Source of the DNA: Pelagibaculum spongiae
Lineage (GTDB): Bacteria; Pseudomonadota; Gammaproteobacteria; Enterobacterales; Pelagibaculaceae
DNA: 64,000 nucleotides
Direction of reading: 5' to 3'
Assembly: GCF_003097315.1 (NCBI RefSeq)
Contig: NZ_QDDL01000004.1
Span: 186,001 to 250,000, forward strand
Positions 1-64,000 of this stretch are shown here, piece after piece. Under the pieces are notes generated by a model, which ran no database searches, had not been told where the DNA came from, and was given only the letters and a program-made list of their open reading frames with translations. Both the position numbers and the translations under genes were made by a program. Positions within the stretch are counted from its first letter, which is position 1, and each line of letters starts with the position of its first letter.

Positions 1-1209
1 GGTTGGAGAGGGTTTGTCAGATTTCAATTAATGCTAGGGGTTGCTTTACTGCCCATGCAGCTTTTAGTGATTGGTGTTGGACCGGTAATGGCAATTTTAG
101 CCAATCTGCTTTTAGTACCCTTAGTGAGCTTGCTAATTTTGCCGCTGTCGTTGGTTTGCGGATTACTATTTGAAATCACACCTTTAACTTGGCTGTTGAA
201 TCATTTGGCAGATTTTTTCTGGTGGTGGTTGGAGTTGTTGCAAGGCAAAGGTTTGTTGTTTGCTTCGGGAAGCTTTTTATTAAAGTTAATCGGTTTAATC
301 TTGGTATTTATCGCTTTAATTCCTCTAGCGTGGCAGTGGCGAGGTGCACTTCTAATTAGTGGTTTATTGCTGGCATTCAACCAGCAAGTTATAAAGCCGC
401 AGCAGTTAATTGTTGAATTGATGGATGTTGGTCACGGTCAGGCATTAATTGTTCGAGATGATAAGCATTTAATCTTACTTGATACTGGGCCAGCATTGGG
501 GAATTTCAGCTCAGCAGAGCGGGTGTTGCTGCCTTACTTGCAGGCTAGGGGGTATTCGCAAATCGACTTATTAGTTTTGAGTCATCTCGATATGCGCCAT
601 GTCGGAGGAGCCGGGGTTCTTGCTACAGCAATGCCTGCCAAATTAACCTTGGCTGGTAACGCCAAGCAGATTAATCAAAAATGGTCATTGAATGCTTTGC
701 CGTGTAAGACAGGTGATAGTTATCAGCTAGGAGATATTCGAGTGTCTGTTGTGTTAGCAAAAACGACGGGCAGCGAAGACAAACAGAGTTGTGCGATAGC
801 GATTAATTACGGAAAAAGCCGCATATTAGTGATGGGGGATTTAGATAGGGTTGAAGAAAAGCGGTTATTGGATAATTTTCAGCTGACTACCAATGACCAG
901 CAATTGATTCTGTTACCCGGTAAGCAAGGGGCTAAGAATGCCAGTTCTGAGCGGTTTGTGAAACAGATCAACCCTCAAATTGTGCTAATTAGCACAGGTT
1001 TTAAGATTACTAATGAATTGCCCGATCGAAATGTATTACAACGCTATCATTTAAATGACGCCCAATTATTCAGTACTGCATGTGATGGGATGATTCAGCT
1101 GGTGGTTGATGCGGGAGGCTCGGTCAAACAGATCGCAACTTCCCGGCTTGAAAATCAGTATTGGAGGCTACCAAGACGCGCAAGTTGTCGAAGATTGAGC
1201 TCAGGTTAA
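1..1209 (+). CDS. comEC: ComEC/Rec2-family DNA uptake protein, C-terminal part (5' truncated by window)
   Basis: The frame is open from base 1, so the ATG at 31 is probably internal and the true start lies upstream. The first ~100 residues are strongly hydrophobic membrane segments typical of the ComEC competence domain. From about base 412 a metallo-beta-lactamase-like domain follows, with VELMDVGHGQ, LLDTGP, a SERVLLPYL stretch and VMGDLD. ComEC forms the inner-membrane channel that passes single-stranded DNA during natural transformation, and the C-terminal domain is proposed to be a nuclease. The usual SHxDxDHxGG metal motif reads SHLDMRHVGG (bases 580-609), so the second Asp is Arg. It ends 76 bases before exbB. 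The comEC-exbB-exbD-lpxK order matches Pseudomonas-type genomes. The family call is secure; activity of the beta-lactamase-like domain is uncertain. Confidence 0.88.
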   Translation, partial: GWRGFVRFQLMLGVALLPMQLLVIGVGPVMAILANLLLVPLVSLLILPLSLVCGLLFEITPLTWLLNHLADFFWWWLELLQGKGLLFASGSFLLKLIGLILVFIALIPLAWQWRGALLISGLLLAFNQQVIKPQQLIVELMDVGHGQALIVRDDKHLILLDTGPALGNFSSAERVLLPYLQARGYSQIDLLVLSHLDMRHVGGAGVLATAMPAKLTLAGNAKQINQKWSLNALPCKTGDSYQLGDIRVSVVLAKTTGSEDKQSCAIAINYGKSRILVMGDLDRVEEKRLLDNFQLTTNDQQLILLPGKQGAKNASSERFVKQINPQIVLISTGFKITNELPDRNVLQRYHLNDAQLFSTACDGMIQLVVDAGGSVKQIATSRLENQYWRLPRRASCRRLSSG

Positions 1210-1285
1210 ACTGCGGGGCTGACTTATCTATCTGCTGTGGTAGAGTTGTCGCCAAGAGAAGAACCGAAGCAAAAGGACTGTTCTG

Positions 1286-1942
1286 GTGTTTGAGATTATT
1301 AAGGCTGGCGGCCTCTTAATGCTGCCAATTGTTATTTGTTCCGTTGTTGCACTGACCATTATTGTTGAGCGTTTTTTCGCTTTGCGTGATGGCCAGGTTA
1401 TTCCTGATAATCTGGTAGCTAAAGTCTGGTTAAATGTGCAAAACAAAGAAATGAACGAAGAGAAACTGGCCGATTTACGCCACGGTTCTCCGATGGGTCG
1501 AGTGCTTGCTGCAGGTATCTCTAATTTGAATACCAGCCGCGAAGTAATGAAAGATGCGATCGATGAAGCTGGCCGCCATGCGGTCATTCAACTTGAGCGT
1601 TTTCTAAACACATTAGGAATTATTGCCTCAGTGTCACCGTTGCTGGGTTTGCTAGGTACCGTGATCGGTATGATCAAGGTATTTACTGCAATCACCACTG
1701 TTGGTGTCGGTAACCCAGCTGTTCTAGCCGATGGTATCTCCCAGGCTTTGATTACTACGGCTGCTGGTATGAGTGTGGCGATTCCTGCTTTGATTGCTCA
1801 CCGTTATTACCAGCGTCGAATCGATGAGCTGGCAATTACCATGGAGCAAGAAGCGGTAAAACTGGTCGATGTGATACATGGTGACCGCCGAAAGGATGAG
1901 CCAATGGATCATGCCGGGGGTAGCGCGGAGAGCGTCGCATGA
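1286..1942 (+). CDS. exbB: ExbB/TolQ/MotA-family proton channel subunit
   Basis: A 218-residue inner-membrane protein with three predicted membrane segments (about residues 8-30, 107-133 and 145-170). The segment LGIIASVSPLLGLLGTVIGM is characteristic of ExbB/TolQ. With ExbD it should form a proton-motive-force-driven motor that energises a periplasmic or outer-membrane partner. The start is GTG at 1286, preceded by an AAAAGGA ribosome-binding site at 1271-1277. The stop overlaps the exbD start (ATGA). No tonB or tolA homologue is adjacent, so the energised partner is unknown. A TolQ-type role is the alternative; the position beside comEC and lpxK favours the ExbB-like paralogue found there in Pseudomonas-type genomes. 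Confidence 0.9.
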   Translation: MFEIIKAGGLLMLPIVICSVVALTIIVERFFALRDGQVIPDNLVAKVWLNVQNKEMNEEKLADLRHGSPMGRVLAAGISNLNTSREVMKDAIDEAGRHAVIQLERFLNTLGIIASVSPLLGLLGTVIGMIKVFTAITTVGVGNPAVLADGISQALITTAAGMSVAIPALIAHRYYQRRIDELAITMEQEAVKLVDVIHGDRRKDEPMDHAGGSAESVA

Positions 1943-2364
1943 GCTGGCGGGCCAAAACTAGAAGGGATGAACTGACTCCCGATATGATGCCGTTAATTGA
2001 TGTAGTTTTTTTACTGCTGATCTTTTTTATGGTTTCAACTTCTTTTACCAGAGAAACCCAAATTACCTTGAGTTTGCCACAAGCTAATGGCCAACCAAGC
2101 GAAGTGATTGATGCACCGAAAGTGCTTGAAGTTAGTGTGGATGCACAAGGTTACTATTTTGTGAACTCACAAAAGCTGGTGAATAATAAGCAGCAAACCC
2201 TACAAAGGGCTATCGAGCAACAATCTGGTGGTGATTTAACCTTGCCGGTAATTATTAGCGCCGATGGCCAAGCACCGCATCAGTCGGTAGTGACCGCAAT
2301 GGATGTATTAGGCCAGCAAGGCTTCACTAAATTAAGAATTGCAACGAGAAAACCGGATGAGTAA
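1939..2364 (+). CDS. exbD: ExbD/TolR-family proton channel subunit
   Basis: A 141-residue protein with a short cytoplasmic N-terminus, one membrane segment (about residues 17-37) and a periplasmic domain, the ExbD/TolR layout. The segment holds the conserved Asp of the family (Asp21, in PLIDVVFLLLIFF), which carries the proton in ExbD. It overlaps exbB by 4 bases and lpxK by 8 bases, so the three genes are almost certainly co-transcribed and translationally coupled. It should assemble with the preceding ExbB subunit. The target protein cannot be inferred from the sequence. Confidence 0.9.
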   Translation: MSWRAKTRRDELTPDMMPLIDVVFLLLIFFMVSTSFTRETQITLSLPQANGQPSEVIDAPKVLEVSVDAQGYYFVNSQKLVNNKQQTLQRAIEQQSGGDLTLPVIISADGQAPHQSVVTAMDVLGQQGFTKLRIATRKPDE

Positions 2365-3373
2365 ATCGGCAGGTGATGTTCTACGCCGCTGGCTAGAACC
2401 TGTCTTTCTCTCTTTGTGGTATCAAGATCAAAACAAATGGCTGGGATGGTTGCTTAAACCGCTCAGCCATTTGTTTGATTTTATTGTTTGCCGCAAGCGA
2501 CACCAATATCTACTCGGTAAAAAAACTTCCTTTGCTGCGGGCGTTCCTACTATTGTTGTTGGAAATTTGACGGCGGGTGGCGCGGGTAAAACACCCCTTA
2601 CCCTATGGTTGATTGATTGGGCTAAAGACAATGGCTTTAACCCGGGTGTGGTTAGTCGAGGTTATGGTAGTAGTTCAGATCAGCTGCGGTTGGTTGATGA
2701 GCAATCAACTGCTGCGGATGTCGGTGATGAACCTTTAATGATGTTTTTACGTGGCCAAACAAAAGTAGCGGTAGGCCGTGATCGTGTCGCGGTTGCCAAA
2801 CTGCTGGTTGCCCAGGGCTGTGATTTACTGATTTGTGATGACGGCTTGCAGCATTATCGATTAGCTAGAGATATTGAAATTGCGGTTATTGATGGCCAAC
2901 GCCGTTTCGGTAACCAAAAAATGCTACCTGCGGGGCCGCTTCGAGAGCCAGTAAGTCGTTTGGACAGCGTTGATTTTGTGGTTTGCAATGGTAGCGCTGG
3001 CCGTTCGGGTGAGTTTGAAATGCAGCTGCAGCCTGGCAAACTCCAGCCGTTACATTCAGATGAAACGGCGCTGGCGCCGCAATTAGGAAAAGTTTTAGCG
3101 GTTGCTGGCATCGGCAATCCGCAGCGTTTTCATAATACGCTGACACAGTTAGGCTTTTCTCCAGAATTAAAAGCTTTGCCAGACCATCACCATTATCAAT
3201 TAGAAGATTTATCACCGAATGATGCTTTACCACTACTGATGACCGAGAAAGATGCCGTAAAATGTCGCCATCTGGAACGGCCGAACAGCTGGTATTTGCC
3301 GGTGACTGCCAAATTATCAAATGAGTTCTCCAGCCATTTGAAAACAAAATTAGCCGAGGTTACACATGGATAA
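2357..3373 (+). CDS. lpxK: Tetraacyldisaccharide 4'-kinase LpxK
   Basis: A 338-residue kinase that phosphorylates the 4' position of the lipid A disaccharide at the inner face of the inner membrane. A membrane-associated N-terminal region is followed by the P-loop [12 protein letters not shown] (residues 69-80) and the LpxK motif CDDGLQHY, then the C-terminal PDHHHY and MTEKDAVK motifs, all in the expected order. I chose the ATG at 2357 over the longer in-frame TTG at 2339: it is a standard start, gives the usual N-terminus, and overlaps the exbD stop by 8 bases as in translationally coupled operons. The length is normal. It is followed by ycaR and kdsB, the common lipid A/Kdo arrangement. 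The call is secure. Confidence 0.95.
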
Positions 3374-3545
3374 GCGAGTATTGGATGTTTTGGTATGTCC
3401 ACTTTGTAAAGGCAAGCTGATCTTTAAAGAGCAGCAAAATGAATTATGGTGCAAGGCTGATCGCTTAGCCTATCCAATTAATGAAGATATTCCGGTGATG
3501 CTAGAAGAACAAGCACGTCAGCTAACTGGGGAAGAAGTGCAGTGA
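3366..3545 (+). CDS. ycaR: YcaR, small Trm112-like zinc-ribbon protein
   Basis: A short gene of 59 codons starting [18 protein letters not shown] and ending in EEVQ. It has the YcaR/Trm112 pattern: Cys11-Pro-Leu-Cys14, Cys29, and the [12 protein letters not shown] segment typical of the UPF0434 family. It overlaps the lpxK stop by 8 bases and its own stop overlaps the kdsB start by 4 bases (GTGA). The same gene sits between lpxK and kdsB in E. coli. Trm112 proteins are zinc-binding activators of methyltransferases in eukaryotes and archaea; the bacterial role is not well established, so I give no reaction. Confidence 0.92.
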
Positions 3546-4297
3546 GTTTTCACGTCATCATTCCTGCAAGATATGCTTCTTCTCGATTGCCAGGTAAGCC
3601 ATTAGCCGATATTTGCGGCCAGACCATGATCGAAAGAGTCTGGCGCCAAGCGAAATTATCAGCTGCAGCAACCGTTACCGTTGCCACCGATGATCAACGT
3701 ATTTTCGATCTGGTTAAATCGCTCGGTGCAGATGTTGTGATGACCGCAGCTGGTCATCCGTCTGGCACTGATCGTTTAGCAGAAGCGATTGGCAAACTGG
3801 GGCTGGCTGATGATGCGGTAGTGGTTAATGTTCAAGGTGATGAGCCTTTAATTCCGCCGCAGGTCATTAATCAGGTTGCTGGGAATTTAAAACAGCGTCC
3901 AGATTATTCGATGTCGACATTATGTGAGCCTATTACAGATATTGAATCGATGTTTAATGCCAATGCTGTCAAAGTGATAGCTGATAAATCGGGTAAAGCG
4001 ATTTATTTTAGCCGCGCATCGATTCCATGGAATCGCGATGGTTTTTCATCGACTGAAAAGTCGATGGCACAAGATTCGCTGGCAGCGCGGCATATTGGTA
4101 TTTATGGTTATCGCGCCGGTTTTGTACGCCAGTTTATTCAATGGGGTGCATGTCAGCTGGAGATGCTGGAATCTCTCGAGCAATTGCGGGCGATTTATCA
4201 CGGCAAGAGCATTCATGTTGAAACTGCTTGTGCCGAGATTCCTCCCGGAATTGATAGCCCAGAAGATTTAGAATATGTGCGGAGTTTGTTGAGCTAA
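3542..4297 (+). CDS. kdsB: 3-deoxy-manno-octulosonate cytidylyltransferase KdsB
   Basis: A 251-residue cytoplasmic enzyme that activates Kdo with CTP to CMP-Kdo before its transfer to lipid A. The N-terminal nucleotide-binding motif [16 protein letters not shown] (about residues 5-20), the metal-binding [10 protein letters not shown] segment and the C-terminal GIDSPEDLE are diagnostic. Length matches the family (about 245-255). The GTG start at 3542 overlaps the ycaR stop by 4 bases; the next in-frame Met would remove the N-terminal motif. It is the last recognisable housekeeping gene before the accessory region. In Pseudomonas-type genomes a low-molecular-weight phosphatase and murB follow; they are absent here. 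Confidence 0.96.
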
Positions 4298-4308
4298 ACA
4301 TCTTATTT

Positions 4309-4362
4309 AATACCTGAATTTCCGATGGATCAAGGTGTTTGCTTGATCCACAATAGGTATTT
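4309..4362. terminator. Hairpin downstream of kdsB, possible terminator
   Basis: A perfect 9-bp stem TGGATCAAG (4326-4334) / CTTGATCCA (4342-4350) closes a 7-base loop. A second outer pairing (AATACCT upstream, AGGTATT downstream) can extend it. It lies about 30 bases after the kdsB stop, where a transcript end is expected. No clear T-run follows, so it is not a textbook intrinsic terminator; it could instead be a transposase-related palindrome. Confidence 0.4.
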
Positions 4363-4422
4363 GCCAGCCAAAGCTTTTTCTATGACCAGTTAAAAATATT
4401 CAATTTCCCCAATTGCAAAGCG

Positions 4423-4457
4423 CCAGCTAATATCAGTCAACCACTGAAATTAGCTGG
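4423..4457. repeat. REP-like inverted repeat upstream of the transposase gene
   Basis: Perfect 9-bp arms CCAGCTAAT (4423-4431) and ATTAGCTGG (4449-4457) are separated by 17 bases. The same AGCTGG/CCAGCT core recurs in hairpins downstream of the transposase gene. Transposases of this family typically act on short palindromes near their own gene, so this is a candidate target site. That role is inferred. Confidence 0.5.
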
Positions 4458-4469
4458 AGTGGAATCAAA

Positions 4470-4491
4470 TTATTAAGTGTTTGCTTAATAA
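4470..4491. repeat. Short perfect hairpin just before the transposase start
   Basis: TTATTAAG (4470-4477) pairs with CTTAATAA (4484-4491) around the loop TGTTTG. The loop and closing bases (AAG..TGTTTG..CTT) resemble those of the hairpin at 4326-4350. It ends 17 bases before the transposase ATG and may limit translation or serve as a recognition site. Function is not shown by sequence. Confidence 0.4.
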
Positions 4492-4508
4492 ATCGATCCA
4501 AATTCATT

Positions 4509-5537
4509 ATGCCTGCACCACGTGCCATTCTGTTCGATCCAAAAGCTAATCCGTTCATCCATGCCTGTTCAAGATGCGTTAGGCGAGGGTGGTTGTGCGG
4601 TGAAGATCCGACCATCGTTCCCGAGCTTCGACAAAACTACGATCACCGCCGCCAGTGGATTGTCGATCGGCTAGCCTTACTGGTGAAAGCCTTTGCGATA
4701 GAAGTAGCAGCCTATGCCATCATGAGCAATCACTATCATCTGGTGCTGTTTGTCGATGTTTCAAAAGCTCAAGAATGGACCGATGATCAGGTGCTGACTC
4801 AATATTGCAAAGTCTTTAAGGGCGAACGCTTGGTGCAGAATTACCTCGATTCTCGTAAAAGAAAAGCAATGACCTCTGCAGAAAAAAATATGGCAGTCAG
4901 TTTCGCTGATATTTACCGAGAACGACTAATGAGTATTAGCTGGTTTATGCGAGCAATTAACGAGCCGCTAGCCCGCAAAGCCAACGCTGAAGATAAATGC
5001 ACCGGCCGATTTTGGGAAGGTCGCTTTAAAGCACAAGCCTTGCTGGATGAACAAGCGCTGCTAACCTGCATGGCTTATGTCGATCTTAATTCACTGCGAG
5101 CAGGTATCGCCACAACCCCAGAAGATTCCGATTACACTTCGCTACAAGCCAGAATCAATATTAAAGAAAAACGAAACCTGAAATCGAGCTACCCCAGATT
5201 AAAATCGTTGCTTGAACCAAAAATGACAAAAGCACAACAAGCAAAGTGCTTACCTTTTAAATATTCAGATTACTTAGAACTTGTTGATACTAGCGCACGG
5301 ATGGCCCGCCATGATAAAAAACACCGCATGTCGCAAGATTTACCGCCAATTTTTAATCGACTGAAATTGCGAGTCGATGCCACCGAATGGGCCAGCACCA
5401 TGAGCGGTCGCGGGTTGTCGCTAATGAAACAATTTACTTCAGCGATTGGTAACTATGCCGACATATTAAAGTTCAAGCGACGTGCCCGAGAGCAATATAA
5501 ATATAAAGAACAAAAGAAAGGGTTAGACCCCACCTAA
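4509..5537 (+). CDS. REP-associated tyrosine transposase (Y1/HUH family, IS200-like)
   Basis: A 342-residue protein with the Y1 transposase fold motifs: the HUH metal site His75-Tyr-His77 in SNHYHLVLF, the RFWEGRFKAQ segment (residues 167-176), and the catalytic Tyr190 in AYVDLNSLRAGI. These proteins nick and rejoin single-stranded DNA at REP-type palindromes and are usually single-copy and domesticated rather than part of an insertion sequence. The C-terminal ~140 residues are an extension of unassigned role. The ATG at 4509 has no clear Shine-Dalgarno sequence. The last 67 bases of the gene are copied in the two tandem units downstream. Palindromes sharing the AGCTGG core lie on both sides, fitting the family. 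No terminal inverted repeats or target duplication mark a complete mobile element. Confidence 0.85.
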   Translation: MPAPRAILFDPKANPFIHACSRCVRRGWLCGEDPTIVPELRQNYDHRRQWIVDRLALLVKAFAIEVAAYAIMSNHYHLVLFVDVSKAQEWTDDQVLTQYCKVFKGERLVQNYLDSRKRKAMTSAEKNMAVSFADIYRERLMSISWFMRAINEPLARKANAEDKCTGRFWEGRFKAQALLDEQALLTCMAYVDLNSLRAGIATTPEDSDYTSLQARINIKEKRNLKSSYPRLKSLLEPKMTKAQQAKCLPFKYSDYLELVDTSARMARHDKKHRMSQDLPPIFNRLKLRVDATEWASTMSGRGLSLMKQFTSAIGNYADILKFKRRAREQYKYKEQKKGLDPT

Positions 5538-5764
5538 GCCCACCCTGTTAATTTCCTAACGACCCATTGAAGATATTTTGATGCGAGCGCTAGCTGGTAG
5601 GCATTACTACGCCAGCTATCCAATAATGTTTGCTGAAAAACCGTCGAATGAACACTGGTTTTGTCTTTGCAGACATTTTGGTGGACATTATTTTGATGCA
5701 TAATCGCCATAAGGCATTTTTTGGGGTGCAAAGAAAAAAGTTTGGCTGGCAGGGTTTTATTAAA
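5471..5764. repeat. Tandem repeat unit 1 (294 bp), starting inside the transposase 3' end
   Basis: First of three direct repeats. Its first 67 bases are the last codons and stop of the transposase gene; the rest is non-coding. It holds an imperfect palindrome at 5591-5618 (arms TAGCTGG and CCAGCTA) that includes a GTAG tetranucleotide. The period to unit 2 is 294 bases, and the first ~90 bases of both units look identical. Confidence 0.85.
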
Positions 5765-6068
5765 GTTCAAGCGACGTGCCCGAGAGCAATATAAATATAA
5801 AGAACAAAAGAAAGGGTTAGACCCCACCTAAGCCCACCCTGTTAATTTCCTAACGACCCACTGAAGATATTTTGATGCGAGCGCCAGCTGGTAGGCATTG
5901 CTGTGCCAGCTATTCAATGGTTTTTGCTTAAAAACCGTCGAGTAGACGATTGTTTTGTCTATGCAGACGTTTTAGTGGACATTATTTTGATGCATAATCG
6001 CTATAAAATGTTTTTTGAGGTTCAGAGAAAAAACTTTGGCTGGCAATAGTTAACTGCGATATATTGAA
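5765..6068. repeat. Tandem repeat unit 2 (304 bp)
   Basis: Second direct repeat, beginning with a copy of the transposase 3' coding tail including its stop codon but with no upstream transposase sequence. It contains the AGCTGG (5886-5891) / CCAGCT (5906-5911) palindrome. It differs from unit 1 by scattered substitutions. I see no credible gene on either strand. Confidence 0.85.
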
Positions 6069-6359
6069 GTTTAAGCGGCGTGCCAGAGCGCAATACAAAG
6101 AACAAAAGAAAAGGTTAGATCCCACCTAAAGCCATCCTGTTAATTTCCTAACGACCCATTGAAGATATTTTGATGCGAGCGCCAGCTGGTAGGCATTACT
6201 ACGCCAGCTATCCAATAATGTTTGCTGAAAAACCGTCGAATGAACACTTGTTTTGTCTATGCAGACGTTTTAGTGGACATTATTTTGATGCATAATCGCT
6301 ATAAAATGTTTTTTGTGGTTCAGAGAAAAAACTTTGGCTGGCAATAGTTAACTGCGATA
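6069..6359. repeat. Tandem repeat unit 3 (291 bp)
   Basis: Third direct repeat. The copy of the transposase tail is more diverged here (several substitutions and a short deletion), and the palindrome arms are AGCTGG (6184-6189) and CCAGCT (6204-6209). Its 3' half matches unit 2 closely through the shared ending AACTGCGATA. No gene is visible. Confidence 0.83.
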
Positions 6360-6658
6360 ATTAACTTAATGATCCAAGAAAATTTTTTCATTGAAGTGAT
6401 CCTGATGTGATTCAAGAGCCTAAATTGGCACACCCAAATATCTCCTCCAAATAATATATTGCAAAAGAATATCTAAGGCGAGTTACTTTAAGTAACCAGT
6501 TTTTTTTCAAAAAGAGCAAAATATCGCTGCCAGTTGAGTAAACAGGCTGTCAGTGAAATGTTACTATCAAACTCCCGTAGCAAAATAATAAAAATACGGA
6601 TGGCCAAGGAATTTCTGGCCGAAGCATGCCTGGATAACATAGGCTCGGGAGCAAGCTG
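6360..6658 (+). promoter_or_regulatory. AT-rich leader upstream of the NRPS operon, with a 15-bp palindrome
   Basis: A 299-base non-coding stretch between the repeat array and the first NRPS gene; it must hold the operon promoter unless transcription reads in from upstream. I find no convincing -35/-10 pair. A perfect palindrome, GTTACTTTAAGTAAC, lies at 6482-6496 and is followed within 5 bases by a run of eight T (about 6500-6507). This could be an operator or a weak intrinsic terminator acting as an attenuator. GGGAG at 6647-6651 is the ribosome-binding site of the first NRPS gene. Confidence 0.45.
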
Positions 6659-9600
6659 TTGAATAATAATAACAATGCTGAGTTTTCAATCGATGAATCT
6701 ATCGCGCTGTCTCTGGTGCAAACAGATACCTTCCTCGATGCAACTTTAAACCCAACATCACTGAAAAATAGCTCTGGCTATGCGTTGCGATTTGACGGTC
6801 AGGCTGACCTTGCCTACTGGCAGGCGGCGCTTGATAGGCTGGTTTCAAGTCAGGCGATATTAGGTGTCAGGCTGGATACTCAATCTGAGCAGCCATTTCT
6901 CTCAGTTACTGATACCCACCATTCGCTAGTGTTGATAACGGCTGAGACTAATCAGCCTCAGGAATTGCTAAATTCCCTTATTTATCGCAATTATGATTTG
7001 CATTGTGAGCCGATGCTCGGCCATTGGTTAGTGCAAGCACCTGACTGTTATCATTTGGTGATTACTGCACATCATTTATTGCTCGATGGGCCTTCTTTAG
7101 GAATTCATGCGCGGCTATTAATTCAAGCAGCTAATCAGCCGGATGATTTACCGAAAATCTCTACGCTAGCTATGCCGCAAGGGAACTTTAATTCCCATGA
7201 GACGCTGGCGTTCTGGAAATCTGAGCTTGCTCAAGTTGAGCCGCTGCACATTTCCAATCCAGCGTTCAGTCAGACGGCTACTTTATTGAATAACCCTGCA
7301 AACACCCAAGTTAGCGCGGTTGCCACTAATGCATCTGAACCGTTGCATTTGAAGGCGGGCCAGAGAATTTGTGAGCAATTACCTTTTGATGCTGTAGCTT
7401 GGCAGCAAGTTAAAGATTATTGTCGCAGCAAAAAAATAACCCCAGCATTTTATTTTAAATGTCTATTTGGGCTGTTGATTCAATATCACCAGCAAGCAGA
7501 GCAAGACTTTGCGATCACCGAAATCCATGATGGGCGTGATCAGCATAATCGCAATGATCTGGGGTGTTTTACTCGCCAACAGCCGTTTTTGTTTCAGGCA
7601 TCGCAAATCACTGCAGAATCGAGTTTTTCTGATTGGTTGCTAGCTGCCAGAATCCATCAAAAGCGAGCTAAGCCTTTTTTAAAATTATCACCGTCGGCCA
7701 TTACGCATTTACCGATGGCTAGCGACACTTTGTTTGCATTTAATTTTAATAATTTTGTGCCGGTAATGAGTCATCAGGGGCAATCTGTTGCAGTCACTAT
7801 TTTTACGCCGCAAATGCCAAATCTGGTGCAGGGATATGTACACACTGCAGAAACAACCGGCCGCTTTGAATTAATTTACAATTCACAACAATTTAGTTCC
7901 AACCATTTTGTCGAGCGAATGGCCTTGATTCACCAGCAGATTGTCTCTGGTGTTGAGCGATTAGATAAGCTGAATTGGTTGTTAGCAGATGAAGTTGATT
8001 CGTTAGATGCCAGCTGGCAAGCAAACTTTTCGGCTGATGATTGCCTGATTGAGCGTTTCTATCAAACAGCAGAAAAATTCCCCAACCATATCGCGCTAAC
8101 CGATAGCAGTGGTTCCACTTGTTCTGAGCTGACCTATTCTCAATTGATAATACAGGTTAATCAGTTGGCGCAGGCATTGCGGTTCAACCTTGATTGCGGC
8201 CATTTTGATCACAATCAGCTTGATAATCGCGCTTCATCTAGCGATCAATTAATTGGCTTATGTGTCAATCGTGGCTCGCAACAAATAATTGCTATGCTAG
8301 CCATATTAAAAGCAGGTTATGGTTATGTGCCGCTTGATCCGCAATCTCCATTGCAGCGAATTGAATTGATTGCTGAAGATGCAGATCTACAGTTGTTGCT
8401 TACCGACCAACCATTAACATTGAAAACTGCTTGCCGCCAGCTGACATTAGATCAGTGCTTACAACAACCTGTTTCTGAAATAGAAAAAAAACAGCCAAGC
8501 CCTCAGCTGAAACCCAATCCGCAATCAATTGCTTATGTGATCTACACCTCAGGTACCACCGGTAAGCCTAAAGGTGTGCCGATCTCGCATTCCGCTGTGA
8601 TGTCGTTATTTGATGCCAGTGAAGGCTTATTTAGTTTTAGCGATAAAGATTGCTGGAGCCAGTTTCACTCGATAGCGTTTGATTTTTCTATTTGGGAAAT
8701 TTGGGGCGCTTTTTTATATGGCGGAAAATTAGCCTTAGTCCCTGAAGACGCGAGGCAAAATCCGCAGCTGTTTGCTGACTGGTTGATTGAAAGTCAGGTG
8801 ACTTGTCTTAGTCAAACGCCAGGTGCATTTAAAAGGGTTGCTAATTGTCTTGTTGAAGGGCAGAAATCAGGCGATTTACGCCATATTCATTTTGGTGGTG
8901 AAGCGCTGGAGCTGGATAGTTTAATCGCATGGAATAATGAGTTTGGTTTAGCTACGCCATGTCTGACTAATTTATATGGCATTACCGAAACCACAGTTCA
9001 TGTGACTTATAAATCAATTTCAGAAGAAGATTTGGCGAGCAATCAAAGTCGAATCGGGCAACCGTTGCCGCATCTATCGGTTAGGCTGCGTGATGCACTT
9101 AACCGTAAGGTGGCGCCTGGTATTGTTGGAGAAATCCAAGTGTCGGGAGCCAGCTTGTCTGGCGGCTACCTCAATCGGCCAGAATTGAATCAGCAAAAAT
9201 TTATCGAAGATTTAGTGAATGGTGGTACAGGCGTAGCCCGTTGGTACCGTAGTGGTGATTTGGCTCGAATGGATGCATTGAAAAGTGAGCAAGCTGATTA
9301 TCAATTAACCTATCTTGGACGCTCAGATCAGCAGATTAAGCTGCGTGGGTATCGAATTGAAATTGGCGAGATAGTTGCTCAGTTAAGAAACTCTAATTTA
9401 GTTGCTGATGCCGCAGTGGTATTAACCGGCAAGGCCGATGCCGCGCAGTTAATTGCCTATGCCGTGGCTGATGGTGAAGTATCTGAAGCCATAGATAATC
9501 CGAAACTATCTAATCCGAAACTATCTAATTCTCAACTATCACAGCAAGTTTTAACCTCACTGCAAGCGTCGCTGCCGCTGTACATGTTGCCTGCCCAGAT

Positions 9601-10159
9601 TATCTGGTTAGATCAGTTGCCGCTAACCATTAATGGCAAGCTGGATAAATCAGCACTACCTTCAGCCGTTGATTCATCGAAATCTGCCAAAAGCGATTTT
9701 CAGCCAAATGCCGAGTTACCTCAAAGCAGTATTGAAAAATCAATTGCTCGGATTTGGCAAAAAGTACTACAGCGGAAAAATATTAATCTGCAAGATCATT
9801 TTTTCCGTCTCGGTGGACATTCATTGCAGGCCGCGCAATCGATTAGCGAGTTGAATGCAAAGTTTGAGCTGACGATGCCGATGACGCTGATATTCAAGTT
9901 CCCTTTATTGCAAGACCTAGCATGGGAAGTTGAAAGGGAATTAACCGAAGCTTTTTATCGTGATGATCCCAAGCCGTTTATTTTACAAGCAGCGATTGCC
10001 AGAAAAGCCCGGCGAATTGAAAAAGAAAAATTACAAGCGCTGGAAAAAAAGGGTAGGCGGGTTAAATCATCGCTAAGACCAAAACCTGAGCTAACAGCTG
10101 AACCGAAAGCACCTGCAGCGGTTCAGTCTGACCAGCAGCGAGAGGTATTTGAACTGTGA
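6659..10159 (+). CDS. NRPS protein 1: C*-A-T, Thr-like specificity
   Basis: A 1166-residue one-module synthetase, first of six. Domains: a divergent condensation-superfamily domain (C*, about residues 10-450, HHLLLDG at 138-144, GR and GCF motifs), an adenylation domain (about 465-990; TSGTTGKPKG from 630, YGITETT at 773, NGKLDK near the end), and a carrier domain with phosphopantetheine Ser1055 in LGGHSLQ. My hand-read A-domain code is DFWSHGLVHK, close to the Thr code DFWNIGMVHK. A basic, charged tail ends in EVFEL, a likely docking motif. The TTG start at 6659 is the only usable one: an in-frame stop lies at 6635 and GGGAG sits 7 bases upstream. With no canonical C domain in front, it probably loads the first residue. 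Its stop overlaps the next gene by 4 bases (GTGA). Confidence 0.92.
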   Translation: MNNNNNAEFSIDESIALSLVQTDTFLDATLNPTSLKNSSGYALRFDGQADLAYWQAALDRLVSSQAILGVRLDTQSEQPFLSVTDTHHSLVLITAETNQPQELLNSLIYRNYDLHCEPMLGHWLVQAPDCYHLVITAHHLLLDGPSLGIHARLLIQAANQPDDLPKISTLAMPQGNFNSHETLAFWKSELAQVEPLHISNPAFSQTATLLNNPANTQVSAVATNASEPLHLKAGQRICEQLPFDAVAWQQVKDYCRSKKITPAFYFKCLFGLLIQYHQQAEQDFAITEIHDGRDQHNRNDLGCFTRQQPFLFQASQITAESSFSDWLLAARIHQKRAKPFLKLSPSAITHLPMASDTLFAFNFNNFVPVMSHQGQSVAVTIFTPQMPNLVQGYVHTAETTGRFELIYNSQQFSSNHFVERMALIHQQIVSGVERLDKLNWLLADEVDSLDASWQANFSADDCLIERFYQTAEKFPNHIALTDSSGSTCSELTYSQLIIQVNQLAQALRFNLDCGHFDHNQLDNRASSSDQLIGLCVNRGSQQIIAMLAILKAGYGYVPLDPQSPLQRIELIAEDADLQLLLTDQPLTLKTACRQLTLDQCLQQPVSEIEKKQPSPQLKPNPQSIAYVIYTSGTTGKPKGVPISHSAVMSLFDASEGLFSFSDKDCWSQFHSIAFDFSIWEIWGAFLYGGKLALVPEDARQNPQLFADWLIESQVTCLSQTPGAFKRVANCLVEGQKSGDLRHIHFGGEALELDSLIAWNNEFGLATPCLTNLYGITETTVHVTYKSISEEDLASNQSRIGQPLPHLSVRLRDALNRKVAPGIVGEIQVSGASLSGGYLNRPELNQQKFIEDLVNGGTGVARWYRSGDLARMDALKSEQADYQLTYLGRSDQQIKLRGYRIEIGEIVAQLRNSNLVADAAVVLTGKADAAQLIAYAVADGEVSEAIDNPKLSNPKLSNSQLSQQVLTSLQASLPLYMLPAQIIWLDQLPLTINGKLDKSALPSAVDSSKSAKSDFQPNAELPQSSIEKSIARIWQKVLQRKNINLQDHFFRLGGHSLQAAQSISELNAKFELTMPMTLIFKFPLLQDLAWEVERELTEAFYRDDPKPFILQAAIARKARRIEKEKLQALEKKGRRVKSSLRPKPELTAEPKAPAAVQSDQQREVFEL
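6686..8008 (+). other. C* domain 1 (divergent condensation-superfamily domain, N-terminal)
   Basis: Retains HHLLLDG (from base 7070) but has EIHDGR then GCFTRQQPF where normal C domains have the GTPVAGR..IGFFVN block, and a later FAFNFNNF motif. It is the only C* with no canonical C domain before it. Boundaries are approximate. Confidence 0.7.
9497..9541 (+). repeat. Three 15-bp coding repeats in NRPS gene 1
   Basis: Units at 9497, 9512 and 9527 encode NPKLS, NPKLS and NSQLS in a loop of the A-domain C-terminal subdomain. The first two units are identical at DNA level and the third is diverged. This is an in-frame slippage-type expansion with no obvious functional meaning. Confidence 0.75.
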
Positions 10160-13100
10160 GCGCACAACAATTACTAGAAAGCTTGCGTCAGAAAGGGGTC
10201 AAGGTCTGGCTGGAAGCTGACAAAATTAAATTGGATGCACCGCAAGGAGCGATTGACGCTGCTTTATTTGAGCAGCTAAAAGCCAATAAAGCACAGCTGA
10301 CTGATTTGTTACGTGCCGATTCGGCCGCTGAAGTTACAAAGCCTGCGGTTAGCAGAAAAGCCTCCAATCGATCTGCGATGACGATTCAGGTTGGCGATTA
10401 TCAGCAAGGTTGGCAGTTGTCTCCGCTACAACATCGATTGTGGCTGCATCAGCAAATTAATCCTTCCGATACCAGTTACAACATGCTGGGTGCCTGGGAT
10501 ATTGCCGGGGATTTACAGCCTCAATTAATGCTGCAGGCTTTTGAGCAATTAATTGAGCGGCAACACATTCTCTCTAGTTGTATTCGCGCTCAAGCTAGCC
10601 ATGGCTTTGCTGAAAAATCGCGGCAACTTTTTAAACTACAGCAAATTGATTTTTCTGCGCTTTCAGAATCAAAGCAACAGTTGAAATGGCAAACGGCGCT
10701 ACAGCAGCAATCTAATACGCCTTTTGTGTTGGAACAACAATTACCGATTCGTGCGGTATTGGCAAAATTTGCCAATAATCGCTGGAGTTTATCGGTGTGC
10801 TTGCATCATGTAGTGGCTGATGGTTGGTCCATTGCCTGCTTAATTGACCAGTTATCTCAGCTTTACAGTCAGCAAACGCTACCTGAATTGCAGTACCAAT
10901 ATTCAGATTATGCTCGCTGGCAGAATGCCCAGTTAGCTGACGCTGCGGCGAACAATTCAGCAGATGACAAAGCATTCTGGTCAAACTACCTGCAAAATAT
11001 CGAGCCACTTGAATTGCCCTCTGGCCTCAATGCGGCCCAGCAGTCTAGGCAATCTGCAAAAGCAGGTCAGTTAAAGCTCAAGCTAGATCCCATTCAATTG
11101 CAGCAGCTCCAGCAGTTTGCTAGTGAACAAGGTACAACACTTTATTTGGCGGCGGTTTCGGTATTTCAAACCCTATTGTATCGCTATAGCGAGCACTCAG
11201 ATATTACGCTGATCAGCCCGATAACCGATCGACCAGATCCGGCGTTGACCAATTTGATTGGCTGTTTTATCAATACCTTACCGTTTAGATCTAATGTAAC
11301 AGCAGACCTAACATTTAAGCAGTTGTTGCAGCGTAATCTGAGCTACTTTGAAAATATATTACAGCATCAGCATTTACCGTTTGATCAACTTCAGCAAGCC
11401 TTGAATCAACAAGGCTCTAGCTTAGAAAGTGCTGAAAAAGCGATTTGTTTTGTGGTACAGAATGCGCCGAGCAGTCAGCTAACGCTTAACAATCAAAATG
11501 GTGCAGCACTAAAACTGACCGCAATCGATATTGCCAATCAGGCGGCTAAGTTTGGTTTAACCCTGCAACTGTTTGTTGATCCACAAGCGCCTTATCTTGA
11601 GCTGGAATACCATCCACAGATGCTTTCAGAAATGATGGCCCAGCGGCTGGTCCAGCATTTCAGCCAGTTAATCACTGTGATGGTCGCTGACCCGGATAAA
11701 CCACTCGGCAAAATTAACTATTTAAATCAAGCTGAGCAAAAGTGGCTATTGGCGCAAGATGGGCCAAAGAATCCGTATCCAGATTGCAGTTTGGTTGAGC
11801 GCTTTGAGCGGGCAGCCAAAAAATACCCACAAAATACAGCGCTCACTTTTGAAAACCAGTCATTAAATTACCAAGACCTTTTACTGCAGGTAAATGGCTT
11901 GGCGGATTGGTTGCTTGAGCAAAAATTAATTCCAGGCGATCGGGTGGCGCTTTATCTGCCAAGAAGCATTGAATTAGTAATGACCACTTTGGGATTGGCT
12001 CGGGCTGGTTTGGTTGCAGTGCCTTTGGATCCGACTTATCCAGTTGCGCGACTACAGCAAATGGCCAACCAAGCTGAAGTAACGGCATTGCTGATTGGTG
12101 ACCAAGATCTCGAGTTTGCGCCAGAATTACGTCGCATTGAATTACCGCACCATGATTTTGTGCAAACCATACTGGCTCGCGAACAGTCAAAAACCCCATT
12201 TCCTGCTGCCGATGATTCGCTGTATATCATGTTCACTTCTGGTTCGACTGGCGTGCCCAAGGGTATCGAAGTCAGTCATCAAAATGTGATGCGACTGGCG
12301 TGTAATAATACCTTTGCCAACACTGGTTCAGGTGTCTCGGTGTTGCAATATGCACCGGTGGCATTTGACGCATCGACTTTTGAAATCTGGAATAGCTTAC
12401 TCAATGGTGCGCGATTGGTTATCGCACCAGCAAAAACATTGTCAGCATCAGAGTTAGGCCAGTTAATTTCCGAGCAAAAAATAGATGTGTTGTGGCTGAC
12501 GGCGGCATTATTTCATCAGCTGGTGGATCAAAATTCTGAGATTTTCTCTGGCGTTACCCAGCTGTTAACCGGCGGTGATGTGGTGTCGGCTTCACGGGTA
12601 AAATCGTTACTGAAAAAATTCCCAAAGCTGATTATTTCTAATGGCTACGGCCCAACAGAAAACACCACTTTTACCACGGTTCATCATTTAAAATCGGCTG
12701 AACAAGTCGATACGCCATTACCGATCGGCAAGCCGATTGCTAATACATCGGTTCGGGTATTAGACCCACGTGGAATGCCAGTCGCGATAGGTATTGCTGG
12801 AGAATTATGGGCCGGAGGTGGTGGTGTTGCTAAAGGTTATATTAATGCTGCAGATTTAACCGCTAAGGCTTTTGTTTCACAAACCACGTCATCTCAGGCA
12901 CAGATTTGGTATCGCACGGGTGATTTGGTTAGCTGGCGGGAAGACGGCGTACTTAATTATCATGGCCGAATTGACCAGCAAGTTAAAATTCGTGGTTTTC
13001 GAATTGAGCCCGCCGAAATTGAACAGCAAATTAATCGCTTGCCCGGGGTTAAAAACTGCTGCGTTTTACCGGTAAAAGATCCAAGAACTACCTCCGATGA

Positions 13101-16100
13101 ACGAATGCTGGCTTGCTGGTTGGAAACGGAATCTTTTGACGATTTTCAGCCTGAGCAGTGGCGTGAGCAATTAAAGCAAAGCCTTTCTATTCATATGGTG
13201 CCGCAAAGCTGGAATCATGTTGAATGTTTACCGATCAATGCCAATGGCAAGTTAGATCGAAAAGCATTGCCTGAGCCACAACTTTCATCGACGGTTGCAC
13301 CGGCAGCGATTCGGGTAGCGGAAAACGATCAGCAACAGAAAATGTTGCGGATTTGGCAACCGCTGTTGACTAATAATCAGCTAGGCATCGATGATGATTT
13401 CTTTTTGTTGGGCGGCCATTCTTTATTGGTCACTCGGTTGGTCTCTGAAATTGCTCGGGTGTTCTCGATTGAATTGCCAATTAATCTGATTTATCGATAT
13501 CCAACGGTTGCCCAGTTGTGTGATCAGCTGCACCAAGGCAAAGCAGTTGATTTGATTGAAAAGCAAGCAGATACAAAGCTTCAGCCATTATCGATGGCAC
13601 AAAAGCAATTGTGGTTTTTACAAAAGCTGCAATCTGTTGAAAGTCATGGCCAAGCTTCGAATAATTATAATGTTTTAGCGGCATTAGAATTAACCGGAAC
13701 AGTTGATCAAGCTGCATTGCAGGCATCACTTGATTGGTTGATTAACCGCCATTCCATATTGCGGGCAACTTTTACTGAAGTAGACCAAGAGCCTTGTCAG
13801 AAAATTGGCCAGCAAGTGTCGGCAGATTTCCAATTGCTAGATTTGTCGCAGCAAGCCGATGCTCAAGCTAGCTTGCAACAGTTTTTACAGCGGCTAAGCC
13901 AACAGGCTATCGATTTAAATAATCCGGAAAAGCGTTTATTTAATAGTTGGCTGGTTAAATTGTCAGATCAGAAACAGGTATTGGTTTTACTGACTCATCA
14001 TATTCTGGCGGATGGTTGGAGTATGGGGTTGTTGGTTGAAGAATTGAGTCAAACTTACACTCAATTGCTGCAATTGCCTCGAAACAACCTAAGCCTTGTT
14101 CAATCCGAATTAAATACACCGGCACTAGAGTTTGCCGATTTTTCAATTTGGCAGCAGCAATGGTTGGATTCACCGAAAAGCCAGCCCGCGAGAGATTATT
14201 GGCTGTCTCAATTACAAGAGGCACCGGTGTTACAGCTGCCATACGATAAAGCCCGTCCTGCGCGCTTATCATCGGCTGGTGCTGACTTCTGGTTCACAAT
14301 TCCGGCGCAACAAACTACAGCACTGCAGCAATTAGCCAATCAATTGCAGGTAAGTTTGTATAGTTTGTTGTTAACGATTTACCGGGTGCAGTTATATCGC
14401 TATAGCCGTCAAACAGACTTTGCAATCGGAACACCTGTTGCTGGGCGTTTGCGACCAGAGCTAGAAAAATTGGTCGGCATGTTTGTTAATAGCCTGCCGA
14501 TGCGAATGACTGTCGATGCACAGCAATCGTTCCAGAAAATGGCGCAACAGCAGCACCAAATCACCATCGACGCTTGGCAGCACCAGCAGTTACCTTTACA
14601 AACGATGGTTGACCAATTGCAGTTGGATCGAAATGCCAGCCAATCGCCGATCTTCCAGGTGATGTTTGCACTGCAAAATTCCACCGATGATTTTGTTGCA
14701 GATTTTGCGGGGCTTGATTGCCAAGTATTAAAAGTGCCCAATCCGGTTGCAAAATTTGAGCTGAGTCTGCACCTGCAAAAAAATGCCGATGGTGGTATGG
14801 ATGGCCGATTTGAATATGCCACTGATTTATTCAAAGCCGAACGAATGGCTCAGTTTTCGGATCATTTCAGTCATTTAATTGCGCAGGTAATTGCACAACC
14901 TGAAATATCTTTAAATCAGCTGCAATTGCTTAATTCGTCGCGATTAAGCCAAGTTGCTGAGCACTCTAATCCGGTAAAACGCTATCAGATTGATGATTCT
15001 TTATGTCTGGCTGATATTTTCACAGCCAGTGCAGCAAAATTTCCAGAGCATACCGCGCTTACCTTGCCAGGTTTCAAATCACCGCAAGATTCAATGGTTA
15101 GCTGGAGTTATTGTCAGTTAGATCAGAAAAGTGGTCAGTTGGCGTCAGCAATACAAGCGCTGGGCGTTCAACCGGGTCAGCCAGTCGCCATATTGCTAGA
15201 TCGTGGCCTTGATTTACCTTTGGCGATTTTGTCAGTTTTAAAAGCGGGTTGCTGGTATGTGCCGCTAGACCCATCTAGTCCAAAAGATCGAGTTGATTTT
15301 ATTGTTGAAGATAGTGGTTGTGACTTGTTAATCAGTCATAGCGATTTAACCGCGCAATGGCCCGATCAGAAACAGGTCATCGCACTAGACCAGTTGGAGC
15401 TGCCCCAGCAACAATTAAGGCTGTCGATGTCTGCTGATGATACGGCATATATGATTTACACCTCTGGCACGACCGGAAAGCCAAAAGGGGTTAAGGTCAG
15501 TCATAGAAATGTGATTCGCTTGTTTATGTCGGCAGCTGAAGATTTTGAATTTTCTGATAAAGACGTTTGGAGCCTATTTCATTCTTGTGCTTTTGATTTC
15601 TCGGTTTGGGAAATCTGGGGTGCCTGGTTCCATGGCGGTGAGTTGTTAGTGGTGCCGTGGATTATTTCCCGTGATACCCAAACCTTTAGAACGCTGTTGC
15701 AGCAACACAACGTCAGCGTATTAAATCAAACACCTTCAGCATTTGTCCGGTTGATTCAGGAAGATCAAATTGCTGGCGACAAGCTTGAAGCCTTGCGCTA
15801 TGTAGTGTTTGGTGGCGAAGCATTAGACTGCCGCTCACTAAAACCGTGGACAGACAAGTATTCGCTGCAAACGCCGCAACTGGTCAATATGTATGGCATT
15901 ACTGAAACCACGGTGCATGTCACTTATTATCCGATTGAACAAAGCAATCTTAATCAGCTGGCCAGCCCAATTGGCCGGCCATTGTCTGACTTAGGTTGTT
16001 GGTTGCTAGATTGTGATGGTCAGCCAGTCGATCAGGGCTTGCCGGGTGAGCTGTATGTTTCTGGTAGTGGCGTTACCCAAGGTTATCATCAGCGAGATAG

Positions 16101-16944
16101 CTTGAATCAGCAGCGATTTATCACCAAAGAATTTGCCGATGGATGTTTGTATCGCAGCGGGGATTTGGTTAAGCGTAACGGGCTAGGCCAGCTTGAATAT
16201 CTAGGTCGAATTGATGAACAAATTAAGTTACGAGGCTTTCGCATTGAACTGGGTGAAATTCGTAGCCAGATAGAATCGATTGTCGGCATACATCAGGCAG
16301 TCGTTAAAGTTATCGGTGAAGGTGATCAGCAGCGTTTGGCTTGCTGGGTAATGCTGATGAATCAGGATATTACTCAACAAGCTATTTGTGATTACCTACT
16401 TAAAAACTTGCCTGAATATATGGTGCCATCACTATTTGTTTTAATGGATCAATTGCCATTAACCGCTAATGGAAAAGTTGATAGCAAGGCCTTGCCTGAT
16501 CCCGATAGCATGGAAGTTTCTACTACCGATCATCAGTTGCCGTTAACTGAAACAGAAATTCGTCTGGCTGAAATATGGTCAGAACTGCTTGATCAAAAAG
16601 CAATTGCCCGTGATGGTCATTTCTTTAGATTGGGCGGGCATTCTCTTTTGGCCACTAAAGCGGTCAGCAGAATTCGCGATCGTTTGGCAATAGAGTTATC
16701 GTTGGCAGACTTCTTTGATGTACCTGTACTGCAACAACAGGCGCATAAGCTAGACCAATTAATTGCTGCATCTAACATTCAGAACACCGCCCAAGCCGAT
16801 TCGATCACCAAATTTGAATTAGCTGAGCAAGAATTAAATGATGTGGATGCCCTGCTGGGCGAACTAGGGGAACTTGGTGAGTCAGGAGAACTAGACCAGC
16901 AAGCCTTAGAGGCATTGCTAGGCGAAGTCGAACAGCAGGAATAA
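10156..16944 (+). CDS. NRPS protein 2: dock-C-A-T-C-A-T, Val-like and Thr
   Basis: A 2262-residue two-module synthetase. The first ~55 residues form a TubC-like docking domain. Module 1: C domain (HHVVADGWS from residue 217), A domain (TSGSTG at 694, YGPTENTT) with code DAFWLGGTFK, close to the Val code DAFWIGGTFK, and carrier Ser1089. Module 2: C domain (HHILADGWS at 1281), A domain (TSGTTG at 1769, YGITETT) with code DFWNVGMVHK, matching Thr except for one position, and carrier Ser2163. Neither module has a C* domain, so the Thr module here contrasts with the C*-bearing Thr modules in genes 1 and 3. No epimerization domain is seen and the carriers have GGHSL, so L-residues are expected. The C-terminal tail is acidic and Leu/Gly-rich, unlike the other tails. 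GTG start at 10156. Confidence 0.95.
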   Translation: MSAQQLLESLRQKGVKVWLEADKIKLDAPQGAIDAALFEQLKANKAQLTDLLRADSAAEVTKPAVSRKASNRSAMTIQVGDYQQGWQLSPLQHRLWLHQQINPSDTSYNMLGAWDIAGDLQPQLMLQAFEQLIERQHILSSCIRAQASHGFAEKSRQLFKLQQIDFSALSESKQQLKWQTALQQQSNTPFVLEQQLPIRAVLAKFANNRWSLSVCLHHVVADGWSIACLIDQLSQLYSQQTLPELQYQYSDYARWQNAQLADAAANNSADDKAFWSNYLQNIEPLELPSGLNAAQQSRQSAKAGQLKLKLDPIQLQQLQQFASEQGTTLYLAAVSVFQTLLYRYSEHSDITLISPITDRPDPALTNLIGCFINTLPFRSNVTADLTFKQLLQRNLSYFENILQHQHLPFDQLQQALNQQGSSLESAEKAICFVVQNAPSSQLTLNNQNGAALKLTAIDIANQAAKFGLTLQLFVDPQAPYLELEYHPQMLSEMMAQRLVQHFSQLITVMVADPDKPLGKINYLNQAEQKWLLAQDGPKNPYPDCSLVERFERAAKKYPQNTALTFENQSLNYQDLLLQVNGLADWLLEQKLIPGDRVALYLPRSIELVMTTLGLARAGLVAVPLDPTYPVARLQQMANQAEVTALLIGDQDLEFAPELRRIELPHHDFVQTILAREQSKTPFPAADDSLYIMFTSGSTGVPKGIEVSHQNVMRLACNNTFANTGSGVSVLQYAPVAFDASTFEIWNSLLNGARLVIAPAKTLSASELGQLISEQKIDVLWLTAALFHQLVDQNSEIFSGVTQLLTGGDVVSASRVKSLLKKFPKLIISNGYGPTENTTFTTVHHLKSAEQVDTPLPIGKPIANTSVRVLDPRGMPVAIGIAGELWAGGGGVAKGYINAADLTAKAFVSQTTSSQAQIWYRTGDLVSWREDGVLNYHGRIDQQVKIRGFRIEPAEIEQQINRLPGVKNCCVLPVKDPRTTSDERMLACWLETESFDDFQPEQWREQLKQSLSIHMVPQSWNHVECLPINANGKLDRKALPEPQLSSTVAPAAIRVAENDQQQKMLRIWQPLLTNNQLGIDDDFFLLGGHSLLVTRLVSEIARVFSIELPINLIYRYPTVAQLCDQLHQGKAVDLIEKQADTKLQPLSMAQKQLWFLQKLQSVESHGQASNNYNVLAALELTGTVDQAALQASLDWLINRHSILRATFTEVDQEPCQKIGQQVSADFQLLDLSQQADAQASLQQFLQRLSQQAIDLNNPEKRLFNSWLVKLSDQKQVLVLLTHHILADGWSMGLLVEELSQTYTQLLQLPRNNLSLVQSELNTPALEFADFSIWQQQWLDSPKSQPARDYWLSQLQEAPVLQLPYDKARPARLSSAGADFWFTIPAQQTTALQQLANQLQVSLYSLLLTIYRVQLYRYSRQTDFAIGTPVAGRLRPELEKLVGMFVNSLPMRMTVDAQQSFQKMAQQQHQITIDAWQHQQLPLQTMVDQLQLDRNASQSPIFQVMFALQNSTDDFVADFAGLDCQVLKVPNPVAKFELSLHLQKNADGGMDGRFEYATDLFKAERMAQFSDHFSHLIAQVIAQPEISLNQLQLLNSSRLSQVAEHSNPVKRYQIDDSLCLADIFTASAAKFPEHTALTLPGFKSPQDSMVSWSYCQLDQKSGQLASAIQALGVQPGQPVAILLDRGLDLPLAILSVLKAGCWYVPLDPSSPKDRVDFIVEDSGCDLLISHSDLTAQWPDQKQVIALDQLELPQQQLRLSMSADDTAYMIYTSGTTGKPKGVKVSHRNVIRLFMSAAEDFEFSDKDVWSLFHSCAFDFSVWEIWGAWFHGGELLVVPWIISRDTQTFRTLLQQHNVSVLNQTPSAFVRLIQEDQIAGDKLEALRYVVFGGEALDCRSLKPWTDKYSLQTPQLVNMYGITETTVHVTYYPIEQSNLNQLASPIGRPLSDLGCWLLDCDGQPVDQGLPGELYVSGSGVTQGYHQRDSLNQQRFITKEFADGCLYRSGDLVKRNGLGQLEYLGRIDEQIKLRGFRIELGEIRSQIESIVGIHQAVVKVIGEGDQQRLACWVMLMNQDITQQAICDYLLKNLPEYMVPSLFVLMDQLPLTANGKVDSKALPDPDSMEVSTTDHQLPLTETEIRLAEIWSELLDQKAIARDGHFFRLGGHSLLATKAVSRIRDRLAIELSLADFFDVPVLQQQAHKLDQLIAASNIQNTAQADSITKFELAEQELNDVDALLGELGELGESGELDQQALEALLGEVEQQE

Positions 16945-16966
16945 TAACAATAATAAGAGCAGACGC

Positions 16967-19900
16967 ATGAGCAATGACCAGTTGAAACAGCGGCTGGCGG
17001 GGCTGTCTGAAGCACAGCGCCGTCACCTGCTGCAAAAGCTGCGACAGCAGCAAAGTCAGACTGCTAGTCGCCAGCAAAAAAATGCTGCAGTTACCCAATC
17101 TAATGTTATTCCAGCCCAAATTGAGGCTGAAGATTACCCCTTGTCGTTTGCCCAGCAACGAATGTGGTTTATTGACCAAATGAGCGATCATCGGGAAGCA
17201 TTAAATATCCCGTTGATTTTGCATTTAACCGGCCAGTTGAATGTTGCTGCGCTTGAACAATCGTTAAAGATTTTAGTTGGGCGGCATTCGATGCTGCGGG
17301 CCAATTTTATTCATCATCACGGTGAAGCACGGCTTAAGCTGCAAACTGCGGGAAAATTCGAATTACATCAAGAAGATTTATCGCACCATGCAACGCCAGA
17401 AATACTGGCCAAAGAACACGCACGCTTAGAAGCAGCAACGCCTTTTGACTTAATTCATCAATTGCCGTTTCGGGCACGTTTGCTGCAGCTCTCGCTAGAT
17501 AAAAATCAGCAGCAGTATTGGTTATTACTCACGGTACATCATATCGTTGCTGATGGTGCTTCTATGGAAGTATTAGTGAGTGAATTGTCTCAGCTTTATC
17601 AGCAATTAGTTGCGAAAAAACCGACTGAACTTGCTTCATTACCATTGCAATATACCGACTACAGCGTTTGGCAGCGGTCGCTTGCCGAAAAAGGTGAGTT
17701 TGCTAAAGAACTAGAATGGTGGAGAAGTCAGCTTAAGGATTTACCCGAGTTGCTGCGGCTGCGTACCGATCATTCTCGTCCTGTTCAGCCATCCGGTAAG
17801 GGCGCTATTTTTCATTTTCCGCTAAACAATCGATTGTTAGACTCTCTACAGCAGCTGGCTTTGGATCAAAATTCAACGCTATTTATGCTGCTGCTGAGTG
17901 GTTTTCAGGGGATATTATCCCGCTGGAGTGATCAATCTGAAATTGCAGTGGCTATTCCAGGTAGTGGCAGAAGTCATACCCAGTTAGAGCCGCTGGTAGG
18001 CTGCTTTGTTAATTCATTGGTTGCCCACGCCTCGGTGGCAGAAAATCCAACGCTAGAGCAGTTAAATCAACAAACTAGCGAGCGGGTAAAGCAAGTATTC
18101 AATCATCAACAACTTCCGTTTGATTTGCTGATTGACCAGCTAGGTATCACACGCAAATCCTCCCATGCCCCGTTAGTTCAGGTTGGCTTTGGTATGAGTC
18201 GTGATCCGCAAATGCCGCAGTTACCAGGCCTTGAATTACAAATTAAAGAACCAGAACGCGCCACCGCAAAGTACGATTTATTGCTGATGGCGCGGCAAAA
18301 GTCGACCGGCGTTGAATTGTCGGTTGAATATTCAACTGATCTTTATCAGCAGTCGTCGATTGAACTAATGGCGCAGCAGTACCAAAACCTGTTGCAGGCG
18401 ATGGTTGAAATACCCAAAGCGTTACTTGCTTCCGTGCCGCTTTGGGATGGTATCGATCTGGCTAAAAGATTAAACCCGACTGCGATTAGCTCTGATCAAT
18501 CAATTAATCCGATGCTGCCTTTGACACAAATGCAGCGTGATTTATATCTAGAAAGCTCTCTTAATCGCGATGGTCTCGTTAATTCAGTCGGTGTCTATGC
18601 TGAAACTGACTATCAGATTGATCCGACGCTTTGGCAGCAGGCGGTTCAGCAGGTTTCTGATGCACACCCATCAATGCGTAGTTCGGTATTTAAATGTGAT
18701 CTACCCGGCGCTGATGTTGCTTACCAACAAGAAAATAACTCCTGGCCGATAGAGTTTCGATTTGACCAACTCGCAGCCGATCAGCTTCAGATTTGGCTTA
18801 ATCAACAAGTTAAGCAGCCATGGGATTTACACAATAATCGTCCACCAGTTCGTTTCGGCCTGATTCACCTAGATAATGGTAAAAGTGTTTGCTGGTTAGC
18901 GATCCATCATATGTTTTCTGATGGTTTCTCTATGATGGCGATGTTGAAACAACAGATTAAATGCTATCGCGGCGAAACCTTGCAGGTTGATGATTATTTC
19001 CAACAAGACGTCGCGCAGCTTAATCAGCAAATGGATACCGCTGAAATACTCGACTATTGGAAGCCATTATTGGAAAGCTGTGAGCCCTTGCAGCCAGATG
19101 AAAATTCTGCTGGTAAGCCAGAGCGGGTTGACCTCGAATATAAGCTGGATAATCAGCACTGGCGGCAAATTCAAAACTATTGCCAGCAGCTTTCAATACA
19201 TCCTTCAGTTTATTTCCGCTACATCTATGCCTTATTGTTGAAAATGCTTTGCCGCAGTGAAGAAAATTTCCAACTGCTGGATGTTCACCATGGCAGGCTA
19301 AAAGAGCAAATGCAGCATTTAGGCTGTTACTTTCAGCAAGTGCCTTTAGTTATTGAAAATAGTTGGCTAGAGCCAGAAAACAAAACCGTTAGCCAAGGCA
19401 TGTTGCAACTGGCGCAAGCGATTCGCCAAGTAGCGCCTTATCGAAAAATTTCTGTTTTACGCCAGCATCAATTATCTGACAGTGGTCGTTTGAACTTCAT
19501 GTTCAACTTCTATAGTTTTAAAAATCAGCTTGATATTTCAGGAGAAAATCTTGATGCAAAATTTATCAATCCTGATGTGCCTGAGCTGGTTGAGCTGATT
19601 GTCGAGCCTGAATCTGATGTGGCCGCTGAGCTGCAAAACCTTCGATTAAGCCTTAAATTCGTCGAATCTGAATTTGCCGATCGTAATTTATTACAACGGA
19701 TCGATGGTATCAGTCGACAAATTCTTGCTGGTACTGAGCAGCTTTCTCAATTGCAATGGATCAGTGCAGAAGAACAAAAGCAGCAGATTGAATCTTGGAA
19801 CCAGCAAGTAGAATCTCCGTGGCAAGAAGATATCGGGCAGAGATTTAATCGGGTTGCTATCGAGCATGGCGCTCGAACCGCGGTTAGTTTTGTCGATCAA

Positions 19901-22900
19901 AAATTAAGTTATGCCGAGCTAGAGCAATATAGCGCCAAGGTAGCCCATTGGGTCAGTCAACGAATCACCCAGCCCGGCCAGCCAGTAGCAATTTGTCTGG
20001 AGCGTAGCCAATGGCTACCGGTAATGATCCTTGGTGTTTTACGGGCCGGTGCCAGCTATTTACCGATTGATCCGATATTTCCAGATCAAAGAATCGAATA
20101 CATTCTTGGTGATAGCGAGACTGAATTATTAATTAGTGATAGTCATTTGTTGGATCGATTGACTCAATTTAACGGGCAAAGCCTGTTAATTGATCAGTCA
20201 GATATTGATCATACAAATGCCGGCTTGCACTGGTTGAACCTGCCTGCGCAATTTACCCCGCTTGCCGTTAAACCCGATGATTTGGCCTATAGCATTTACA
20301 CCTCAGGTACCACCGGAAACCCTAAGGGTGTAGCGATTACGCGGCACAATATGTTGCGGCTTTTTGATATTAGCCAACCGATTTTTAAGTTTTCCCATCA
20401 AGATGTCTGGAGTCTATTCCATTCCTATGCCTTCGATTTCTCGGTTTGGGAAATTTGGGGTGCGCTGTTATATGGCGCTGAGCTCGTCATTGTTCCTAGT
20501 GAAACAGCAAAAGACAGTGATGCGTTTTATCAGCTGTTGGTTGATCAGAAAGTTACTTTCCTTAATCAAACGCCGTCTGCTTTTAGTCAGATTATTCGAA
20601 TTGACGGCCAAAAACGCCTGCCGCTTAGTTTGCGCTGTGTCGTGTTTGGTGGCGAAGCGTTGGATTTCCCTGCATTAGATCAGTGGTACCAGCAGCATCA
20701 ACCAGACCAACCTTTACTGGTCAATATGTACGGCATTACCGAAACCACAGTTCATGTGACTTGGCACCCAATTAGTCTGCAAGATGTTCGCCGCGGAATC
20801 AGCATTATTGGCAAGCCTTTGGCGGATTTGCAGGGTTTTGTTTTAGACCCACAGCAGCGGATGTTGCCAGTGGGTGTTGCCGGAGAGCTGCATGTTGCCG
20901 GTGCTGGTGTTAGTCCGGGCTATCAAAACCGTTCAGAATTAACTGCTGAAAAATTTATTAGCCACGCTTTAGGACAGTTGCAAAATAGCCAAGGCAAGCT
21001 TTATCGCAGCGGTGATTTATGCCGATATGATATTGATGAAATTTCGGGTATAGAAAAAAACATCACTGGGCAGTTGGAATATTTAGGCCGAATTGATCAT
21101 CAAGTGAAAATTCGCGGCTACCGGATTGAACTAGGCGAAATTATTTCAGCGATTAGTCAGCATCCGAATATTCATGAAGCAGTGGTTCGCGTCAGAGAAA
21201 TTACCGCAGGCAATCCACAGCTGGTTGCTTGGTTGGTTGCTGCGGATCAGCAAACTGCTGGCAGATTAGATTTCGATCAGCTGCGAGCGCATCTGGAGCA
21301 AAGCCTGCCGAGTTACATGGTGCCAAATGCTTATATCTGGATTGATAGTTTACCGCTAACGGCCAATGGTAAGGTTAACGATAAGTTGTTGGCTGATCCG
21401 GAATTGCAGCAGCAAAATCGATATGTCGCTCCGAAAACTGAAATTCAGCAACAGTTAGTTGAAATTTGGTGTGAATTACTCGGTTTAGATCAAGTTGGTA
21501 TTCGCGATAATTTCTTCGAGCTAGGTGGCCATTCACTGCTGGCGACGCGGATGATGGCAAGAATCCGCGACCGGTTAGATACCGAAATCTCTCTGAAACA
21601 GCTTTTTGAAGCGCCAGAAATTGAACGGCTGGAATCGTTAATTGAAACGTCACGTCAGCATTCAGGTGCTCAGGTTGAAATACTGCCGGTTGATCCGCAG
21701 CAGACGGTTTTTGCTTCTGCTGAACAGAGACGAATCTGGTTTGCTGAGCAATTAGAGCCAGGTGCAGCTTATTTAATTCCAGCCGCTTTTGAATTAAATG
21801 GTCAGTTGAATATTGCAGCGCTAGAAAATGCAATTAACCAAATTATCCAGCGACATAGTTCACTGCGTAGTTACTTTCCTGCAGATAACGGTTTGCCATT
21901 GTTAGCGGTTAATTACCTTAGTGATTTCTCATTGCCGGTGGTGGATTTAACGCAATTGCCGCAAACCCTGGCGCAGCAAGAGCACCAGGCATTGCTGCTG
22001 GCTGAAGCTATGACGCCAATGGATTTGGAATATGGTCCGTTATATCGATTCAAATTGCTCAAGCTAGAAGCTGAGCAGCACCTATTACTTATCACATTGC
22101 ATCATACGATTGCAGATGGTTGGTCGATGGGTGTTTTGATGCGTGAACTGTCAATTTTATACAGCCAGAGAATAGAAAATAATTCAAATGATGAATTTTT
22201 AGGCTTGCCTGATTTGACAGTTGATTATCGAGACTATGCCGCATGGCAAGAAAAGTGGCGACAGCAGCCTGAAGCTCAACAAATGCTGCAGTGGTGGCAA
22301 AGTAATCTACAAGGTTTGCCTGAATTACAGTTACCTGAAAAGCTAACTTCAAATTTGAGTGCCAATCAAGAATTAATGCAATCTGGCAGGGAGTACCTAT
22401 TTGCTCTGGACCAGCAGCTAACTGAAAGCTTGCAAAAATTGGCTAGTCAATCAGGGGTTACCCTATTTGAATTATTGCTTTCCAGCTGGGGTTGGTTGAT
22501 ATCGCAATACAGTAATAGTTCAGATTTATGTATTGGAACGCCAATTGCTGGTCGCCAAACCAGCCAATTGGAACCGATGCTCGGTTGCTTCGTTAATATG
22601 CTGTGTTTGCGCCTTAAATTTTCTGGCCAGCAAACGGCCCAACAAGCAATTGCTCATGCGGCACAAGTTCATCGGTTAGCTCAGCAATATCAGCAGTTAC
22701 CCTATGATTTGTTGGTGGAATCATTAAATCATCAGCGTAAACAGGCTCCGTTCTTTAGAAGTGTTTTCACCCTTAATAGTGAATCGCCCCAACAGGATTT
22801 ATTGCTGCCGGGGTTGGAAATCCACCAGGCACATGCGCCAGTTACTTCAGCCAAGTTCGATTTAGCGCTGGGTATGTATATTAAGCAAGGCCGATTGCAG

Positions 22901-25900
22901 GGTGGATTAAACTGGCGAGATGCCATGTTTGAACAAACACTGATGCATTCCATGGTTGAAAACTTTAAAAAGCTTTTGCAAAGCATTTGTTTGCAACCAC
23001 AGCAGCCTTTGCGGCAGTTAAATTATCTATCGGACCATGATCGGTTAAATAAACGCCAAATCATTAATCCTCAAACTGCTAAAAGCAGCTTGAATTGGAC
23101 TGCCGCGCAATTACTCGCCATGCAGTGTGAAAGTTACCCTGGCAGAAGTGCAATTCGCTTTGATGGCGTTGAATTGCAATTCCATGAATTAAACCAGCGA
23201 GCACAAGCTTTGGCCGATTGGTTATTGGAGCAGGGGATTTACCCAGGAAGTACCGTGGCAATTGATATGCCGCTAGATGAATGTTTTGTGGTATCGGTTA
23301 TCGCCATGTGGAAAATTGGTGCTATTCCGTTGCCATTAGATGGATTAACCCCTGATCCGAACAATCAGGCAGCACTTGCCGTTGCCAATTTGCTGTTAAC
23401 TGACTGGCAGCGCCGAGATAGGTTTGCCCTCAGTTGTTCGTCGGTTGCGATCGACTTGCACCATTTGCCTTTGGCGGGGAATGAGCAGCCGCTTCAAGTT
23501 ATTGAGCATCGCTTATGGTCATTGTTGAGCGATGGAGCGATCCAGCAAATTGATACCGTCGAACTGATACCGGCATTAGAGCAAATTCGACAAACGCTGC
23601 AATGTGGTCAAGACCATCCAGATACCTTGGCGTTAACACATGATCAGCAATCAATTGATTTTATATTGCAATTTTCAATGCTGTTATTCGGTGATTGCTT
23701 GCAATTAGACATGTTTGAAAGTGATCAGCTGCAGCTCGGAAAAATTGCCAAGGTCGATGTTTTGCCGCTTGATCAACAGCAGTTATTCGAATTTTCACCA
23801 CAAATTCAACAACAACTTAAACAACAATCCAATTTATCTATTTGGTTAAACCTGAATCAGTCGATCAATCCGGCTTTGCTTGAATTACCACTGGCGATAA
23901 AGCAATCCTGCCATTTATCATTAGTTAAAAAGAACGGTCAGTTGCTTGGCTTTGCTGAATATCAACCGCAAGACAGATGTTTTGAGTTGCAAGCGGCGGT
24001 TGGTCAAACATTGCAGGTAAGTGATTCTGCTGGACAGCCGATACCTGCATTCGCGATTGGCTATTTAAACCAACAGCTAGATTTGCAGCCGAATCAGAGT
24101 GAAGTTTTACCAATTCTGGTTCGACAGCATCAAGATAAACTTCTGTTGTTGGCCGATGTTGTCAGTGTTAGTGAATCCGAATCATCTTTATCGGATCAGC
24201 ATCAGCAGCAAGCCACTTCAGCAGAACAAATCTGGTTAGAAGGGCCGCTAGAGCAGCAAATTGCCAGTATTTGGCAGCCTTTGTTGCAGCTAGAAAACTT
24301 GCCAGATCGACGGGCTAATTTCTTTTTAATTGGTGGTCATTCATTGCTGGCCAGTCAGGTAGTGGCGCGGCTTAAAAAGCAGCTGTCACTCGCGATTTCT
24401 TTGAAAATGCTATTTGATCATCCGGTATTGGCAGATTTTGCAGAGCAGATTTCGGCATTACAACAATCAACAATATTGCAAGAAACAGGTTTCACTGATC
24501 GACCGGCTTTGTTGCCAACCGGTGAAACGCAAGGACCGTTGTCTTGGGCCCAGCAACGATTATGGTTTGTGCAGCAGATGGATCTTGATGATCCGGCATA
24601 TAACATGCCTGCCGCAGTGAAGCTAACCGGTCGATTAAATATTGCAGCGTTAAATCAGGCGGTATTTAAGCTGCTTGAAAGACACCAAGTGCTCAGAAGT
24701 TATTTTTCAGTTCACAATAATCAGCCGCTGCAAAAAATTCTGCCTAATGAATTTTCTGAAATTCCGCTATTAGATTTAACCACGCTTAGCCAAGCGAGCA
24801 TTGAGCAGGAACAACAGAGAATCCTGCAGCGAGAAGCAGAAAAACCATTTGATTTACAACGTGGGCCGTTAATTCGAGTGCAGTTGGTTAAGTTAACTGC
24901 AAAACAACATATTTTGCAGTTAACGGTTCATCACATTGCTGCCGATGGCTGGTCAATTGATCTGTTGTTAAAAGAGATCAGCGAAGGTTATCTGGCGGCT
25001 TGTGAAAACAGATCGCCTGAATTGCCAGCGTTGCCGGTTCAGTACCTTGATTTCTCGCTGTGGCAAAGAAGTTGGCTTGATCAGCAGCAGTTACAACAAC
25101 AGCTCGATTATTGGAAAAACCAGTTACAAGATGCACCAGCATTATTGAGTATGCCGCTGGATCGACCTCGATCGGATGTTACTGACCGCACCGCTGATAC
25201 GGTTGAGTTTTCGGTATCGCCTAACCTATCCCAGCAATTGGTTTCACTGGCCAAGCAGCAAAATGTCACGCCTTATATGTTGATGTTGTCCAGTTGGCAA
25301 ATGCTGCTAGCGCGTTGGACAGATCAGTCTGATATTTGTATTGGTGTGCCGGAAGCCGGGCGTAATTTACCGGAGCTTGAGCCGTTGATTGGCTGCTTTG
25401 TTAATGCGCAGATTATTCGCCAGCAATTTAAGGGAAACCCTTCCTTTATCCAAAGCCTGCAACAGACCCGGCTAGCGGTAATGGGTGCCTTGTCTAACAG
25501 CGAAGCGCCCATCGATATGGTGATTGATGCTTTGGCGGTGGAACGCAGCAAGCATTACGAGCCGCTGGCACAAAGTGGTTTTTCTTGGTTAAGCCAAGGG
25601 CCGTTGCAATTGCAGATGGATCAATTGCAGGTTGAGTCACTGCAAGTGTTTACCGGTCGGGCCAAATACGATTTGATTATGGCGCTCGGCCTTGATCAGC
25701 AAGGGCAGTTGCAAGGTGCCTTGGAATATTGCACCGGTTTGTTTAATCGCTCTAGCATGCAGCGCTTGTTAGATGCCTGGCAATTATTGTTGGCGCAATT
25801 GGTTGAAATGCCAGAAATTACTTTGCAGCGATTGGCGTTGGATTCAGCCGATACTTCAGGCATGCCGCTAAGCCCCGTGCAACGAGATTTAGCGCTACAA

Positions 25901-28900
25901 AGTCTGCGAGATCCGCAAAGCCAATCAAATAGTTTTGGTTTAGTTTTGCCGTTGCCACGTTTATTAGATCCACAAACCTTGCAACAGGCATTGGATCAAT
26001 TAATTCAACATCAGCCTTATTTAAACCATCGATTATACAATCGAAAAGAGCTATGGAATGGGCCGTTATGGTTATCGCCTTCGCAGCAAAGCTTGACCGT
26101 GCAATCGTTGGATTGGCGTCATTTTTATTATGATCAGTCGACCTTAATCGACCATGCAGAGCAGTTAATTCGCCAGCCATGGCAGGTAATTGATCAGCCG
26201 CTATTTCAGATTGGCCATATATTGACTGATCAATGCAGTTATCTGTTACTGCGAAATCATCATTTATTGGTTGATGGTATTGGCTGTGTGCAGATTGCCC
26301 AGCAATTAATCGATTGTTATCAGGCGCTGGAAAACAATAATCCGATTGAACTGCCGCAACCGATGATTGCCGATGACATGCGTTTGCTACGGCAGATCAC
26401 CGATCAGAGCGAGCATCTTGAGTTTTGGCAACAAGCGCTTGCTAACAGTGAAGCGGCAACTTTGCTTAAAAAGCCGCTGCCAGCCGCAATAACAGCTGAA
26501 GTTGAATCTGGATTAAAGCCACAGCGAAAATTAATTCGAGTCGATTTGAACAAGCAGCTTTGGTTGGATGTTCAGCAAGCGGCTGAGCAGCAAAATGTAT
26601 CGCTTCCAAATTTATGTCGGGCCATTTATGCCTTGCAAATTCAATCGGTAACCCATGCGCAACATGATTTCTGTTTGACCGAATTTGCTTCGGGCAGAAC
26701 AATCGAACAATTAACCGCTGCCGGTTGTTATTATCAGCCAGTGCCTTGTTTGATTGAACATGATTGGTTGGCTGGCGATAACACAATTACTGAGTTGGCG
26801 AATCAAATTCGCTTGTCTCGTCGCCAAGGGCAAAAGCATTTACCGATTAGCCCAATGGCACAAAAACAACTTGTGAATGCTGGCCAAGCTGGCTTTATGT
26901 TTAACTTTATTAACTTCTTGCAAGGTATTGAATTTGAGAGAAATAGCTTGCCGTTTGTTGATTTTTCACCTTCAGTGGATGGACAAACTCAGCTGGTATT
27001 AAAGGCGCAAGAAAATTCGCTGGAAATGCAGTTGTATTGCGATGCAGATTTTGCCGCCGAGCAATGGTTGCAGCAAATGGAATCTTTACTGGGACAGTTT
27101 GTTGCAGCACATGCCGAGCAACAAACTTTGACGTTGTCTGATTTGCAGATGTGCCTGCCCAATAGCCTGCTCAGTAAGACACAGAACAATGCTGCAATTT
27201 ATGATGCAAGAGAAATGGCTCAGTCAGTCAATTTAGTTGCAAGTATTTCTCAGCAATTTACTGAAAGCGCAGCAAAACATTCCAATAACATTGTAATTGA
27301 ATCGTCACAAGGCTCATTAACATATCAGCAATTTGCACAGCAAGTGGCTCGCTTTGCTGTGCTATTGCAGCAACAGGGCGTTACTAGTGGTGATCGAATA
27401 GCAATTTGTGGTGATTTAACCAGTGAATTACTGGCTAGTATTATGGCGGTGATTGGTTGTGGTGCCAGTTACTTGCCGATTGATGCATCGATTCCGGTCG
27501 GTCGTATTCAACAAATAATTGAAGATGCACAACCGACATTAATTATTTGTCAGCCAGATAAATTACCTGAGCTGACGAGGCTAGTGACGGAGTTAGCCCC
27601 AGAGCAATTAATTTCACCTGTTCAACTGCTTAGTTTTGATCAGTTGTCTGCCCAGGCGGCGGCATTAACGAGTAGTCAGTCACAATTAGATAATTGGAAT
27701 GCACCAGATACCAATTCACTGACACCGCTTTATGCGATTTTCACTTCTGGTTCAACCGGTCGGCCTAAGGGTGCTCAGGTTCGCCGTGATAGTTTTATAA
27801 ACCTTCTTAATTGGTATCTCAATGATGCTGGGTTAGACCAGCAACAAACATTGTTACCTATCTCCAGTATTGGCTTTGATCTGACCCAGAAAAACCTGAT
27901 TGCTCCGCTTTTGGCTGGTGCCAAACTAGTTCTACCGACGACTGCTAGCTATGACCTGCTGCAAATCCGACAGTTGATCGAACAGCATAAAGTCAGTTGG
28001 CTGAACTGTGCGCCGAGTGCTTTTTATCCGTTGCTTGAAAGTGACTTAGAAGGTGGTCTGCAAACGATTGCTTCGATTAAAACACTGGTGCTGGGTGGCG
28101 AAGCGGTGCAGCTTTCTCGATTAAAAGATTGGCTGGTTAGCAATCAGACTCGATTGATTAATAGCTATGGCCCGACTGAAGCTACTGATGTGGTTTGTTA
28201 CAGCGAATTATCTGGGCAACAGTTAGTTGACCAACAATATATAACGCTAGGTCAGCCAATCTCTGGAGTGAAATTGCAAGTTTGCGATGGTCAGCAACGT
28301 GTTTTGGCGCAAGGTATGATTGGTGAATTGGTTATTTCTGGTATTGCGGTCGGTGACGGCTATATCGGTCAGAATCAATTAACCGAGCAGAGTTTTCCGT
28401 TAATTAATGGTGAAAAGTGTTATCTCACCGGTGATTTAGGTTGGATGGAAAATAATCGATTCCATTATCTGCGTCGTCGTGATTTCCAGTTAAAGCTTAA
28501 TGGTTTACGGATGGAACCAGGAGAGATTGAGCAAAGGGTGCAGCAGCTGGATGGCATTATTGAAGCCATCGTACAGCCGCAAGATAATTTGCTGGGTTGT
28601 TGGGTATTGCTAGATACCAAAACAGCCACCCCTGAAACCAGTCAGATAATGACGCATTTACGCCAGTATTTACCGGATTATATGGTCCCTGCGTTTTTTG
28701 TTGCGCTTGATCATTGGCCATTAAATGCCAGTGGCAAGGTTGATCGAAAGTCGTTACCGGCACCGCAACAGGCTGAAGTGGAAAACATTCCGCCAACAAC
28801 TGAATTACAAGTAGATTTGGCGGCGATCTGGTGTGAACTGTTAGGGGTCACCGAAGTTTCTATTAATCAGGACTTTTTCCAGTTAGGTGGTCATTCGCTG

Positions 28901-29179
28901 CTAGTGGCGCAAATGGTGGCACGGATTAGTCAAAGGTTTGAGATTGAAATTCCGCTGCGTGAATTGTTTGAAATGCGTACCATTGCTGATATTTCTGACT
29001 ATATCGAAAGCGTGCGTTGGGCGGTCAATGCTGCAGCACCTCAAAATGAGTTTTCTGAATTTACTGATTTTGATGATCTACCAGATGCTGAATTAGAGTC
29101 AGAACACACAGTACAAAAACAAAATAATCAGTCAGAACAAGAAGAGTCCGAAGCAGTTAGGGACGAGGGTTTTCTGTGA
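16967..29179 (+). CDS. NRPS protein 3: C-C*-A-T, C-(degenerate A)-T, C-C*-A-T
   Basis: A 4070-residue three-module synthetase. The N-terminus is a short basic amphipathic helix, not a TubC-like domain. Module 1: C (HHIVADGAS at 191), C* (HHMFSDGFS at 647), A (TSGTTG at 1112; code DFWNVGMVHK, Thr), carrier Ser1523. Module 2: C (HHTIADGWS at 1712), then about 375 residues where an A domain should be (2045-2420) but without TSG, YGPTE or NGK motifs, then carrier Ser2459. Module 3: C (HHIAADGWS at 2655), C* (HHLLVDGIG at 3098), A (TSGSTG at 3593; code DLKNVGSDVK, substrate unassigned), carrier Ser3977. The tail is acidic and ends DEGFL. The gene starts with ATG 22 bases after gene 2, with AGAG at 16956-16959. 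Its stop overlaps gene 4 by 4 bases. Confidence 0.95.
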   Translation: MSNDQLKQRLAGLSEAQRRHLLQKLRQQQSQTASRQQKNAAVTQSNVIPAQIEAEDYPLSFAQQRMWFIDQMSDHREALNIPLILHLTGQLNVAALEQSLKILVGRHSMLRANFIHHHGEARLKLQTAGKFELHQEDLSHHATPEILAKEHARLEAATPFDLIHQLPFRARLLQLSLDKNQQQYWLLLTVHHIVADGASMEVLVSELSQLYQQLVAKKPTELASLPLQYTDYSVWQRSLAEKGEFAKELEWWRSQLKDLPELLRLRTDHSRPVQPSGKGAIFHFPLNNRLLDSLQQLALDQNSTLFMLLLSGFQGILSRWSDQSEIAVAIPGSGRSHTQLEPLVGCFVNSLVAHASVAENPTLEQLNQQTSERVKQVFNHQQLPFDLLIDQLGITRKSSHAPLVQVGFGMSRDPQMPQLPGLELQIKEPERATAKYDLLLMARQKSTGVELSVEYSTDLYQQSSIELMAQQYQNLLQAMVEIPKALLASVPLWDGIDLAKRLNPTAISSDQSINPMLPLTQMQRDLYLESSLNRDGLVNSVGVYAETDYQIDPTLWQQAVQQVSDAHPSMRSSVFKCDLPGADVAYQQENNSWPIEFRFDQLAADQLQIWLNQQVKQPWDLHNNRPPVRFGLIHLDNGKSVCWLAIHHMFSDGFSMMAMLKQQIKCYRGETLQVDDYFQQDVAQLNQQMDTAEILDYWKPLLESCEPLQPDENSAGKPERVDLEYKLDNQHWRQIQNYCQQLSIHPSVYFRYIYALLLKMLCRSEENFQLLDVHHGRLKEQMQHLGCYFQQVPLVIENSWLEPENKTVSQGMLQLAQAIRQVAPYRKISVLRQHQLSDSGRLNFMFNFYSFKNQLDISGENLDAKFINPDVPELVELIVEPESDVAAELQNLRLSLKFVESEFADRNLLQRIDGISRQILAGTEQLSQLQWISAEEQKQQIESWNQQVESPWQEDIGQRFNRVAIEHGARTAVSFVDQKLSYAELEQYSAKVAHWVSQRITQPGQPVAICLERSQWLPVMILGVLRAGASYLPIDPIFPDQRIEYILGDSETELLISDSHLLDRLTQFNGQSLLIDQSDIDHTNAGLHWLNLPAQFTPLAVKPDDLAYSIYTSGTTGNPKGVAITRHNMLRLFDISQPIFKFSHQDVWSLFHSYAFDFSVWEIWGALLYGAELVIVPSETAKDSDAFYQLLVDQKVTFLNQTPSAFSQIIRIDGQKRLPLSLRCVVFGGEALDFPALDQWYQQHQPDQPLLVNMYGITETTVHVTWHPISLQDVRRGISIIGKPLADLQGFVLDPQQRMLPVGVAGELHVAGAGVSPGYQNRSELTAEKFISHALGQLQNSQGKLYRSGDLCRYDIDEISGIEKNITGQLEYLGRIDHQVKIRGYRIELGEIISAISQHPNIHEAVVRVREITAGNPQLVAWLVAADQQTAGRLDFDQLRAHLEQSLPSYMVPNAYIWIDSLPLTANGKVNDKLLADPELQQQNRYVAPKTEIQQQLVEIWCELLGLDQVGIRDNFFELGGHSLLATRMMARIRDRLDTEISLKQLFEAPEIERLESLIETSRQHSGAQVEILPVDPQQTVFASAEQRRIWFAEQLEPGAAYLIPAAFELNGQLNIAALENAINQIIQRHSSLRSYFPADNGLPLLAVNYLSDFSLPVVDLTQLPQTLAQQEHQALLLAEAMTPMDLEYGPLYRFKLLKLEAEQHLLLITLHHTIADGWSMGVLMRELSILYSQRIENNSNDEFLGLPDLTVDYRDYAAWQEKWRQQPEAQQMLQWWQSNLQGLPELQLPEKLTSNLSANQELMQSGREYLFALDQQLTESLQKLASQSGVTLFELLLSSWGWLISQYSNSSDLCIGTPIAGRQTSQLEPMLGCFVNMLCLRLKFSGQQTAQQAIAHAAQVHRLAQQYQQLPYDLLVESLNHQRKQAPFFRSVFTLNSESPQQDLLLPGLEIHQAHAPVTSAKFDLALGMYIKQGRLQGGLNWRDAMFEQTLMHSMVENFKKLLQSICLQPQQPLRQLNYLSDHDRLNKRQIINPQTAKSSLNWTAAQLLAMQCESYPGRSAIRFDGVELQFHELNQRAQALADWLLEQGIYPGSTVAIDMPLDECFVVSVIAMWKIGAIPLPLDGLTPDPNNQAALAVANLLLTDWQRRDRFALSCSSVAIDLHHLPLAGNEQPLQVIEHRLWSLLSDGAIQQIDTVELIPALEQIRQTLQCGQDHPDTLALTHDQQSIDFILQFSMLLFGDCLQLDMFESDQLQLGKIAKVDVLPLDQQQLFEFSPQIQQQLKQQSNLSIWLNLNQSINPALLELPLAIKQSCHLSLVKKNGQLLGFAEYQPQDRCFELQAAVGQTLQVSDSAGQPIPAFAIGYLNQQLDLQPNQSEVLPILVRQHQDKLLLLADVVSVSESESSLSDQHQQQATSAEQIWLEGPLEQQIASIWQPLLQLENLPDRRANFFLIGGHSLLASQVVARLKKQLSLAISLKMLFDHPVLADFAEQISALQQSTILQETGFTDRPALLPTGETQGPLSWAQQRLWFVQQMDLDDPAYNMPAAVKLTGRLNIAALNQAVFKLLERHQVLRSYFSVHNNQPLQKILPNEFSEIPLLDLTTLSQASIEQEQQRILQREAEKPFDLQRGPLIRVQLVKLTAKQHILQLTVHHIAADGWSIDLLLKEISEGYLAACENRSPELPALPVQYLDFSLWQRSWLDQQQLQQQLDYWKNQLQDAPALLSMPLDRPRSDVTDRTADTVEFSVSPNLSQQLVSLAKQQNVTPYMLMLSSWQMLLARWTDQSDICIGVPEAGRNLPELEPLIGCFVNAQIIRQQFKGNPSFIQSLQQTRLAVMGALSNSEAPIDMVIDALAVERSKHYEPLAQSGFSWLSQGPLQLQMDQLQVESLQVFTGRAKYDLIMALGLDQQGQLQGALEYCTGLFNRSSMQRLLDAWQLLLAQLVEMPEITLQRLALDSADTSGMPLSPVQRDLALQSLRDPQSQSNSFGLVLPLPRLLDPQTLQQALDQLIQHQPYLNHRLYNRKELWNGPLWLSPSQQSLTVQSLDWRHFYYDQSTLIDHAEQLIRQPWQVIDQPLFQIGHILTDQCSYLLLRNHHLLVDGIGCVQIAQQLIDCYQALENNNPIELPQPMIADDMRLLRQITDQSEHLEFWQQALANSEAATLLKKPLPAAITAEVESGLKPQRKLIRVDLNKQLWLDVQQAAEQQNVSLPNLCRAIYALQIQSVTHAQHDFCLTEFASGRTIEQLTAAGCYYQPVPCLIEHDWLAGDNTITELANQIRLSRRQGQKHLPISPMAQKQLVNAGQAGFMFNFINFLQGIEFERNSLPFVDFSPSVDGQTQLVLKAQENSLEMQLYCDADFAAEQWLQQMESLLGQFVAAHAEQQTLTLSDLQMCLPNSLLSKTQNNAAIYDAREMAQSVNLVASISQQFTESAAKHSNNIVIESSQGSLTYQQFAQQVARFAVLLQQQGVTSGDRIAICGDLTSELLASIMAVIGCGASYLPIDASIPVGRIQQIIEDAQPTLIICQPDKLPELTRLVTELAPEQLISPVQLLSFDQLSAQAAALTSSQSQLDNWNAPDTNSLTPLYAIFTSGSTGRPKGAQVRRDSFINLLNWYLNDAGLDQQQTLLPISSIGFDLTQKNLIAPLLAGAKLVLPTTASYDLLQIRQLIEQHKVSWLNCAPSAFYPLLESDLEGGLQTIASIKTLVLGGEAVQLSRLKDWLVSNQTRLINSYGPTEATDVVCYSELSGQQLVDQQYITLGQPISGVKLQVCDGQQRVLAQGMIGELVISGIAVGDGYIGQNQLTEQSFPLINGEKCYLTGDLGWMENNRFHYLRRRDFQLKLNGLRMEPGEIEQRVQQLDGIIEAIVQPQDNLLGCWVLLDTKTATPETSQIMTHLRQYLPDYMVPAFFVALDHWPLNASGKVDRKSLPAPQQAEVENIPPTTELQVDLAAIWCELLGVTEVSINQDFFQLGGHSLLVAQMVARISQRFEIEIPLRELFEMRTIADISDYIESVRWAVNAAAPQNEFSEFTDFDDLPDAELESEHTVQKQNNQSEQEESEAVRDEGFL
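18512..19770 (+). other. C* domain 2 (protein 3, module 1)
   Basis: Begins MLPLTQMQRDLYL, has HHMFSDGFS (base 18905), VHHGR followed by GCYFQQVP, and FMFNFYSF. It lies directly between a canonical C domain and a Thr-coded A domain. Boundaries approximate. Confidence 0.75.
23099..24230 (+). pseudogene. Degenerate adenylation domain inside NRPS protein 3 (module 2)
   Basis: The start still looks like an A domain (alternating hydrophobic pattern, LNQRAQALADWLLEQG, VAIDMPLDE, MWKIGAIPLPLDG), but the ATP-binding TSGSTG loop, the FDxS and YGPTE motifs, the arginine-containing GYRIE motif and the NGK lysine motif are all missing. The segment is about 115 residues shorter than expected from C-to-carrier spacing in intact modules. 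The reading frame stays open, and the flanking C domain and carrier (Ser2459) keep their motifs, so this looks like decay or repurposing within a working protein, not a frameshift. Confidence 0.85.
25862..27160 (+). other. C* domain 3 (protein 3, module 3)
   Basis: Begins MPLSPVQRDLAL, has HHLLVDGIG (base 26258), EFASGR followed by GCYYQPVP, and FMFNFINF. It sits between a canonical C domain and an A domain with the unassigned code DLKNVGSDVK. Boundaries approximate. Confidence 0.75.
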
Positions 29180-32100
29180 CCATTAAAAATTTGATTACTG
29201 AGCTGGCCAAGCGAGATATTCAGCTTCGGCTGGAGCAGGGCCGTTTGGCATTTAGTGCACCTGAAGGTGCTTTTACTGCTGAATTAAAGCAACAGGTTTC
29301 GGCCAATAAAGCCAAGGTGGTGGCTTTTTTAGAACAAGCTGCCCGGCTTAAAACACAAACCATTGCCACTATTCCCGGTTCTAGGGCGCAATTACCCTTA
29401 TCTTTTGCCCAAGAGCGCTTATGGTTTATCGACCAGTTGGAAGGCGGAACGGCCAGTTACAACATGGCGGCCTTGTATCGCTTAACCGGCAGTTTAAATT
29501 TAGCGGCATTAGATCAAGCCTTTTTTCAAATTAGCCAGCGCCATGAAGTATTAAGAAGTCGTTTTAATGGTGGCGATGGTCAGCCGTATATTTGCGCCGA
29601 TTTAGACGGTTTGCATCTTAATCGGTTAATTGAAATTACTGAAATTACTCAGGTAACAGCTAGCGCTAAAGTATTGGCTAACCAGCCATTTCAATTAACT
29701 GATGGTCCTTTAGTTATTGCCCAGCCTTATCGGTTGGCAGCAGATGATCATCAGCTTTTGATCTGCATGCACCATATTATTTCTGATGGTTGGTCGGTGT
29801 CGTGCCTGATAAATGAATTAAGCGAATTTTATGCGGCGGCAGTAGAAAAGCGACAGCCGAAATTACCACCATTAGCTTTGCAATATGCAGATTTTGCAGC
29901 TTGGCAGCGCAATAAGCTAACCGGCGTGCAACTAGAAAAACAAACCGCTTTTTGGCTAGATAAGCTTGCTGGTAGCGAACCTTTGGCATTAGCCAGTGAC
30001 TTTAAACGCAGCCCCGGAAAGCCTTCTGCTGGCATCACTTCAAAACTACTGTGTAAAAACACAGTAGGACGGCTTTCGGCCATTGGTAACTCCCAGCAAA
30101 CCACTCAGTTTATGAATTTGATGGCGATTTGGTCACTGCAGCTCAGTCGTTTAGCCAATCAACAAAAAATAGTCATCGGCGCGCCAGTTGCCGGTCGTGA
30201 CCGCAATGAACTGCAACCGTTAATTGGTCTGTTTTTGAATACACTGGCATTTGCCAGCGAGATTGATTGGACGCAATCCTTCCGATCTTGGCTCGGTCAA
30301 ACACGCGCGACAATTCTCGATGCCTGGCAGCATCAAGATATTCCGTTTGAAAAAATTGTTGAAACCCTGCAACCAGAACGAGATATCACAAGAACGCCGG
30401 TGTTTCAGGTTTTCCTCAACATGCTGAATTTGCCAAAATCCGAAGGGGGGTTGGCCGGCTTGCAAATCGAGCAATTATCTTTAGGTGATAGTGCTGAGCA
30501 GGCCAAGTTTGATTTAACTCTATATGCCAGTGAAACCGAGCAGGGGATTAAACTAGATCTGTTATATCGCAAAGATCTTTTCAAGCAACAAACCGCTGAA
30601 TATTGGCTCAACCAGCTGGTTGAATACAGCCAGTTATTAATTGCGGCACCCGATACGCCATTATCCGAAATTGCCTTGCCGATTCCAGCTACCGGAAATC
30701 TTGCAAAGTCAGCACGAGAGCAAGCTTTCTTAGCGCCGGCTGAACCGAAGCAATTTAAAGCGCCTTTGCAATTGCTTTCAGAGCAAATACAGCAAAACCC
30801 TTTAGCAATCGCCGTTAGCTCACCAGATCTTCAGATGAATTATCAGCAATTATCTGAGCGGGTTTTCTCTGTTTATCGCCAAATTCAAACGACAGCGAGC
30901 ACGCTAAGTATTGTTGGCCATGACTCGGCTAATATTTCTGGTTTGACGGTCGCAGTGTTGGCAGAGCGAAATACCGATCTGGTGGTCAATCTACTGGCAG
31001 CTTTTGCCTGCGGTGGTTCGGTAATGGTGCTGGATTCTGCTTGGCCAGCAGAACGATTAAAGAAACAGTTAAGTTTGGCCAATGTCGATGTTGTGCTGGC
31101 GGCTGAAATGTCATCGACTGCTTTGCCGACTGAGCTGGATTTAAATAACACTTGTTATTTATTAAAATGCGCTGCGAATCCAATTGATTTTGCTGACGCC
31201 AATGATTTTTGGAGCGATCTGTCTTCTTACAAGCAATTTGAAACAGCGCGTTGGATTACTTTTAGCTCAGGCACCACTGGCCAACCAAAAGGTATGGTTA
31301 GCCAATTACAGGCATTTTCTGCTTTTGCTGATTGGTATTTGCCACAGGTTAATTCATCGCTTCAATTTAATATCAGTCAATCTAATGGCAATTTATCCAG
31401 CAGCAATTCGGCGCAATCCATAAATTCACCATTATTAGCCGGTTTATCGCATGACCCGCTGCTGCGTGATTTATTTATGCCACTGATTAGCGGTGGTTGT
31501 TTACATATCCCTAGCGATCAGCTCAGAAAAGACGGCGTGGCCCTGGCGCAATGGATTGATGAAAAGCAGATTAGTTTGTTGCACCTAACACCTGCTTTGG
31601 CACAACTGATGCTGTTTTCCAATCTGCCTAATATAGCTGCTTTAGCCTCGGTTAAAATGGCGGTATTTGGTGGTGATAAATTATCGCCAAGTCTGTTACC
31701 GCAGTTAAAACAGTTGTTGCCAAGCGCTAGTTGCTTTAATGGTTATGGTTTATCTGAAACACCTCAGTTAGTGACGCTTTACCCGATTGATTTAGAAGCA
31801 GATGCAACCAGCAATAGTTCGCTGCCAATTGGCAAGTTATCTCAATTCAATCCTTGCTATCAGTTTGAGCTGTTTGATTTAACTTCGAATCATCCAATCA
31901 ATCCAACGCATTTGGCTGGTAATAGTTTGGTCGGCTCTAATCAGTTGGGTGAGTTAGTGGTTCGCTCTCACTGGTTATCAAGCGGGTTATCTAAAGGTTT
32001 GGATAAGGATCAACCTCAGCTGTCTGAAACAACCATTTTAAAAACCGGCGATCTGGCGGTAGTCACATCTCAAGGTGAGGTGTGTTATCAGCAGCGTAAA

Positions 32101-35100
32101 GATCAGCAAGTAAAATTACGCGGTTATCGCATCGAATTAGAAGATGTACGTTTTGCTCTACGTGAAGCGGGTTTTGCCAATAGTTGGGTAGATGTTTGTA
32201 GTCTTAGTGCGAGTGCGAGTGGTACTGATTCAGAAGATAATCAAGCGCTAGTAGCATGGATTAAAGCTTCTGATATTGAATTGATCGGACAACAAGATCA
32301 AAGCAGTCAATTGCCTTCGTTAATTGCCTCGGATGCAGCCAAAGCGATTAAGCAACAATTAGCAGAAAAATTACCCGCATTTATGTTGCCGACTTTTTGG
32401 ATTGCATTGGAAAACATTCCATTAAATGCAAACGGCAAAATAGATCGCCATGCACTACCTCGGCCTGATCAAATCAAATCGGAAAACCTTACGGAGCAAC
32501 AATTACCACAAGGCGATTTTGAAGTTGGCCTAGCTGAAATTTGGTCTGAGCTGTTGTCGGTGAAAACGATTGCTAGAGAAGATGACTTTTTTTCTTTGGG
32601 CGGACATTCATTGATGGCGATGCGATTAATTGCGCAAATCCGCCATCAATTTTCCATCGAATTGCCGTTAAAACAGATATTCACCAGCCCTGACTTGCAG
32701 GCGATGGCCGCACGAATAGAGCAATTACAGGAGGGTGGCGCTGGGGGCGATTCCGAGAGTGGTCAGATCAGCTTGCCGCCACTGCTTAAAATTGAGCAAC
32801 GACCTGAACTTTTACCACTGACTTCATCGCAAAAACGGCTGTGGTTTATCCAGCAGCTGGAACCTACAGACACTCGTTATAACCTGCAATTTGCGATTCG
32901 AATTAAAGGCTCGCTAGATACCAAAAAGCTGGCAAATTGTTTTGATCAGTTAGTGCAACGGCATGTTTTATTGCATAGCTGTTTTCCCCAGAAAAAAGGC
33001 GAACCTTATATTCAGTTGTTGGCCAGAGAGCACCTGCCGCAGCTGCAAATGATCGATCAAAGCCTTACCACTGAAGGGCATTCATTAGATCAAGCAATGG
33101 CGATGGCCTATCAAATGGCCGCCAAGCCATATAATTTGTTAAGTGACTCATCGATTCGCAGTCAATTGGTTTCATTGAATCAGCAGCAAAATGATTATCT
33201 GCTATTGCTTGGTATGCATCATATTGTTGGTGACGCGTGGAGTACTCGCGTTCTATTTAGTGAGTTATTTAGTCTTTACCAAAATCAGTCGTTGCCAGAA
33301 CTAGAAATCGATTTTGTTGATTTTTCCTTGTGGCAACAGCAGCACGGAGAACTCGCGAATCATCAAGTGAATTGGTGGGTTGAGCAATTATCTGGAGTTG
33401 AAAACCTTCAACTGCCATATCGTGCTAATGCCGATACAAACGCCGATACAAGGCAGCCTCAAACGGAGAAGGGGATTGGTCACTACCGATTCTCAATCGA
33501 TGCAGTTCAATCTCAGAAGCTAAAAAGCCTACTGACGCAGCAAAAAACGACATTATTTACCGGTCTGTTTAGTTTGTGGAGTTGGCTGCTATCTCGCTAT
33601 AGCTATCAAAATGACTTCGCCATCGGTACTCCGGTAGCCGGGCGAGATCATTTGCAGTTACATCAGCAAATTGGTTTTTTCGTTAATACCTTGGTGCTAC
33701 GCGCCGATCTTTCGAAAGATTTGTCATTTAATCAGTTGCTGCAACAAAGTCAGCAGTTGTGTCTCGATGCCTGGGAGCACGCCCAAGCACCGCTAGATCA
33801 AGTGATTGAGCAATTAGATCTGCCGAGAGATTTGAAAAAACAGCCGTTATTCCAAACCATGTTGGTGCTACAAAATCGTCAAAGTGCTAATCAATTGTCG
33901 GGATTGTCTGAGCTAGCTGATAGCGGATTACAAATTGAACCTTGTCAGTTGGATTTGGAAAGAAGTGCTAGCGAATTACAGCTCAATGTAATTGAACATG
34001 ACCAGTTGGAATTTGATCTGGTTTGGCAGAAAAACTTGTTCGATGAACCGCTAATTCATCGAATGGCAAAAAACCTGCAATTGCTAATCGATCAAGTACT
34101 GCTGTCGCCAAATAGCGTTATGTCAAAGCTCTCATGGCCAATGCTTGAAGAACGATTACCGCTGAAAGGTAAGTCACTAAATATTCCAACCCAGCAATCA
34201 CCAGTACAACTGCTGCAGCAATTAGCGCAACAACATGGTCAACAGATTGCGGTGATTTGTGCCGATCAACAAATCAGCTTTGAGCAATTACATCAGCAGT
34301 CGTTAAACCTAGCGTTACATCTGCAGAATGCCGGTGTAACAAATAAAGATCTGGTGGCGTTTTATCTGCCGAGATCGATTAATCAAATCGTTGCGATGGC
34401 GGCAATTTGGCAGCTGGGCGCTGGCTGGCTGCCGATGGATCCAGATTATCCGTCGCAGCGTTCTAATCAAATTTTGAAAATTAGTCAGGCTAAAGTACTG
34501 CTCGATTGTAATCAGACGCCTTATTCAAGTGATCTTAACTTAACACTTAAAGCTATCAATTTAGATCGACTACAACTGACCGAGCCTGTGCCAGAAAATC
34601 TGAAGCTTGAGGCCTTTAATGCGCAAAGTCCGGCATACTTAATTTTCACCTCAGGTTCTAGTGGCGAACCGAAAGGCGTCAGAATTAGTCATGCTGCGGT
34701 TAATCATTTGCAATATGCGCTAGCCGATCAAATTGACCAATTACCTATTGAACAGGGAATGCTCGGTCACCGAGTGGCGGTAAATGCCTCGGTCGCTTTT
34801 GATGGCGCGATTAAACAGTTAATTCAACTTTATCGAGGTGCCACGCTGGTTTTATTGGATCAGCAAATGCGACTAGATCCACCAGTGATGTTAGCTTATC
34901 TCAATCGTCATCATGTCAGCCGTTTGGATGTCACACCTTCACAGTTAACTGCCTTGCTCGACGCCCGAGCAGAAAGTGTTAATCACTTACCAAAGACTTT
35001 ATTAGTCGGTGGTGAGACGATTAATAACATGCTTTGGCAAACGATTGTTTCACTGAAAGATGTGACCGCTTTTAATGTTTATGGGCCAACAGAAGCAACG

Positions 35101-38100
35101 GTAGATGCTACTTGCCAACCAATTGTTGGTACGACACCTTCACTGGGTCAGCCGCTGGCCAATCTGCAATTATCAATTGTTGATCAGTTCAAAAGACCAG
35201 CCCCTGCCGGAGCCAAAGGCCAGCTGTTAATTGCGGGCCCACAGTTAGCGATTGACTATTTAAATCAGCCCCAGTTGACTGCTGAAAAATTTATTAACTT
35301 TCCCCAAGGCGATGAAACTGATCAGCAGAAAACTTATTTAACCGGTGACGGTGTGCGGCAATTATTGAGCGCTGATGGTTCAGCGAGCTTGCAATATATT
35401 GAGCGACTCGATCGGCAAATTAAAATCCGAGGCTTTCGAATTGAGCCGGGTGAAATCCAACAATCGATACGAGCGCAAGCTGGAGTTTCCGATGCGGTGG
35501 TGGTGGTTAGAATCGATCCAAAAACACAGCAGCCACAACTTATTGCTTGGATTGTTGCTGATTTAGATGCTGACTCTCTAGCGTTAGATAAGCCATTTGA
35601 TTTCATGGCGTTGGAGCAGCAGTTAGCCCAGCAACTACCTGAATATATGATTCCGCGTTTATGGTCGGTGGTGGCGCAATGGCCAACCAACCGCAGCGGA
35701 AAAATCGATATTTCCCAGCTAAAAACGCCAGAATTTGATCCAAAAGATCAGGCCGAGCAAGCAGCAGTTGTGCAAACGCAGCTTGAAAAACAAGTCGCTG
35801 AAATTTGGCAGCAACTATTGAAACTGGATTATTTGCCAGCCAACCAGCAAAACTTCTTTTCATTGGGCGGCCATTCTTTATTGGCGACTCGCTTGGTATC
35901 GGCGGTTAAAGATCAATTTAATCGAACACTGCCAATTAAGCAGATTTTCGAAACACCGCTGCTGACTGATTTTTGCCGGGCACTAGATACGCAGATTAAT
36001 CGGCCAACAGACAGTACTGCTAATGCGCATTTTTTAGAGCTTCCGATAGAAGCTAAATCTAAAGATATGCATGTTATACCATTATCTTTTTCGCAGCAGC
36101 GTATTTGGTTCGTTGATCAGATGCTGCAGCAAGATTACTTGCTTGGGCAGGGTTCGCCAGCTGATCCAACTTCAATAATAGACCAAGACCTGACAGCCAC
36201 GCAGAATTTACCGCTTGATCAGCGTTCGTTGCAGCCAATAGGCTCGAATTCAATCGAGCAACAATTAGCTGGACAGCACTCAATTGAACAACGGCAGAAA
36301 AAATCCGGGCAAGAATTGCCTGGCGGCATGGGTAAAAAGTTTTCAGGAGGCTTGAACTTATCGGGTGTTTTGCAGCTTGAATCGGGGTTGGAAACTTTAG
36401 ATATCGCTCGACTACAACAGGCATTTGTTAGTTTGTTGACCCGCCATCAGGTGCTTTCCGGCTCGTTTATTCATAACTTGCAGCAAAGTTCGCCATCAGA
36501 CCAGTCGCAACAAAACAGTCCTGCTAATGATGGTAGCGAGCAGCAAAACCAGCTGGCATTTCAAGCTAAAGATCCTTCAGATTTTGTGCTGCACCAGCAA
36601 GACTTCACTGGATATGCCGAGCAGGCTGGCGCGATCGCTGAAACCCGAATTCAGCAATTTTTAACCGAAGGCTTTGATTTGGCGAATGGCCCATTGCTGG
36701 CAGCCAAGCTATTTAAAATTGATGCGACCAGTTGGTTGCTGGCAGTAAAAATTCACCATATTGCGGCAGATGGCTGGTCGGTTAGATTGGTAATGAACGA
36801 ATTGGCTCGTTTGTATCTGAATTTGCCGTTGGAGTCGTTACCAATTCAATACGCAGACTATGCGTTGTGGCAGCAACAATGGCTACAAAGTACTCAGGCG
36901 AAGCAGCAATTAGATTGGTGGAAAAGACAGCTGCAAGATCTCACGCCAATCAATTTGTATCATGATCCTGAGCCTCAGTTTTCTCAGATGGCTTTGGAGC
37001 AACTCAATGCGGTAGGTCAGCAAGTTGAATTCGCTTTAAACCAGGATTTATCACAGTCAATCAATGGCTTATCGGCGAAATTTAACGCGTCACCTTTCAT
37101 GGTGTTTGTTTCGCTTTGGCAGCTGCAGTTATCTCGCTGGAGTGGCCAGCAAGATATTTGCCTGGGCACGCCAGTAGCTGGCAGAAACCAACCACAGTTG
37201 GAATCATTGATCGGCTTGTTTTTGAATAACTTGGTGCTGCGAAGTCATATCGATCCTGAAGCGAGTTTTGCTGATTTATTATCTGCTGTGCGCAGCCAAA
37301 CACTCGATGCATACACCCATCAAGATTTGCCTTTTGAGCAGATTATTGAGGCATTGGATTTACCAAGGGATCCGGATCAATCACCGATTTTCCAATGCTT
37401 TATTAATATGCTCAACTTGCCTGATTTCTCGACCACTGAAAATCAGCAGGCATTACAAATAAAACCTTGGGCTGCTGCAGAGCAGTTACCACCGCAGCCT
37501 AAGTTTGATATCGAGCTATATATTCAGCCGCAACAAGACCAGAGTTATTTGCTTCGCTTGGTATATCGAGGTGATAAATTCAGCCGCCAGAGAATGCAAT
37601 GGATGCTGCAACAGCTGGAAGGTTTTGCTCAGTCGGTGGTTAATTCTGCCCAGCAACCGGTTAAACAAATCTGCGCGATTGAACAGGCTGCTGAATTTAC
37701 GCCTGCGCAATTGCTGAAGTTAAATAGCCCGCAAGCGGCGCATCCATTATTAAAAATCTACCGTCACGCAGCACATTGGCCGCAAGCTATCGCGATTATC
37801 GAACAGTCAGCCAGTCAACCTAGCGAAATCAGCTACCAGCAATTGATTAATCAAATTGAAAATCAAGCGCAAGCCTACTTGCAGCAAGGTATCTCTGCTG
37901 GTGATTGTGTTGCCTTGCTGGTAGAAAGAAATGTTTCGTTAGTGGTTAATTTGCTGGCATTGGCTCGTGTTGGTGCAGTGCATTTGCTGTTAGATAGTCA
38001 ATGGCCCGTCGCTCGAATTGAGCAGGTGTTGCAGCAGGCTAAGCCAGTTTTGCTGGTTGATCTGAGCGAGAAAGATTTCGCTTTGCCGCGCACTCATCAA

Positions 38101-39603
38101 AACCATCAAAGCTATCAAACGCTCACGGCAAAGCAGCTTTCAGATGCATTGCAATCAGCTCAAATTGAAAAGAAGCCACTGCCGGTGATCGATCAGCAGT
38201 TATTACAGCAGGGCGGCTGGATTACCTTCACTTCCGGCACCACCGGTAAACCGCAAGGTATTTGTTCCAGCATGCAACCGCTGGCTGACTTTCTATTGTT
38301 GTGGCAACAGCAGATTAAAATCGAACAAATCGATCGAGTCTCTATGCTTTCTGGCTTAGGTCATGATCCATTGCTGCGAGATATCTGGTTGCCACTGACT
38401 TGTGGCGCCACTTTAATGATTCCGAATAAAGTTGATATCCGCGATCAGAAGCAACTTGAAAACTGGTTGTCACAAACTGGCGTTACTGTTGCACACATTA
38501 CACCGGCAATGTCGCAAATTTTGGCCAATTGCGACGCAATTTTGCCTACTTTGCGGTGCATTTGTTTCGGTGGTGATAAACTACGCCAGCATCATATTCA
38601 GACGATAAAACAACTTGCGCCAGCAGCAGCAATCTTCAATGGTTATGGTGCGAGTGAAACGCCGCAGCTAATGGTGGTTGCGAATGTTACCGATTTAAAA
38701 ACACAGCAATTGCCGATTGGTATACCGCTATCTGATGTTTTGGTTCAGTTAGAACGTAGCGATGGTCAACCGGCTGAACCATTTGAAACTGGTGAGATTC
38801 ATCTGATTTCTAATCGTTTGGCAAAAGGTTACCTAGGCAGCGAAACTGGCGGTTTTTATCAAAAACAGCAACTTGCTGCTTATAAAACTGGTGATATTGG
38901 TTGGCAGGATTCGCAAGGGCAATTGCATTATCTTCGCCGCAAAGATCAGCAGGTTTCTATTCGAGGATATCGGGTTGAACCGGTTGAGATTGCACTGGCA
39001 GTTAAACAGCTTGAAGGTGTTTTGGATGCTTATGTCATCGCCTGGCCAAATAAAGATGATGATCCGCTGTTGGCGGCTTATGTTGTCACCGAGCAAAAAC
39101 CAGCCGATGAAAGTGCCGCGTTTTCAGCAGCAAAAGCAGCGCTGGCAAAAGTGTTACCGCAATACATGGTGCCCAACGCATTTGTCTTGTTGGAGACAAT
39201 ACCGCTAAATGCCAATGGCAAGGTCGATCTGGCGCAACTTACCAGACCGGAAAAGAAATTTATTCAAACCACAGAGTATCAAGCACCGCAAAGTGCGCTG
39301 GAAATTGCGTTGGCTGAGATTTGGCAAGGGCTGCTAGGTATTGAGAAAGTTGGTATCTATGATAATTTCTTCGATCTTGGCGGACACTCTTTGTTAGTGA
39401 CGCAGATGTTACTGCGCTTGAAGCAGCATAATGGTGTCGATTTGCCGCTTCGTGCAGTATTTGAAATGCCTACCATTGCCGGTTTAGCTGAGCTTGCCAG
39501 TGCGATGGTCAATATAAATAATAATCAGCAAAACGCTGCACTGGATGTAACGGATCAATTTGATTCCGGTGATCTGGAGGATGAGGAAGAAGAATTCCTA
39601 TAG
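29176..39603 (+). CDS. NRPS protein 4: dock-(C-A-T)x3, Y-Glu-Y
   Basis: A 3475-residue three-module synthetase with a TubC-like docking domain (about residues 1-55). Module 1: C (HHIISDGWS at 199), an atypical A domain (FSSGTTG at 696, SHDPLLRDLF, YGLSETPQL) with code DPRHVGGQLK, carrier Ser1145. Module 2: C with HHIVGDAWS (1348; the usual Gly is Ala), A (TSGSSG at 1825) with code DGKDLGVVDK, one residue from the Glu code DAKDLGVVDK, carrier Ser2234. Module 3: C with a 70-residue low-complexity insertion after its first motif (about 2321-2390) and HHIAADGWS at 2527, a second atypical A domain (TSGTTG at 3019, GHDPLLRDIW, YGASETPQL; code DPRHCGGQLK), carrier Ser3405. No C* domains. The acidic tail ends EEEEFL. 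GTG start at 29176. The substrate of the two atypical A domains is unknown to me. Confidence 0.94.
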   Translation: MTIKNLITELAKRDIQLRLEQGRLAFSAPEGAFTAELKQQVSANKAKVVAFLEQAARLKTQTIATIPGSRAQLPLSFAQERLWFIDQLEGGTASYNMAALYRLTGSLNLAALDQAFFQISQRHEVLRSRFNGGDGQPYICADLDGLHLNRLIEITEITQVTASAKVLANQPFQLTDGPLVIAQPYRLAADDHQLLICMHHIISDGWSVSCLINELSEFYAAAVEKRQPKLPPLALQYADFAAWQRNKLTGVQLEKQTAFWLDKLAGSEPLALASDFKRSPGKPSAGITSKLLCKNTVGRLSAIGNSQQTTQFMNLMAIWSLQLSRLANQQKIVIGAPVAGRDRNELQPLIGLFLNTLAFASEIDWTQSFRSWLGQTRATILDAWQHQDIPFEKIVETLQPERDITRTPVFQVFLNMLNLPKSEGGLAGLQIEQLSLGDSAEQAKFDLTLYASETEQGIKLDLLYRKDLFKQQTAEYWLNQLVEYSQLLIAAPDTPLSEIALPIPATGNLAKSAREQAFLAPAEPKQFKAPLQLLSEQIQQNPLAIAVSSPDLQMNYQQLSERVFSVYRQIQTTASTLSIVGHDSANISGLTVAVLAERNTDLVVNLLAAFACGGSVMVLDSAWPAERLKKQLSLANVDVVLAAEMSSTALPTELDLNNTCYLLKCAANPIDFADANDFWSDLSSYKQFETARWITFSSGTTGQPKGMVSQLQAFSAFADWYLPQVNSSLQFNISQSNGNLSSSNSAQSINSPLLAGLSHDPLLRDLFMPLISGGCLHIPSDQLRKDGVALAQWIDEKQISLLHLTPALAQLMLFSNLPNIAALASVKMAVFGGDKLSPSLLPQLKQLLPSASCFNGYGLSETPQLVTLYPIDLEADATSNSSLPIGKLSQFNPCYQFELFDLTSNHPINPTHLAGNSLVGSNQLGELVVRSHWLSSGLSKGLDKDQPQLSETTILKTGDLAVVTSQGEVCYQQRKDQQVKLRGYRIELEDVRFALREAGFANSWVDVCSLSASASGTDSEDNQALVAWIKASDIELIGQQDQSSQLPSLIASDAAKAIKQQLAEKLPAFMLPTFWIALENIPLNANGKIDRHALPRPDQIKSENLTEQQLPQGDFEVGLAEIWSELLSVKTIAREDDFFSLGGHSLMAMRLIAQIRHQFSIELPLKQIFTSPDLQAMAARIEQLQEGGAGGDSESGQISLPPLLKIEQRPELLPLTSSQKRLWFIQQLEPTDTRYNLQFAIRIKGSLDTKKLANCFDQLVQRHVLLHSCFPQKKGEPYIQLLAREHLPQLQMIDQSLTTEGHSLDQAMAMAYQMAAKPYNLLSDSSIRSQLVSLNQQQNDYLLLLGMHHIVGDAWSTRVLFSELFSLYQNQSLPELEIDFVDFSLWQQQHGELANHQVNWWVEQLSGVENLQLPYRANADTNADTRQPQTEKGIGHYRFSIDAVQSQKLKSLLTQQKTTLFTGLFSLWSWLLSRYSYQNDFAIGTPVAGRDHLQLHQQIGFFVNTLVLRADLSKDLSFNQLLQQSQQLCLDAWEHAQAPLDQVIEQLDLPRDLKKQPLFQTMLVLQNRQSANQLSGLSELADSGLQIEPCQLDLERSASELQLNVIEHDQLEFDLVWQKNLFDEPLIHRMAKNLQLLIDQVLLSPNSVMSKLSWPMLEERLPLKGKSLNIPTQQSPVQLLQQLAQQHGQQIAVICADQQISFEQLHQQSLNLALHLQNAGVTNKDLVAFYLPRSINQIVAMAAIWQLGAGWLPMDPDYPSQRSNQILKISQAKVLLDCNQTPYSSDLNLTLKAINLDRLQLTEPVPENLKLEAFNAQSPAYLIFTSGSSGEPKGVRISHAAVNHLQYALADQIDQLPIEQGMLGHRVAVNASVAFDGAIKQLIQLYRGATLVLLDQQMRLDPPVMLAYLNRHHVSRLDVTPSQLTALLDARAESVNHLPKTLLVGGETINNMLWQTIVSLKDVTAFNVYGPTEATVDATCQPIVGTTPSLGQPLANLQLSIVDQFKRPAPAGAKGQLLIAGPQLAIDYLNQPQLTAEKFINFPQGDETDQQKTYLTGDGVRQLLSADGSASLQYIERLDRQIKIRGFRIEPGEIQQSIRAQAGVSDAVVVVRIDPKTQQPQLIAWIVADLDADSLALDKPFDFMALEQQLAQQLPEYMIPRLWSVVAQWPTNRSGKIDISQLKTPEFDPKDQAEQAAVVQTQLEKQVAEIWQQLLKLDYLPANQQNFFSLGGHSLLATRLVSAVKDQFNRTLPIKQIFETPLLTDFCRALDTQINRPTDSTANAHFLELPIEAKSKDMHVIPLSFSQQRIWFVDQMLQQDYLLGQGSPADPTSIIDQDLTATQNLPLDQRSLQPIGSNSIEQQLAGQHSIEQRQKKSGQELPGGMGKKFSGGLNLSGVLQLESGLETLDIARLQQAFVSLLTRHQVLSGSFIHNLQQSSPSDQSQQNSPANDGSEQQNQLAFQAKDPSDFVLHQQDFTGYAEQAGAIAETRIQQFLTEGFDLANGPLLAAKLFKIDATSWLLAVKIHHIAADGWSVRLVMNELARLYLNLPLESLPIQYADYALWQQQWLQSTQAKQQLDWWKRQLQDLTPINLYHDPEPQFSQMALEQLNAVGQQVEFALNQDLSQSINGLSAKFNASPFMVFVSLWQLQLSRWSGQQDICLGTPVAGRNQPQLESLIGLFLNNLVLRSHIDPEASFADLLSAVRSQTLDAYTHQDLPFEQIIEALDLPRDPDQSPIFQCFINMLNLPDFSTTENQQALQIKPWAAAEQLPPQPKFDIELYIQPQQDQSYLLRLVYRGDKFSRQRMQWMLQQLEGFAQSVVNSAQQPVKQICAIEQAAEFTPAQLLKLNSPQAAHPLLKIYRHAAHWPQAIAIIEQSASQPSEISYQQLINQIENQAQAYLQQGISAGDCVALLVERNVSLVVNLLALARVGAVHLLLDSQWPVARIEQVLQQAKPVLLVDLSEKDFALPRTHQNHQSYQTLTAKQLSDALQSAQIEKKPLPVIDQQLLQQGGWITFTSGTTGKPQGICSSMQPLADFLLLWQQQIKIEQIDRVSMLSGLGHDPLLRDIWLPLTCGATLMIPNKVDIRDQKQLENWLSQTGVTVAHITPAMSQILANCDAILPTLRCICFGGDKLRQHHIQTIKQLAPAAAIFNGYGASETPQLMVVANVTDLKTQQLPIGIPLSDVLVQLERSDGQPAEPFETGEIHLISNRLAKGYLGSETGGFYQKQQLAAYKTGDIGWQDSQGQLHYLRRKDQQVSIRGYRVEPVEIALAVKQLEGVLDAYVIAWPNKDDDPLLAAYVVTEQKPADESAAFSAAKAALAKVLPQYMVPNAFVLLETIPLNANGKVDLAQLTRPEKKFIQTTEYQAPQSALEIALAEIWQGLLGIEKVGIYDNFFDLGGHSLLVTQMLLRLKQHNGVDLPLRAVFEMPTIAGLAELASAMVNINNNQQNAALDVTDQFDSGDLEDEEEEFL
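36136..36345 (+). other. Low-complexity insertion in the third C domain of protein 4
   Basis: About 70 residues rich in Gln, Ser, Gly and Leu separate the first C-domain motif (LSFSQQRIWFVDQM) from the LSGVLQLES segment that normally follows after about 15 residues. The remaining motifs, including HHIAADGWS, are intact, so the domain is probably functional with a surface loop. Confidence 0.7.
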
Positions 39604-39634
39604 CCACAGCGTTTTGAAAAAATAATAACAATAT

Positions 39635-39658
39635 AGCGACTCGGACTACCGGGTCGCT
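39635..39658 (+). promoter_or_regulatory. Strong intergenic hairpin between NRPS genes 4 and 5
   Basis: Arms AGCGACTCGG (39635-39644) and CCGGGTCGCT (39649-39658) form a 10-bp stem with one G-U wobble and the loop ACTA. It lies in the 79-base gap before gene 5, the longest gap in the operon. No T-run follows, so intrinsic termination is unlikely. mRNA stabilisation, processing or separation of translation are possible. The gene 5 ribosome-binding site AGGGA follows at 39672-39676. Confidence 0.6.
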
Positions 39659-39682
39659 GCAAGACGCTTGTAGGGAATCAGT

Positions 39683-42600
39683 ATGGGCAGTGTGCTGGAG
39701 TTGATCGCTCAGGCAGGGCGTGCAGGAATTCGTTTGTGGGTTGAGCAGCTAGATAGCAGTTCTCCATGGCAACTTAAGTTTCGTGCGCCTAAAGGCGCCA
39801 TGACTGCTGAATTAAAACAGCAGCTCAAAGCAAACAAACAATTATTAATTGATTTTTTAGCGGATCAGCTGACTTCTCAGCAAAACCCCATTCAAAATAG
39901 TATTGTTAAAGCTGAAGTGGCTGAAAATGGTTTACTGCCATTATCTTTTGCCCAGCAAAGAATGTGGTTTCTGTATCGATTGCAGCCAGAGTCTTACTCA
40001 TACAACATGCCATTTGGCATTAAGCTCACCGGTGATTTAAACCTTGCTGCATTGACCGCTTCAGTCGAAGCCTTAACTCAGCGGCACAGTTTGCTCAGCG
40101 CAAGATTCCAAGAAGCTGATGGCCAGCCATGGTTGACGGTCGGGCATCCAAGTAACGCTTTAGCGTTAGAAGATCTATCCAATCATATTGATCCGGTTAA
40201 AGCCGCTGATCAGCAAGCTTTGGCTGAGATGCACCATCAATTTGATTTGCTACAAGCTGCGCCTTTCCGCGCCAGATTAATTAAAGTTGCCGATAAGAAG
40301 CATCTGCTATTGCTGACCTTGCACCATATTATCGGTGATGGTTGGTCGACGCGTGTGCTGATGAATGAATTGGCGGCGTTATATCAGAGTCAGCTTTCAG
40401 GCGCTCCAGCCAATTTGTCTGAATTGTCGATTCAATATCCCGACTTTTCTGTATGGCAAAAAAACTGGTTGAGTGGCGATCGATTAGATAAGCAGTTGGG
40501 CTACTGGAAAAATAAACTTAATCATTTACCTGCGCTTAAATTACCAGAATCTAATGCGCAAGCAGATTCGCTCGATATAGCGGGTGGTCATCTCTCTAGT
40601 CAATTGAGCTTGCAGCAAACTAGTCGGATTAAGGCTTTTTGTCGTGAACAGCAAATAACACCCTTCATGTTATTGCTGGCGTGCTGGCAATTATTATTGC
40701 ATCGAGTCTCAGGGCAATCAGATTTTGCCAGCGGCACTCCAGTGGCCGGAAGAAACCATAAAGAATTAGAAGGTTTGATCGGGTTCTTCGTTAACACATT
40801 GGTTTTACGTGCTGATTTTTCAGGCAATTTAACCGTGGTTGAATTGCTGCAGCAAGTAAAAAAAACCATGTTGGATGCCCAAGAGCATCAGGATGTTCCA
40901 TTTGAAAAAATGGTCGATCATTTGTTGCCTGAGCGGCAAATCGGTGAAAGCCCGTTTTTCCAGAATATGTTTATTCTGCAAACTCGAAACGCCAGTTTGC
41001 AGCAAGCCGATGCTTCAACGGCTCAAGCTTCTCAGAATGGAGCTTCTGATCAGCTGCAGATAGAACCATTGCCGGCACGGCGCGATACTTCAAACTTTGA
41101 TTTGATATTTCATATTGCCGACTCCGATGCATATAAAATTGATTTGTTGTGGCGTAAGGCAAAAATCAGTCAAGTGCTTGCCCAGCAGTTATTAAATGCC
41201 TATCAGCCGTTATTGCTGCGGATGATCGATCAACCACAGCAAAGCCTAGTCAATCTGAGTACTGAAACCGATCAGCAGTTAGTTTCGCCAATGCAGCGCG
41301 ATATTTGGTTGTCCAGCCAACAGCAACCAGATTCGCTGCAAAATACCTTGGGTTATGCGGCGCATTTACATGCCGATGTAAATATCGAGCTTTGGCAGCA
41401 AAGCCTGCAAATGGATGCCGATCATTTCTCGGTGCTGCGCAGCGGTTTTGTTGCTGGAGCGGGTCAAGAATTAGCTTTTGCAAAAACATCGGGTAGCCCG
41501 TTTGCTTTTGCATTCCATGATTTCCAATCGCTGCAATTAACCGAAACTGCGCTTAAATCGCGGATCAATCAGTTTATTGAACGGCCCTTTGATATTGAGG
41601 CAGGCACCCCGCAAGCTTTAATGGCCAATCAATTGTGGCAAATTAGCCCCAATCATTTCGTGACCGTTTTCACCTCGCACCATGCCTTGATGGATGGTGC
41701 TGCCGGTATGGCGCACTTGCAGCGGATCATCGAACGTTACCAATCATTAATTGACGGCTCTATTGCCGATTTTGAGATTGGATTGCCAGCAGATTTGCAT
41801 TCACAAATGGTGCTGGAGCAACGAGCAGCAACTGATAGAGCGGACGCGATTGAATTCTGGCAAGCTAAGTTAGCCAATGCGCAAGGTTTGAGTTTCCGCA
41901 AGCCGTTGCTATTTGATAAGGGCGCTGGAGGGAGTGCTGAAGATTTCCTGCCAAATGGTTCTGAAGTAAATAACGATCCACAAAACAATTTAGATCGTGT
42001 TGAAAAAACACTGAAGTTGGATGCGGTGCATATTCAAGCGCTGCGTAAATATTGCCGACAAAATCTAATTACACCGGCAATTTATTTCCAGGGCTTGTAC
42101 GGATTATTGATTGCCCATTATTGCCGGGCAGACGCTGACTTTGCGATCAGTGAATTCCACTCAGGCCGTAACCGTAGCAATGCAGATCAGCCTGGTTGTT
42201 ATTACCAACTGGCACCGTTTATATTCAACCATCAAGCGTTGAATTCAAATTCAGTCGACGATTTATGGCAGTGGTTATCTAGCGAGCGCAAGTCGCTCAA
42301 GCAAGCCGGTAGCTTGTCGATTCTCAAGCAACAGCAATTGCTGCCGCAATCTGAAATTGGCTTTAGTTACAACTTCTTAAACTTCATGCCCCAGTTGAGC
42401 TTTGCTGGGCAAGCGATTGATATTGTTCGTAGAACGCCGCTAGCTAATGGTCAGGTTCAGCTATTGGTCGAACTGGTTAAAGATCATCTGGCGCTTTATC
42501 TCGATTATTCATCAAATGATTTTAGCGACTTAAACTTGCTCGATCGTTTGGCACATATCTCGGCGCAATTGCTCGGAATTTCTGAAAATGATCATCAGCA

Positions 42601-45600
42601 AAACAGAGCAATCGAATCACTTAACCAGTTAAGTTTCTTGCTGCCAGATGAAATCCAATCAAATAAAAACAAGCTGTTGGGCGAGCAGAGCCAGCCGTTA
42701 AATGACGATGTTCAGCTGCGTTTTGAAGCCCAAGCTGAACAGTCTGCTAAATCAATTGCGGTCATCTGTGGCGAACAACAACTGAGTTATTTGCAACTCA
42801 ATCAGCAAGCCAACCAGCTTGCGCATTACTTAAATCAACGCGGAGTCAAAGCCGGTGATACGGTGGCGATTTGTTTGCCGCGCTGCATTGAATGGCCAAT
42901 GGCGATATTGGCCATTATCAAATCCGGTGCTGCTTACTTGCCGATGGATGCTGATATTCCAGTTAAGCGAAAGCAATATATGGTTGAAGATTCATCGGCC
43001 AAATTATTGATTGATTGCGACTGGTTAGCGGCAAATTCAGCAGAATTAACGACCTTACCAACCAGCAGTTTACCATCTGCCGCGCAGGCATCTGATGCCT
43101 TTTACCAGGTGTATACCTCTGGCTCGACCGGCCAACCAAAAGGTGCCGCAGTTAGCCGGGGTAATATTCAGAACCTGCATAGTTGGTTCACCCGCCAGTA
43201 TCAGATTGCGAGCACTGACAAATCGCTATTAGTCAGCGCTTTCGGTTTTGATTTAACCCAGAAGAATTTACTGGCGGTGCTATTACAGGGCGGCACCTTG
43301 GTGATTCCAGATATGACGGTGTTTGAACCAAAAGTCATATTGGATACCGCACAACAGCAGCAAATCACATTAATTAACGCGGCACCGAGCGCTTTTTATC
43401 CGTTAGTTGAAGACCAAAATCACTGGCCGCAACTAGCCAGCTTGCGCCAGCTGTGGTTAGGCGGAGAACCAATTGCCGCCAATCGTTTACAGGCTTGGTT
43501 GGCCAGTGACAATTGCAACACCCAAATTGATAATACTTACGGCCCCACCGAATGTGCCGATATCACCACATTTGAGCGTATCGATTTTGCCGAAGTCGCT
43601 GACCAAGGCGCCATGGCGCTAGGTCGGCCAATTGATGGTTTGCAATTACAAGTCGTCGATAGCCAATTACGACCGGTAATACCCGGTTTAGCCGGTGAAT
43701 TAGTGATTGCCGGTGCCAGCCTTGGATTAGGTTATCCGGCAGATGCAGCAAAAACCGATCAGGTATTTGTCAGCGATACAAACAACCAAACAGTGTATCG
43801 AACCGGAGATTTAGTCCGTCAGTGGTTAATCGAAAACGGTGAAACTGAGGGTCGCTTGGAATATCTCAACCGAATCGATTTCCAAATTAAATTACGCGGC
43901 ATGCGAATTGAACCGGCGGAAATTGAAGCGGCAATTTCAAGCTTGCCTGGCGTTAGCGACAGTCGTGTTCTGGTCGATAAAAACAATCAAACCGAACAGC
44001 TGCGCAGCTGGGTGGTTGGTGATCAAACTGTGATTGCCGAATTAATCGAGCAGGGCAGTTGGCGCACAAATCTGGCCGAAAGTTTGCCATTGCATATGAT
44101 TCCGGCCAGTTTTGAATATTTGGCGCAATGGCCGTTAACTGCCAATGGCAAGGTTGATCGCAAAGCATTGCTAGCGACGACGATCGAGCAAAAATCACAA
44201 AAAATTGAATTGCCGCAGGGTGAAGTTGAACAAAAGCTCGCTACTATTTGGCAGCAATTATTGCCCGGTTTAGAAATAGGCCGAGAGATTGGCAGAAACA
44301 GTCATTTCTTTGAAATAGGTGGTCATTCGCTGCTGGCAGTTCAGTTAGCGTCACGGATTCGTGATCAATTCCAGCAAGAGCTGCCGCTACGGCAATTGTT
44401 TGAAGCGCCAACTTTGCAGCAGCAGGCGCAATTAATTCAAAAGATCAGTGCTAATTCGAATGCGGGTTTACCTGCATTAGTCGCTCAAGTTCGTCCAGCA
44501 CAAATCCCTCTGTCATTTGCCCAACAGCGCCTGTGGTTTATTGAACAATTAAATCCAGCTTCGGCGGCCTACCATATGCCAGCGGCGCTTGAACTTGATG
44601 GTGAAGTGAATGTTACTGCGTTGGAACAAGCTTTTTTGGCATTAATCCAGCAGCAGGAAATTTTGCGAACTCGTCTGCCGCAGGCCAATGGCCAAGCGTG
44701 GCAAGAAATTGCTGAAGCGCCGGATAATTGGACGCTGCCAATCAGTCAGTTCAATGCAGATGTTTCCGAGGCGCAATTACAACAGCAGGTGAAGCAAAAA
44801 CTGGCGCAGCCTTTTGATTTTGTTAATGGCCCCTTGTGGCGTGCTGAATTAATTAAAATTGCTGACAATGCAAGGCACAGTAATAAGGGTCACGGCAATA
44901 CAAGCAAGCCACGACATATTTTATTGTTGTGTATGCATCATATTATTTCAGATGGTTGGTCGATTAGTCGTCTGACGGAAAGCCTTGCCTACAGCTATCA
45001 AGAATATCTCCAGCAGCAGTCGGTTCAATTGCCTGCGCTGACAGTTCAATACGCAGATTTTTCAATCTGGCAAAGAACTTGGCTAGACAAACAACAGCTG
45101 GAGCTGCAAACAGCCTATTGGTCACAGCAACTATCGGGTATTGAAAATCTCCACCTGAATACTGATTTTAATCGACCAAAACAGATAAATTCTACCGGCG
45201 CTAGCCATGAATTCATTATTTCAAAGCGGTTGTCGAACCGTTTAACTCGCCTGTTGCAGCAGCAAAACGCCACCTTATTCCACGGCTTGCTGGCTAGCTG
45301 GCAGCTGCTATTGAGCAAGTTGACTGGGCAAAGTGATTTTGCCACCGGAACGCCGGTTGCCGGGCGCGAGCATAGTCAGCTAGAACCGTTAATTGGATTC
45401 TTCGTTAATACGTTGGCATTGCGTAGTGATTTTTCCGAGCAACCTAGCTTTGTTGATTTAATCCAGCGCTGTAAAAACACCATGTTGGATGCGCAACAGC
45501 ATCAGCACTTATCGTTTGAAAAGCTAGTCGATGAGTTATCGATTGAGCGTAATTTGCAACAAACGCCAATTTTTCAGAACCTACTGGTGCTGCAAAATAC

Positions 45601-48600
45601 GCCAAAAACAGAAATCAGCTCGACCGATTCCGATGCTTCAGCATTGCTGATTAAGCCATTTTTGAAGGGTGGCTTAGAGCAAAGTAAATTTGATATTCAG
45701 TTAACGGTTTCTGAAACCGAGAATGCTGAATTGAATGCTCGACTGGTTTATCAAACCGCATTGTTTAAGCCGCAAACGATCCAAAGAATCGCAGCGCAAT
45801 TCTGTGCTCTGCTAGAAAGCTTGTTGGAACAACCGCAGGTTCGAGTTGATCAGCTAGATTGGTTGCCCGAGGCAGATAGACTGCAATTGGCTGAATTCAA
45901 TCAGCAGCCTGAGCAGTTGGTTTCATTTAAAGCCTTGCCAGATCGTTTGGTGGCGTTAGCCAAGCAATACCCGGATTCTGCAGCGGTATTAATCGACCAG
46001 CAAAGCCTCAGTTTTTCCGAGTTAGATTGCAAATCAACTCAGTTAGCAGGACTGCTGCAGCAGCATAATGCTCAGCCAGAAACCGTGGTTGCCAGTTTTT
46101 TGCCACGATCGCTCGAACAAATTATTGCACTGTGGGCGATTTGGAAATCGGGCGCAGCATGGCTGCCGTTAGACCCAGCTTTTCCTCCAGCGCGAATTCA
46201 ACAAATCATTGAAGATGCCAATGCGGTTGCCTTGATTAGTCAGCAGCATTTAGTTGAGCAAGTATCGGCTGAGCAAGCCTTGAATTTGCCGATTATTTTA
46301 TTGGATCAGCCTTGGGATCAATCCTGTGAATTTACTCCAGTAAATTATTCGGCAGAAAATCTGGCGTATTTGATCTTTACCTCTGGTTCGACCGGAAAGC
46401 CGAAAGGGGTGCAAATTGAGCAGGGTGCACTGCACCATTTATTAATTACTTTAAATCAGGCAATTAATAACCAAAGCGAAAACTTGTTGGGCAAACGAGT
46501 GGCAGTGAATGCCTCGGTTGCATTTGACGGTGCGATCAAGCAATTAATGCAAACTTCCCTTGGCGCGACCTTGGTGTTAATTCCTGATGCATTGCGCTTA
46601 GAGGTCAGGCAGCTGAGTAACTACCTGCTAGAAAAACAAGTGGATAGCCTAGATATTACACCGAGCCTATTGCAGGTTTTAGTGTCAGAAAACTTGCCTT
46701 TGCCAAAGCAATTATTAATTGGCGGTGAGGCGATTTCAGTATCGCTATGGCAGGCGCTAGCTGAAAAAGAGCTGTCAGCATTCAATGTTTATGGGCCGAG
46801 TGAAAACACAGTTGATGCCACGGTAAAATTAATTTCTGGCGAGAATTCTTGCTTAGGTAAACCGCTTGCTAATCAACAAATATTTTTGCTGGATGATCAG
46901 CTAAATCCAGTCGCTGTTGGTGCAGTAGGCCAAATCGCTTTAGCCGGGCCGCAATTGGCTCGTGGCTATTTAAATGATTCAGGGTTAACTCAGCAGAAGT
47001 TTGTTAGTGGTCAGCATTTGCAACAACCACGAATTTATCTAACCGGCGACTTGGGTTATTTGAATGCTAATGGTGAGCTTTGTTATGCCGGGCGCTGTGA
47101 TCAGCAGTTAAAATTGCGCGGCTATCGCATTGAAGCCGGTGAAATTGAATCGTTACTGCAACAGCATCATCAGGTGAAATCTGCGGTGGTTAGAACTCGC
47201 CAGCAGCAACTAGTGGCATGGCTAGTATGTGATCCGAATGCAGATAAAACACGAATCACCAGCGAGCTAACATCTCAATTAAGGCGGCAGCTTCCGGAAT
47301 ATATGCTGCCAACTAGCTGGCAATTGCTGGAAAATTTACCGTTAAATCGCAGCGGTAAATTAGACGAGAAAGCATTGCCAGTAGTTGATTTTTTGCAAGA
47401 TCAGCTGCAATTTGAAGCGCCCCAGGGCGATACTGAAATTGCACTGGCTAGTATTTGGGCTGAGCTGCTCGAACAGCAAAACATTAGTCGTAATGCTAAT
47501 TTTTTCCGGATTGGCGGCCATTCGTTATTGGCGACCAGAATGGCGGCGAAAGTACGCACGATTTTAGGTCGAGATTTGCCGGTCAGGCAGATTTTTGAAA
47601 CCCAGCAATTATCAGAACTTGCCACTGCTATTAATGGTTTACCTCAGGTGGTTGCTCGGCCAGCATTGTTGGCTCGATCTGCTGAATATAATCAAAAGTT
47701 ACCCCTGTCTTTTGCCCAGCAGCGTTTGTGGTTTATTGATCATTTAGCTGGCGGTTCAGTTCCTTACAATATGTCGATTGCCTTGAAAATTGATGGTGAT
47801 CTGAATGTTGATGCTTTAAGTGAAGCATTTAAGTTATTGATTAAGCGTCATAGTGCCTTACGAACCATTTTCCCCAGCGATGCCAATCAAAACGGCGGGC
47901 AACCCTGGCAAGAAATTCTTGATGGCGATGGCCTGCAGTTATCGGTTGAATCATTTAAAACGGACAATTGGCAAGATCTAGCGAAACAGTTGGCTTCGGA
48001 AGATGCTGCGCATAGTTTTGAACTAGACCAGCAATGGTTGTTCCGAGCTAGGTTGGTTTGTTTTACCGGTGAAAATACCCATGCAGCGCCGAAGTTGTTG
48101 CTGCTATGTATGCATCATATCATTGGTGATGGTTGGTCAAATGATGTGTTATTGCATGATTTATCGGTTTTATATCAGCAGCAATTATCTGCGCCTACAA
48201 GCGTAAAACCTTTAGCGAGACTGCCAATTGATTATGCCGATTACGCATTGTGGCAAAGAAATTGGCTGCAAGATCAGCCGTTAGCTGAATTGGTTGATTG
48301 GTGGAAGTCAGAACTGGATGGTGTCGATCAGCATTTAGATTTACGCCCTGATCGGCCTCATTTAGCACAAATGTCTAGCAATGGTGCCAGCGTGCCATTC
48401 CAGATTGAAGCTGGCTTGCTGTCAAAGCTAGAGCAGTTGGCAGAGCAGCAGAATATAACGCTATTCATGTTGTTAATTTCTGCCTGGCAGCTGTTGCTGT
48501 CACGTCATGCCAATGGCCAGCAAGATTTCTGTATTGGTATTCCAGTTGCCGGAAGAGATCAAACTGAATTAGAAAATCTGGTGGGATTTTTTGTTAACGG

Positions 48601-51600
48601 GTTAGTGCTGCGCACCGACCTTACCGGAAACCCAAGTCTTGTAGAGTTATTCGCTCGAGTTAAGCAGCGGCTATTAAATGTTTACGAACATCAAGATCTG
48701 CCGGTAGAAATGCTGGTAGAAGCTCTGGACGTTCAACGTAATACGCGCCGTGCGCCTTTAGTTCAAACGGCTTTCGCCTTCCAGCAGCAGGCGGTCGGCG
48801 AAACTTCGCAAGACGTTTATAACCAAGCCAAAAACAGTTCAGGTCAATTGAGTTTTAGCCCTCTTAATGTGGCAAAAACCACCGCAAAATATGAATTAAC
48901 CTTGTTTAGCCGTTACAACACGAATCAGTCGCTAACAGGCTCTTTGGAATATAACAGTGATCTGTTTGATGCTGAAACAGCACAGCTAATCTTGCAACAG
49001 CTGCAAACCTTATTGCAGCAGATGGCCAACCAGCCAGATGCCGCGATAGTTAATTTACCATCAATTACTCAACCGCAATTAATCGAGCAATTGCAGTTGG
49101 ACGCTAAAGAAACTGAAGCCGTTTTACCTTTAACGCCAATGCAGCGAGATATGTATTTATCTAGTTTGCAACATCCGCAAACGCTGGAAAATACCGTTGG
49201 CTATTTAGCGCATTTCCACCTGGAAAGTGGCCAAGTGCTAGACCTAGATATTTGGCAGCAAGCAGTGCAGATGACCAGCGACTTTTCATCGGCAATGCGT
49301 TTGAAGCTTGTTGCATCGAAGCAGCGCGGGCATGCGCTGGTATGGCAGGTGATTCAAAATTATCAAGATGCCGGCTTTAGTTTTAAAGATTGCCTAGCCG
49401 ATGATTTTAATCGTCAGCAGGCGGTTGCCACGATGCGCCAGCAACTGATTCAGCCCTTTGATTTATCGGACAATACAAAGCCGCTGTTTGCTAATCATTT
49501 ATGGAAAATAACCGACCAGCATTATATTGCGATGTTGGTGGGGCACCATTTGGTAATGGATGGTGCTGCTGGAATGGTGCATTTGCAGCAGGTATGCGAT
49601 GCCTATCAAGCACTGATTAAGGGTAATTTCAGCCGATTTGCAACCACTGAAATGTGGCACGCACAGAGCCAAGGCGAGCAACAAGCAACAGCGATTGAGC
49701 AGCTAAACGCCAGTTTTAATGATGATCAATACGCAGTGTTTATTTCACAAAACCTGCAGCAAATGGATCGTTCTAGCACCTTGGCATTCTGGAAAGATCG
49801 CCTTGCTGGCCAAGCGAGTAATTTACAATCGTTAGACTTCCGTTTGCCGCACCAGTCACCGGTTACCAATCAGGTGATCAGCCGCCAACTGTCGTTTGAC
49901 CCTCAACATAGCAAAGCAATTCGCAGCTATTGCCGAAAGATGAAAATAACCCCTGCGCTTTATTTTGAAGGCTTGTATGCCTTATTGATTCAACACTATT
50001 GTCGTGCGGATGGTGATTTCATCATCAGTGAATTTAATTCAGGCCGTAATAAACAAATGATGCAGCAAATTGCTTGTTGTTATCAGTTGCAGCCGTTTTT
50101 AATTCAGCAGCAATCGTTGGTGGCAGATCAGCCAGTCGAAGCATTTTGGGCTGCAATTAAGCAAGAGCGCAAAGCAATAAAACAGCATTGTGACTTGTCA
50201 GTAATGCAGCTTTCACAGCTGCTACCCAATAGCAGAATCGGCTTTAGCTACAACTTTATAAACTTCCTGCAGCAGGTTGAGTTTTCGGGAAATAATGTTG
50301 AAATAGATCGGGCGACACCTTTGGCTGAAGGCCAAGTGCAGTTGCTAGTTGAAATGACTTCAGATCAGCTGACATTGTTCCTCGATTATCAGCAAAATAT
50401 TTTTTCAGATTTACAATTCTTGCAGCGAATCGCTTGTTTAAGTCATGAGTTTTTGGCCTTCGGCAATCAAACTGAATCCGTGACTTTAGGGCAATTAAGC
50501 TTATTGCTACCAGAAGAAAAACCATGGCTGGTTGGGCATGAAGTTGGATTACCTGGGTGGGATATTCAGCAAAAGTTTGAGTATCAAGCTGCCAGATCAC
50601 CGCAGCAAATCGCGGTCATTTGTGGCGATAGCCAATTAAGCTACCGTCAGTTAAATCAGCGAGCTAATCAGTTGGCAGAATTGCTCCGGCAGCAGGGCGT
50701 TTCTGCTGGTGACCGATTGGCAATTTGTTTGCCACGGCATACCGATTGGTTTATTGCGATTTGGGCTGCAGTAAAAATAGGTGCGGCTTATGTGCCGATG
50801 GATGCAGATTACCCGCCAGCACGTTTGCAATATTTGCTCGAAAATAGTCAATCAAAAATTTTGTTGACCCATCAATCTATTCAACAGCGTATTGAACAAT
50901 GGATTCCTCAGCAGTCGATTGCGCTAGCGTTGGATGTTTTACAACAACAAAATCAATTAGAAAACTTCTCTGCGAGTAATGTTCAGCAGCTGGCTAGCGC
51001 AGATGATTTGTTTTATCTGATTTACACTTCAGGCTCCACTGGCAACCCGAAAGGTGCTGCAGTTAGCAGAGCCAATGTGGCGAATTTGCAGCAATGGTTT
51101 ATTAATCAGTACCAAATTTCTGACCAAGACAAATCGCTGATTATCAGTGCCTTCGGTTTTGATTTAACCCAGAAAAATCTGTTCGCCTGCTTGTTGGTTG
51201 GCGGCACTGTGGTATTGCCGGAAATGGATCAGTTTGATCCGATGCTGGTTCGCGACCAGATTTATCAGCAACAAATCACCTTATTAAATGCTGCGCCCAG
51301 CGCATTTTATCCATTGCTGGATACTGAAAAGGACTGGCCATTATTTAGTTCGCTTCGACAAATTTGGTTAGGTGGCGAGCCGATAGTTGCGGCACGCTTG
51401 GCTAATTGGGTCGCATCCAATAGTTGTCGGGCGCAAATTGCCAACACTTACGGCCCAACAGAATGTACCGATATTGCGGTTGCCGAGCAGTTGGATTGGA
51501 GTGAGTTGGTTAATACCGATTCAACCAAGCCGTCTAACCCTATTGCTTTAGGTCGGCCGGTCGACAACGTTCAATTATTGGTGCTGGATTCCCAGCTACG

Positions 51601-54600
51601 CCCAGTGGCACCTGGTTTGCCGGGTGAGTTGTGTATTGCCGGTGCCGGAGTGGGCGCGGGTTATTTTCAAGATGATGAGAAAACCCAACAGGTATTTATT
51701 CAGCACCCGCTATTAGATAAAGGACAAAAACTTTATCGCACCGGCGACTTGGTTCGATTATGGGCTGGCAATGAAGAAAATCCTGATGGTCGGTTGGAAT
51801 ACTTAAATCGAATTGATTTCCAGTTGAAATTACGTGGCCTGCGAATTGAACCCGGTGAAATTGAAGCAGCAATCTGTAGCCTTGATGCGGTCGAAGATGC
51901 GCGAGTACTCGTCGACAAATCATCCGGTACTGAGCAGTTACGTGGCTTTGCTGTCACCGGCCAACAACCGCTATTGCCAGAAGATTGGCGGCAATTATTG
52001 AGCCAACAAATTCCAACTTATATGGTGCCAGCCAGCATTGACCTGCTTGCAGAATGGCCATTAACACCCAATGGAAAAGTCGATCGCAAGCAATTGTTAT
52101 TGCAAGTTTCCGACCAGCAAAAAGCTCAGCAGTTATCGCCATTGCAGAGTGAAACAGAACACCAGCTGGCAGAAATTTATGCTGAGTTGCTTAACCAATC
52201 TGAGATAGGCCGTGAAAGTGGTTTCTTTGAATTGGGTGGTCATTCGCTGCTAGCAACACGTTTAATGTCGCGTATTCGTGAGCAGTTTGAATTGGAGTTG
52301 CCGCTGCGCGCAGTGTTTGAAACGCCCCAGCTACAAGCGTTGGCTAAGCAAATTGACCAACAATTATTAAAAACTGAAAACCAGCAAAATATTCCTGTGC
52401 TGGCCGCTGTCAATCCACGGCCAGAGAACATTCCGTTGTCGTTTGCCCAGCAAAGATTGTGGTTTATTGACCAGATGGATCCAGGTTCGCTGGCCTATCA
52501 CATGCCTTCTGCTTTGATGATTGAAGGGGCGTTAAATTTAGCAGCGCTTGAACAAACATTTATTCAGTTGATTCAGCGCCATGAAAGTTTACGCACTCGC
52601 TTTATAGAACACGACGGTAAACCGCAGCAACAGATTGATCCTCAATCCGTGGCTGAGTTGTGGCAGTTGCAATTAGATAAACCACAGCATGCTGAAAATA
52701 ATGAAGCAGAAATTAAACAACTGGCGCGGCAAAAGTTAACCGCTCCATTTGATTTGCAGAATGGCCCGCTATGGCGAGTCGAGTTAATCGAAGTTTCCGA
52801 TAATCAGCATTTGTTATTGCTGTGTATGCATCACATTATTTCTGATGGTTGGTCTATCAACCGATTAACTCAAGAAATGGCAGTTCTTTATCAGGCGATC
52901 AGCTCTGGAATGTCAGCGCAGCAGGCGGCCAGTCGATTGCCAGCATTGGAATGTCACTATGCTGATTTTGCACTGTGGCAGCGACAATGGCTGGTTGGCC
53001 AACCGTTGCAGCAACAGTTAGATTTTTGGCTAGACAATTTATCGCAAGTTGAAGACCTGCAACTGGCGACAGATTATGTACGGCCAGCAAAGTTAGATCC
53101 CGCTGGTGCCGGTCATAGTTTTGAAGTTGATGCGGTGCTCGGTAAACAGCTTAAAAAACATCTCTCAGATCGAAACATCACATTGTTTAGTGGTTTGCTC
53201 GCAGGTTGGCAGTTGTTGCTTTCGCGCATTTCAGGGCAAAGTCAGTTTGCAACCGGTGTGCCGGTTGCCGGGCGTGACCAGCAGGCACTGGAGCCCTTAA
53301 TTGGTTTCTTCGTTAACACCTTGGCGTTGAAAGCGGATTTTACAAAAGATCTCAATTTCAACCAGCTACTCGAACAAACCCAAACCAATATGCTGATTGC
53401 CCAGCAGCACCAGCATTTGCCCTTTGAAAAGCTGGTTGATGAATTGGTTGCTGAGCGCCATTTGAATCAAACACCGATTTTCCAGAACTTACTGGTGCTG
53501 CAAAATAACCAAACATTGGAAGCTGCTGCCGAAGAACAAAATCAGCCGATTTCTGCTGAAGCATTGCAAATTCGCCCCTATTTCGCCGGTGCGGTAGAGC
53601 AAGCTAAGTTTGATTTGCAATTAAACGCTAGCGAGCTGGAATCCGGGGCAATCTCTCTCAACCTGAGTTATCGCAGTGCTTTGTATAAAACAGAAACGAT
53701 TAGTGCATTGGCCGATGGTTATTTAATGCTGATCGAGCGTTTGTTGTTGCAACCTGAACTGGCGGTGTCCGAATTATGGCCAGAAGCCAATTCATGGCAG
53801 GAAGGCCGTACTCATCAACAAGATCAAAATATTTCACAGCTGCTGCAGTTAAATGCAGTGCCAGCCGATCAATTATTGCAGCAGCAGTTAATTGCAATTT
53901 GTAGTGATTTGTTGCAGCGAGATGACCTTGATACCGCCAGCCAATTCTTCAATAGCGGCGGTCATTCATTATTAGCAACTCAGTTAGTCGCTAGAGTTCG
54001 TGATCAGCTGGATTGTGAAATTCCGGTCAGGCAGATTTTTGAAACGCCAGTAATCGGTGATTTAGCGACTGCGATTCAGCAATTAAATCAACAGCAACTT
54101 CAGCAGCAAAAAATGCCGGCTTTAGTTGTGCAAACTCGACCTGAGCAGATTCCTTTATCCTTTGGCCAGCAGCGACTTTGGTTTATCGACCAGATGGCAA
54201 GTAATGCGGCCTATAATATGTCGACTGCGCTGATTTTAAAAGGCCAGTTAAATGTTAATGCGCTGGGTCAATCTGTTGATTTACTGATTGCAAGGCATGA
54301 AGCTTTGCGAACCGTTTTCCCGGCAAATGAAGGTCAGCCGTGGCAACAAATTAATTCAGTGCTTGATGGTCAATTAACGGTCAGCCAACATCAATCAGAA
54401 AGCTGGCAGCAAGACTTGCAGCAAAGAACTGATGATGAAGCGGGCTTTTGTTTTGATTTACAAAATGGGCCACTTTATCGATTCCAACTAATCGATTATT
54501 CGAATGGTTGCTATGGCCTATTGCTGAATATGCATCATATTATTTCTGATGGTTGGTCGGTTGATCGAATGATCCAAGAGCTGGTTCTAGGTTATCAACT

Positions 54601-57600
54601 GGCGGATGAATTACAGCAGGCCAATATCGCCGATCTAATTAATGATGCTCGGTTGCCAGAATTGCCAATTCAATATGCGGATTATGCGATCTGGCAAAGA
54701 GATTGGCTGCAACCTGAGGTGTTGGATCAGCAGCTGCAATGGTGGAGAGACCGGTTGTACAAAACACCTTCGCAGCTGGAGTTAAAGCCAGACCAGCCAT
54801 GGCCAGAACAGGTTTCAAGCCAAGGGCAGCAATTACGCTTTAGTTTATCTGCCCAGCAAACGGCAAAAATTGAAGCCATCTGCCAGCAGCAGCAAATCAC
54901 CCCATTTATGTTGTTGGCCAGTGTGTGGCAAATCCAGTTATCACAGCTAGCGGGTGGCCAGCAGCAATTCTGTATTGGCGCTCCAGTTGCTGGGCGAAAT
55001 CATCAGGCGCTAGAAAACCTAGTGGGTTTCTTCATTAATGGATTAATTCTACCGGTGGATTTGACGGGTAATTTAACTTTCGATGAATATTTGCAGCGCA
55101 ATCGGCAAACTATTCTCGATGTATTTGATTACCAGCATCTACCAGTAGAAATGATTTTAGATCAGTTGGATTTGCCGCGTGATAGTCGCCGTCAGCCATT
55201 GGTTCAGGCAGGTTTTGCTTGGCAGAATCTGAGCAATCAATCAAATGATTTAGCATCAGAAGATGCGTCGGGTTCTAGACCCAATCAACCATTGAATGGC
55301 CTGCAAGTTTCGAGTTTGCCGCCGCAGCGTAATAGCGCAAAGTATGAATTGAATCTGATCTTATCGCCGCAACAAAAGGGCGGTCAGTCGCAGATAGCTG
55401 CGGTATTGGAATATCGTTCAGATTTGTTTTTGCATGCAACGGCTGAAAAAATCTCCAGCCAGTTCTGTCAATTGTTAGATAAATTACTGGCCGAGTCACA
55501 GCAAAGCCTAGTCAATCTGAGTACTGAAACCGATCAGCAGTTAGTTTCGCCAATGCAGCGCGATATTTGGTTGTCCAGCCAACAACAGCCAGATTCGCTG
55601 CAAAATACCTTGGGTTATGCGGCGCATTTACATGCCGATGTAAATATCGAGCTTTGGCAGCAAAGCCTACAAATGGATGCCGATCATTTCTCGGTGTTGC
55701 GTAGTGGTTTTGTTGCTGGAACGGGTCAAGAATTAGCTTTTGCAAAAACATCGGATAGCCCGTTTGCTTTTGCATTCCATGATTATCAATCGCTGCAATT
55801 AACCGAAACTGCGCTTAAATCGCGGATCAATCAGTTTATTGAACGGCCCTTTGATATTGAGGCAGGCACCCCGCAAGCTTTAATGGCCAATCAATTGTGG
55901 CAAATTAGCCCCAATCATTTCGTGACCGTTTTCACCTCGCACCATGCCTTGATGGATGGTGCTGCCGGTATGGCGCACTTGCAGCGGATCATCGAACGTT
56001 ACCAATCATTAATTGACGGCTCTATTGCCGATTTTGAGATTGGACTGCCAGCAGATTTGCATTCACAAATGGTGCTGGAGCAACGAGCAGCAACTGATAG
56101 AGCGGACGCGATTGAATTCTGGCAAGCTAAGTTAGCCAATGCGCAAGGTTTGAGTTTCCGCAAGCCGTTGCTATTTGATAAGGGCGCTGGAGGGAGTGCT
56201 GAAGATTTCCTGCCAAATGGTTCTGAAGTAAATAACGATCCACAAAACAATTTAGATCGTGTTGAAAAAACACTGAAGTTGGATGCGGTGCATATTCAAG
56301 CGCTGCGTAAATATTGCCGACAAAATCTAATTACACCGGCAATTTATTTCCAGGGCTTGTACGGATTATTGATTGCCCATTATTGCCGGGCAGACGCTGA
56401 CTTTGCGATCAGTGAATTCCACTCAGGCCGTAACCGTAGCAATGCAGATCAGCCTGGTTGTTATTACCAACTGGCACCGTTTATATTCAACCATCAAGCG
56501 TTGAATTCAAATTCAGTCGACGATTTATGGCAGTGGTTATCTAGCGAGCGCAAGTCGCTCAAGCAAGCCGGTAGCTTGTCGATTCTCAAGCAACAGCAAT
56601 TGCTGCCGCAATCTGAAATTGGCTTTAGTTACAACTTCTTAAACTTCATGCCCCAGTTGAGCTTTGCTGGGCAAGCGATTGATATTGTTCGTAGAACGCC
56701 GCTAGCTAATGGTCAGGTTCAGCTATTGGTCGAACTGGTTAAAGATCATCTGGCGCTTTATCTCGATTATTCATCAAATGATTTTAGCGACTTAAACTTG
56801 CTCGATCGTTTGGCACATATCTCGGCGCAATTGCTCGGAATTTCTGAAAATGATCATCAGCAAAACAGAGCAATCGAATCACTTAACCAGTTAAGTTTCT
56901 TGCTGCCAGATGAAATCCAATCAAATAAAAACAAGCTGTTGGGCGAGCAGAGCCAGCCGTTAAATGACGATGTTCAGCTGCGTTTTGAAGCCCAAGCTGA
57001 ACAGTCTGCTAAATCAATTGCGGTCATCTGTGGCGAACAACAACTGAGTTATTTGCAACTCAATCAGCAAGCCAACCAGCTTGCGCATTACTTAAATCAA
57101 CGCGGAGTCAAAGCCGGTGATACGGTGGCGATTTGTTTGCCGCGCTGCATTGAATGGCCAATGGCGATATTGGCCATTATCAAATCCGGTGCTGCTTACT
57201 TGCCGATGGATGCTGATATTCCAGTTAAGCGAAAGCAATATATGGTTGAAGATTCATCGGCCAAATTATTGATTGATTGCGACTGGTTAGCGGCAAATTC
57301 AGCAGAATTAACGACCTTACCAACCAGCAGTTTACCATCTGCCGCGCAGGCATCTGATGCCTTTTACCAGGTGTATACCTCTGGCTCGACCGGCCAACCA
57401 AAAGGTGCCGCAGTTAGCCGGGGTAATATTCAGAACCTGCATAGTTGGTTCACCCGCCAGTATCAGATTGCGAGCACTGACAAATCGCTATTAGTCAGCG
57501 CTTTCGGTTTTGATTTAACCCAGAAGAATTTACTGGCGGTGCTATTACAGGGCGGCACCTTGGTGATTCCAGATATGACGGTGTTTGAACCAAAAGTCAT

Positions 57601-60220
57601 ATTGGATACCGCACAACAGCAGCAAATCACATTAATTAACGCGGCACCGAGCGCTTTTTATCCGTTAGTTGAAGACCAAAATCACTGGCCGCAACTAGCC
57701 AGCTTGCGCCAGCTGTGGTTAGGCGGAGAACCAATTGCCGCCAATCGTTTACAGGCTTGGTTGGCCAGTGACAATTGCAACACCCAAATTGATAATACTT
57801 ACGGCCCCACCGAATGTGCCGATATCACCACATTTGAGCGTATCGATTTTGCCGAAGTCGCTGACCAAGGCGCCATGGCGCTAGGTCGGCCAATTGATGG
57901 TTTGCAATTACAAGTCGTCGATAGCCAATTACGACCGGTAATACCCGGTTTAGCCGGTGAATTAGTGATTGCCGGTGCCAGCCTTGGATTAGGTTATCCG
58001 GCAGATGCAGCAAAAACCGATCAGGTATTTGTCAGCGATACAAACAACCAAACAGTGTATCGAACCGGAGATTTAGTCCGTCAGTGGTTAATCGAAAACG
58101 GTGAAACTGAGGGTCGCTTGGAATATCTCAACCGAATCGATTTCCAAATTAAATTACGCGGCATGCGAATTGAACCGGCGGAAATTGAAGCGGCAATTTC
58201 AAGCTTGCCTGGCGTTAGCGACAGTCGTGTTCTGGTCGATAAAAACAATCAAACCGAACAGCTGCGCAGCTGGGTGGTTGGTGATCAAACTGTGATTGCC
58301 GAATTAATCGAGCAGGGCAGTTGGCGCACAAATCTGGCCGAAAGTTTGCCATTGCATATGATTCCGGCCAGTTTTGAATATTTGGCGCAATGGCCGTTAA
58401 CTGCCAATGGCAAGGTTGATCGCAAAGCATTGCTAGCGACGACGATCGAGCAAAAATCACAAAAAATTGAATTGCCGCAGGGTGAAGTTGAACAAAAGCT
58501 CGCTACTATTTGGCAGCAATTATTGCCCGGTTTAGAAATAGGCCGAGAGATTGGCAGAAACAGTCATTTCTTTGAAATAGGTGGTCATTCGCTGCTGGCA
58601 ACGCGAATGGCAGCGCAAGCGGCTAATGCATTTTCAATTGAATTGTCGGTGAGGGAGATTTTCCTTCAGCCGCAGCTTCAGCAATTAGCATCGAAAATGG
58701 TTGAGCTTCAATTACAGCAAGCCAACCAACCGCTATTGCCGCTGGTTGCGCAAACTAGAAATGATCAACCTTCGCAGTTAATGCCACTTTCATTGGCCCA
58801 GCAACGCTTATGGCTGGTGCATCAATTGAATCCGCAGTCGTTGGCTTACCACATGCCATTTGTATTGAGGCTGACTGGAAAGTTAGATGCGCAGCGGTTA
58901 GAAAATGCTTTCAAGGCGTTAATTGAACGCCATGAAATTTTGCGTAGTGGTTTTGTCACTGAAAACGATTTACCGCAACAAATGGTTCAAAAAGAAATCA
59001 ACTGGTCGCTACAGCAGGTTGACTTAGACTCAACCGGAACTGAATTACGGCCGACGATTCAAGCTTTGCTGAGCCAGCCGTTTGATTTGCAACAGGCTGG
59101 ATTATTACGAGCCGCTTTGATTGAAGAAAACAGCCAACAGCAATTGGCCAAACAGCCCAGTCATGTTCTTGTCATTTGTTTACATCATATTGTTTCCGAT
59201 GGCATGTCGACCGAGATTTTAGCCAGAGAATTAATGGCGCTTTATCAAAGTCAGGCAGATTTGTCGGTGCTACCGACATTGCCAATTCAATATGCCGACT
59301 TTGCATCATGGCAAAAGCAATGGTTAACCGGAGAGCGCTTGAATCAGCAGCAAGATTATTGGAAGCAGCAGTTAAATTCTGTTGAAGACCTCCAATTAGC
59401 GACTGATTTCCCTCGCAGTCAATCGGTTACCGATGTCGCTGCGTCAATCCCACTCTCTCTGACAGCGCAACAACTAGCGGGGTTGCAGCAGCTAGCCGCA
59501 TCGGCTGACACCACTTTATTTGCAGTTTTAAATGCATCGGTTCAATTGCTGCTGTCGCGCTATACCGGACAGCAAGATTTTGCATTGGGTACGCCGGTTT
59601 CGGGGCGGAATCGGCTAGAAGTAGAAGGATTGATTGGTTTCTTCGTCAATACATTGGTACTGCGAGCTGATTTAAGCGGAGCGCCTAACTTTAACCAGTT
59701 GGTTCAGCGTAGCCGTAACACTTGCCTTGATGCTTGGAGTTACCAGGATTTACCGTTCGACCAAGTAACTGAATTAACAGGGCAAAGTAACCGACAAGAT
59801 CGCAGCCCACTATTCCAAGCGATGATTTTACTCAATCAAATGCCAGCGCCAGCTGATAAAACTTCGACTAAAGGTCTGGCACAATCGCCTGACTCAGATT
59901 CAATTGCGGTTGAAGCACTCAGTGCAGCAGAAGATGGTAAAGGTCGGGCAACTATTAAATTTGATCTGACATTTAGTTTTAATTTGTCGCAAGATAAATT
60001 GAATTTAAGTTTGGATTATCGAAAAGATTTATTTGCCGAAACATCAATGCAAGCAATTGCAGATAGTTTTTCTCTACTGACTGATGCAGTATTGGAGCAT
60101 CCTGAGTTACCAGTGAATCAATTGGAACTTGGGGCTGCTGAGGGCACATCGGTGCATCAGCAGTCAGAAAACAACCAAAAACAACAAGAAACAGAAGAAT
60201 TAGAAGAACTGGAGTTTTGA
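39683..60220 (+). CDS. NRPS protein 5: six C domains, five carriers, four A domains (6845 aa)
   Basis: A 6845-residue synthetase with a TubC-like docking domain (residues 1-65). Module 1: C (HH 214), C* (HH 666), A (TSGSTG 1145; DLKNWGTDIK), carrier Ser1549. Module 2: C (1752), A (2233; DGKDLGVVDK, Glu-like), Ser2614. Module 3: C (2811), C* (3288), A (3782; DLKNWGTDIK), Ser4188. Module 4: C (4383) then carrier Ser4762 with no A domain. Module 5: C (4951), C* (5420), A (5899), Ser6303. A last C domain (HHIVSDGMS, 6501) ends the protein, and its A-T partners start gene 6, so that module is split between two proteins. Modules 1 and 5 share a 3.1 kb near-identical C*-A-T block. The tail is acidic and ends LEELEF. 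ATG start with AGGGA upstream. No thioesterase. Confidence 0.95.
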   Translation: MGSVLELIAQAGRAGIRLWVEQLDSSSPWQLKFRAPKGAMTAELKQQLKANKQLLIDFLADQLTSQQNPIQNSIVKAEVAENGLLPLSFAQQRMWFLYRLQPESYSYNMPFGIKLTGDLNLAALTASVEALTQRHSLLSARFQEADGQPWLTVGHPSNALALEDLSNHIDPVKAADQQALAEMHHQFDLLQAAPFRARLIKVADKKHLLLLTLHHIIGDGWSTRVLMNELAALYQSQLSGAPANLSELSIQYPDFSVWQKNWLSGDRLDKQLGYWKNKLNHLPALKLPESNAQADSLDIAGGHLSSQLSLQQTSRIKAFCREQQITPFMLLLACWQLLLHRVSGQSDFASGTPVAGRNHKELEGLIGFFVNTLVLRADFSGNLTVVELLQQVKKTMLDAQEHQDVPFEKMVDHLLPERQIGESPFFQNMFILQTRNASLQQADASTAQASQNGASDQLQIEPLPARRDTSNFDLIFHIADSDAYKIDLLWRKAKISQVLAQQLLNAYQPLLLRMIDQPQQSLVNLSTETDQQLVSPMQRDIWLSSQQQPDSLQNTLGYAAHLHADVNIELWQQSLQMDADHFSVLRSGFVAGAGQELAFAKTSGSPFAFAFHDFQSLQLTETALKSRINQFIERPFDIEAGTPQALMANQLWQISPNHFVTVFTSHHALMDGAAGMAHLQRIIERYQSLIDGSIADFEIGLPADLHSQMVLEQRAATDRADAIEFWQAKLANAQGLSFRKPLLFDKGAGGSAEDFLPNGSEVNNDPQNNLDRVEKTLKLDAVHIQALRKYCRQNLITPAIYFQGLYGLLIAHYCRADADFAISEFHSGRNRSNADQPGCYYQLAPFIFNHQALNSNSVDDLWQWLSSERKSLKQAGSLSILKQQQLLPQSEIGFSYNFLNFMPQLSFAGQAIDIVRRTPLANGQVQLLVELVKDHLALYLDYSSNDFSDLNLLDRLAHISAQLLGISENDHQQNRAIESLNQLSFLLPDEIQSNKNKLLGEQSQPLNDDVQLRFEAQAEQSAKSIAVICGEQQLSYLQLNQQANQLAHYLNQRGVKAGDTVAICLPRCIEWPMAILAIIKSGAAYLPMDADIPVKRKQYMVEDSSAKLLIDCDWLAANSAELTTLPTSSLPSAAQASDAFYQVYTSGSTGQPKGAAVSRGNIQNLHSWFTRQYQIASTDKSLLVSAFGFDLTQKNLLAVLLQGGTLVIPDMTVFEPKVILDTAQQQQITLINAAPSAFYPLVEDQNHWPQLASLRQLWLGGEPIAANRLQAWLASDNCNTQIDNTYGPTECADITTFERIDFAEVADQGAMALGRPIDGLQLQVVDSQLRPVIPGLAGELVIAGASLGLGYPADAAKTDQVFVSDTNNQTVYRTGDLVRQWLIENGETEGRLEYLNRIDFQIKLRGMRIEPAEIEAAISSLPGVSDSRVLVDKNNQTEQLRSWVVGDQTVIAELIEQGSWRTNLAESLPLHMIPASFEYLAQWPLTANGKVDRKALLATTIEQKSQKIELPQGEVEQKLATIWQQLLPGLEIGREIGRNSHFFEIGGHSLLAVQLASRIRDQFQQELPLRQLFEAPTLQQQAQLIQKISANSNAGLPALVAQVRPAQIPLSFAQQRLWFIEQLNPASAAYHMPAALELDGEVNVTALEQAFLALIQQQEILRTRLPQANGQAWQEIAEAPDNWTLPISQFNADVSEAQLQQQVKQKLAQPFDFVNGPLWRAELIKIADNARHSNKGHGNTSKPRHILLLCMHHIISDGWSISRLTESLAYSYQEYLQQQSVQLPALTVQYADFSIWQRTWLDKQQLELQTAYWSQQLSGIENLHLNTDFNRPKQINSTGASHEFIISKRLSNRLTRLLQQQNATLFHGLLASWQLLLSKLTGQSDFATGTPVAGREHSQLEPLIGFFVNTLALRSDFSEQPSFVDLIQRCKNTMLDAQQHQHLSFEKLVDELSIERNLQQTPIFQNLLVLQNTPKTEISSTDSDASALLIKPFLKGGLEQSKFDIQLTVSETENAELNARLVYQTALFKPQTIQRIAAQFCALLESLLEQPQVRVDQLDWLPEADRLQLAEFNQQPEQLVSFKALPDRLVALAKQYPDSAAVLIDQQSLSFSELDCKSTQLAGLLQQHNAQPETVVASFLPRSLEQIIALWAIWKSGAAWLPLDPAFPPARIQQIIEDANAVALISQQHLVEQVSAEQALNLPIILLDQPWDQSCEFTPVNYSAENLAYLIFTSGSTGKPKGVQIEQGALHHLLITLNQAINNQSENLLGKRVAVNASVAFDGAIKQLMQTSLGATLVLIPDALRLEVRQLSNYLLEKQVDSLDITPSLLQVLVSENLPLPKQLLIGGEAISVSLWQALAEKELSAFNVYGPSENTVDATVKLISGENSCLGKPLANQQIFLLDDQLNPVAVGAVGQIALAGPQLARGYLNDSGLTQQKFVSGQHLQQPRIYLTGDLGYLNANGELCYAGRCDQQLKLRGYRIEAGEIESLLQQHHQVKSAVVRTRQQQLVAWLVCDPNADKTRITSELTSQLRRQLPEYMLPTSWQLLENLPLNRSGKLDEKALPVVDFLQDQLQFEAPQGDTEIALASIWAELLEQQNISRNANFFRIGGHSLLATRMAAKVRTILGRDLPVRQIFETQQLSELATAINGLPQVVARPALLARSAEYNQKLPLSFAQQRLWFIDHLAGGSVPYNMSIALKIDGDLNVDALSEAFKLLIKRHSALRTIFPSDANQNGGQPWQEILDGDGLQLSVESFKTDNWQDLAKQLASEDAAHSFELDQQWLFRARLVCFTGENTHAAPKLLLLCMHHIIGDGWSNDVLLHDLSVLYQQQLSAPTSVKPLARLPIDYADYALWQRNWLQDQPLAELVDWWKSELDGVDQHLDLRPDRPHLAQMSSNGASVPFQIEAGLLSKLEQLAEQQNITLFMLLISAWQLLLSRHANGQQDFCIGIPVAGRDQTELENLVGFFVNGLVLRTDLTGNPSLVELFARVKQRLLNVYEHQDLPVEMLVEALDVQRNTRRAPLVQTAFAFQQQAVGETSQDVYNQAKNSSGQLSFSPLNVAKTTAKYELTLFSRYNTNQSLTGSLEYNSDLFDAETAQLILQQLQTLLQQMANQPDAAIVNLPSITQPQLIEQLQLDAKETEAVLPLTPMQRDMYLSSLQHPQTLENTVGYLAHFHLESGQVLDLDIWQQAVQMTSDFSSAMRLKLVASKQRGHALVWQVIQNYQDAGFSFKDCLADDFNRQQAVATMRQQLIQPFDLSDNTKPLFANHLWKITDQHYIAMLVGHHLVMDGAAGMVHLQQVCDAYQALIKGNFSRFATTEMWHAQSQGEQQATAIEQLNASFNDDQYAVFISQNLQQMDRSSTLAFWKDRLAGQASNLQSLDFRLPHQSPVTNQVISRQLSFDPQHSKAIRSYCRKMKITPALYFEGLYALLIQHYCRADGDFIISEFNSGRNKQMMQQIACCYQLQPFLIQQQSLVADQPVEAFWAAIKQERKAIKQHCDLSVMQLSQLLPNSRIGFSYNFINFLQQVEFSGNNVEIDRATPLAEGQVQLLVEMTSDQLTLFLDYQQNIFSDLQFLQRIACLSHEFLAFGNQTESVTLGQLSLLLPEEKPWLVGHEVGLPGWDIQQKFEYQAARSPQQIAVICGDSQLSYRQLNQRANQLAELLRQQGVSAGDRLAICLPRHTDWFIAIWAAVKIGAAYVPMDADYPPARLQYLLENSQSKILLTHQSIQQRIEQWIPQQSIALALDVLQQQNQLENFSASNVQQLASADDLFYLIYTSGSTGNPKGAAVSRANVANLQQWFINQYQISDQDKSLIISAFGFDLTQKNLFACLLVGGTVVLPEMDQFDPMLVRDQIYQQQITLLNAAPSAFYPLLDTEKDWPLFSSLRQIWLGGEPIVAARLANWVASNSCRAQIANTYGPTECTDIAVAEQLDWSELVNTDSTKPSNPIALGRPVDNVQLLVLDSQLRPVAPGLPGELCIAGAGVGAGYFQDDEKTQQVFIQHPLLDKGQKLYRTGDLVRLWAGNEENPDGRLEYLNRIDFQLKLRGLRIEPGEIEAAICSLDAVEDARVLVDKSSGTEQLRGFAVTGQQPLLPEDWRQLLSQQIPTYMVPASIDLLAEWPLTPNGKVDRKQLLLQVSDQQKAQQLSPLQSETEHQLAEIYAELLNQSEIGRESGFFELGGHSLLATRLMSRIREQFELELPLRAVFETPQLQALAKQIDQQLLKTENQQNIPVLAAVNPRPENIPLSFAQQRLWFIDQMDPGSLAYHMPSALMIEGALNLAALEQTFIQLIQRHESLRTRFIEHDGKPQQQIDPQSVAELWQLQLDKPQHAENNEAEIKQLARQKLTAPFDLQNGPLWRVELIEVSDNQHLLLLCMHHIISDGWSINRLTQEMAVLYQAISSGMSAQQAASRLPALECHYADFALWQRQWLVGQPLQQQLDFWLDNLSQVEDLQLATDYVRPAKLDPAGAGHSFEVDAVLGKQLKKHLSDRNITLFSGLLAGWQLLLSRISGQSQFATGVPVAGRDQQALEPLIGFFVNTLALKADFTKDLNFNQLLEQTQTNMLIAQQHQHLPFEKLVDELVAERHLNQTPIFQNLLVLQNNQTLEAAAEEQNQPISAEALQIRPYFAGAVEQAKFDLQLNASELESGAISLNLSYRSALYKTETISALADGYLMLIERLLLQPELAVSELWPEANSWQEGRTHQQDQNISQLLQLNAVPADQLLQQQLIAICSDLLQRDDLDTASQFFNSGGHSLLATQLVARVRDQLDCEIPVRQIFETPVIGDLATAIQQLNQQQLQQQKMPALVVQTRPEQIPLSFGQQRLWFIDQMASNAAYNMSTALILKGQLNVNALGQSVDLLIARHEALRTVFPANEGQPWQQINSVLDGQLTVSQHQSESWQQDLQQRTDDEAGFCFDLQNGPLYRFQLIDYSNGCYGLLLNMHHIISDGWSVDRMIQELVLGYQLADELQQANIADLINDARLPELPIQYADYAIWQRDWLQPEVLDQQLQWWRDRLYKTPSQLELKPDQPWPEQVSSQGQQLRFSLSAQQTAKIEAICQQQQITPFMLLASVWQIQLSQLAGGQQQFCIGAPVAGRNHQALENLVGFFINGLILPVDLTGNLTFDEYLQRNRQTILDVFDYQHLPVEMILDQLDLPRDSRRQPLVQAGFAWQNLSNQSNDLASEDASGSRPNQPLNGLQVSSLPPQRNSAKYELNLILSPQQKGGQSQIAAVLEYRSDLFLHATAEKISSQFCQLLDKLLAESQQSLVNLSTETDQQLVSPMQRDIWLSSQQQPDSLQNTLGYAAHLHADVNIELWQQSLQMDADHFSVLRSGFVAGTGQELAFAKTSDSPFAFAFHDYQSLQLTETALKSRINQFIERPFDIEAGTPQALMANQLWQISPNHFVTVFTSHHALMDGAAGMAHLQRIIERYQSLIDGSIADFEIGLPADLHSQMVLEQRAATDRADAIEFWQAKLANAQGLSFRKPLLFDKGAGGSAEDFLPNGSEVNNDPQNNLDRVEKTLKLDAVHIQALRKYCRQNLITPAIYFQGLYGLLIAHYCRADADFAISEFHSGRNRSNADQPGCYYQLAPFIFNHQALNSNSVDDLWQWLSSERKSLKQAGSLSILKQQQLLPQSEIGFSYNFLNFMPQLSFAGQAIDIVRRTPLANGQVQLLVELVKDHLALYLDYSSNDFSDLNLLDRLAHISAQLLGISENDHQQNRAIESLNQLSFLLPDEIQSNKNKLLGEQSQPLNDDVQLRFEAQAEQSAKSIAVICGEQQLSYLQLNQQANQLAHYLNQRGVKAGDTVAICLPRCIEWPMAILAIIKSGAAYLPMDADIPVKRKQYMVEDSSAKLLIDCDWLAANSAELTTLPTSSLPSAAQASDAFYQVYTSGSTGQPKGAAVSRGNIQNLHSWFTRQYQIASTDKSLLVSAFGFDLTQKNLLAVLLQGGTLVIPDMTVFEPKVILDTAQQQQITLINAAPSAFYPLVEDQNHWPQLASLRQLWLGGEPIAANRLQAWLASDNCNTQIDNTYGPTECADITTFERIDFAEVADQGAMALGRPIDGLQLQVVDSQLRPVIPGLAGELVIAGASLGLGYPADAAKTDQVFVSDTNNQTVYRTGDLVRQWLIENGETEGRLEYLNRIDFQIKLRGMRIEPAEIEAAISSLPGVSDSRVLVDKNNQTEQLRSWVVGDQTVIAELIEQGSWRTNLAESLPLHMIPASFEYLAQWPLTANGKVDRKALLATTIEQKSQKIELPQGEVEQKLATIWQQLLPGLEIGREIGRNSHFFEIGGHSLLATRMAAQAANAFSIELSVREIFLQPQLQQLASKMVELQLQQANQPLLPLVAQTRNDQPSQLMPLSLAQQRLWLVHQLNPQSLAYHMPFVLRLTGKLDAQRLENAFKALIERHEILRSGFVTENDLPQQMVQKEINWSLQQVDLDSTGTELRPTIQALLSQPFDLQQAGLLRAALIEENSQQQLAKQPSHVLVICLHHIVSDGMSTEILARELMALYQSQADLSVLPTLPIQYADFASWQKQWLTGERLNQQQDYWKQQLNSVEDLQLATDFPRSQSVTDVAASIPLSLTAQQLAGLQQLAASADTTLFAVLNASVQLLLSRYTGQQDFALGTPVSGRNRLEVEGLIGFFVNTLVLRADLSGAPNFNQLVQRSRNTCLDAWSYQDLPFDQVTELTGQSNRQDRSPLFQAMILLNQMPAPADKTSTKGLAQSPDSDSIAVEALSAAEDGKGRATIKFDLTFSFNLSQDKLNLSLDYRKDLFAETSMQAIADSFSLLTDAVLEHPELPVNQLELGAAEGTSVHQQSENNQKQQETEELEELEF
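41235..44338 (+). repeat. 3.1 kb direct repeat, copy 1 (C*-A-T of module 1, protein 5)
   Basis: Matches 55497-58600 at a constant offset of 14262 bases, a whole number of codons. By eye, about ten substitutions fall in the first ~550 bases and none in the remaining ~2.55 kb. It begins just before C* and ends inside the carrier motif GGHSLLA. Confidence 0.93.
41276..42650 (+). other. C* domain 4 (protein 5, module 1)
   Basis: Begins LVSPMQRDIWL, has HHALMDGAAG (base 41678), EFHSGR, GCYYQLAPF and FSYNFLNF. It stands between the C domain and the X-type A domain. Near-identical to C* domain 6. Boundaries approximate. Confidence 0.78.
49121..50515 (+). other. C* domain 5 (protein 5, module 3)
   Basis: Begins LPLTPMQRDMYL, has HHLVMDGAAG (base 49544), EFNSGR, CCYQLQPF and FSYNFINF. 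It is clearly related to C* 4 and 6 but diverged throughout, so it was not part of the recent duplication. It also precedes an A domain with code DLKNWGTDIK. Confidence 0.77.
53750..53866 (+). other. Junction where module 4 of protein 5 lacks its A domain
   Basis: The C domain runs through LIERLLLQPELAVSELWPE and is followed after about 45 linker residues by the carrier (LLQQQLIAICSDLLQ, then FFNSGGHSLLATQ with Ser4762). The distance from the C-domain HH motif to the carrier serine is 379 residues, against 862 in module 2 of the same protein. The difference of 483 is one complete A domain. Confidence 0.9.
55497..58600 (+). repeat. 3.1 kb direct repeat, copy 2 (C*-A-T of module 5, protein 5)
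   Basis: Second copy of the block at 41235-44338. After base 58600 the copies diverge abruptly within the carrier (LLAVQLAS against LLATRMAAQ). The sharp edges and uneven distribution of differences point to recent duplication or gene conversion. Confidence 0.93.
55538..56912 (+). other. C* domain 6 (protein 5, module 5)
   Basis: Almost identical to C* domain 4; HHALMDGAAG begins at base 55940. Differences from copy 1 are a few substitutions near its N-terminal part (for example GTGQE for GAGQE and DYQS for DFQS). Confidence 0.78.
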
Positions 60221-63200
60221 TGCATCCGACACCTTTCGGGCTAATCAAGCAGCTGCAAGCGCTTGGTGCTGAGTTAAAACTTGCCGATGGCAAATTAAAA
60301 TTACAGGCACCTAAAGGTGTTGTAACGCCGCAAATAGCTGAACAAATTAAATCAGCAAAGCAGCCGTTAATTGACTGGCTTTCTACTTGGCAAACCGGGT
60401 ATTTACCGCAATTAATTGAACTGCAAGCTAGCTGGAATCCTGACAATTCAGCGATATATTCCAGCGGGGCGAGTTACAGCTATCGGCAGTTGATCGATAA
60501 ATCTGCAAATCTCGCAGGTTACTTGCAGCAGCGAGGGCTTAAAGCTGGCGATCGGGTTGCTGTTTTGCTGGATCGAAACATCGATTTACCGCTAGTGTTA
60601 TATAGTATTTGGCGTGCTGGAGCTGTTTGGTTGCCGTTGGATAGCCAATGGCCATTGGCGCGACAAAAAGCCGTGTTGCAAGATGCTAAGCCTGCTTTTT
60701 TAATCAGTCATTCTGAGTTAGCAAATAATCTTGATACAAGCAAAAGCCCAGAATATTCTGATTTTCAGCTGTGTTTAATCGACCAGTTGCCACAACAGAA
60801 CCACCCATTTCAGCCGGTGCTTCTCAATTCGACGATGGCGGCGTATTTGATTTACACCTCTGGTTCTACCGGTGCTCCGAAAGGGGTTCAGATAAACCAT
60901 GGCGCGATCACCCATCTATTTAAAGCTTTACACGGCACGGTTTATTCAGGACGGGATTTAACTGCAAAAAAAATTGCGGTCAATGCTTCGGTCGCTTTTG
61001 ATGCCTCGATGAAGCAGCTGATTCAGTTGGCTGCAGGGGCGACAATTGCACCGATAGATGAACTGACGCGGCTAAACCCCGAAGCCTTGGCTGGCTGGTT
61101 AAATATCAATGGTGTTTATGGGTTGGATCTTACGCCGTCGCTTGCCCGTCAATTATTACCGGAATTAAAACAACTGCCCGCTGACTCACGCCCAAATATC
61201 ATGTTAATTGGCGGTGAGGCGATTGATCTGCAGCTATGGCAGCAATTAGCAAGGCTAGAAGCGGTAACCTCATTCAATGTTTATGGCCCTACAGAAGCCA
61301 CAGTCGATACCACTTCAGTAGAAATAACCGAGAACAACCAACCTTGTTTAGGCTCGCCACTGCCTGGTTATCAGGTGCAAATACTCGACGACCTGCAACG
61401 CCCTGTAATGAGCGGTGCAGCAGGGGAATTGGCGATTTCAGGGGTTGGTTTGGCCGATGGTTATATTAATCAGCCGCAATTAACTGCAGAAAAATTTATT
61501 CATTTAAATCACCCAACTGATGGTAGCACTCGCTGGTATTTAACCGGCGATAAAGCCCGCTTCAATCACCTTGATTTGTTAGAATACCTGGGCCGATTTG
61601 ACGATCAGATTAAGTTACGTGGCTATCGAATAGAGCTAGGTGAAATTGAAGCCGCACTACTATCGAACCCACAAATCCAACACGCGGCAGTACTTTTAAA
61701 ACAGCGTAAAGCCAGCCAAACCTCAGATGAAAAACACGATTATTTAGTGGGTTATTACTCTCTAAATGCTGGCCAGATATTAGATAAAGAACAGTGCCGC
61801 AAACAATTAACCATAGCGCTGCCAGCCTACATGTTGCCGCAACAGTTGATTGAATTGGAGGTAATGCCACTAACGGTCAATGGAAAAGTTGATCGCAAAT
61901 CATTGCCTGAACCTGAACAGCTGGAGAGAAAAGGCGACTTCCCACAAAGTGAATTGCAAATAGCGATTGCTGGTACATGGAAGGAACTACTTAATTTAAC
62001 CAGCGATGAGCCGATTTTCCTACAAGATGACTTCTTTGCTTTGGGCGGCCATTCCTTGTTAGCCGCTCAGCTCATCGCACGAATTAACAGACAGCACCAA
62101 ATTAACCTGCCATTGAGAGTTATCTTCGAAAGTCCACAGTTAGAGGCGTTCACTCAACAGATTTCAATTCAGGCAAGCCAGCCTAAGCTGCCTAAAATAA
62201 TAAAGAAAGTTTTTATTGAAACCGATATTATACCATTATCTTTTCAGCAGGAGCGATTGTGGTTTTTGTCCCGTTTAAATCCTGAAAGCGCTGCGTTTAA
62301 TATGCCGCTGGCTATGTTAATCAGGGGCAAGGTAAATTCGGTCGCTTTGAATCGCGCATTACAAATGCTGGTCAATCGACATTCAATTTTACGAAGTCGC
62401 TTTGTCGCCAACAATGGAGAGGGCGGACAGCAGATTGATGCCGTTCCGGCACAAATACTCCATTTTGAACAACGGTTTGATTTAGCCGATAAACCACAAG
62501 AACAAGTTCGCTTAGCTGATTTGGAAGCGCTGCGTAGCTTTGATTTAGAAAGCCAGCATCCAATTCGCGCCAGATTAATTGAAGTTTCTGACCATCAAAA
62601 TTTACTGCTGATCAGTTTGCATCACATTGCATCGGATGGTTGGTCGAATCGAATATTGTTACAGCAGCTTATCGCTTTTTATCAAAAGGCCTCGCTGGAT
62701 TTACTGCAGAAAAACTCAACAAATAGCTTGCTGATAGAAAATAGCGATTCTCAACTTTGTTATGCCGACTATGCACAATGGCAGAGAGAAAACTTTGGGC
62801 CGCAGCAGTTAGAAAAAAGCCTTCAATATTGGCAGCAACGATTATCCGACGCACCATCATTGTTACAGCTAGCAACCGATCGGCCGCGGCCGGAAGTTTC
62901 CAGTGGCGCTGGTGCTTTGGTTAATCGAAAATTAGACGCTAAGTTACTACAGCAGTTGAATCAGTTTGCCCGGCAAAAACAAATGACACTATTTATGTTG
63001 TTGCTGTCTGCCTGGCAAATGCTGCTAATGCGGCACAGCGGTCAAGATGATTTATCGGTGGGTGTACCGGTTGCTGGTCGAAGCCAAAGTGAATTAGAAG
63101 ATTTGGTTGGATTTTTTGTTAATGCGGTGGTGATGCGCGCCACTGTTAATGGCAACCAGTCGATTGATCAGTTCTTAGAAAAAAATCGCGCCGATGTGCT

Positions 63201-64000
63201 AGATGCTTTTGAGCATCAGCAAGTACCAGTTGAAATGGTTTTAGAAAAACTCAGCTTGCCACGCTCAACTCGTCATATGCCGCTGGCGCAGGTTTCATTC
63301 AGCTTACAAAATATCGATGATGGTGAATTTTCAGAACTGCCATCTAATGAAGATCAACAATCTTCAGCAGAGCAAACAAATGAATCGGCGCTTTCAATTA
63401 GCCCGTTAAAATCCCAGCAAACCACCGCACGACAAGAAATGACTTTATTTGCCAACGAAGGTAAGTCGGGTCTGGAATTATCGCTGGAATATAGCACCGA
63501 CATTTATAATGCCGAACGCATGGAAGTATTGCTGAGCCATTTTCAAGCAGTGCTTCATCAAATACTCGAAAATTCCCAGCAATCAGTTTTACAAATTCCG
63601 CTGGAATCAACCACCGAGTTAGCGATTGGTTTACAGATTAATCAGCCAGTTGCCAAGGTATTGCCGGTAACACCGATGCAGCGAGATTTGGCAATGGCCA
63701 GTTTAGCTGAACCGACGACTCTGCAAAATTCACTTGGCTATGCAATTCATATTCATGGCAAGTTAGATCCAAAGAAATGGCAAAAATCGCTAGAGCAAAT
63801 TCAACAGCAATTTCCGCTACTTTCCACTCGTTTCAGTCAAGGCAAGCAAGCATGGCATGAGCCGGTTTATCAGTGGCTGCCATTACAAAAAGAACTCGAT
63901 TTTCAATTGATCAAGCTCACTGCTTCGCAATCAGTCGAGCAAATGATTCAACAATTGGTCCAGCAACAAACCTTTGATATTGAAAATGGCACTTTATGTA
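60220..64000 (+). CDS. NRPS protein 6, N-terminal part: dock-A-T-C-C*... (3' truncated by window)
   Basis: The frame is open from ATG 60220, which overlaps the gene 5 stop by one base, to the window end: 1260 codons without a stop. A TubC-like docking domain (about residues 1-55) is followed directly by an A domain with no C domain before it (TSGSTGAPKG from 213, YGPTEATVD at 355), code DAKDLGVVDK, an exact match to a described Glu code. Carrier Ser612 lies in LGGHSLLAAQ. Next come a C domain (HHIASDGWS at 801) and the start of a C* domain (LPVTPMQRDLAM from about residue 1147), cut by the window edge. The missing C domain is the one at the end of protein 5, so the two proteins must dock to complete the Glu module. 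The A domain that follows the C* is predicted, from the pattern, to be X-type. Confidence 0.93.
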   Translation, partial: MHPTPFGLIKQLQALGAELKLADGKLKLQAPKGVVTPQIAEQIKSAKQPLIDWLSTWQTGYLPQLIELQASWNPDNSAIYSSGASYSYRQLIDKSANLAGYLQQRGLKAGDRVAVLLDRNIDLPLVLYSIWRAGAVWLPLDSQWPLARQKAVLQDAKPAFLISHSELANNLDTSKSPEYSDFQLCLIDQLPQQNHPFQPVLLNSTMAAYLIYTSGSTGAPKGVQINHGAITHLFKALHGTVYSGRDLTAKKIAVNASVAFDASMKQLIQLAAGATIAPIDELTRLNPEALAGWLNINGVYGLDLTPSLARQLLPELKQLPADSRPNIMLIGGEAIDLQLWQQLARLEAVTSFNVYGPTEATVDTTSVEITENNQPCLGSPLPGYQVQILDDLQRPVMSGAAGELAISGVGLADGYINQPQLTAEKFIHLNHPTDGSTRWYLTGDKARFNHLDLLEYLGRFDDQIKLRGYRIELGEIEAALLSNPQIQHAAVLLKQRKASQTSDEKHDYLVGYYSLNAGQILDKEQCRKQLTIALPAYMLPQQLIELEVMPLTVNGKVDRKSLPEPEQLERKGDFPQSELQIAIAGTWKELLNLTSDEPIFLQDDFFALGGHSLLAAQLIARINRQHQINLPLRVIFESPQLEAFTQQISIQASQPKLPKIIKKVFIETDIIPLSFQQERLWFLSRLNPESAAFNMPLAMLIRGKVNSVALNRALQMLVNRHSILRSRFVANNGEGGQQIDAVPAQILHFEQRFDLADKPQEQVRLADLEALRSFDLESQHPIRARLIEVSDHQNLLLISLHHIASDGWSNRILLQQLIAFYQKASLDLLQKNSTNSLLIENSDSQLCYADYAQWQRENFGPQQLEKSLQYWQQRLSDAPSLLQLATDRPRPEVSSGAGALVNRKLDAKLLQQLNQFARQKQMTLFMLLLSAWQMLLMRHSGQDDLSVGVPVAGRSQSELEDLVGFFVNAVVMRATVNGNQSIDQFLEKNRADVLDAFEHQQVPVEMVLEKLSLPRSTRHMPLAQVSFSLQNIDDGEFSELPSNEDQQSSAEQTNESALSISPLKSQQTTARQEMTLFANEGKSGLELSLEYSTDIYNAERMEVLLSHFQAVLHQILENSQQSVLQIPLESTTELAIGLQINQPVAKVLPVTPMQRDLAMASLAEPTTLQNSLGYAIHIHGKLDPKKWQKSLEQIQQQFPLLSTRFSQGKQAWHEPVYQWLPLQKELDFQLIKLTASQSVEQMIQQLVQQQTFDIENGTLC
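63658..64000 (+). other. C* domain 7, N-terminal part (protein 6, window edge)
   Basis: The sequence VLPVTPMQRDLAMASL and the following LQNSLGYAIHIHG segment match the start of C* domains 4-6. It lies directly after a canonical C domain. The HHxxxDG motif is beyond the window. Confidence 0.65.

Follow-up and report, generated by a model that had tools for sequence, protein, structure and literature searches.

A lone C* domain that opens a Pelagibaculum spongiae peptide synthetase cluster belongs to a separate condensation-domain clade and probably acts on the residue of the module that contains it

Background

Nonribosomal peptide synthesis has the condensation (C) domain superfamily as its catalytic core. 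The known branches of this superfamily are elongation, starter, epimerising (E), cyclising (Cy), X, interface, modAA and terminal, each of which marks a distinct role. Within a window of 64,000 nucleotides from Pelagibaculum spongiae (the whole stretch analysed; contig NZ_QDDL01000004.1, positions 186,001 to 250,000), a synthetase cluster carries a further C-type domain, here referred to as C*, and the first protein of the assembly line begins with a C* that stands alone before an adenylation (A) and a carrier (T) domain. What, then, does a C-type domain do in a first module that has no peptide to extend? Product predictors would likely misread C* as a second elongation domain or overlook it. 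The lone C*-A-T protein has 1166 residues, and neither a second C domain that would compete nor a carrier that would serve as donor; it is a clean place to test the function of the C* family, and its C* seems to act on the module's own amino acid and not to join amino acids.

Protein 1 and the assembly line

The preliminary description of this DNA had read protein 1 as C*-A-T, a reading borne out by the Pfam domains and by a closed upstream frame. The order of the Pfam matches, Condensation (residues 15-195; weak, 34.8 bits against a cut-off of 30.6), AMP-binding (468-838) and PP-binding (1029-1088), gives the C*-A-T layout, and a stop codon at 6635-6637 shuts the frame on its upstream side, so that the N-terminus is missing no C domain. 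The stretch 6659-8008 marked out earlier corresponds to the C* domain (residues 1-450), which stands at the very start of the protein. The features of protein 1 are as follows.

6647..6651, + strand: GGGAG, read by eye as the likely ribosome-binding site for protein 1, ending 7 nt before the TTG
6659..10159, + strand: protein 1, initiation module C*-A-T, 1166 aa, TTG start, without an N-terminal docking domain
6659..8017, + strand: lone C* domain 1 (Pfam, C* profile, AF2 model)
7070..7090, + strand: HHLLLDG catalytic motif of C* 1, intact (residues 138-144)
8018..9667, + strand: module 1 adenylation domain, code DFWSHGLVH, Thr-like
9743..9922, + strand: module 1 carrier (T) domain (Pfam PP-binding)

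The three nearest A domains of the set to that of module 1 are all Thr types, at 38-44% identity. An AF2 model of C* 1, built with 53 rows (six of the seven cluster C* domains and 47 of 51 from L022-L045), has a mean pLDDT of 89 and a complete C-domain fold. By its Pfam match, its fold (Z up to 32.4) and its HHxxxDG motif, C* 1 is a member of the PF00668 superfamily.

The cluster consists of six synthetases with 16 carrier domains and seven C* domains. One point calls for correction: the cluster extends beyond the window, protein 6 ending at about 67539 and C* 7 straddling the boundary. Downstream of protein 1 the relevant features are these.

10168..10314, + strand: N-terminal TubC_N docking domain of protein 2, presumed receiver of protein 1's product
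10405..11748, + strand: canonical C domain of protein 2, the first in the assembly line
18449..19777, + strand: C* 2, in C-C*-A[Thr]-T, protein 3
25844..27217, + strand: C* 3, in C-C*-A[Hse]-T, protein 3
41264..42649, + strand: C* 4, in C-C*-A[Hse-like]-T, protein 5
49058..50512, + strand: C* 5, in C-C*-A[Hse-like]-T, protein 5
55526..56911, + strand: C* 6, in C-C*-A[Hse-like]-T, protein 5, sharing 99% identity with C* 4
63604..64000, + strand: C* 7, protein 6, extending past the window to about 64941

Protein 2 is C-A-T-C-A-T; protein 3 is C-C*-A-T, C-(degenerate A)-T, C-C*-A-T; protein 4 is made of three C-A-T modules; protein 5 is C-C*-A-T, C-A-T, C-C*-A-T, C-T without A, C-C*-A-T and a final C; and protein 6 is A-T, C-C*-A-T-TE, the TE being read by eye. 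The codes of the A domains that follow C* are Thr-like in protein 1, Thr once, and homoserine (Hse) or homoserine-like five times (DLKNVGSDV, DLKNWGTDI), while one Thr module of the cluster, module 2 of protein 2, has no C*. All codes given here are predicted by comparison with a GrsA fragment, and the Dab, Leu and Gln assignments used below are presumed. Two papers list DLKNVGSDVK and DLKNLGTDVK as Hse/Hsl codes (PMC12283262) and DLKNFGSDVK as an Hse code (PMC7524897), and the Thr and Ser codes found here resemble those in the former.

Several irregular modules are also encountered. C* 4 and C* 6 (41264-42649 and 55526-56911) share 99% identity, and over the part compared their A domains do not differ, which suggests that a module of protein 5 was recently duplicated or underwent gene conversion. 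In protein 3, residues 2036-2440 (about 23070-24290) form a degenerate adenylation domain of which the N-terminal part alone is recognisable. Residues 4250-4770 of protein 5 (about 52430-53990) form the C-T module that has no adenylation domain; modules of this kind are also seen in HdN1 (open reading frame 36727-46770 of the joined stretch) and in locus L045, and loading of a carrier in trans may thus be a recurring trait.

Search for an upstream donor

That protein 1 has neither an upstream donor carrier nor a canonical C domain, as had been noted for the window, holds across the genome (4.99 Mb, 99.9% complete) for PF00668 and PF00550. All 23 genome-wide matches to PF00668, the condensation family, lie inside the present cluster (23/23), as do 16 of the 17 matches to PF00550, the carrier family. 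The seventeenth is an 81-aa open frame at C4:300186, which most simply would be the acyl carrier protein (ACP) of fatty-acid synthesis. This genome-wide search with the two families found no second synthetase able to feed protein 1. TubC_N docking domains are present in proteins 2, 4, 5 and 6 and absent from proteins 1 and 3. It is barely credible that C* 1 takes over a chain for protein 1 from another synthetase or a dedicated acyl carrier elsewhere: the one 81-aa carrier protein could be cited for such feeding, but the 99.9% complete genome holds no further C-domain match and protein 1 lacks a docking domain. Should the ACP serve as an acyl donor, this would be a case of the acyltransferase explanation considered below.

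C* as a branch of the condensation superfamily

With a profile built from the seven C* domains of the cluster, the canonical C domains beside them (15) score 55-88 bits and the C* domains listed in other genomes 330-406 bits, a split that makes the C* label more than a product of chance. At an E-value of 1e-35 the scores in C*-bearing genomes range from 143 to 406 bits, and one further C* (L024) reaches only 95 bits in local scoring. When at most four candidates per genome were scored in 369 genomes of the class, three genomes besides that of P. spongiae matched at 330-406 bits, the next score being 99 bits among the matches listed; with at most five per genome in 295 genomes of the order, P. 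spongiae alone had such matches, the others scoring at most 114 bits among the matches listed. Fifteen C-type domains from weak-match loci fall outside the C* clade in the tree. A search of named genomes yielded 24 loci, from Ketobacter, gamma proteobacterium HdN1, the BD1-7 clade, several Pseudomonadales and other MAGs, one of them labelled Desulfobacterales; the patterns used to find these loci were peptides from four C* domains of Hse type, a choice that may bias the set towards Hse modules.

From the named loci and class matches come 60 C* domains with a length of 380 residues or more, and the cluster's seven bring the total to 67. These 67 domains and the 59 + 8 modules discussed below are overlapping, not identical, sets. 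The 95-bit domain of L024 and one split C* of L041, both shorter than 380 residues, are counted as modules only, and Cs1660 of L045 (no A domain) and the C* of L058 (code unread) as domains only. The counts omit one C* of L030 that is truncated, C* domains cut off by the end of a locus and A domains that lie on a locus edge, and the codes of L027 and L040 were read on four letters only. As judged by profile and tree, C* is a discrete and rarely encountered C-domain subfamily that occurs in other Gammaproteobacteria too, and within the searches made it looks like an undescribed branch of the superfamily. A literature search covering few subscription journals, and thus a weak negative, found no paper describing homoserine modules of the C-C*-A-T type. 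Among the C*-bearing genomes, one of 2.6 Mb (G411) has open frames of 12141 and 12077 aa with C* on its contigs C30 and C34.

Comparison of C* 1 with lipo-initiation starter domains had been proposed as a check, and C* 1 falls outside the starter clade. In three quick trees with 39, 35 and 30 C* rows the C* clade has a support of 100, and in the one with 35 rows five E domains form a separate clade (100) that excludes C*. In a careful tree with 22 C* rows the clade is supported at 100/100, apart from the starter, E and canonical C references; the starters (RzmA, RS21175, ObiF and CDA, the four starter references used) and the E domains form clades of their own at 100/100 each, although here the long starter and E branches meet and the bootstrap had not settled. 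A modest rejection is obtained in the AU test when C* 1 is held with the starters (p 0.037); p is 0.016 when C* 1 and three other lone C* are placed with the starters, and a single clade of C* 1 and these three is not rejected (p 0.51). C* 1 groups with internal C* domains of L027 and L038 (96/94), and all five lone C* of Leu type fall into a single clade. Comparisons with domains of known structure run the same way: a Mycetohabitans starter domain finds RzmA, ObiF, CDA and EntF first (475, 181, 157 and 137 bits), and the C* profile finds BacC, McyB and PvdL first, with elongation types above starters, RzmA at 55.6 bits and the modAA domain of AmbE at 41.9 bits.

Membership of C* 1 in the starter clade is thus disfavoured by three quick trees, one careful tree and the AU test (p 0.037). 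That C* 1 is an ordinary lipo-initiation starter is very unlikely: the Cs-A-T layout at the start of a chain and the missing docking domain would suit it, but the four starter references and C* occupy separate clades of support 100 and their best structure matches differ (RzmA for the Mycetohabitans starter, BacC for the C* profile). By descent, as read from these trees, C* is not a starter domain, which is compatible with a starter-like function. The preliminary description had also weighed the case in which another synthetase feeds protein 1 and C* 1 clusters with starters; what was found is a genome with no other C-domain protein and a C* 1 placed in a separate clade.

Position and substrates of C* modules

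Within the 67 domains, 59 come after a canonical C domain of the same protein and eight, C* 1 included, stand alone at a protein N-terminus. Since 59 of the 67 have a canonical C domain alongside, peptide bonds need no C*; being second to a canonical C in these proteins and, in C* 1, without a donor, C* is not a canonical LCL or DCL elongation domain. In five loci (L032, L040, L041, L043 and L044) the gene preceding the lone-C* gene ends in a thioesterase-like region (GxSxG, by eye), and no docking domain was seen by eye in the lone-C* proteins of these loci. The lone C*-A-T layout therefore seems, from such gene order, to recur as a chain start, five of the eight following a thioesterase-like end.

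The predicted substrates differ sharply between module types. All 59 C-C*-A modules with a readable code specify a residue with a side-chain hydroxyl or amine (Hse 53, Dab 4, Thr 2), whereas the plain C-A modules of these loci do so in five of 26 cases (Hse 3, Thr 1, Ser 1); the Fisher p of 1.5e-15 is inflated by related rows, the C* of L022 and L047 being identical. The lone C* modules have another range, with five Leu-type codes and one each of Gln, Ser and Thr-like. The pattern of predicted codes in C-C*-A modules indicates that C* acts on the residue of its own module, and the three Hse modules without C* among the 26 indicate that C* is unneeded for the activation of Hse. A tailoring step is suggested by the tie to Hse, Dab and Thr together with the retained active site.

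Catalytic residues and fold

The HHxxxDG motif is kept throughout C*, with the second His in 66 of 67 domains, the Asp in 67 of 67 and the Gly in 65 of 67; the sole exception at the second His is one HdN1 C* in which the motif is lost (HESVMDS). That C* is a non-catalytic remnant with a structural or gatekeeping role is quite improbable. Its optional nature, with Hse and Thr modules that lack it, and the motif loss in HdN1 are what such a remnant might show, but the near-complete retention of His and Asp and the clean tie to substrate type argue against it.

Residues conserved specifically in C* are E288, C255, F359 and N362 (numbering of C* 1), and position 288, near the place of the catalytic Glu of E domains, is E or D in 61 of the 67. 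These features, together with the intact HHxxxDG and the leaving hydroxyl offered by Thr and Hse, could be taken to mean that C* dehydrates, cyclises or epimerises its own residue in the manner of modAA, Cy or E domains. This is improbable, as C* also occurs on Dab, Leu and Gln modules, lies outside the E clade, finds the AmbE modAA domain at only 41.9 bits and has its Glu one residue off the E-domain spacing (by eye).

Among 107 canonical-type C domains, 86 have Trp directly after HHxxxDG; none of the 67 C* and none of the three starters compared does. In RzmA, according to PMC7804268, the helix after the motif borders the acyl pocket and R148, three residues past the Gly, sets the chain length; this position is Leu in C* 1 and Gly in C* 4 to 6. 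A VIA search with the C* 1 model returned as top match the RzmA starter bound to octanoyl-CoA (Z 32.4), with other C domains within about 1 Z, and a Foldseek search placed elongation C domains (LgrA, SrfA-C) on top and RzmA at rank 11. The X domain is absent from the best 50 VIA rows and stands 30th in Foldseek, neither of which is informative. As C-domain subtypes score alike, fold search does not separate functions for C*, and the non-Trp residue and the RzmA match of the modelled domain are suggestive only as hints of acyl transfer.

Proposed function of C*

We give nearly even weight to the reading that C* 1 acts on the residue of its own module, probably as an acyltransferase, and does not form a peptide bond. 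Here C* 1 would belong to a separate condensation-superfamily clade that acts on the residue held by its own module's carrier, and the donor would be soluble, either acyl-CoA or the acyl carrier protein of the genome. In internal modules the alpha-amine would be used by the canonical C domain, leaving the side-chain hydroxyl or amine of homoserine, Thr or Dab to be acylated. In the first module, where no C domain competes, the Thr-like residue could be acylated on its alpha-amine (or hydroxyl), and the product would bear an acylated first residue. Acylation of a free nucleophile predicts residues with a hydroxyl or amine in internal modules and any side chain in a first module, and so fits the pattern of codes. 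Counting against acyl transfer are the placement of C* 1 apart from the acyl-CoA-using starters and the elongation C domains at the top of the Foldseek search, which also outscore starters with the C* profile; further, the internal C* rows are not independent, many coming from related clusters, and the residues conserved in C* alone are not explained by acyl transfer.

The earlier suggestion that C* works on its own module's residue, which would make sense of a position at the first module, is upheld by the substrate pattern and by the N-terminal placing of lone C*; the acyl transfer, its donor and its site are what we infer beyond this. Starter-like acylation and own-residue action, set against each other in the preliminary description, may be one and the same thing. 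The broader proposal, that C* is a new in-line tailoring branch of acyltransferases acylating whichever nucleophile of its own residue is free, is put forward tentatively, as a possibility well short of even. If true, the side chains of homoserine, Thr and Dab would be acylated as the peptide is built, and the N-terminus where C* is alone in module 1, and the 16-module product of the present cluster could bear up to seven acyl groups.

The main alternative, though unlikely, is that C* is a recruitment platform, like an interface or X domain, which brings a stand-alone tailoring enzyme to the residue of its own module. A place directly before A and the use of a lone copy in the first module would fit, as would the tracking of specific residues by C*; interface domains are counted as a C subtype in PMC10212144 (and mentioned in PMC12230676), and TauD matches occur in seven of ten C* genomes searched, one or two in each, and in the P. 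spongiae genome. Against such recruitment, HdN1 (a complete genome) and the drafts G663 and G664 carry C* with no TauD match, the two TauD matches of P. spongiae lie on another contig (C1) with none in the cluster, and no oxygenase family was found in five upstream and nine downstream genes scanned, three of which could be assigned to no family. C* keeps an intact catalytic motif, which X domains do not according to PMC8949500 and PMC11546977; interface subtypes occur at pathway starts only, according to PMC10212144, but 59 of 67 C* are internal; and a lone C* with Leu or Gln codes suits a single tailoring chemistry poorly. A more specific candidate, C* as a TauD interface domain, is disfavoured by the three of ten C* genomes without TauD, a non-TauD partner being possible.

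Neighbouring genes

Downstream of protein 6 lies a gene for a 667-aa polytopic membrane protein (P0001; L001:14678-16681, about window 74895-76898), single-copy in its genome and rare. At an E-value of 1e-20 it matches in two of 185 class genomes, P. spongiae and G398, both C*-bearing. By contrast, 13 of 19 other C*-bearing genomes have it, G398 included, a link that is inflated by kinship among the genomes. Homologues directly follow a C* synthetase gene in L031, L033, L035 and L036, and lie within about 12 kb of C* on the same contig in HdN1, G662, G663, G664, G673 and G674; in the other seven of the 13 genomes the listed copies are on different contigs from the listed C*, many genomes being multi-copy. 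P0001 possibly acts on an exported homoserine-rich peptide. A GT-C glycosyltransferase was suspected from conserved acidic and aromatic residues, but no Pfam match above the cut-off and no PDB match at an E-value of 1 was obtained, and the model of a homologue has a pLDDT of 38, so that P0001 is assigned to no enzyme class.

An acyltransferase gene (P0002; L001:16683-18095) has no homologue at an E-value of 1e-3 in L013-L126 minus L072, and for this reason it is not seen as a conserved partner of C*. In L035 a wax ester synthase/DGAT-type acyltransferase (15421-16836) follows the membrane protein beside a C* synthetase. Further downstream of the cluster an AAA ATPase and a helicase (L001:18185-19783 and L002:74-3442) match the anti-phage models IetA and MkoA. 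On the other side, before protein 1, about three near-copies of a stretch of 300-350 bases are seen by eye at window positions 5520-6350, flanked by a transposase-like gene (4509-5537) with no Pfam match.

Comparison with known C-domain systems

Interface domains of beta-hydroxyaspartate siderophore synthetases were reportedly treated by Reitz in 2019. Like C*, an interface domain is a member of the C superfamily tied to the residue of its own module; by description the two are set apart in that the C* residue is Hse and not Asp or His, and in the internal position of 59 of 67 C*. Codes for Asp or His are absent from all 67 C* modules whose code is readable.

The X domain (Tcp12, 4TX2) of glycopeptide synthetases is, like C*, an accessory domain with a C fold. 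According to PMC8949500 and PMC11546977 it lies between the last T and the TE and has a degenerate HRxxxDD, whereas C* lies before A with its motif intact. This position before A holds for all C* but one, in L045, where the A domain is missing, and it differs from that of E domains, which lie after T, so that C* is not placed among these.

The starter Cs domains (RzmA, CdaPS1) share with C* 1 the opening of a first synthetase as Cs-A-T, an intact HHxxxDG and the C-domain fold, and with C* in general the lack of Trp after the motif (three starters compared). They differ in forming a separate clade of support 100, and in that C* is mostly internal, beside a canonical C. The icosalide synthetase has two Cstart domains, in modules 1 and 3, as given in PMC8949500. 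C* forms a clade other than the starters tested, the icosalide domains being compared by description only. The icosalide Cstart builds a beta-hydroxy acid into the chain, whereas C* pairs with Hse, Dab and Thr. In the terms of that description, the internal starter of icosalide resembles what is proposed here for C*, namely an acylating C-type domain within an assembly line.
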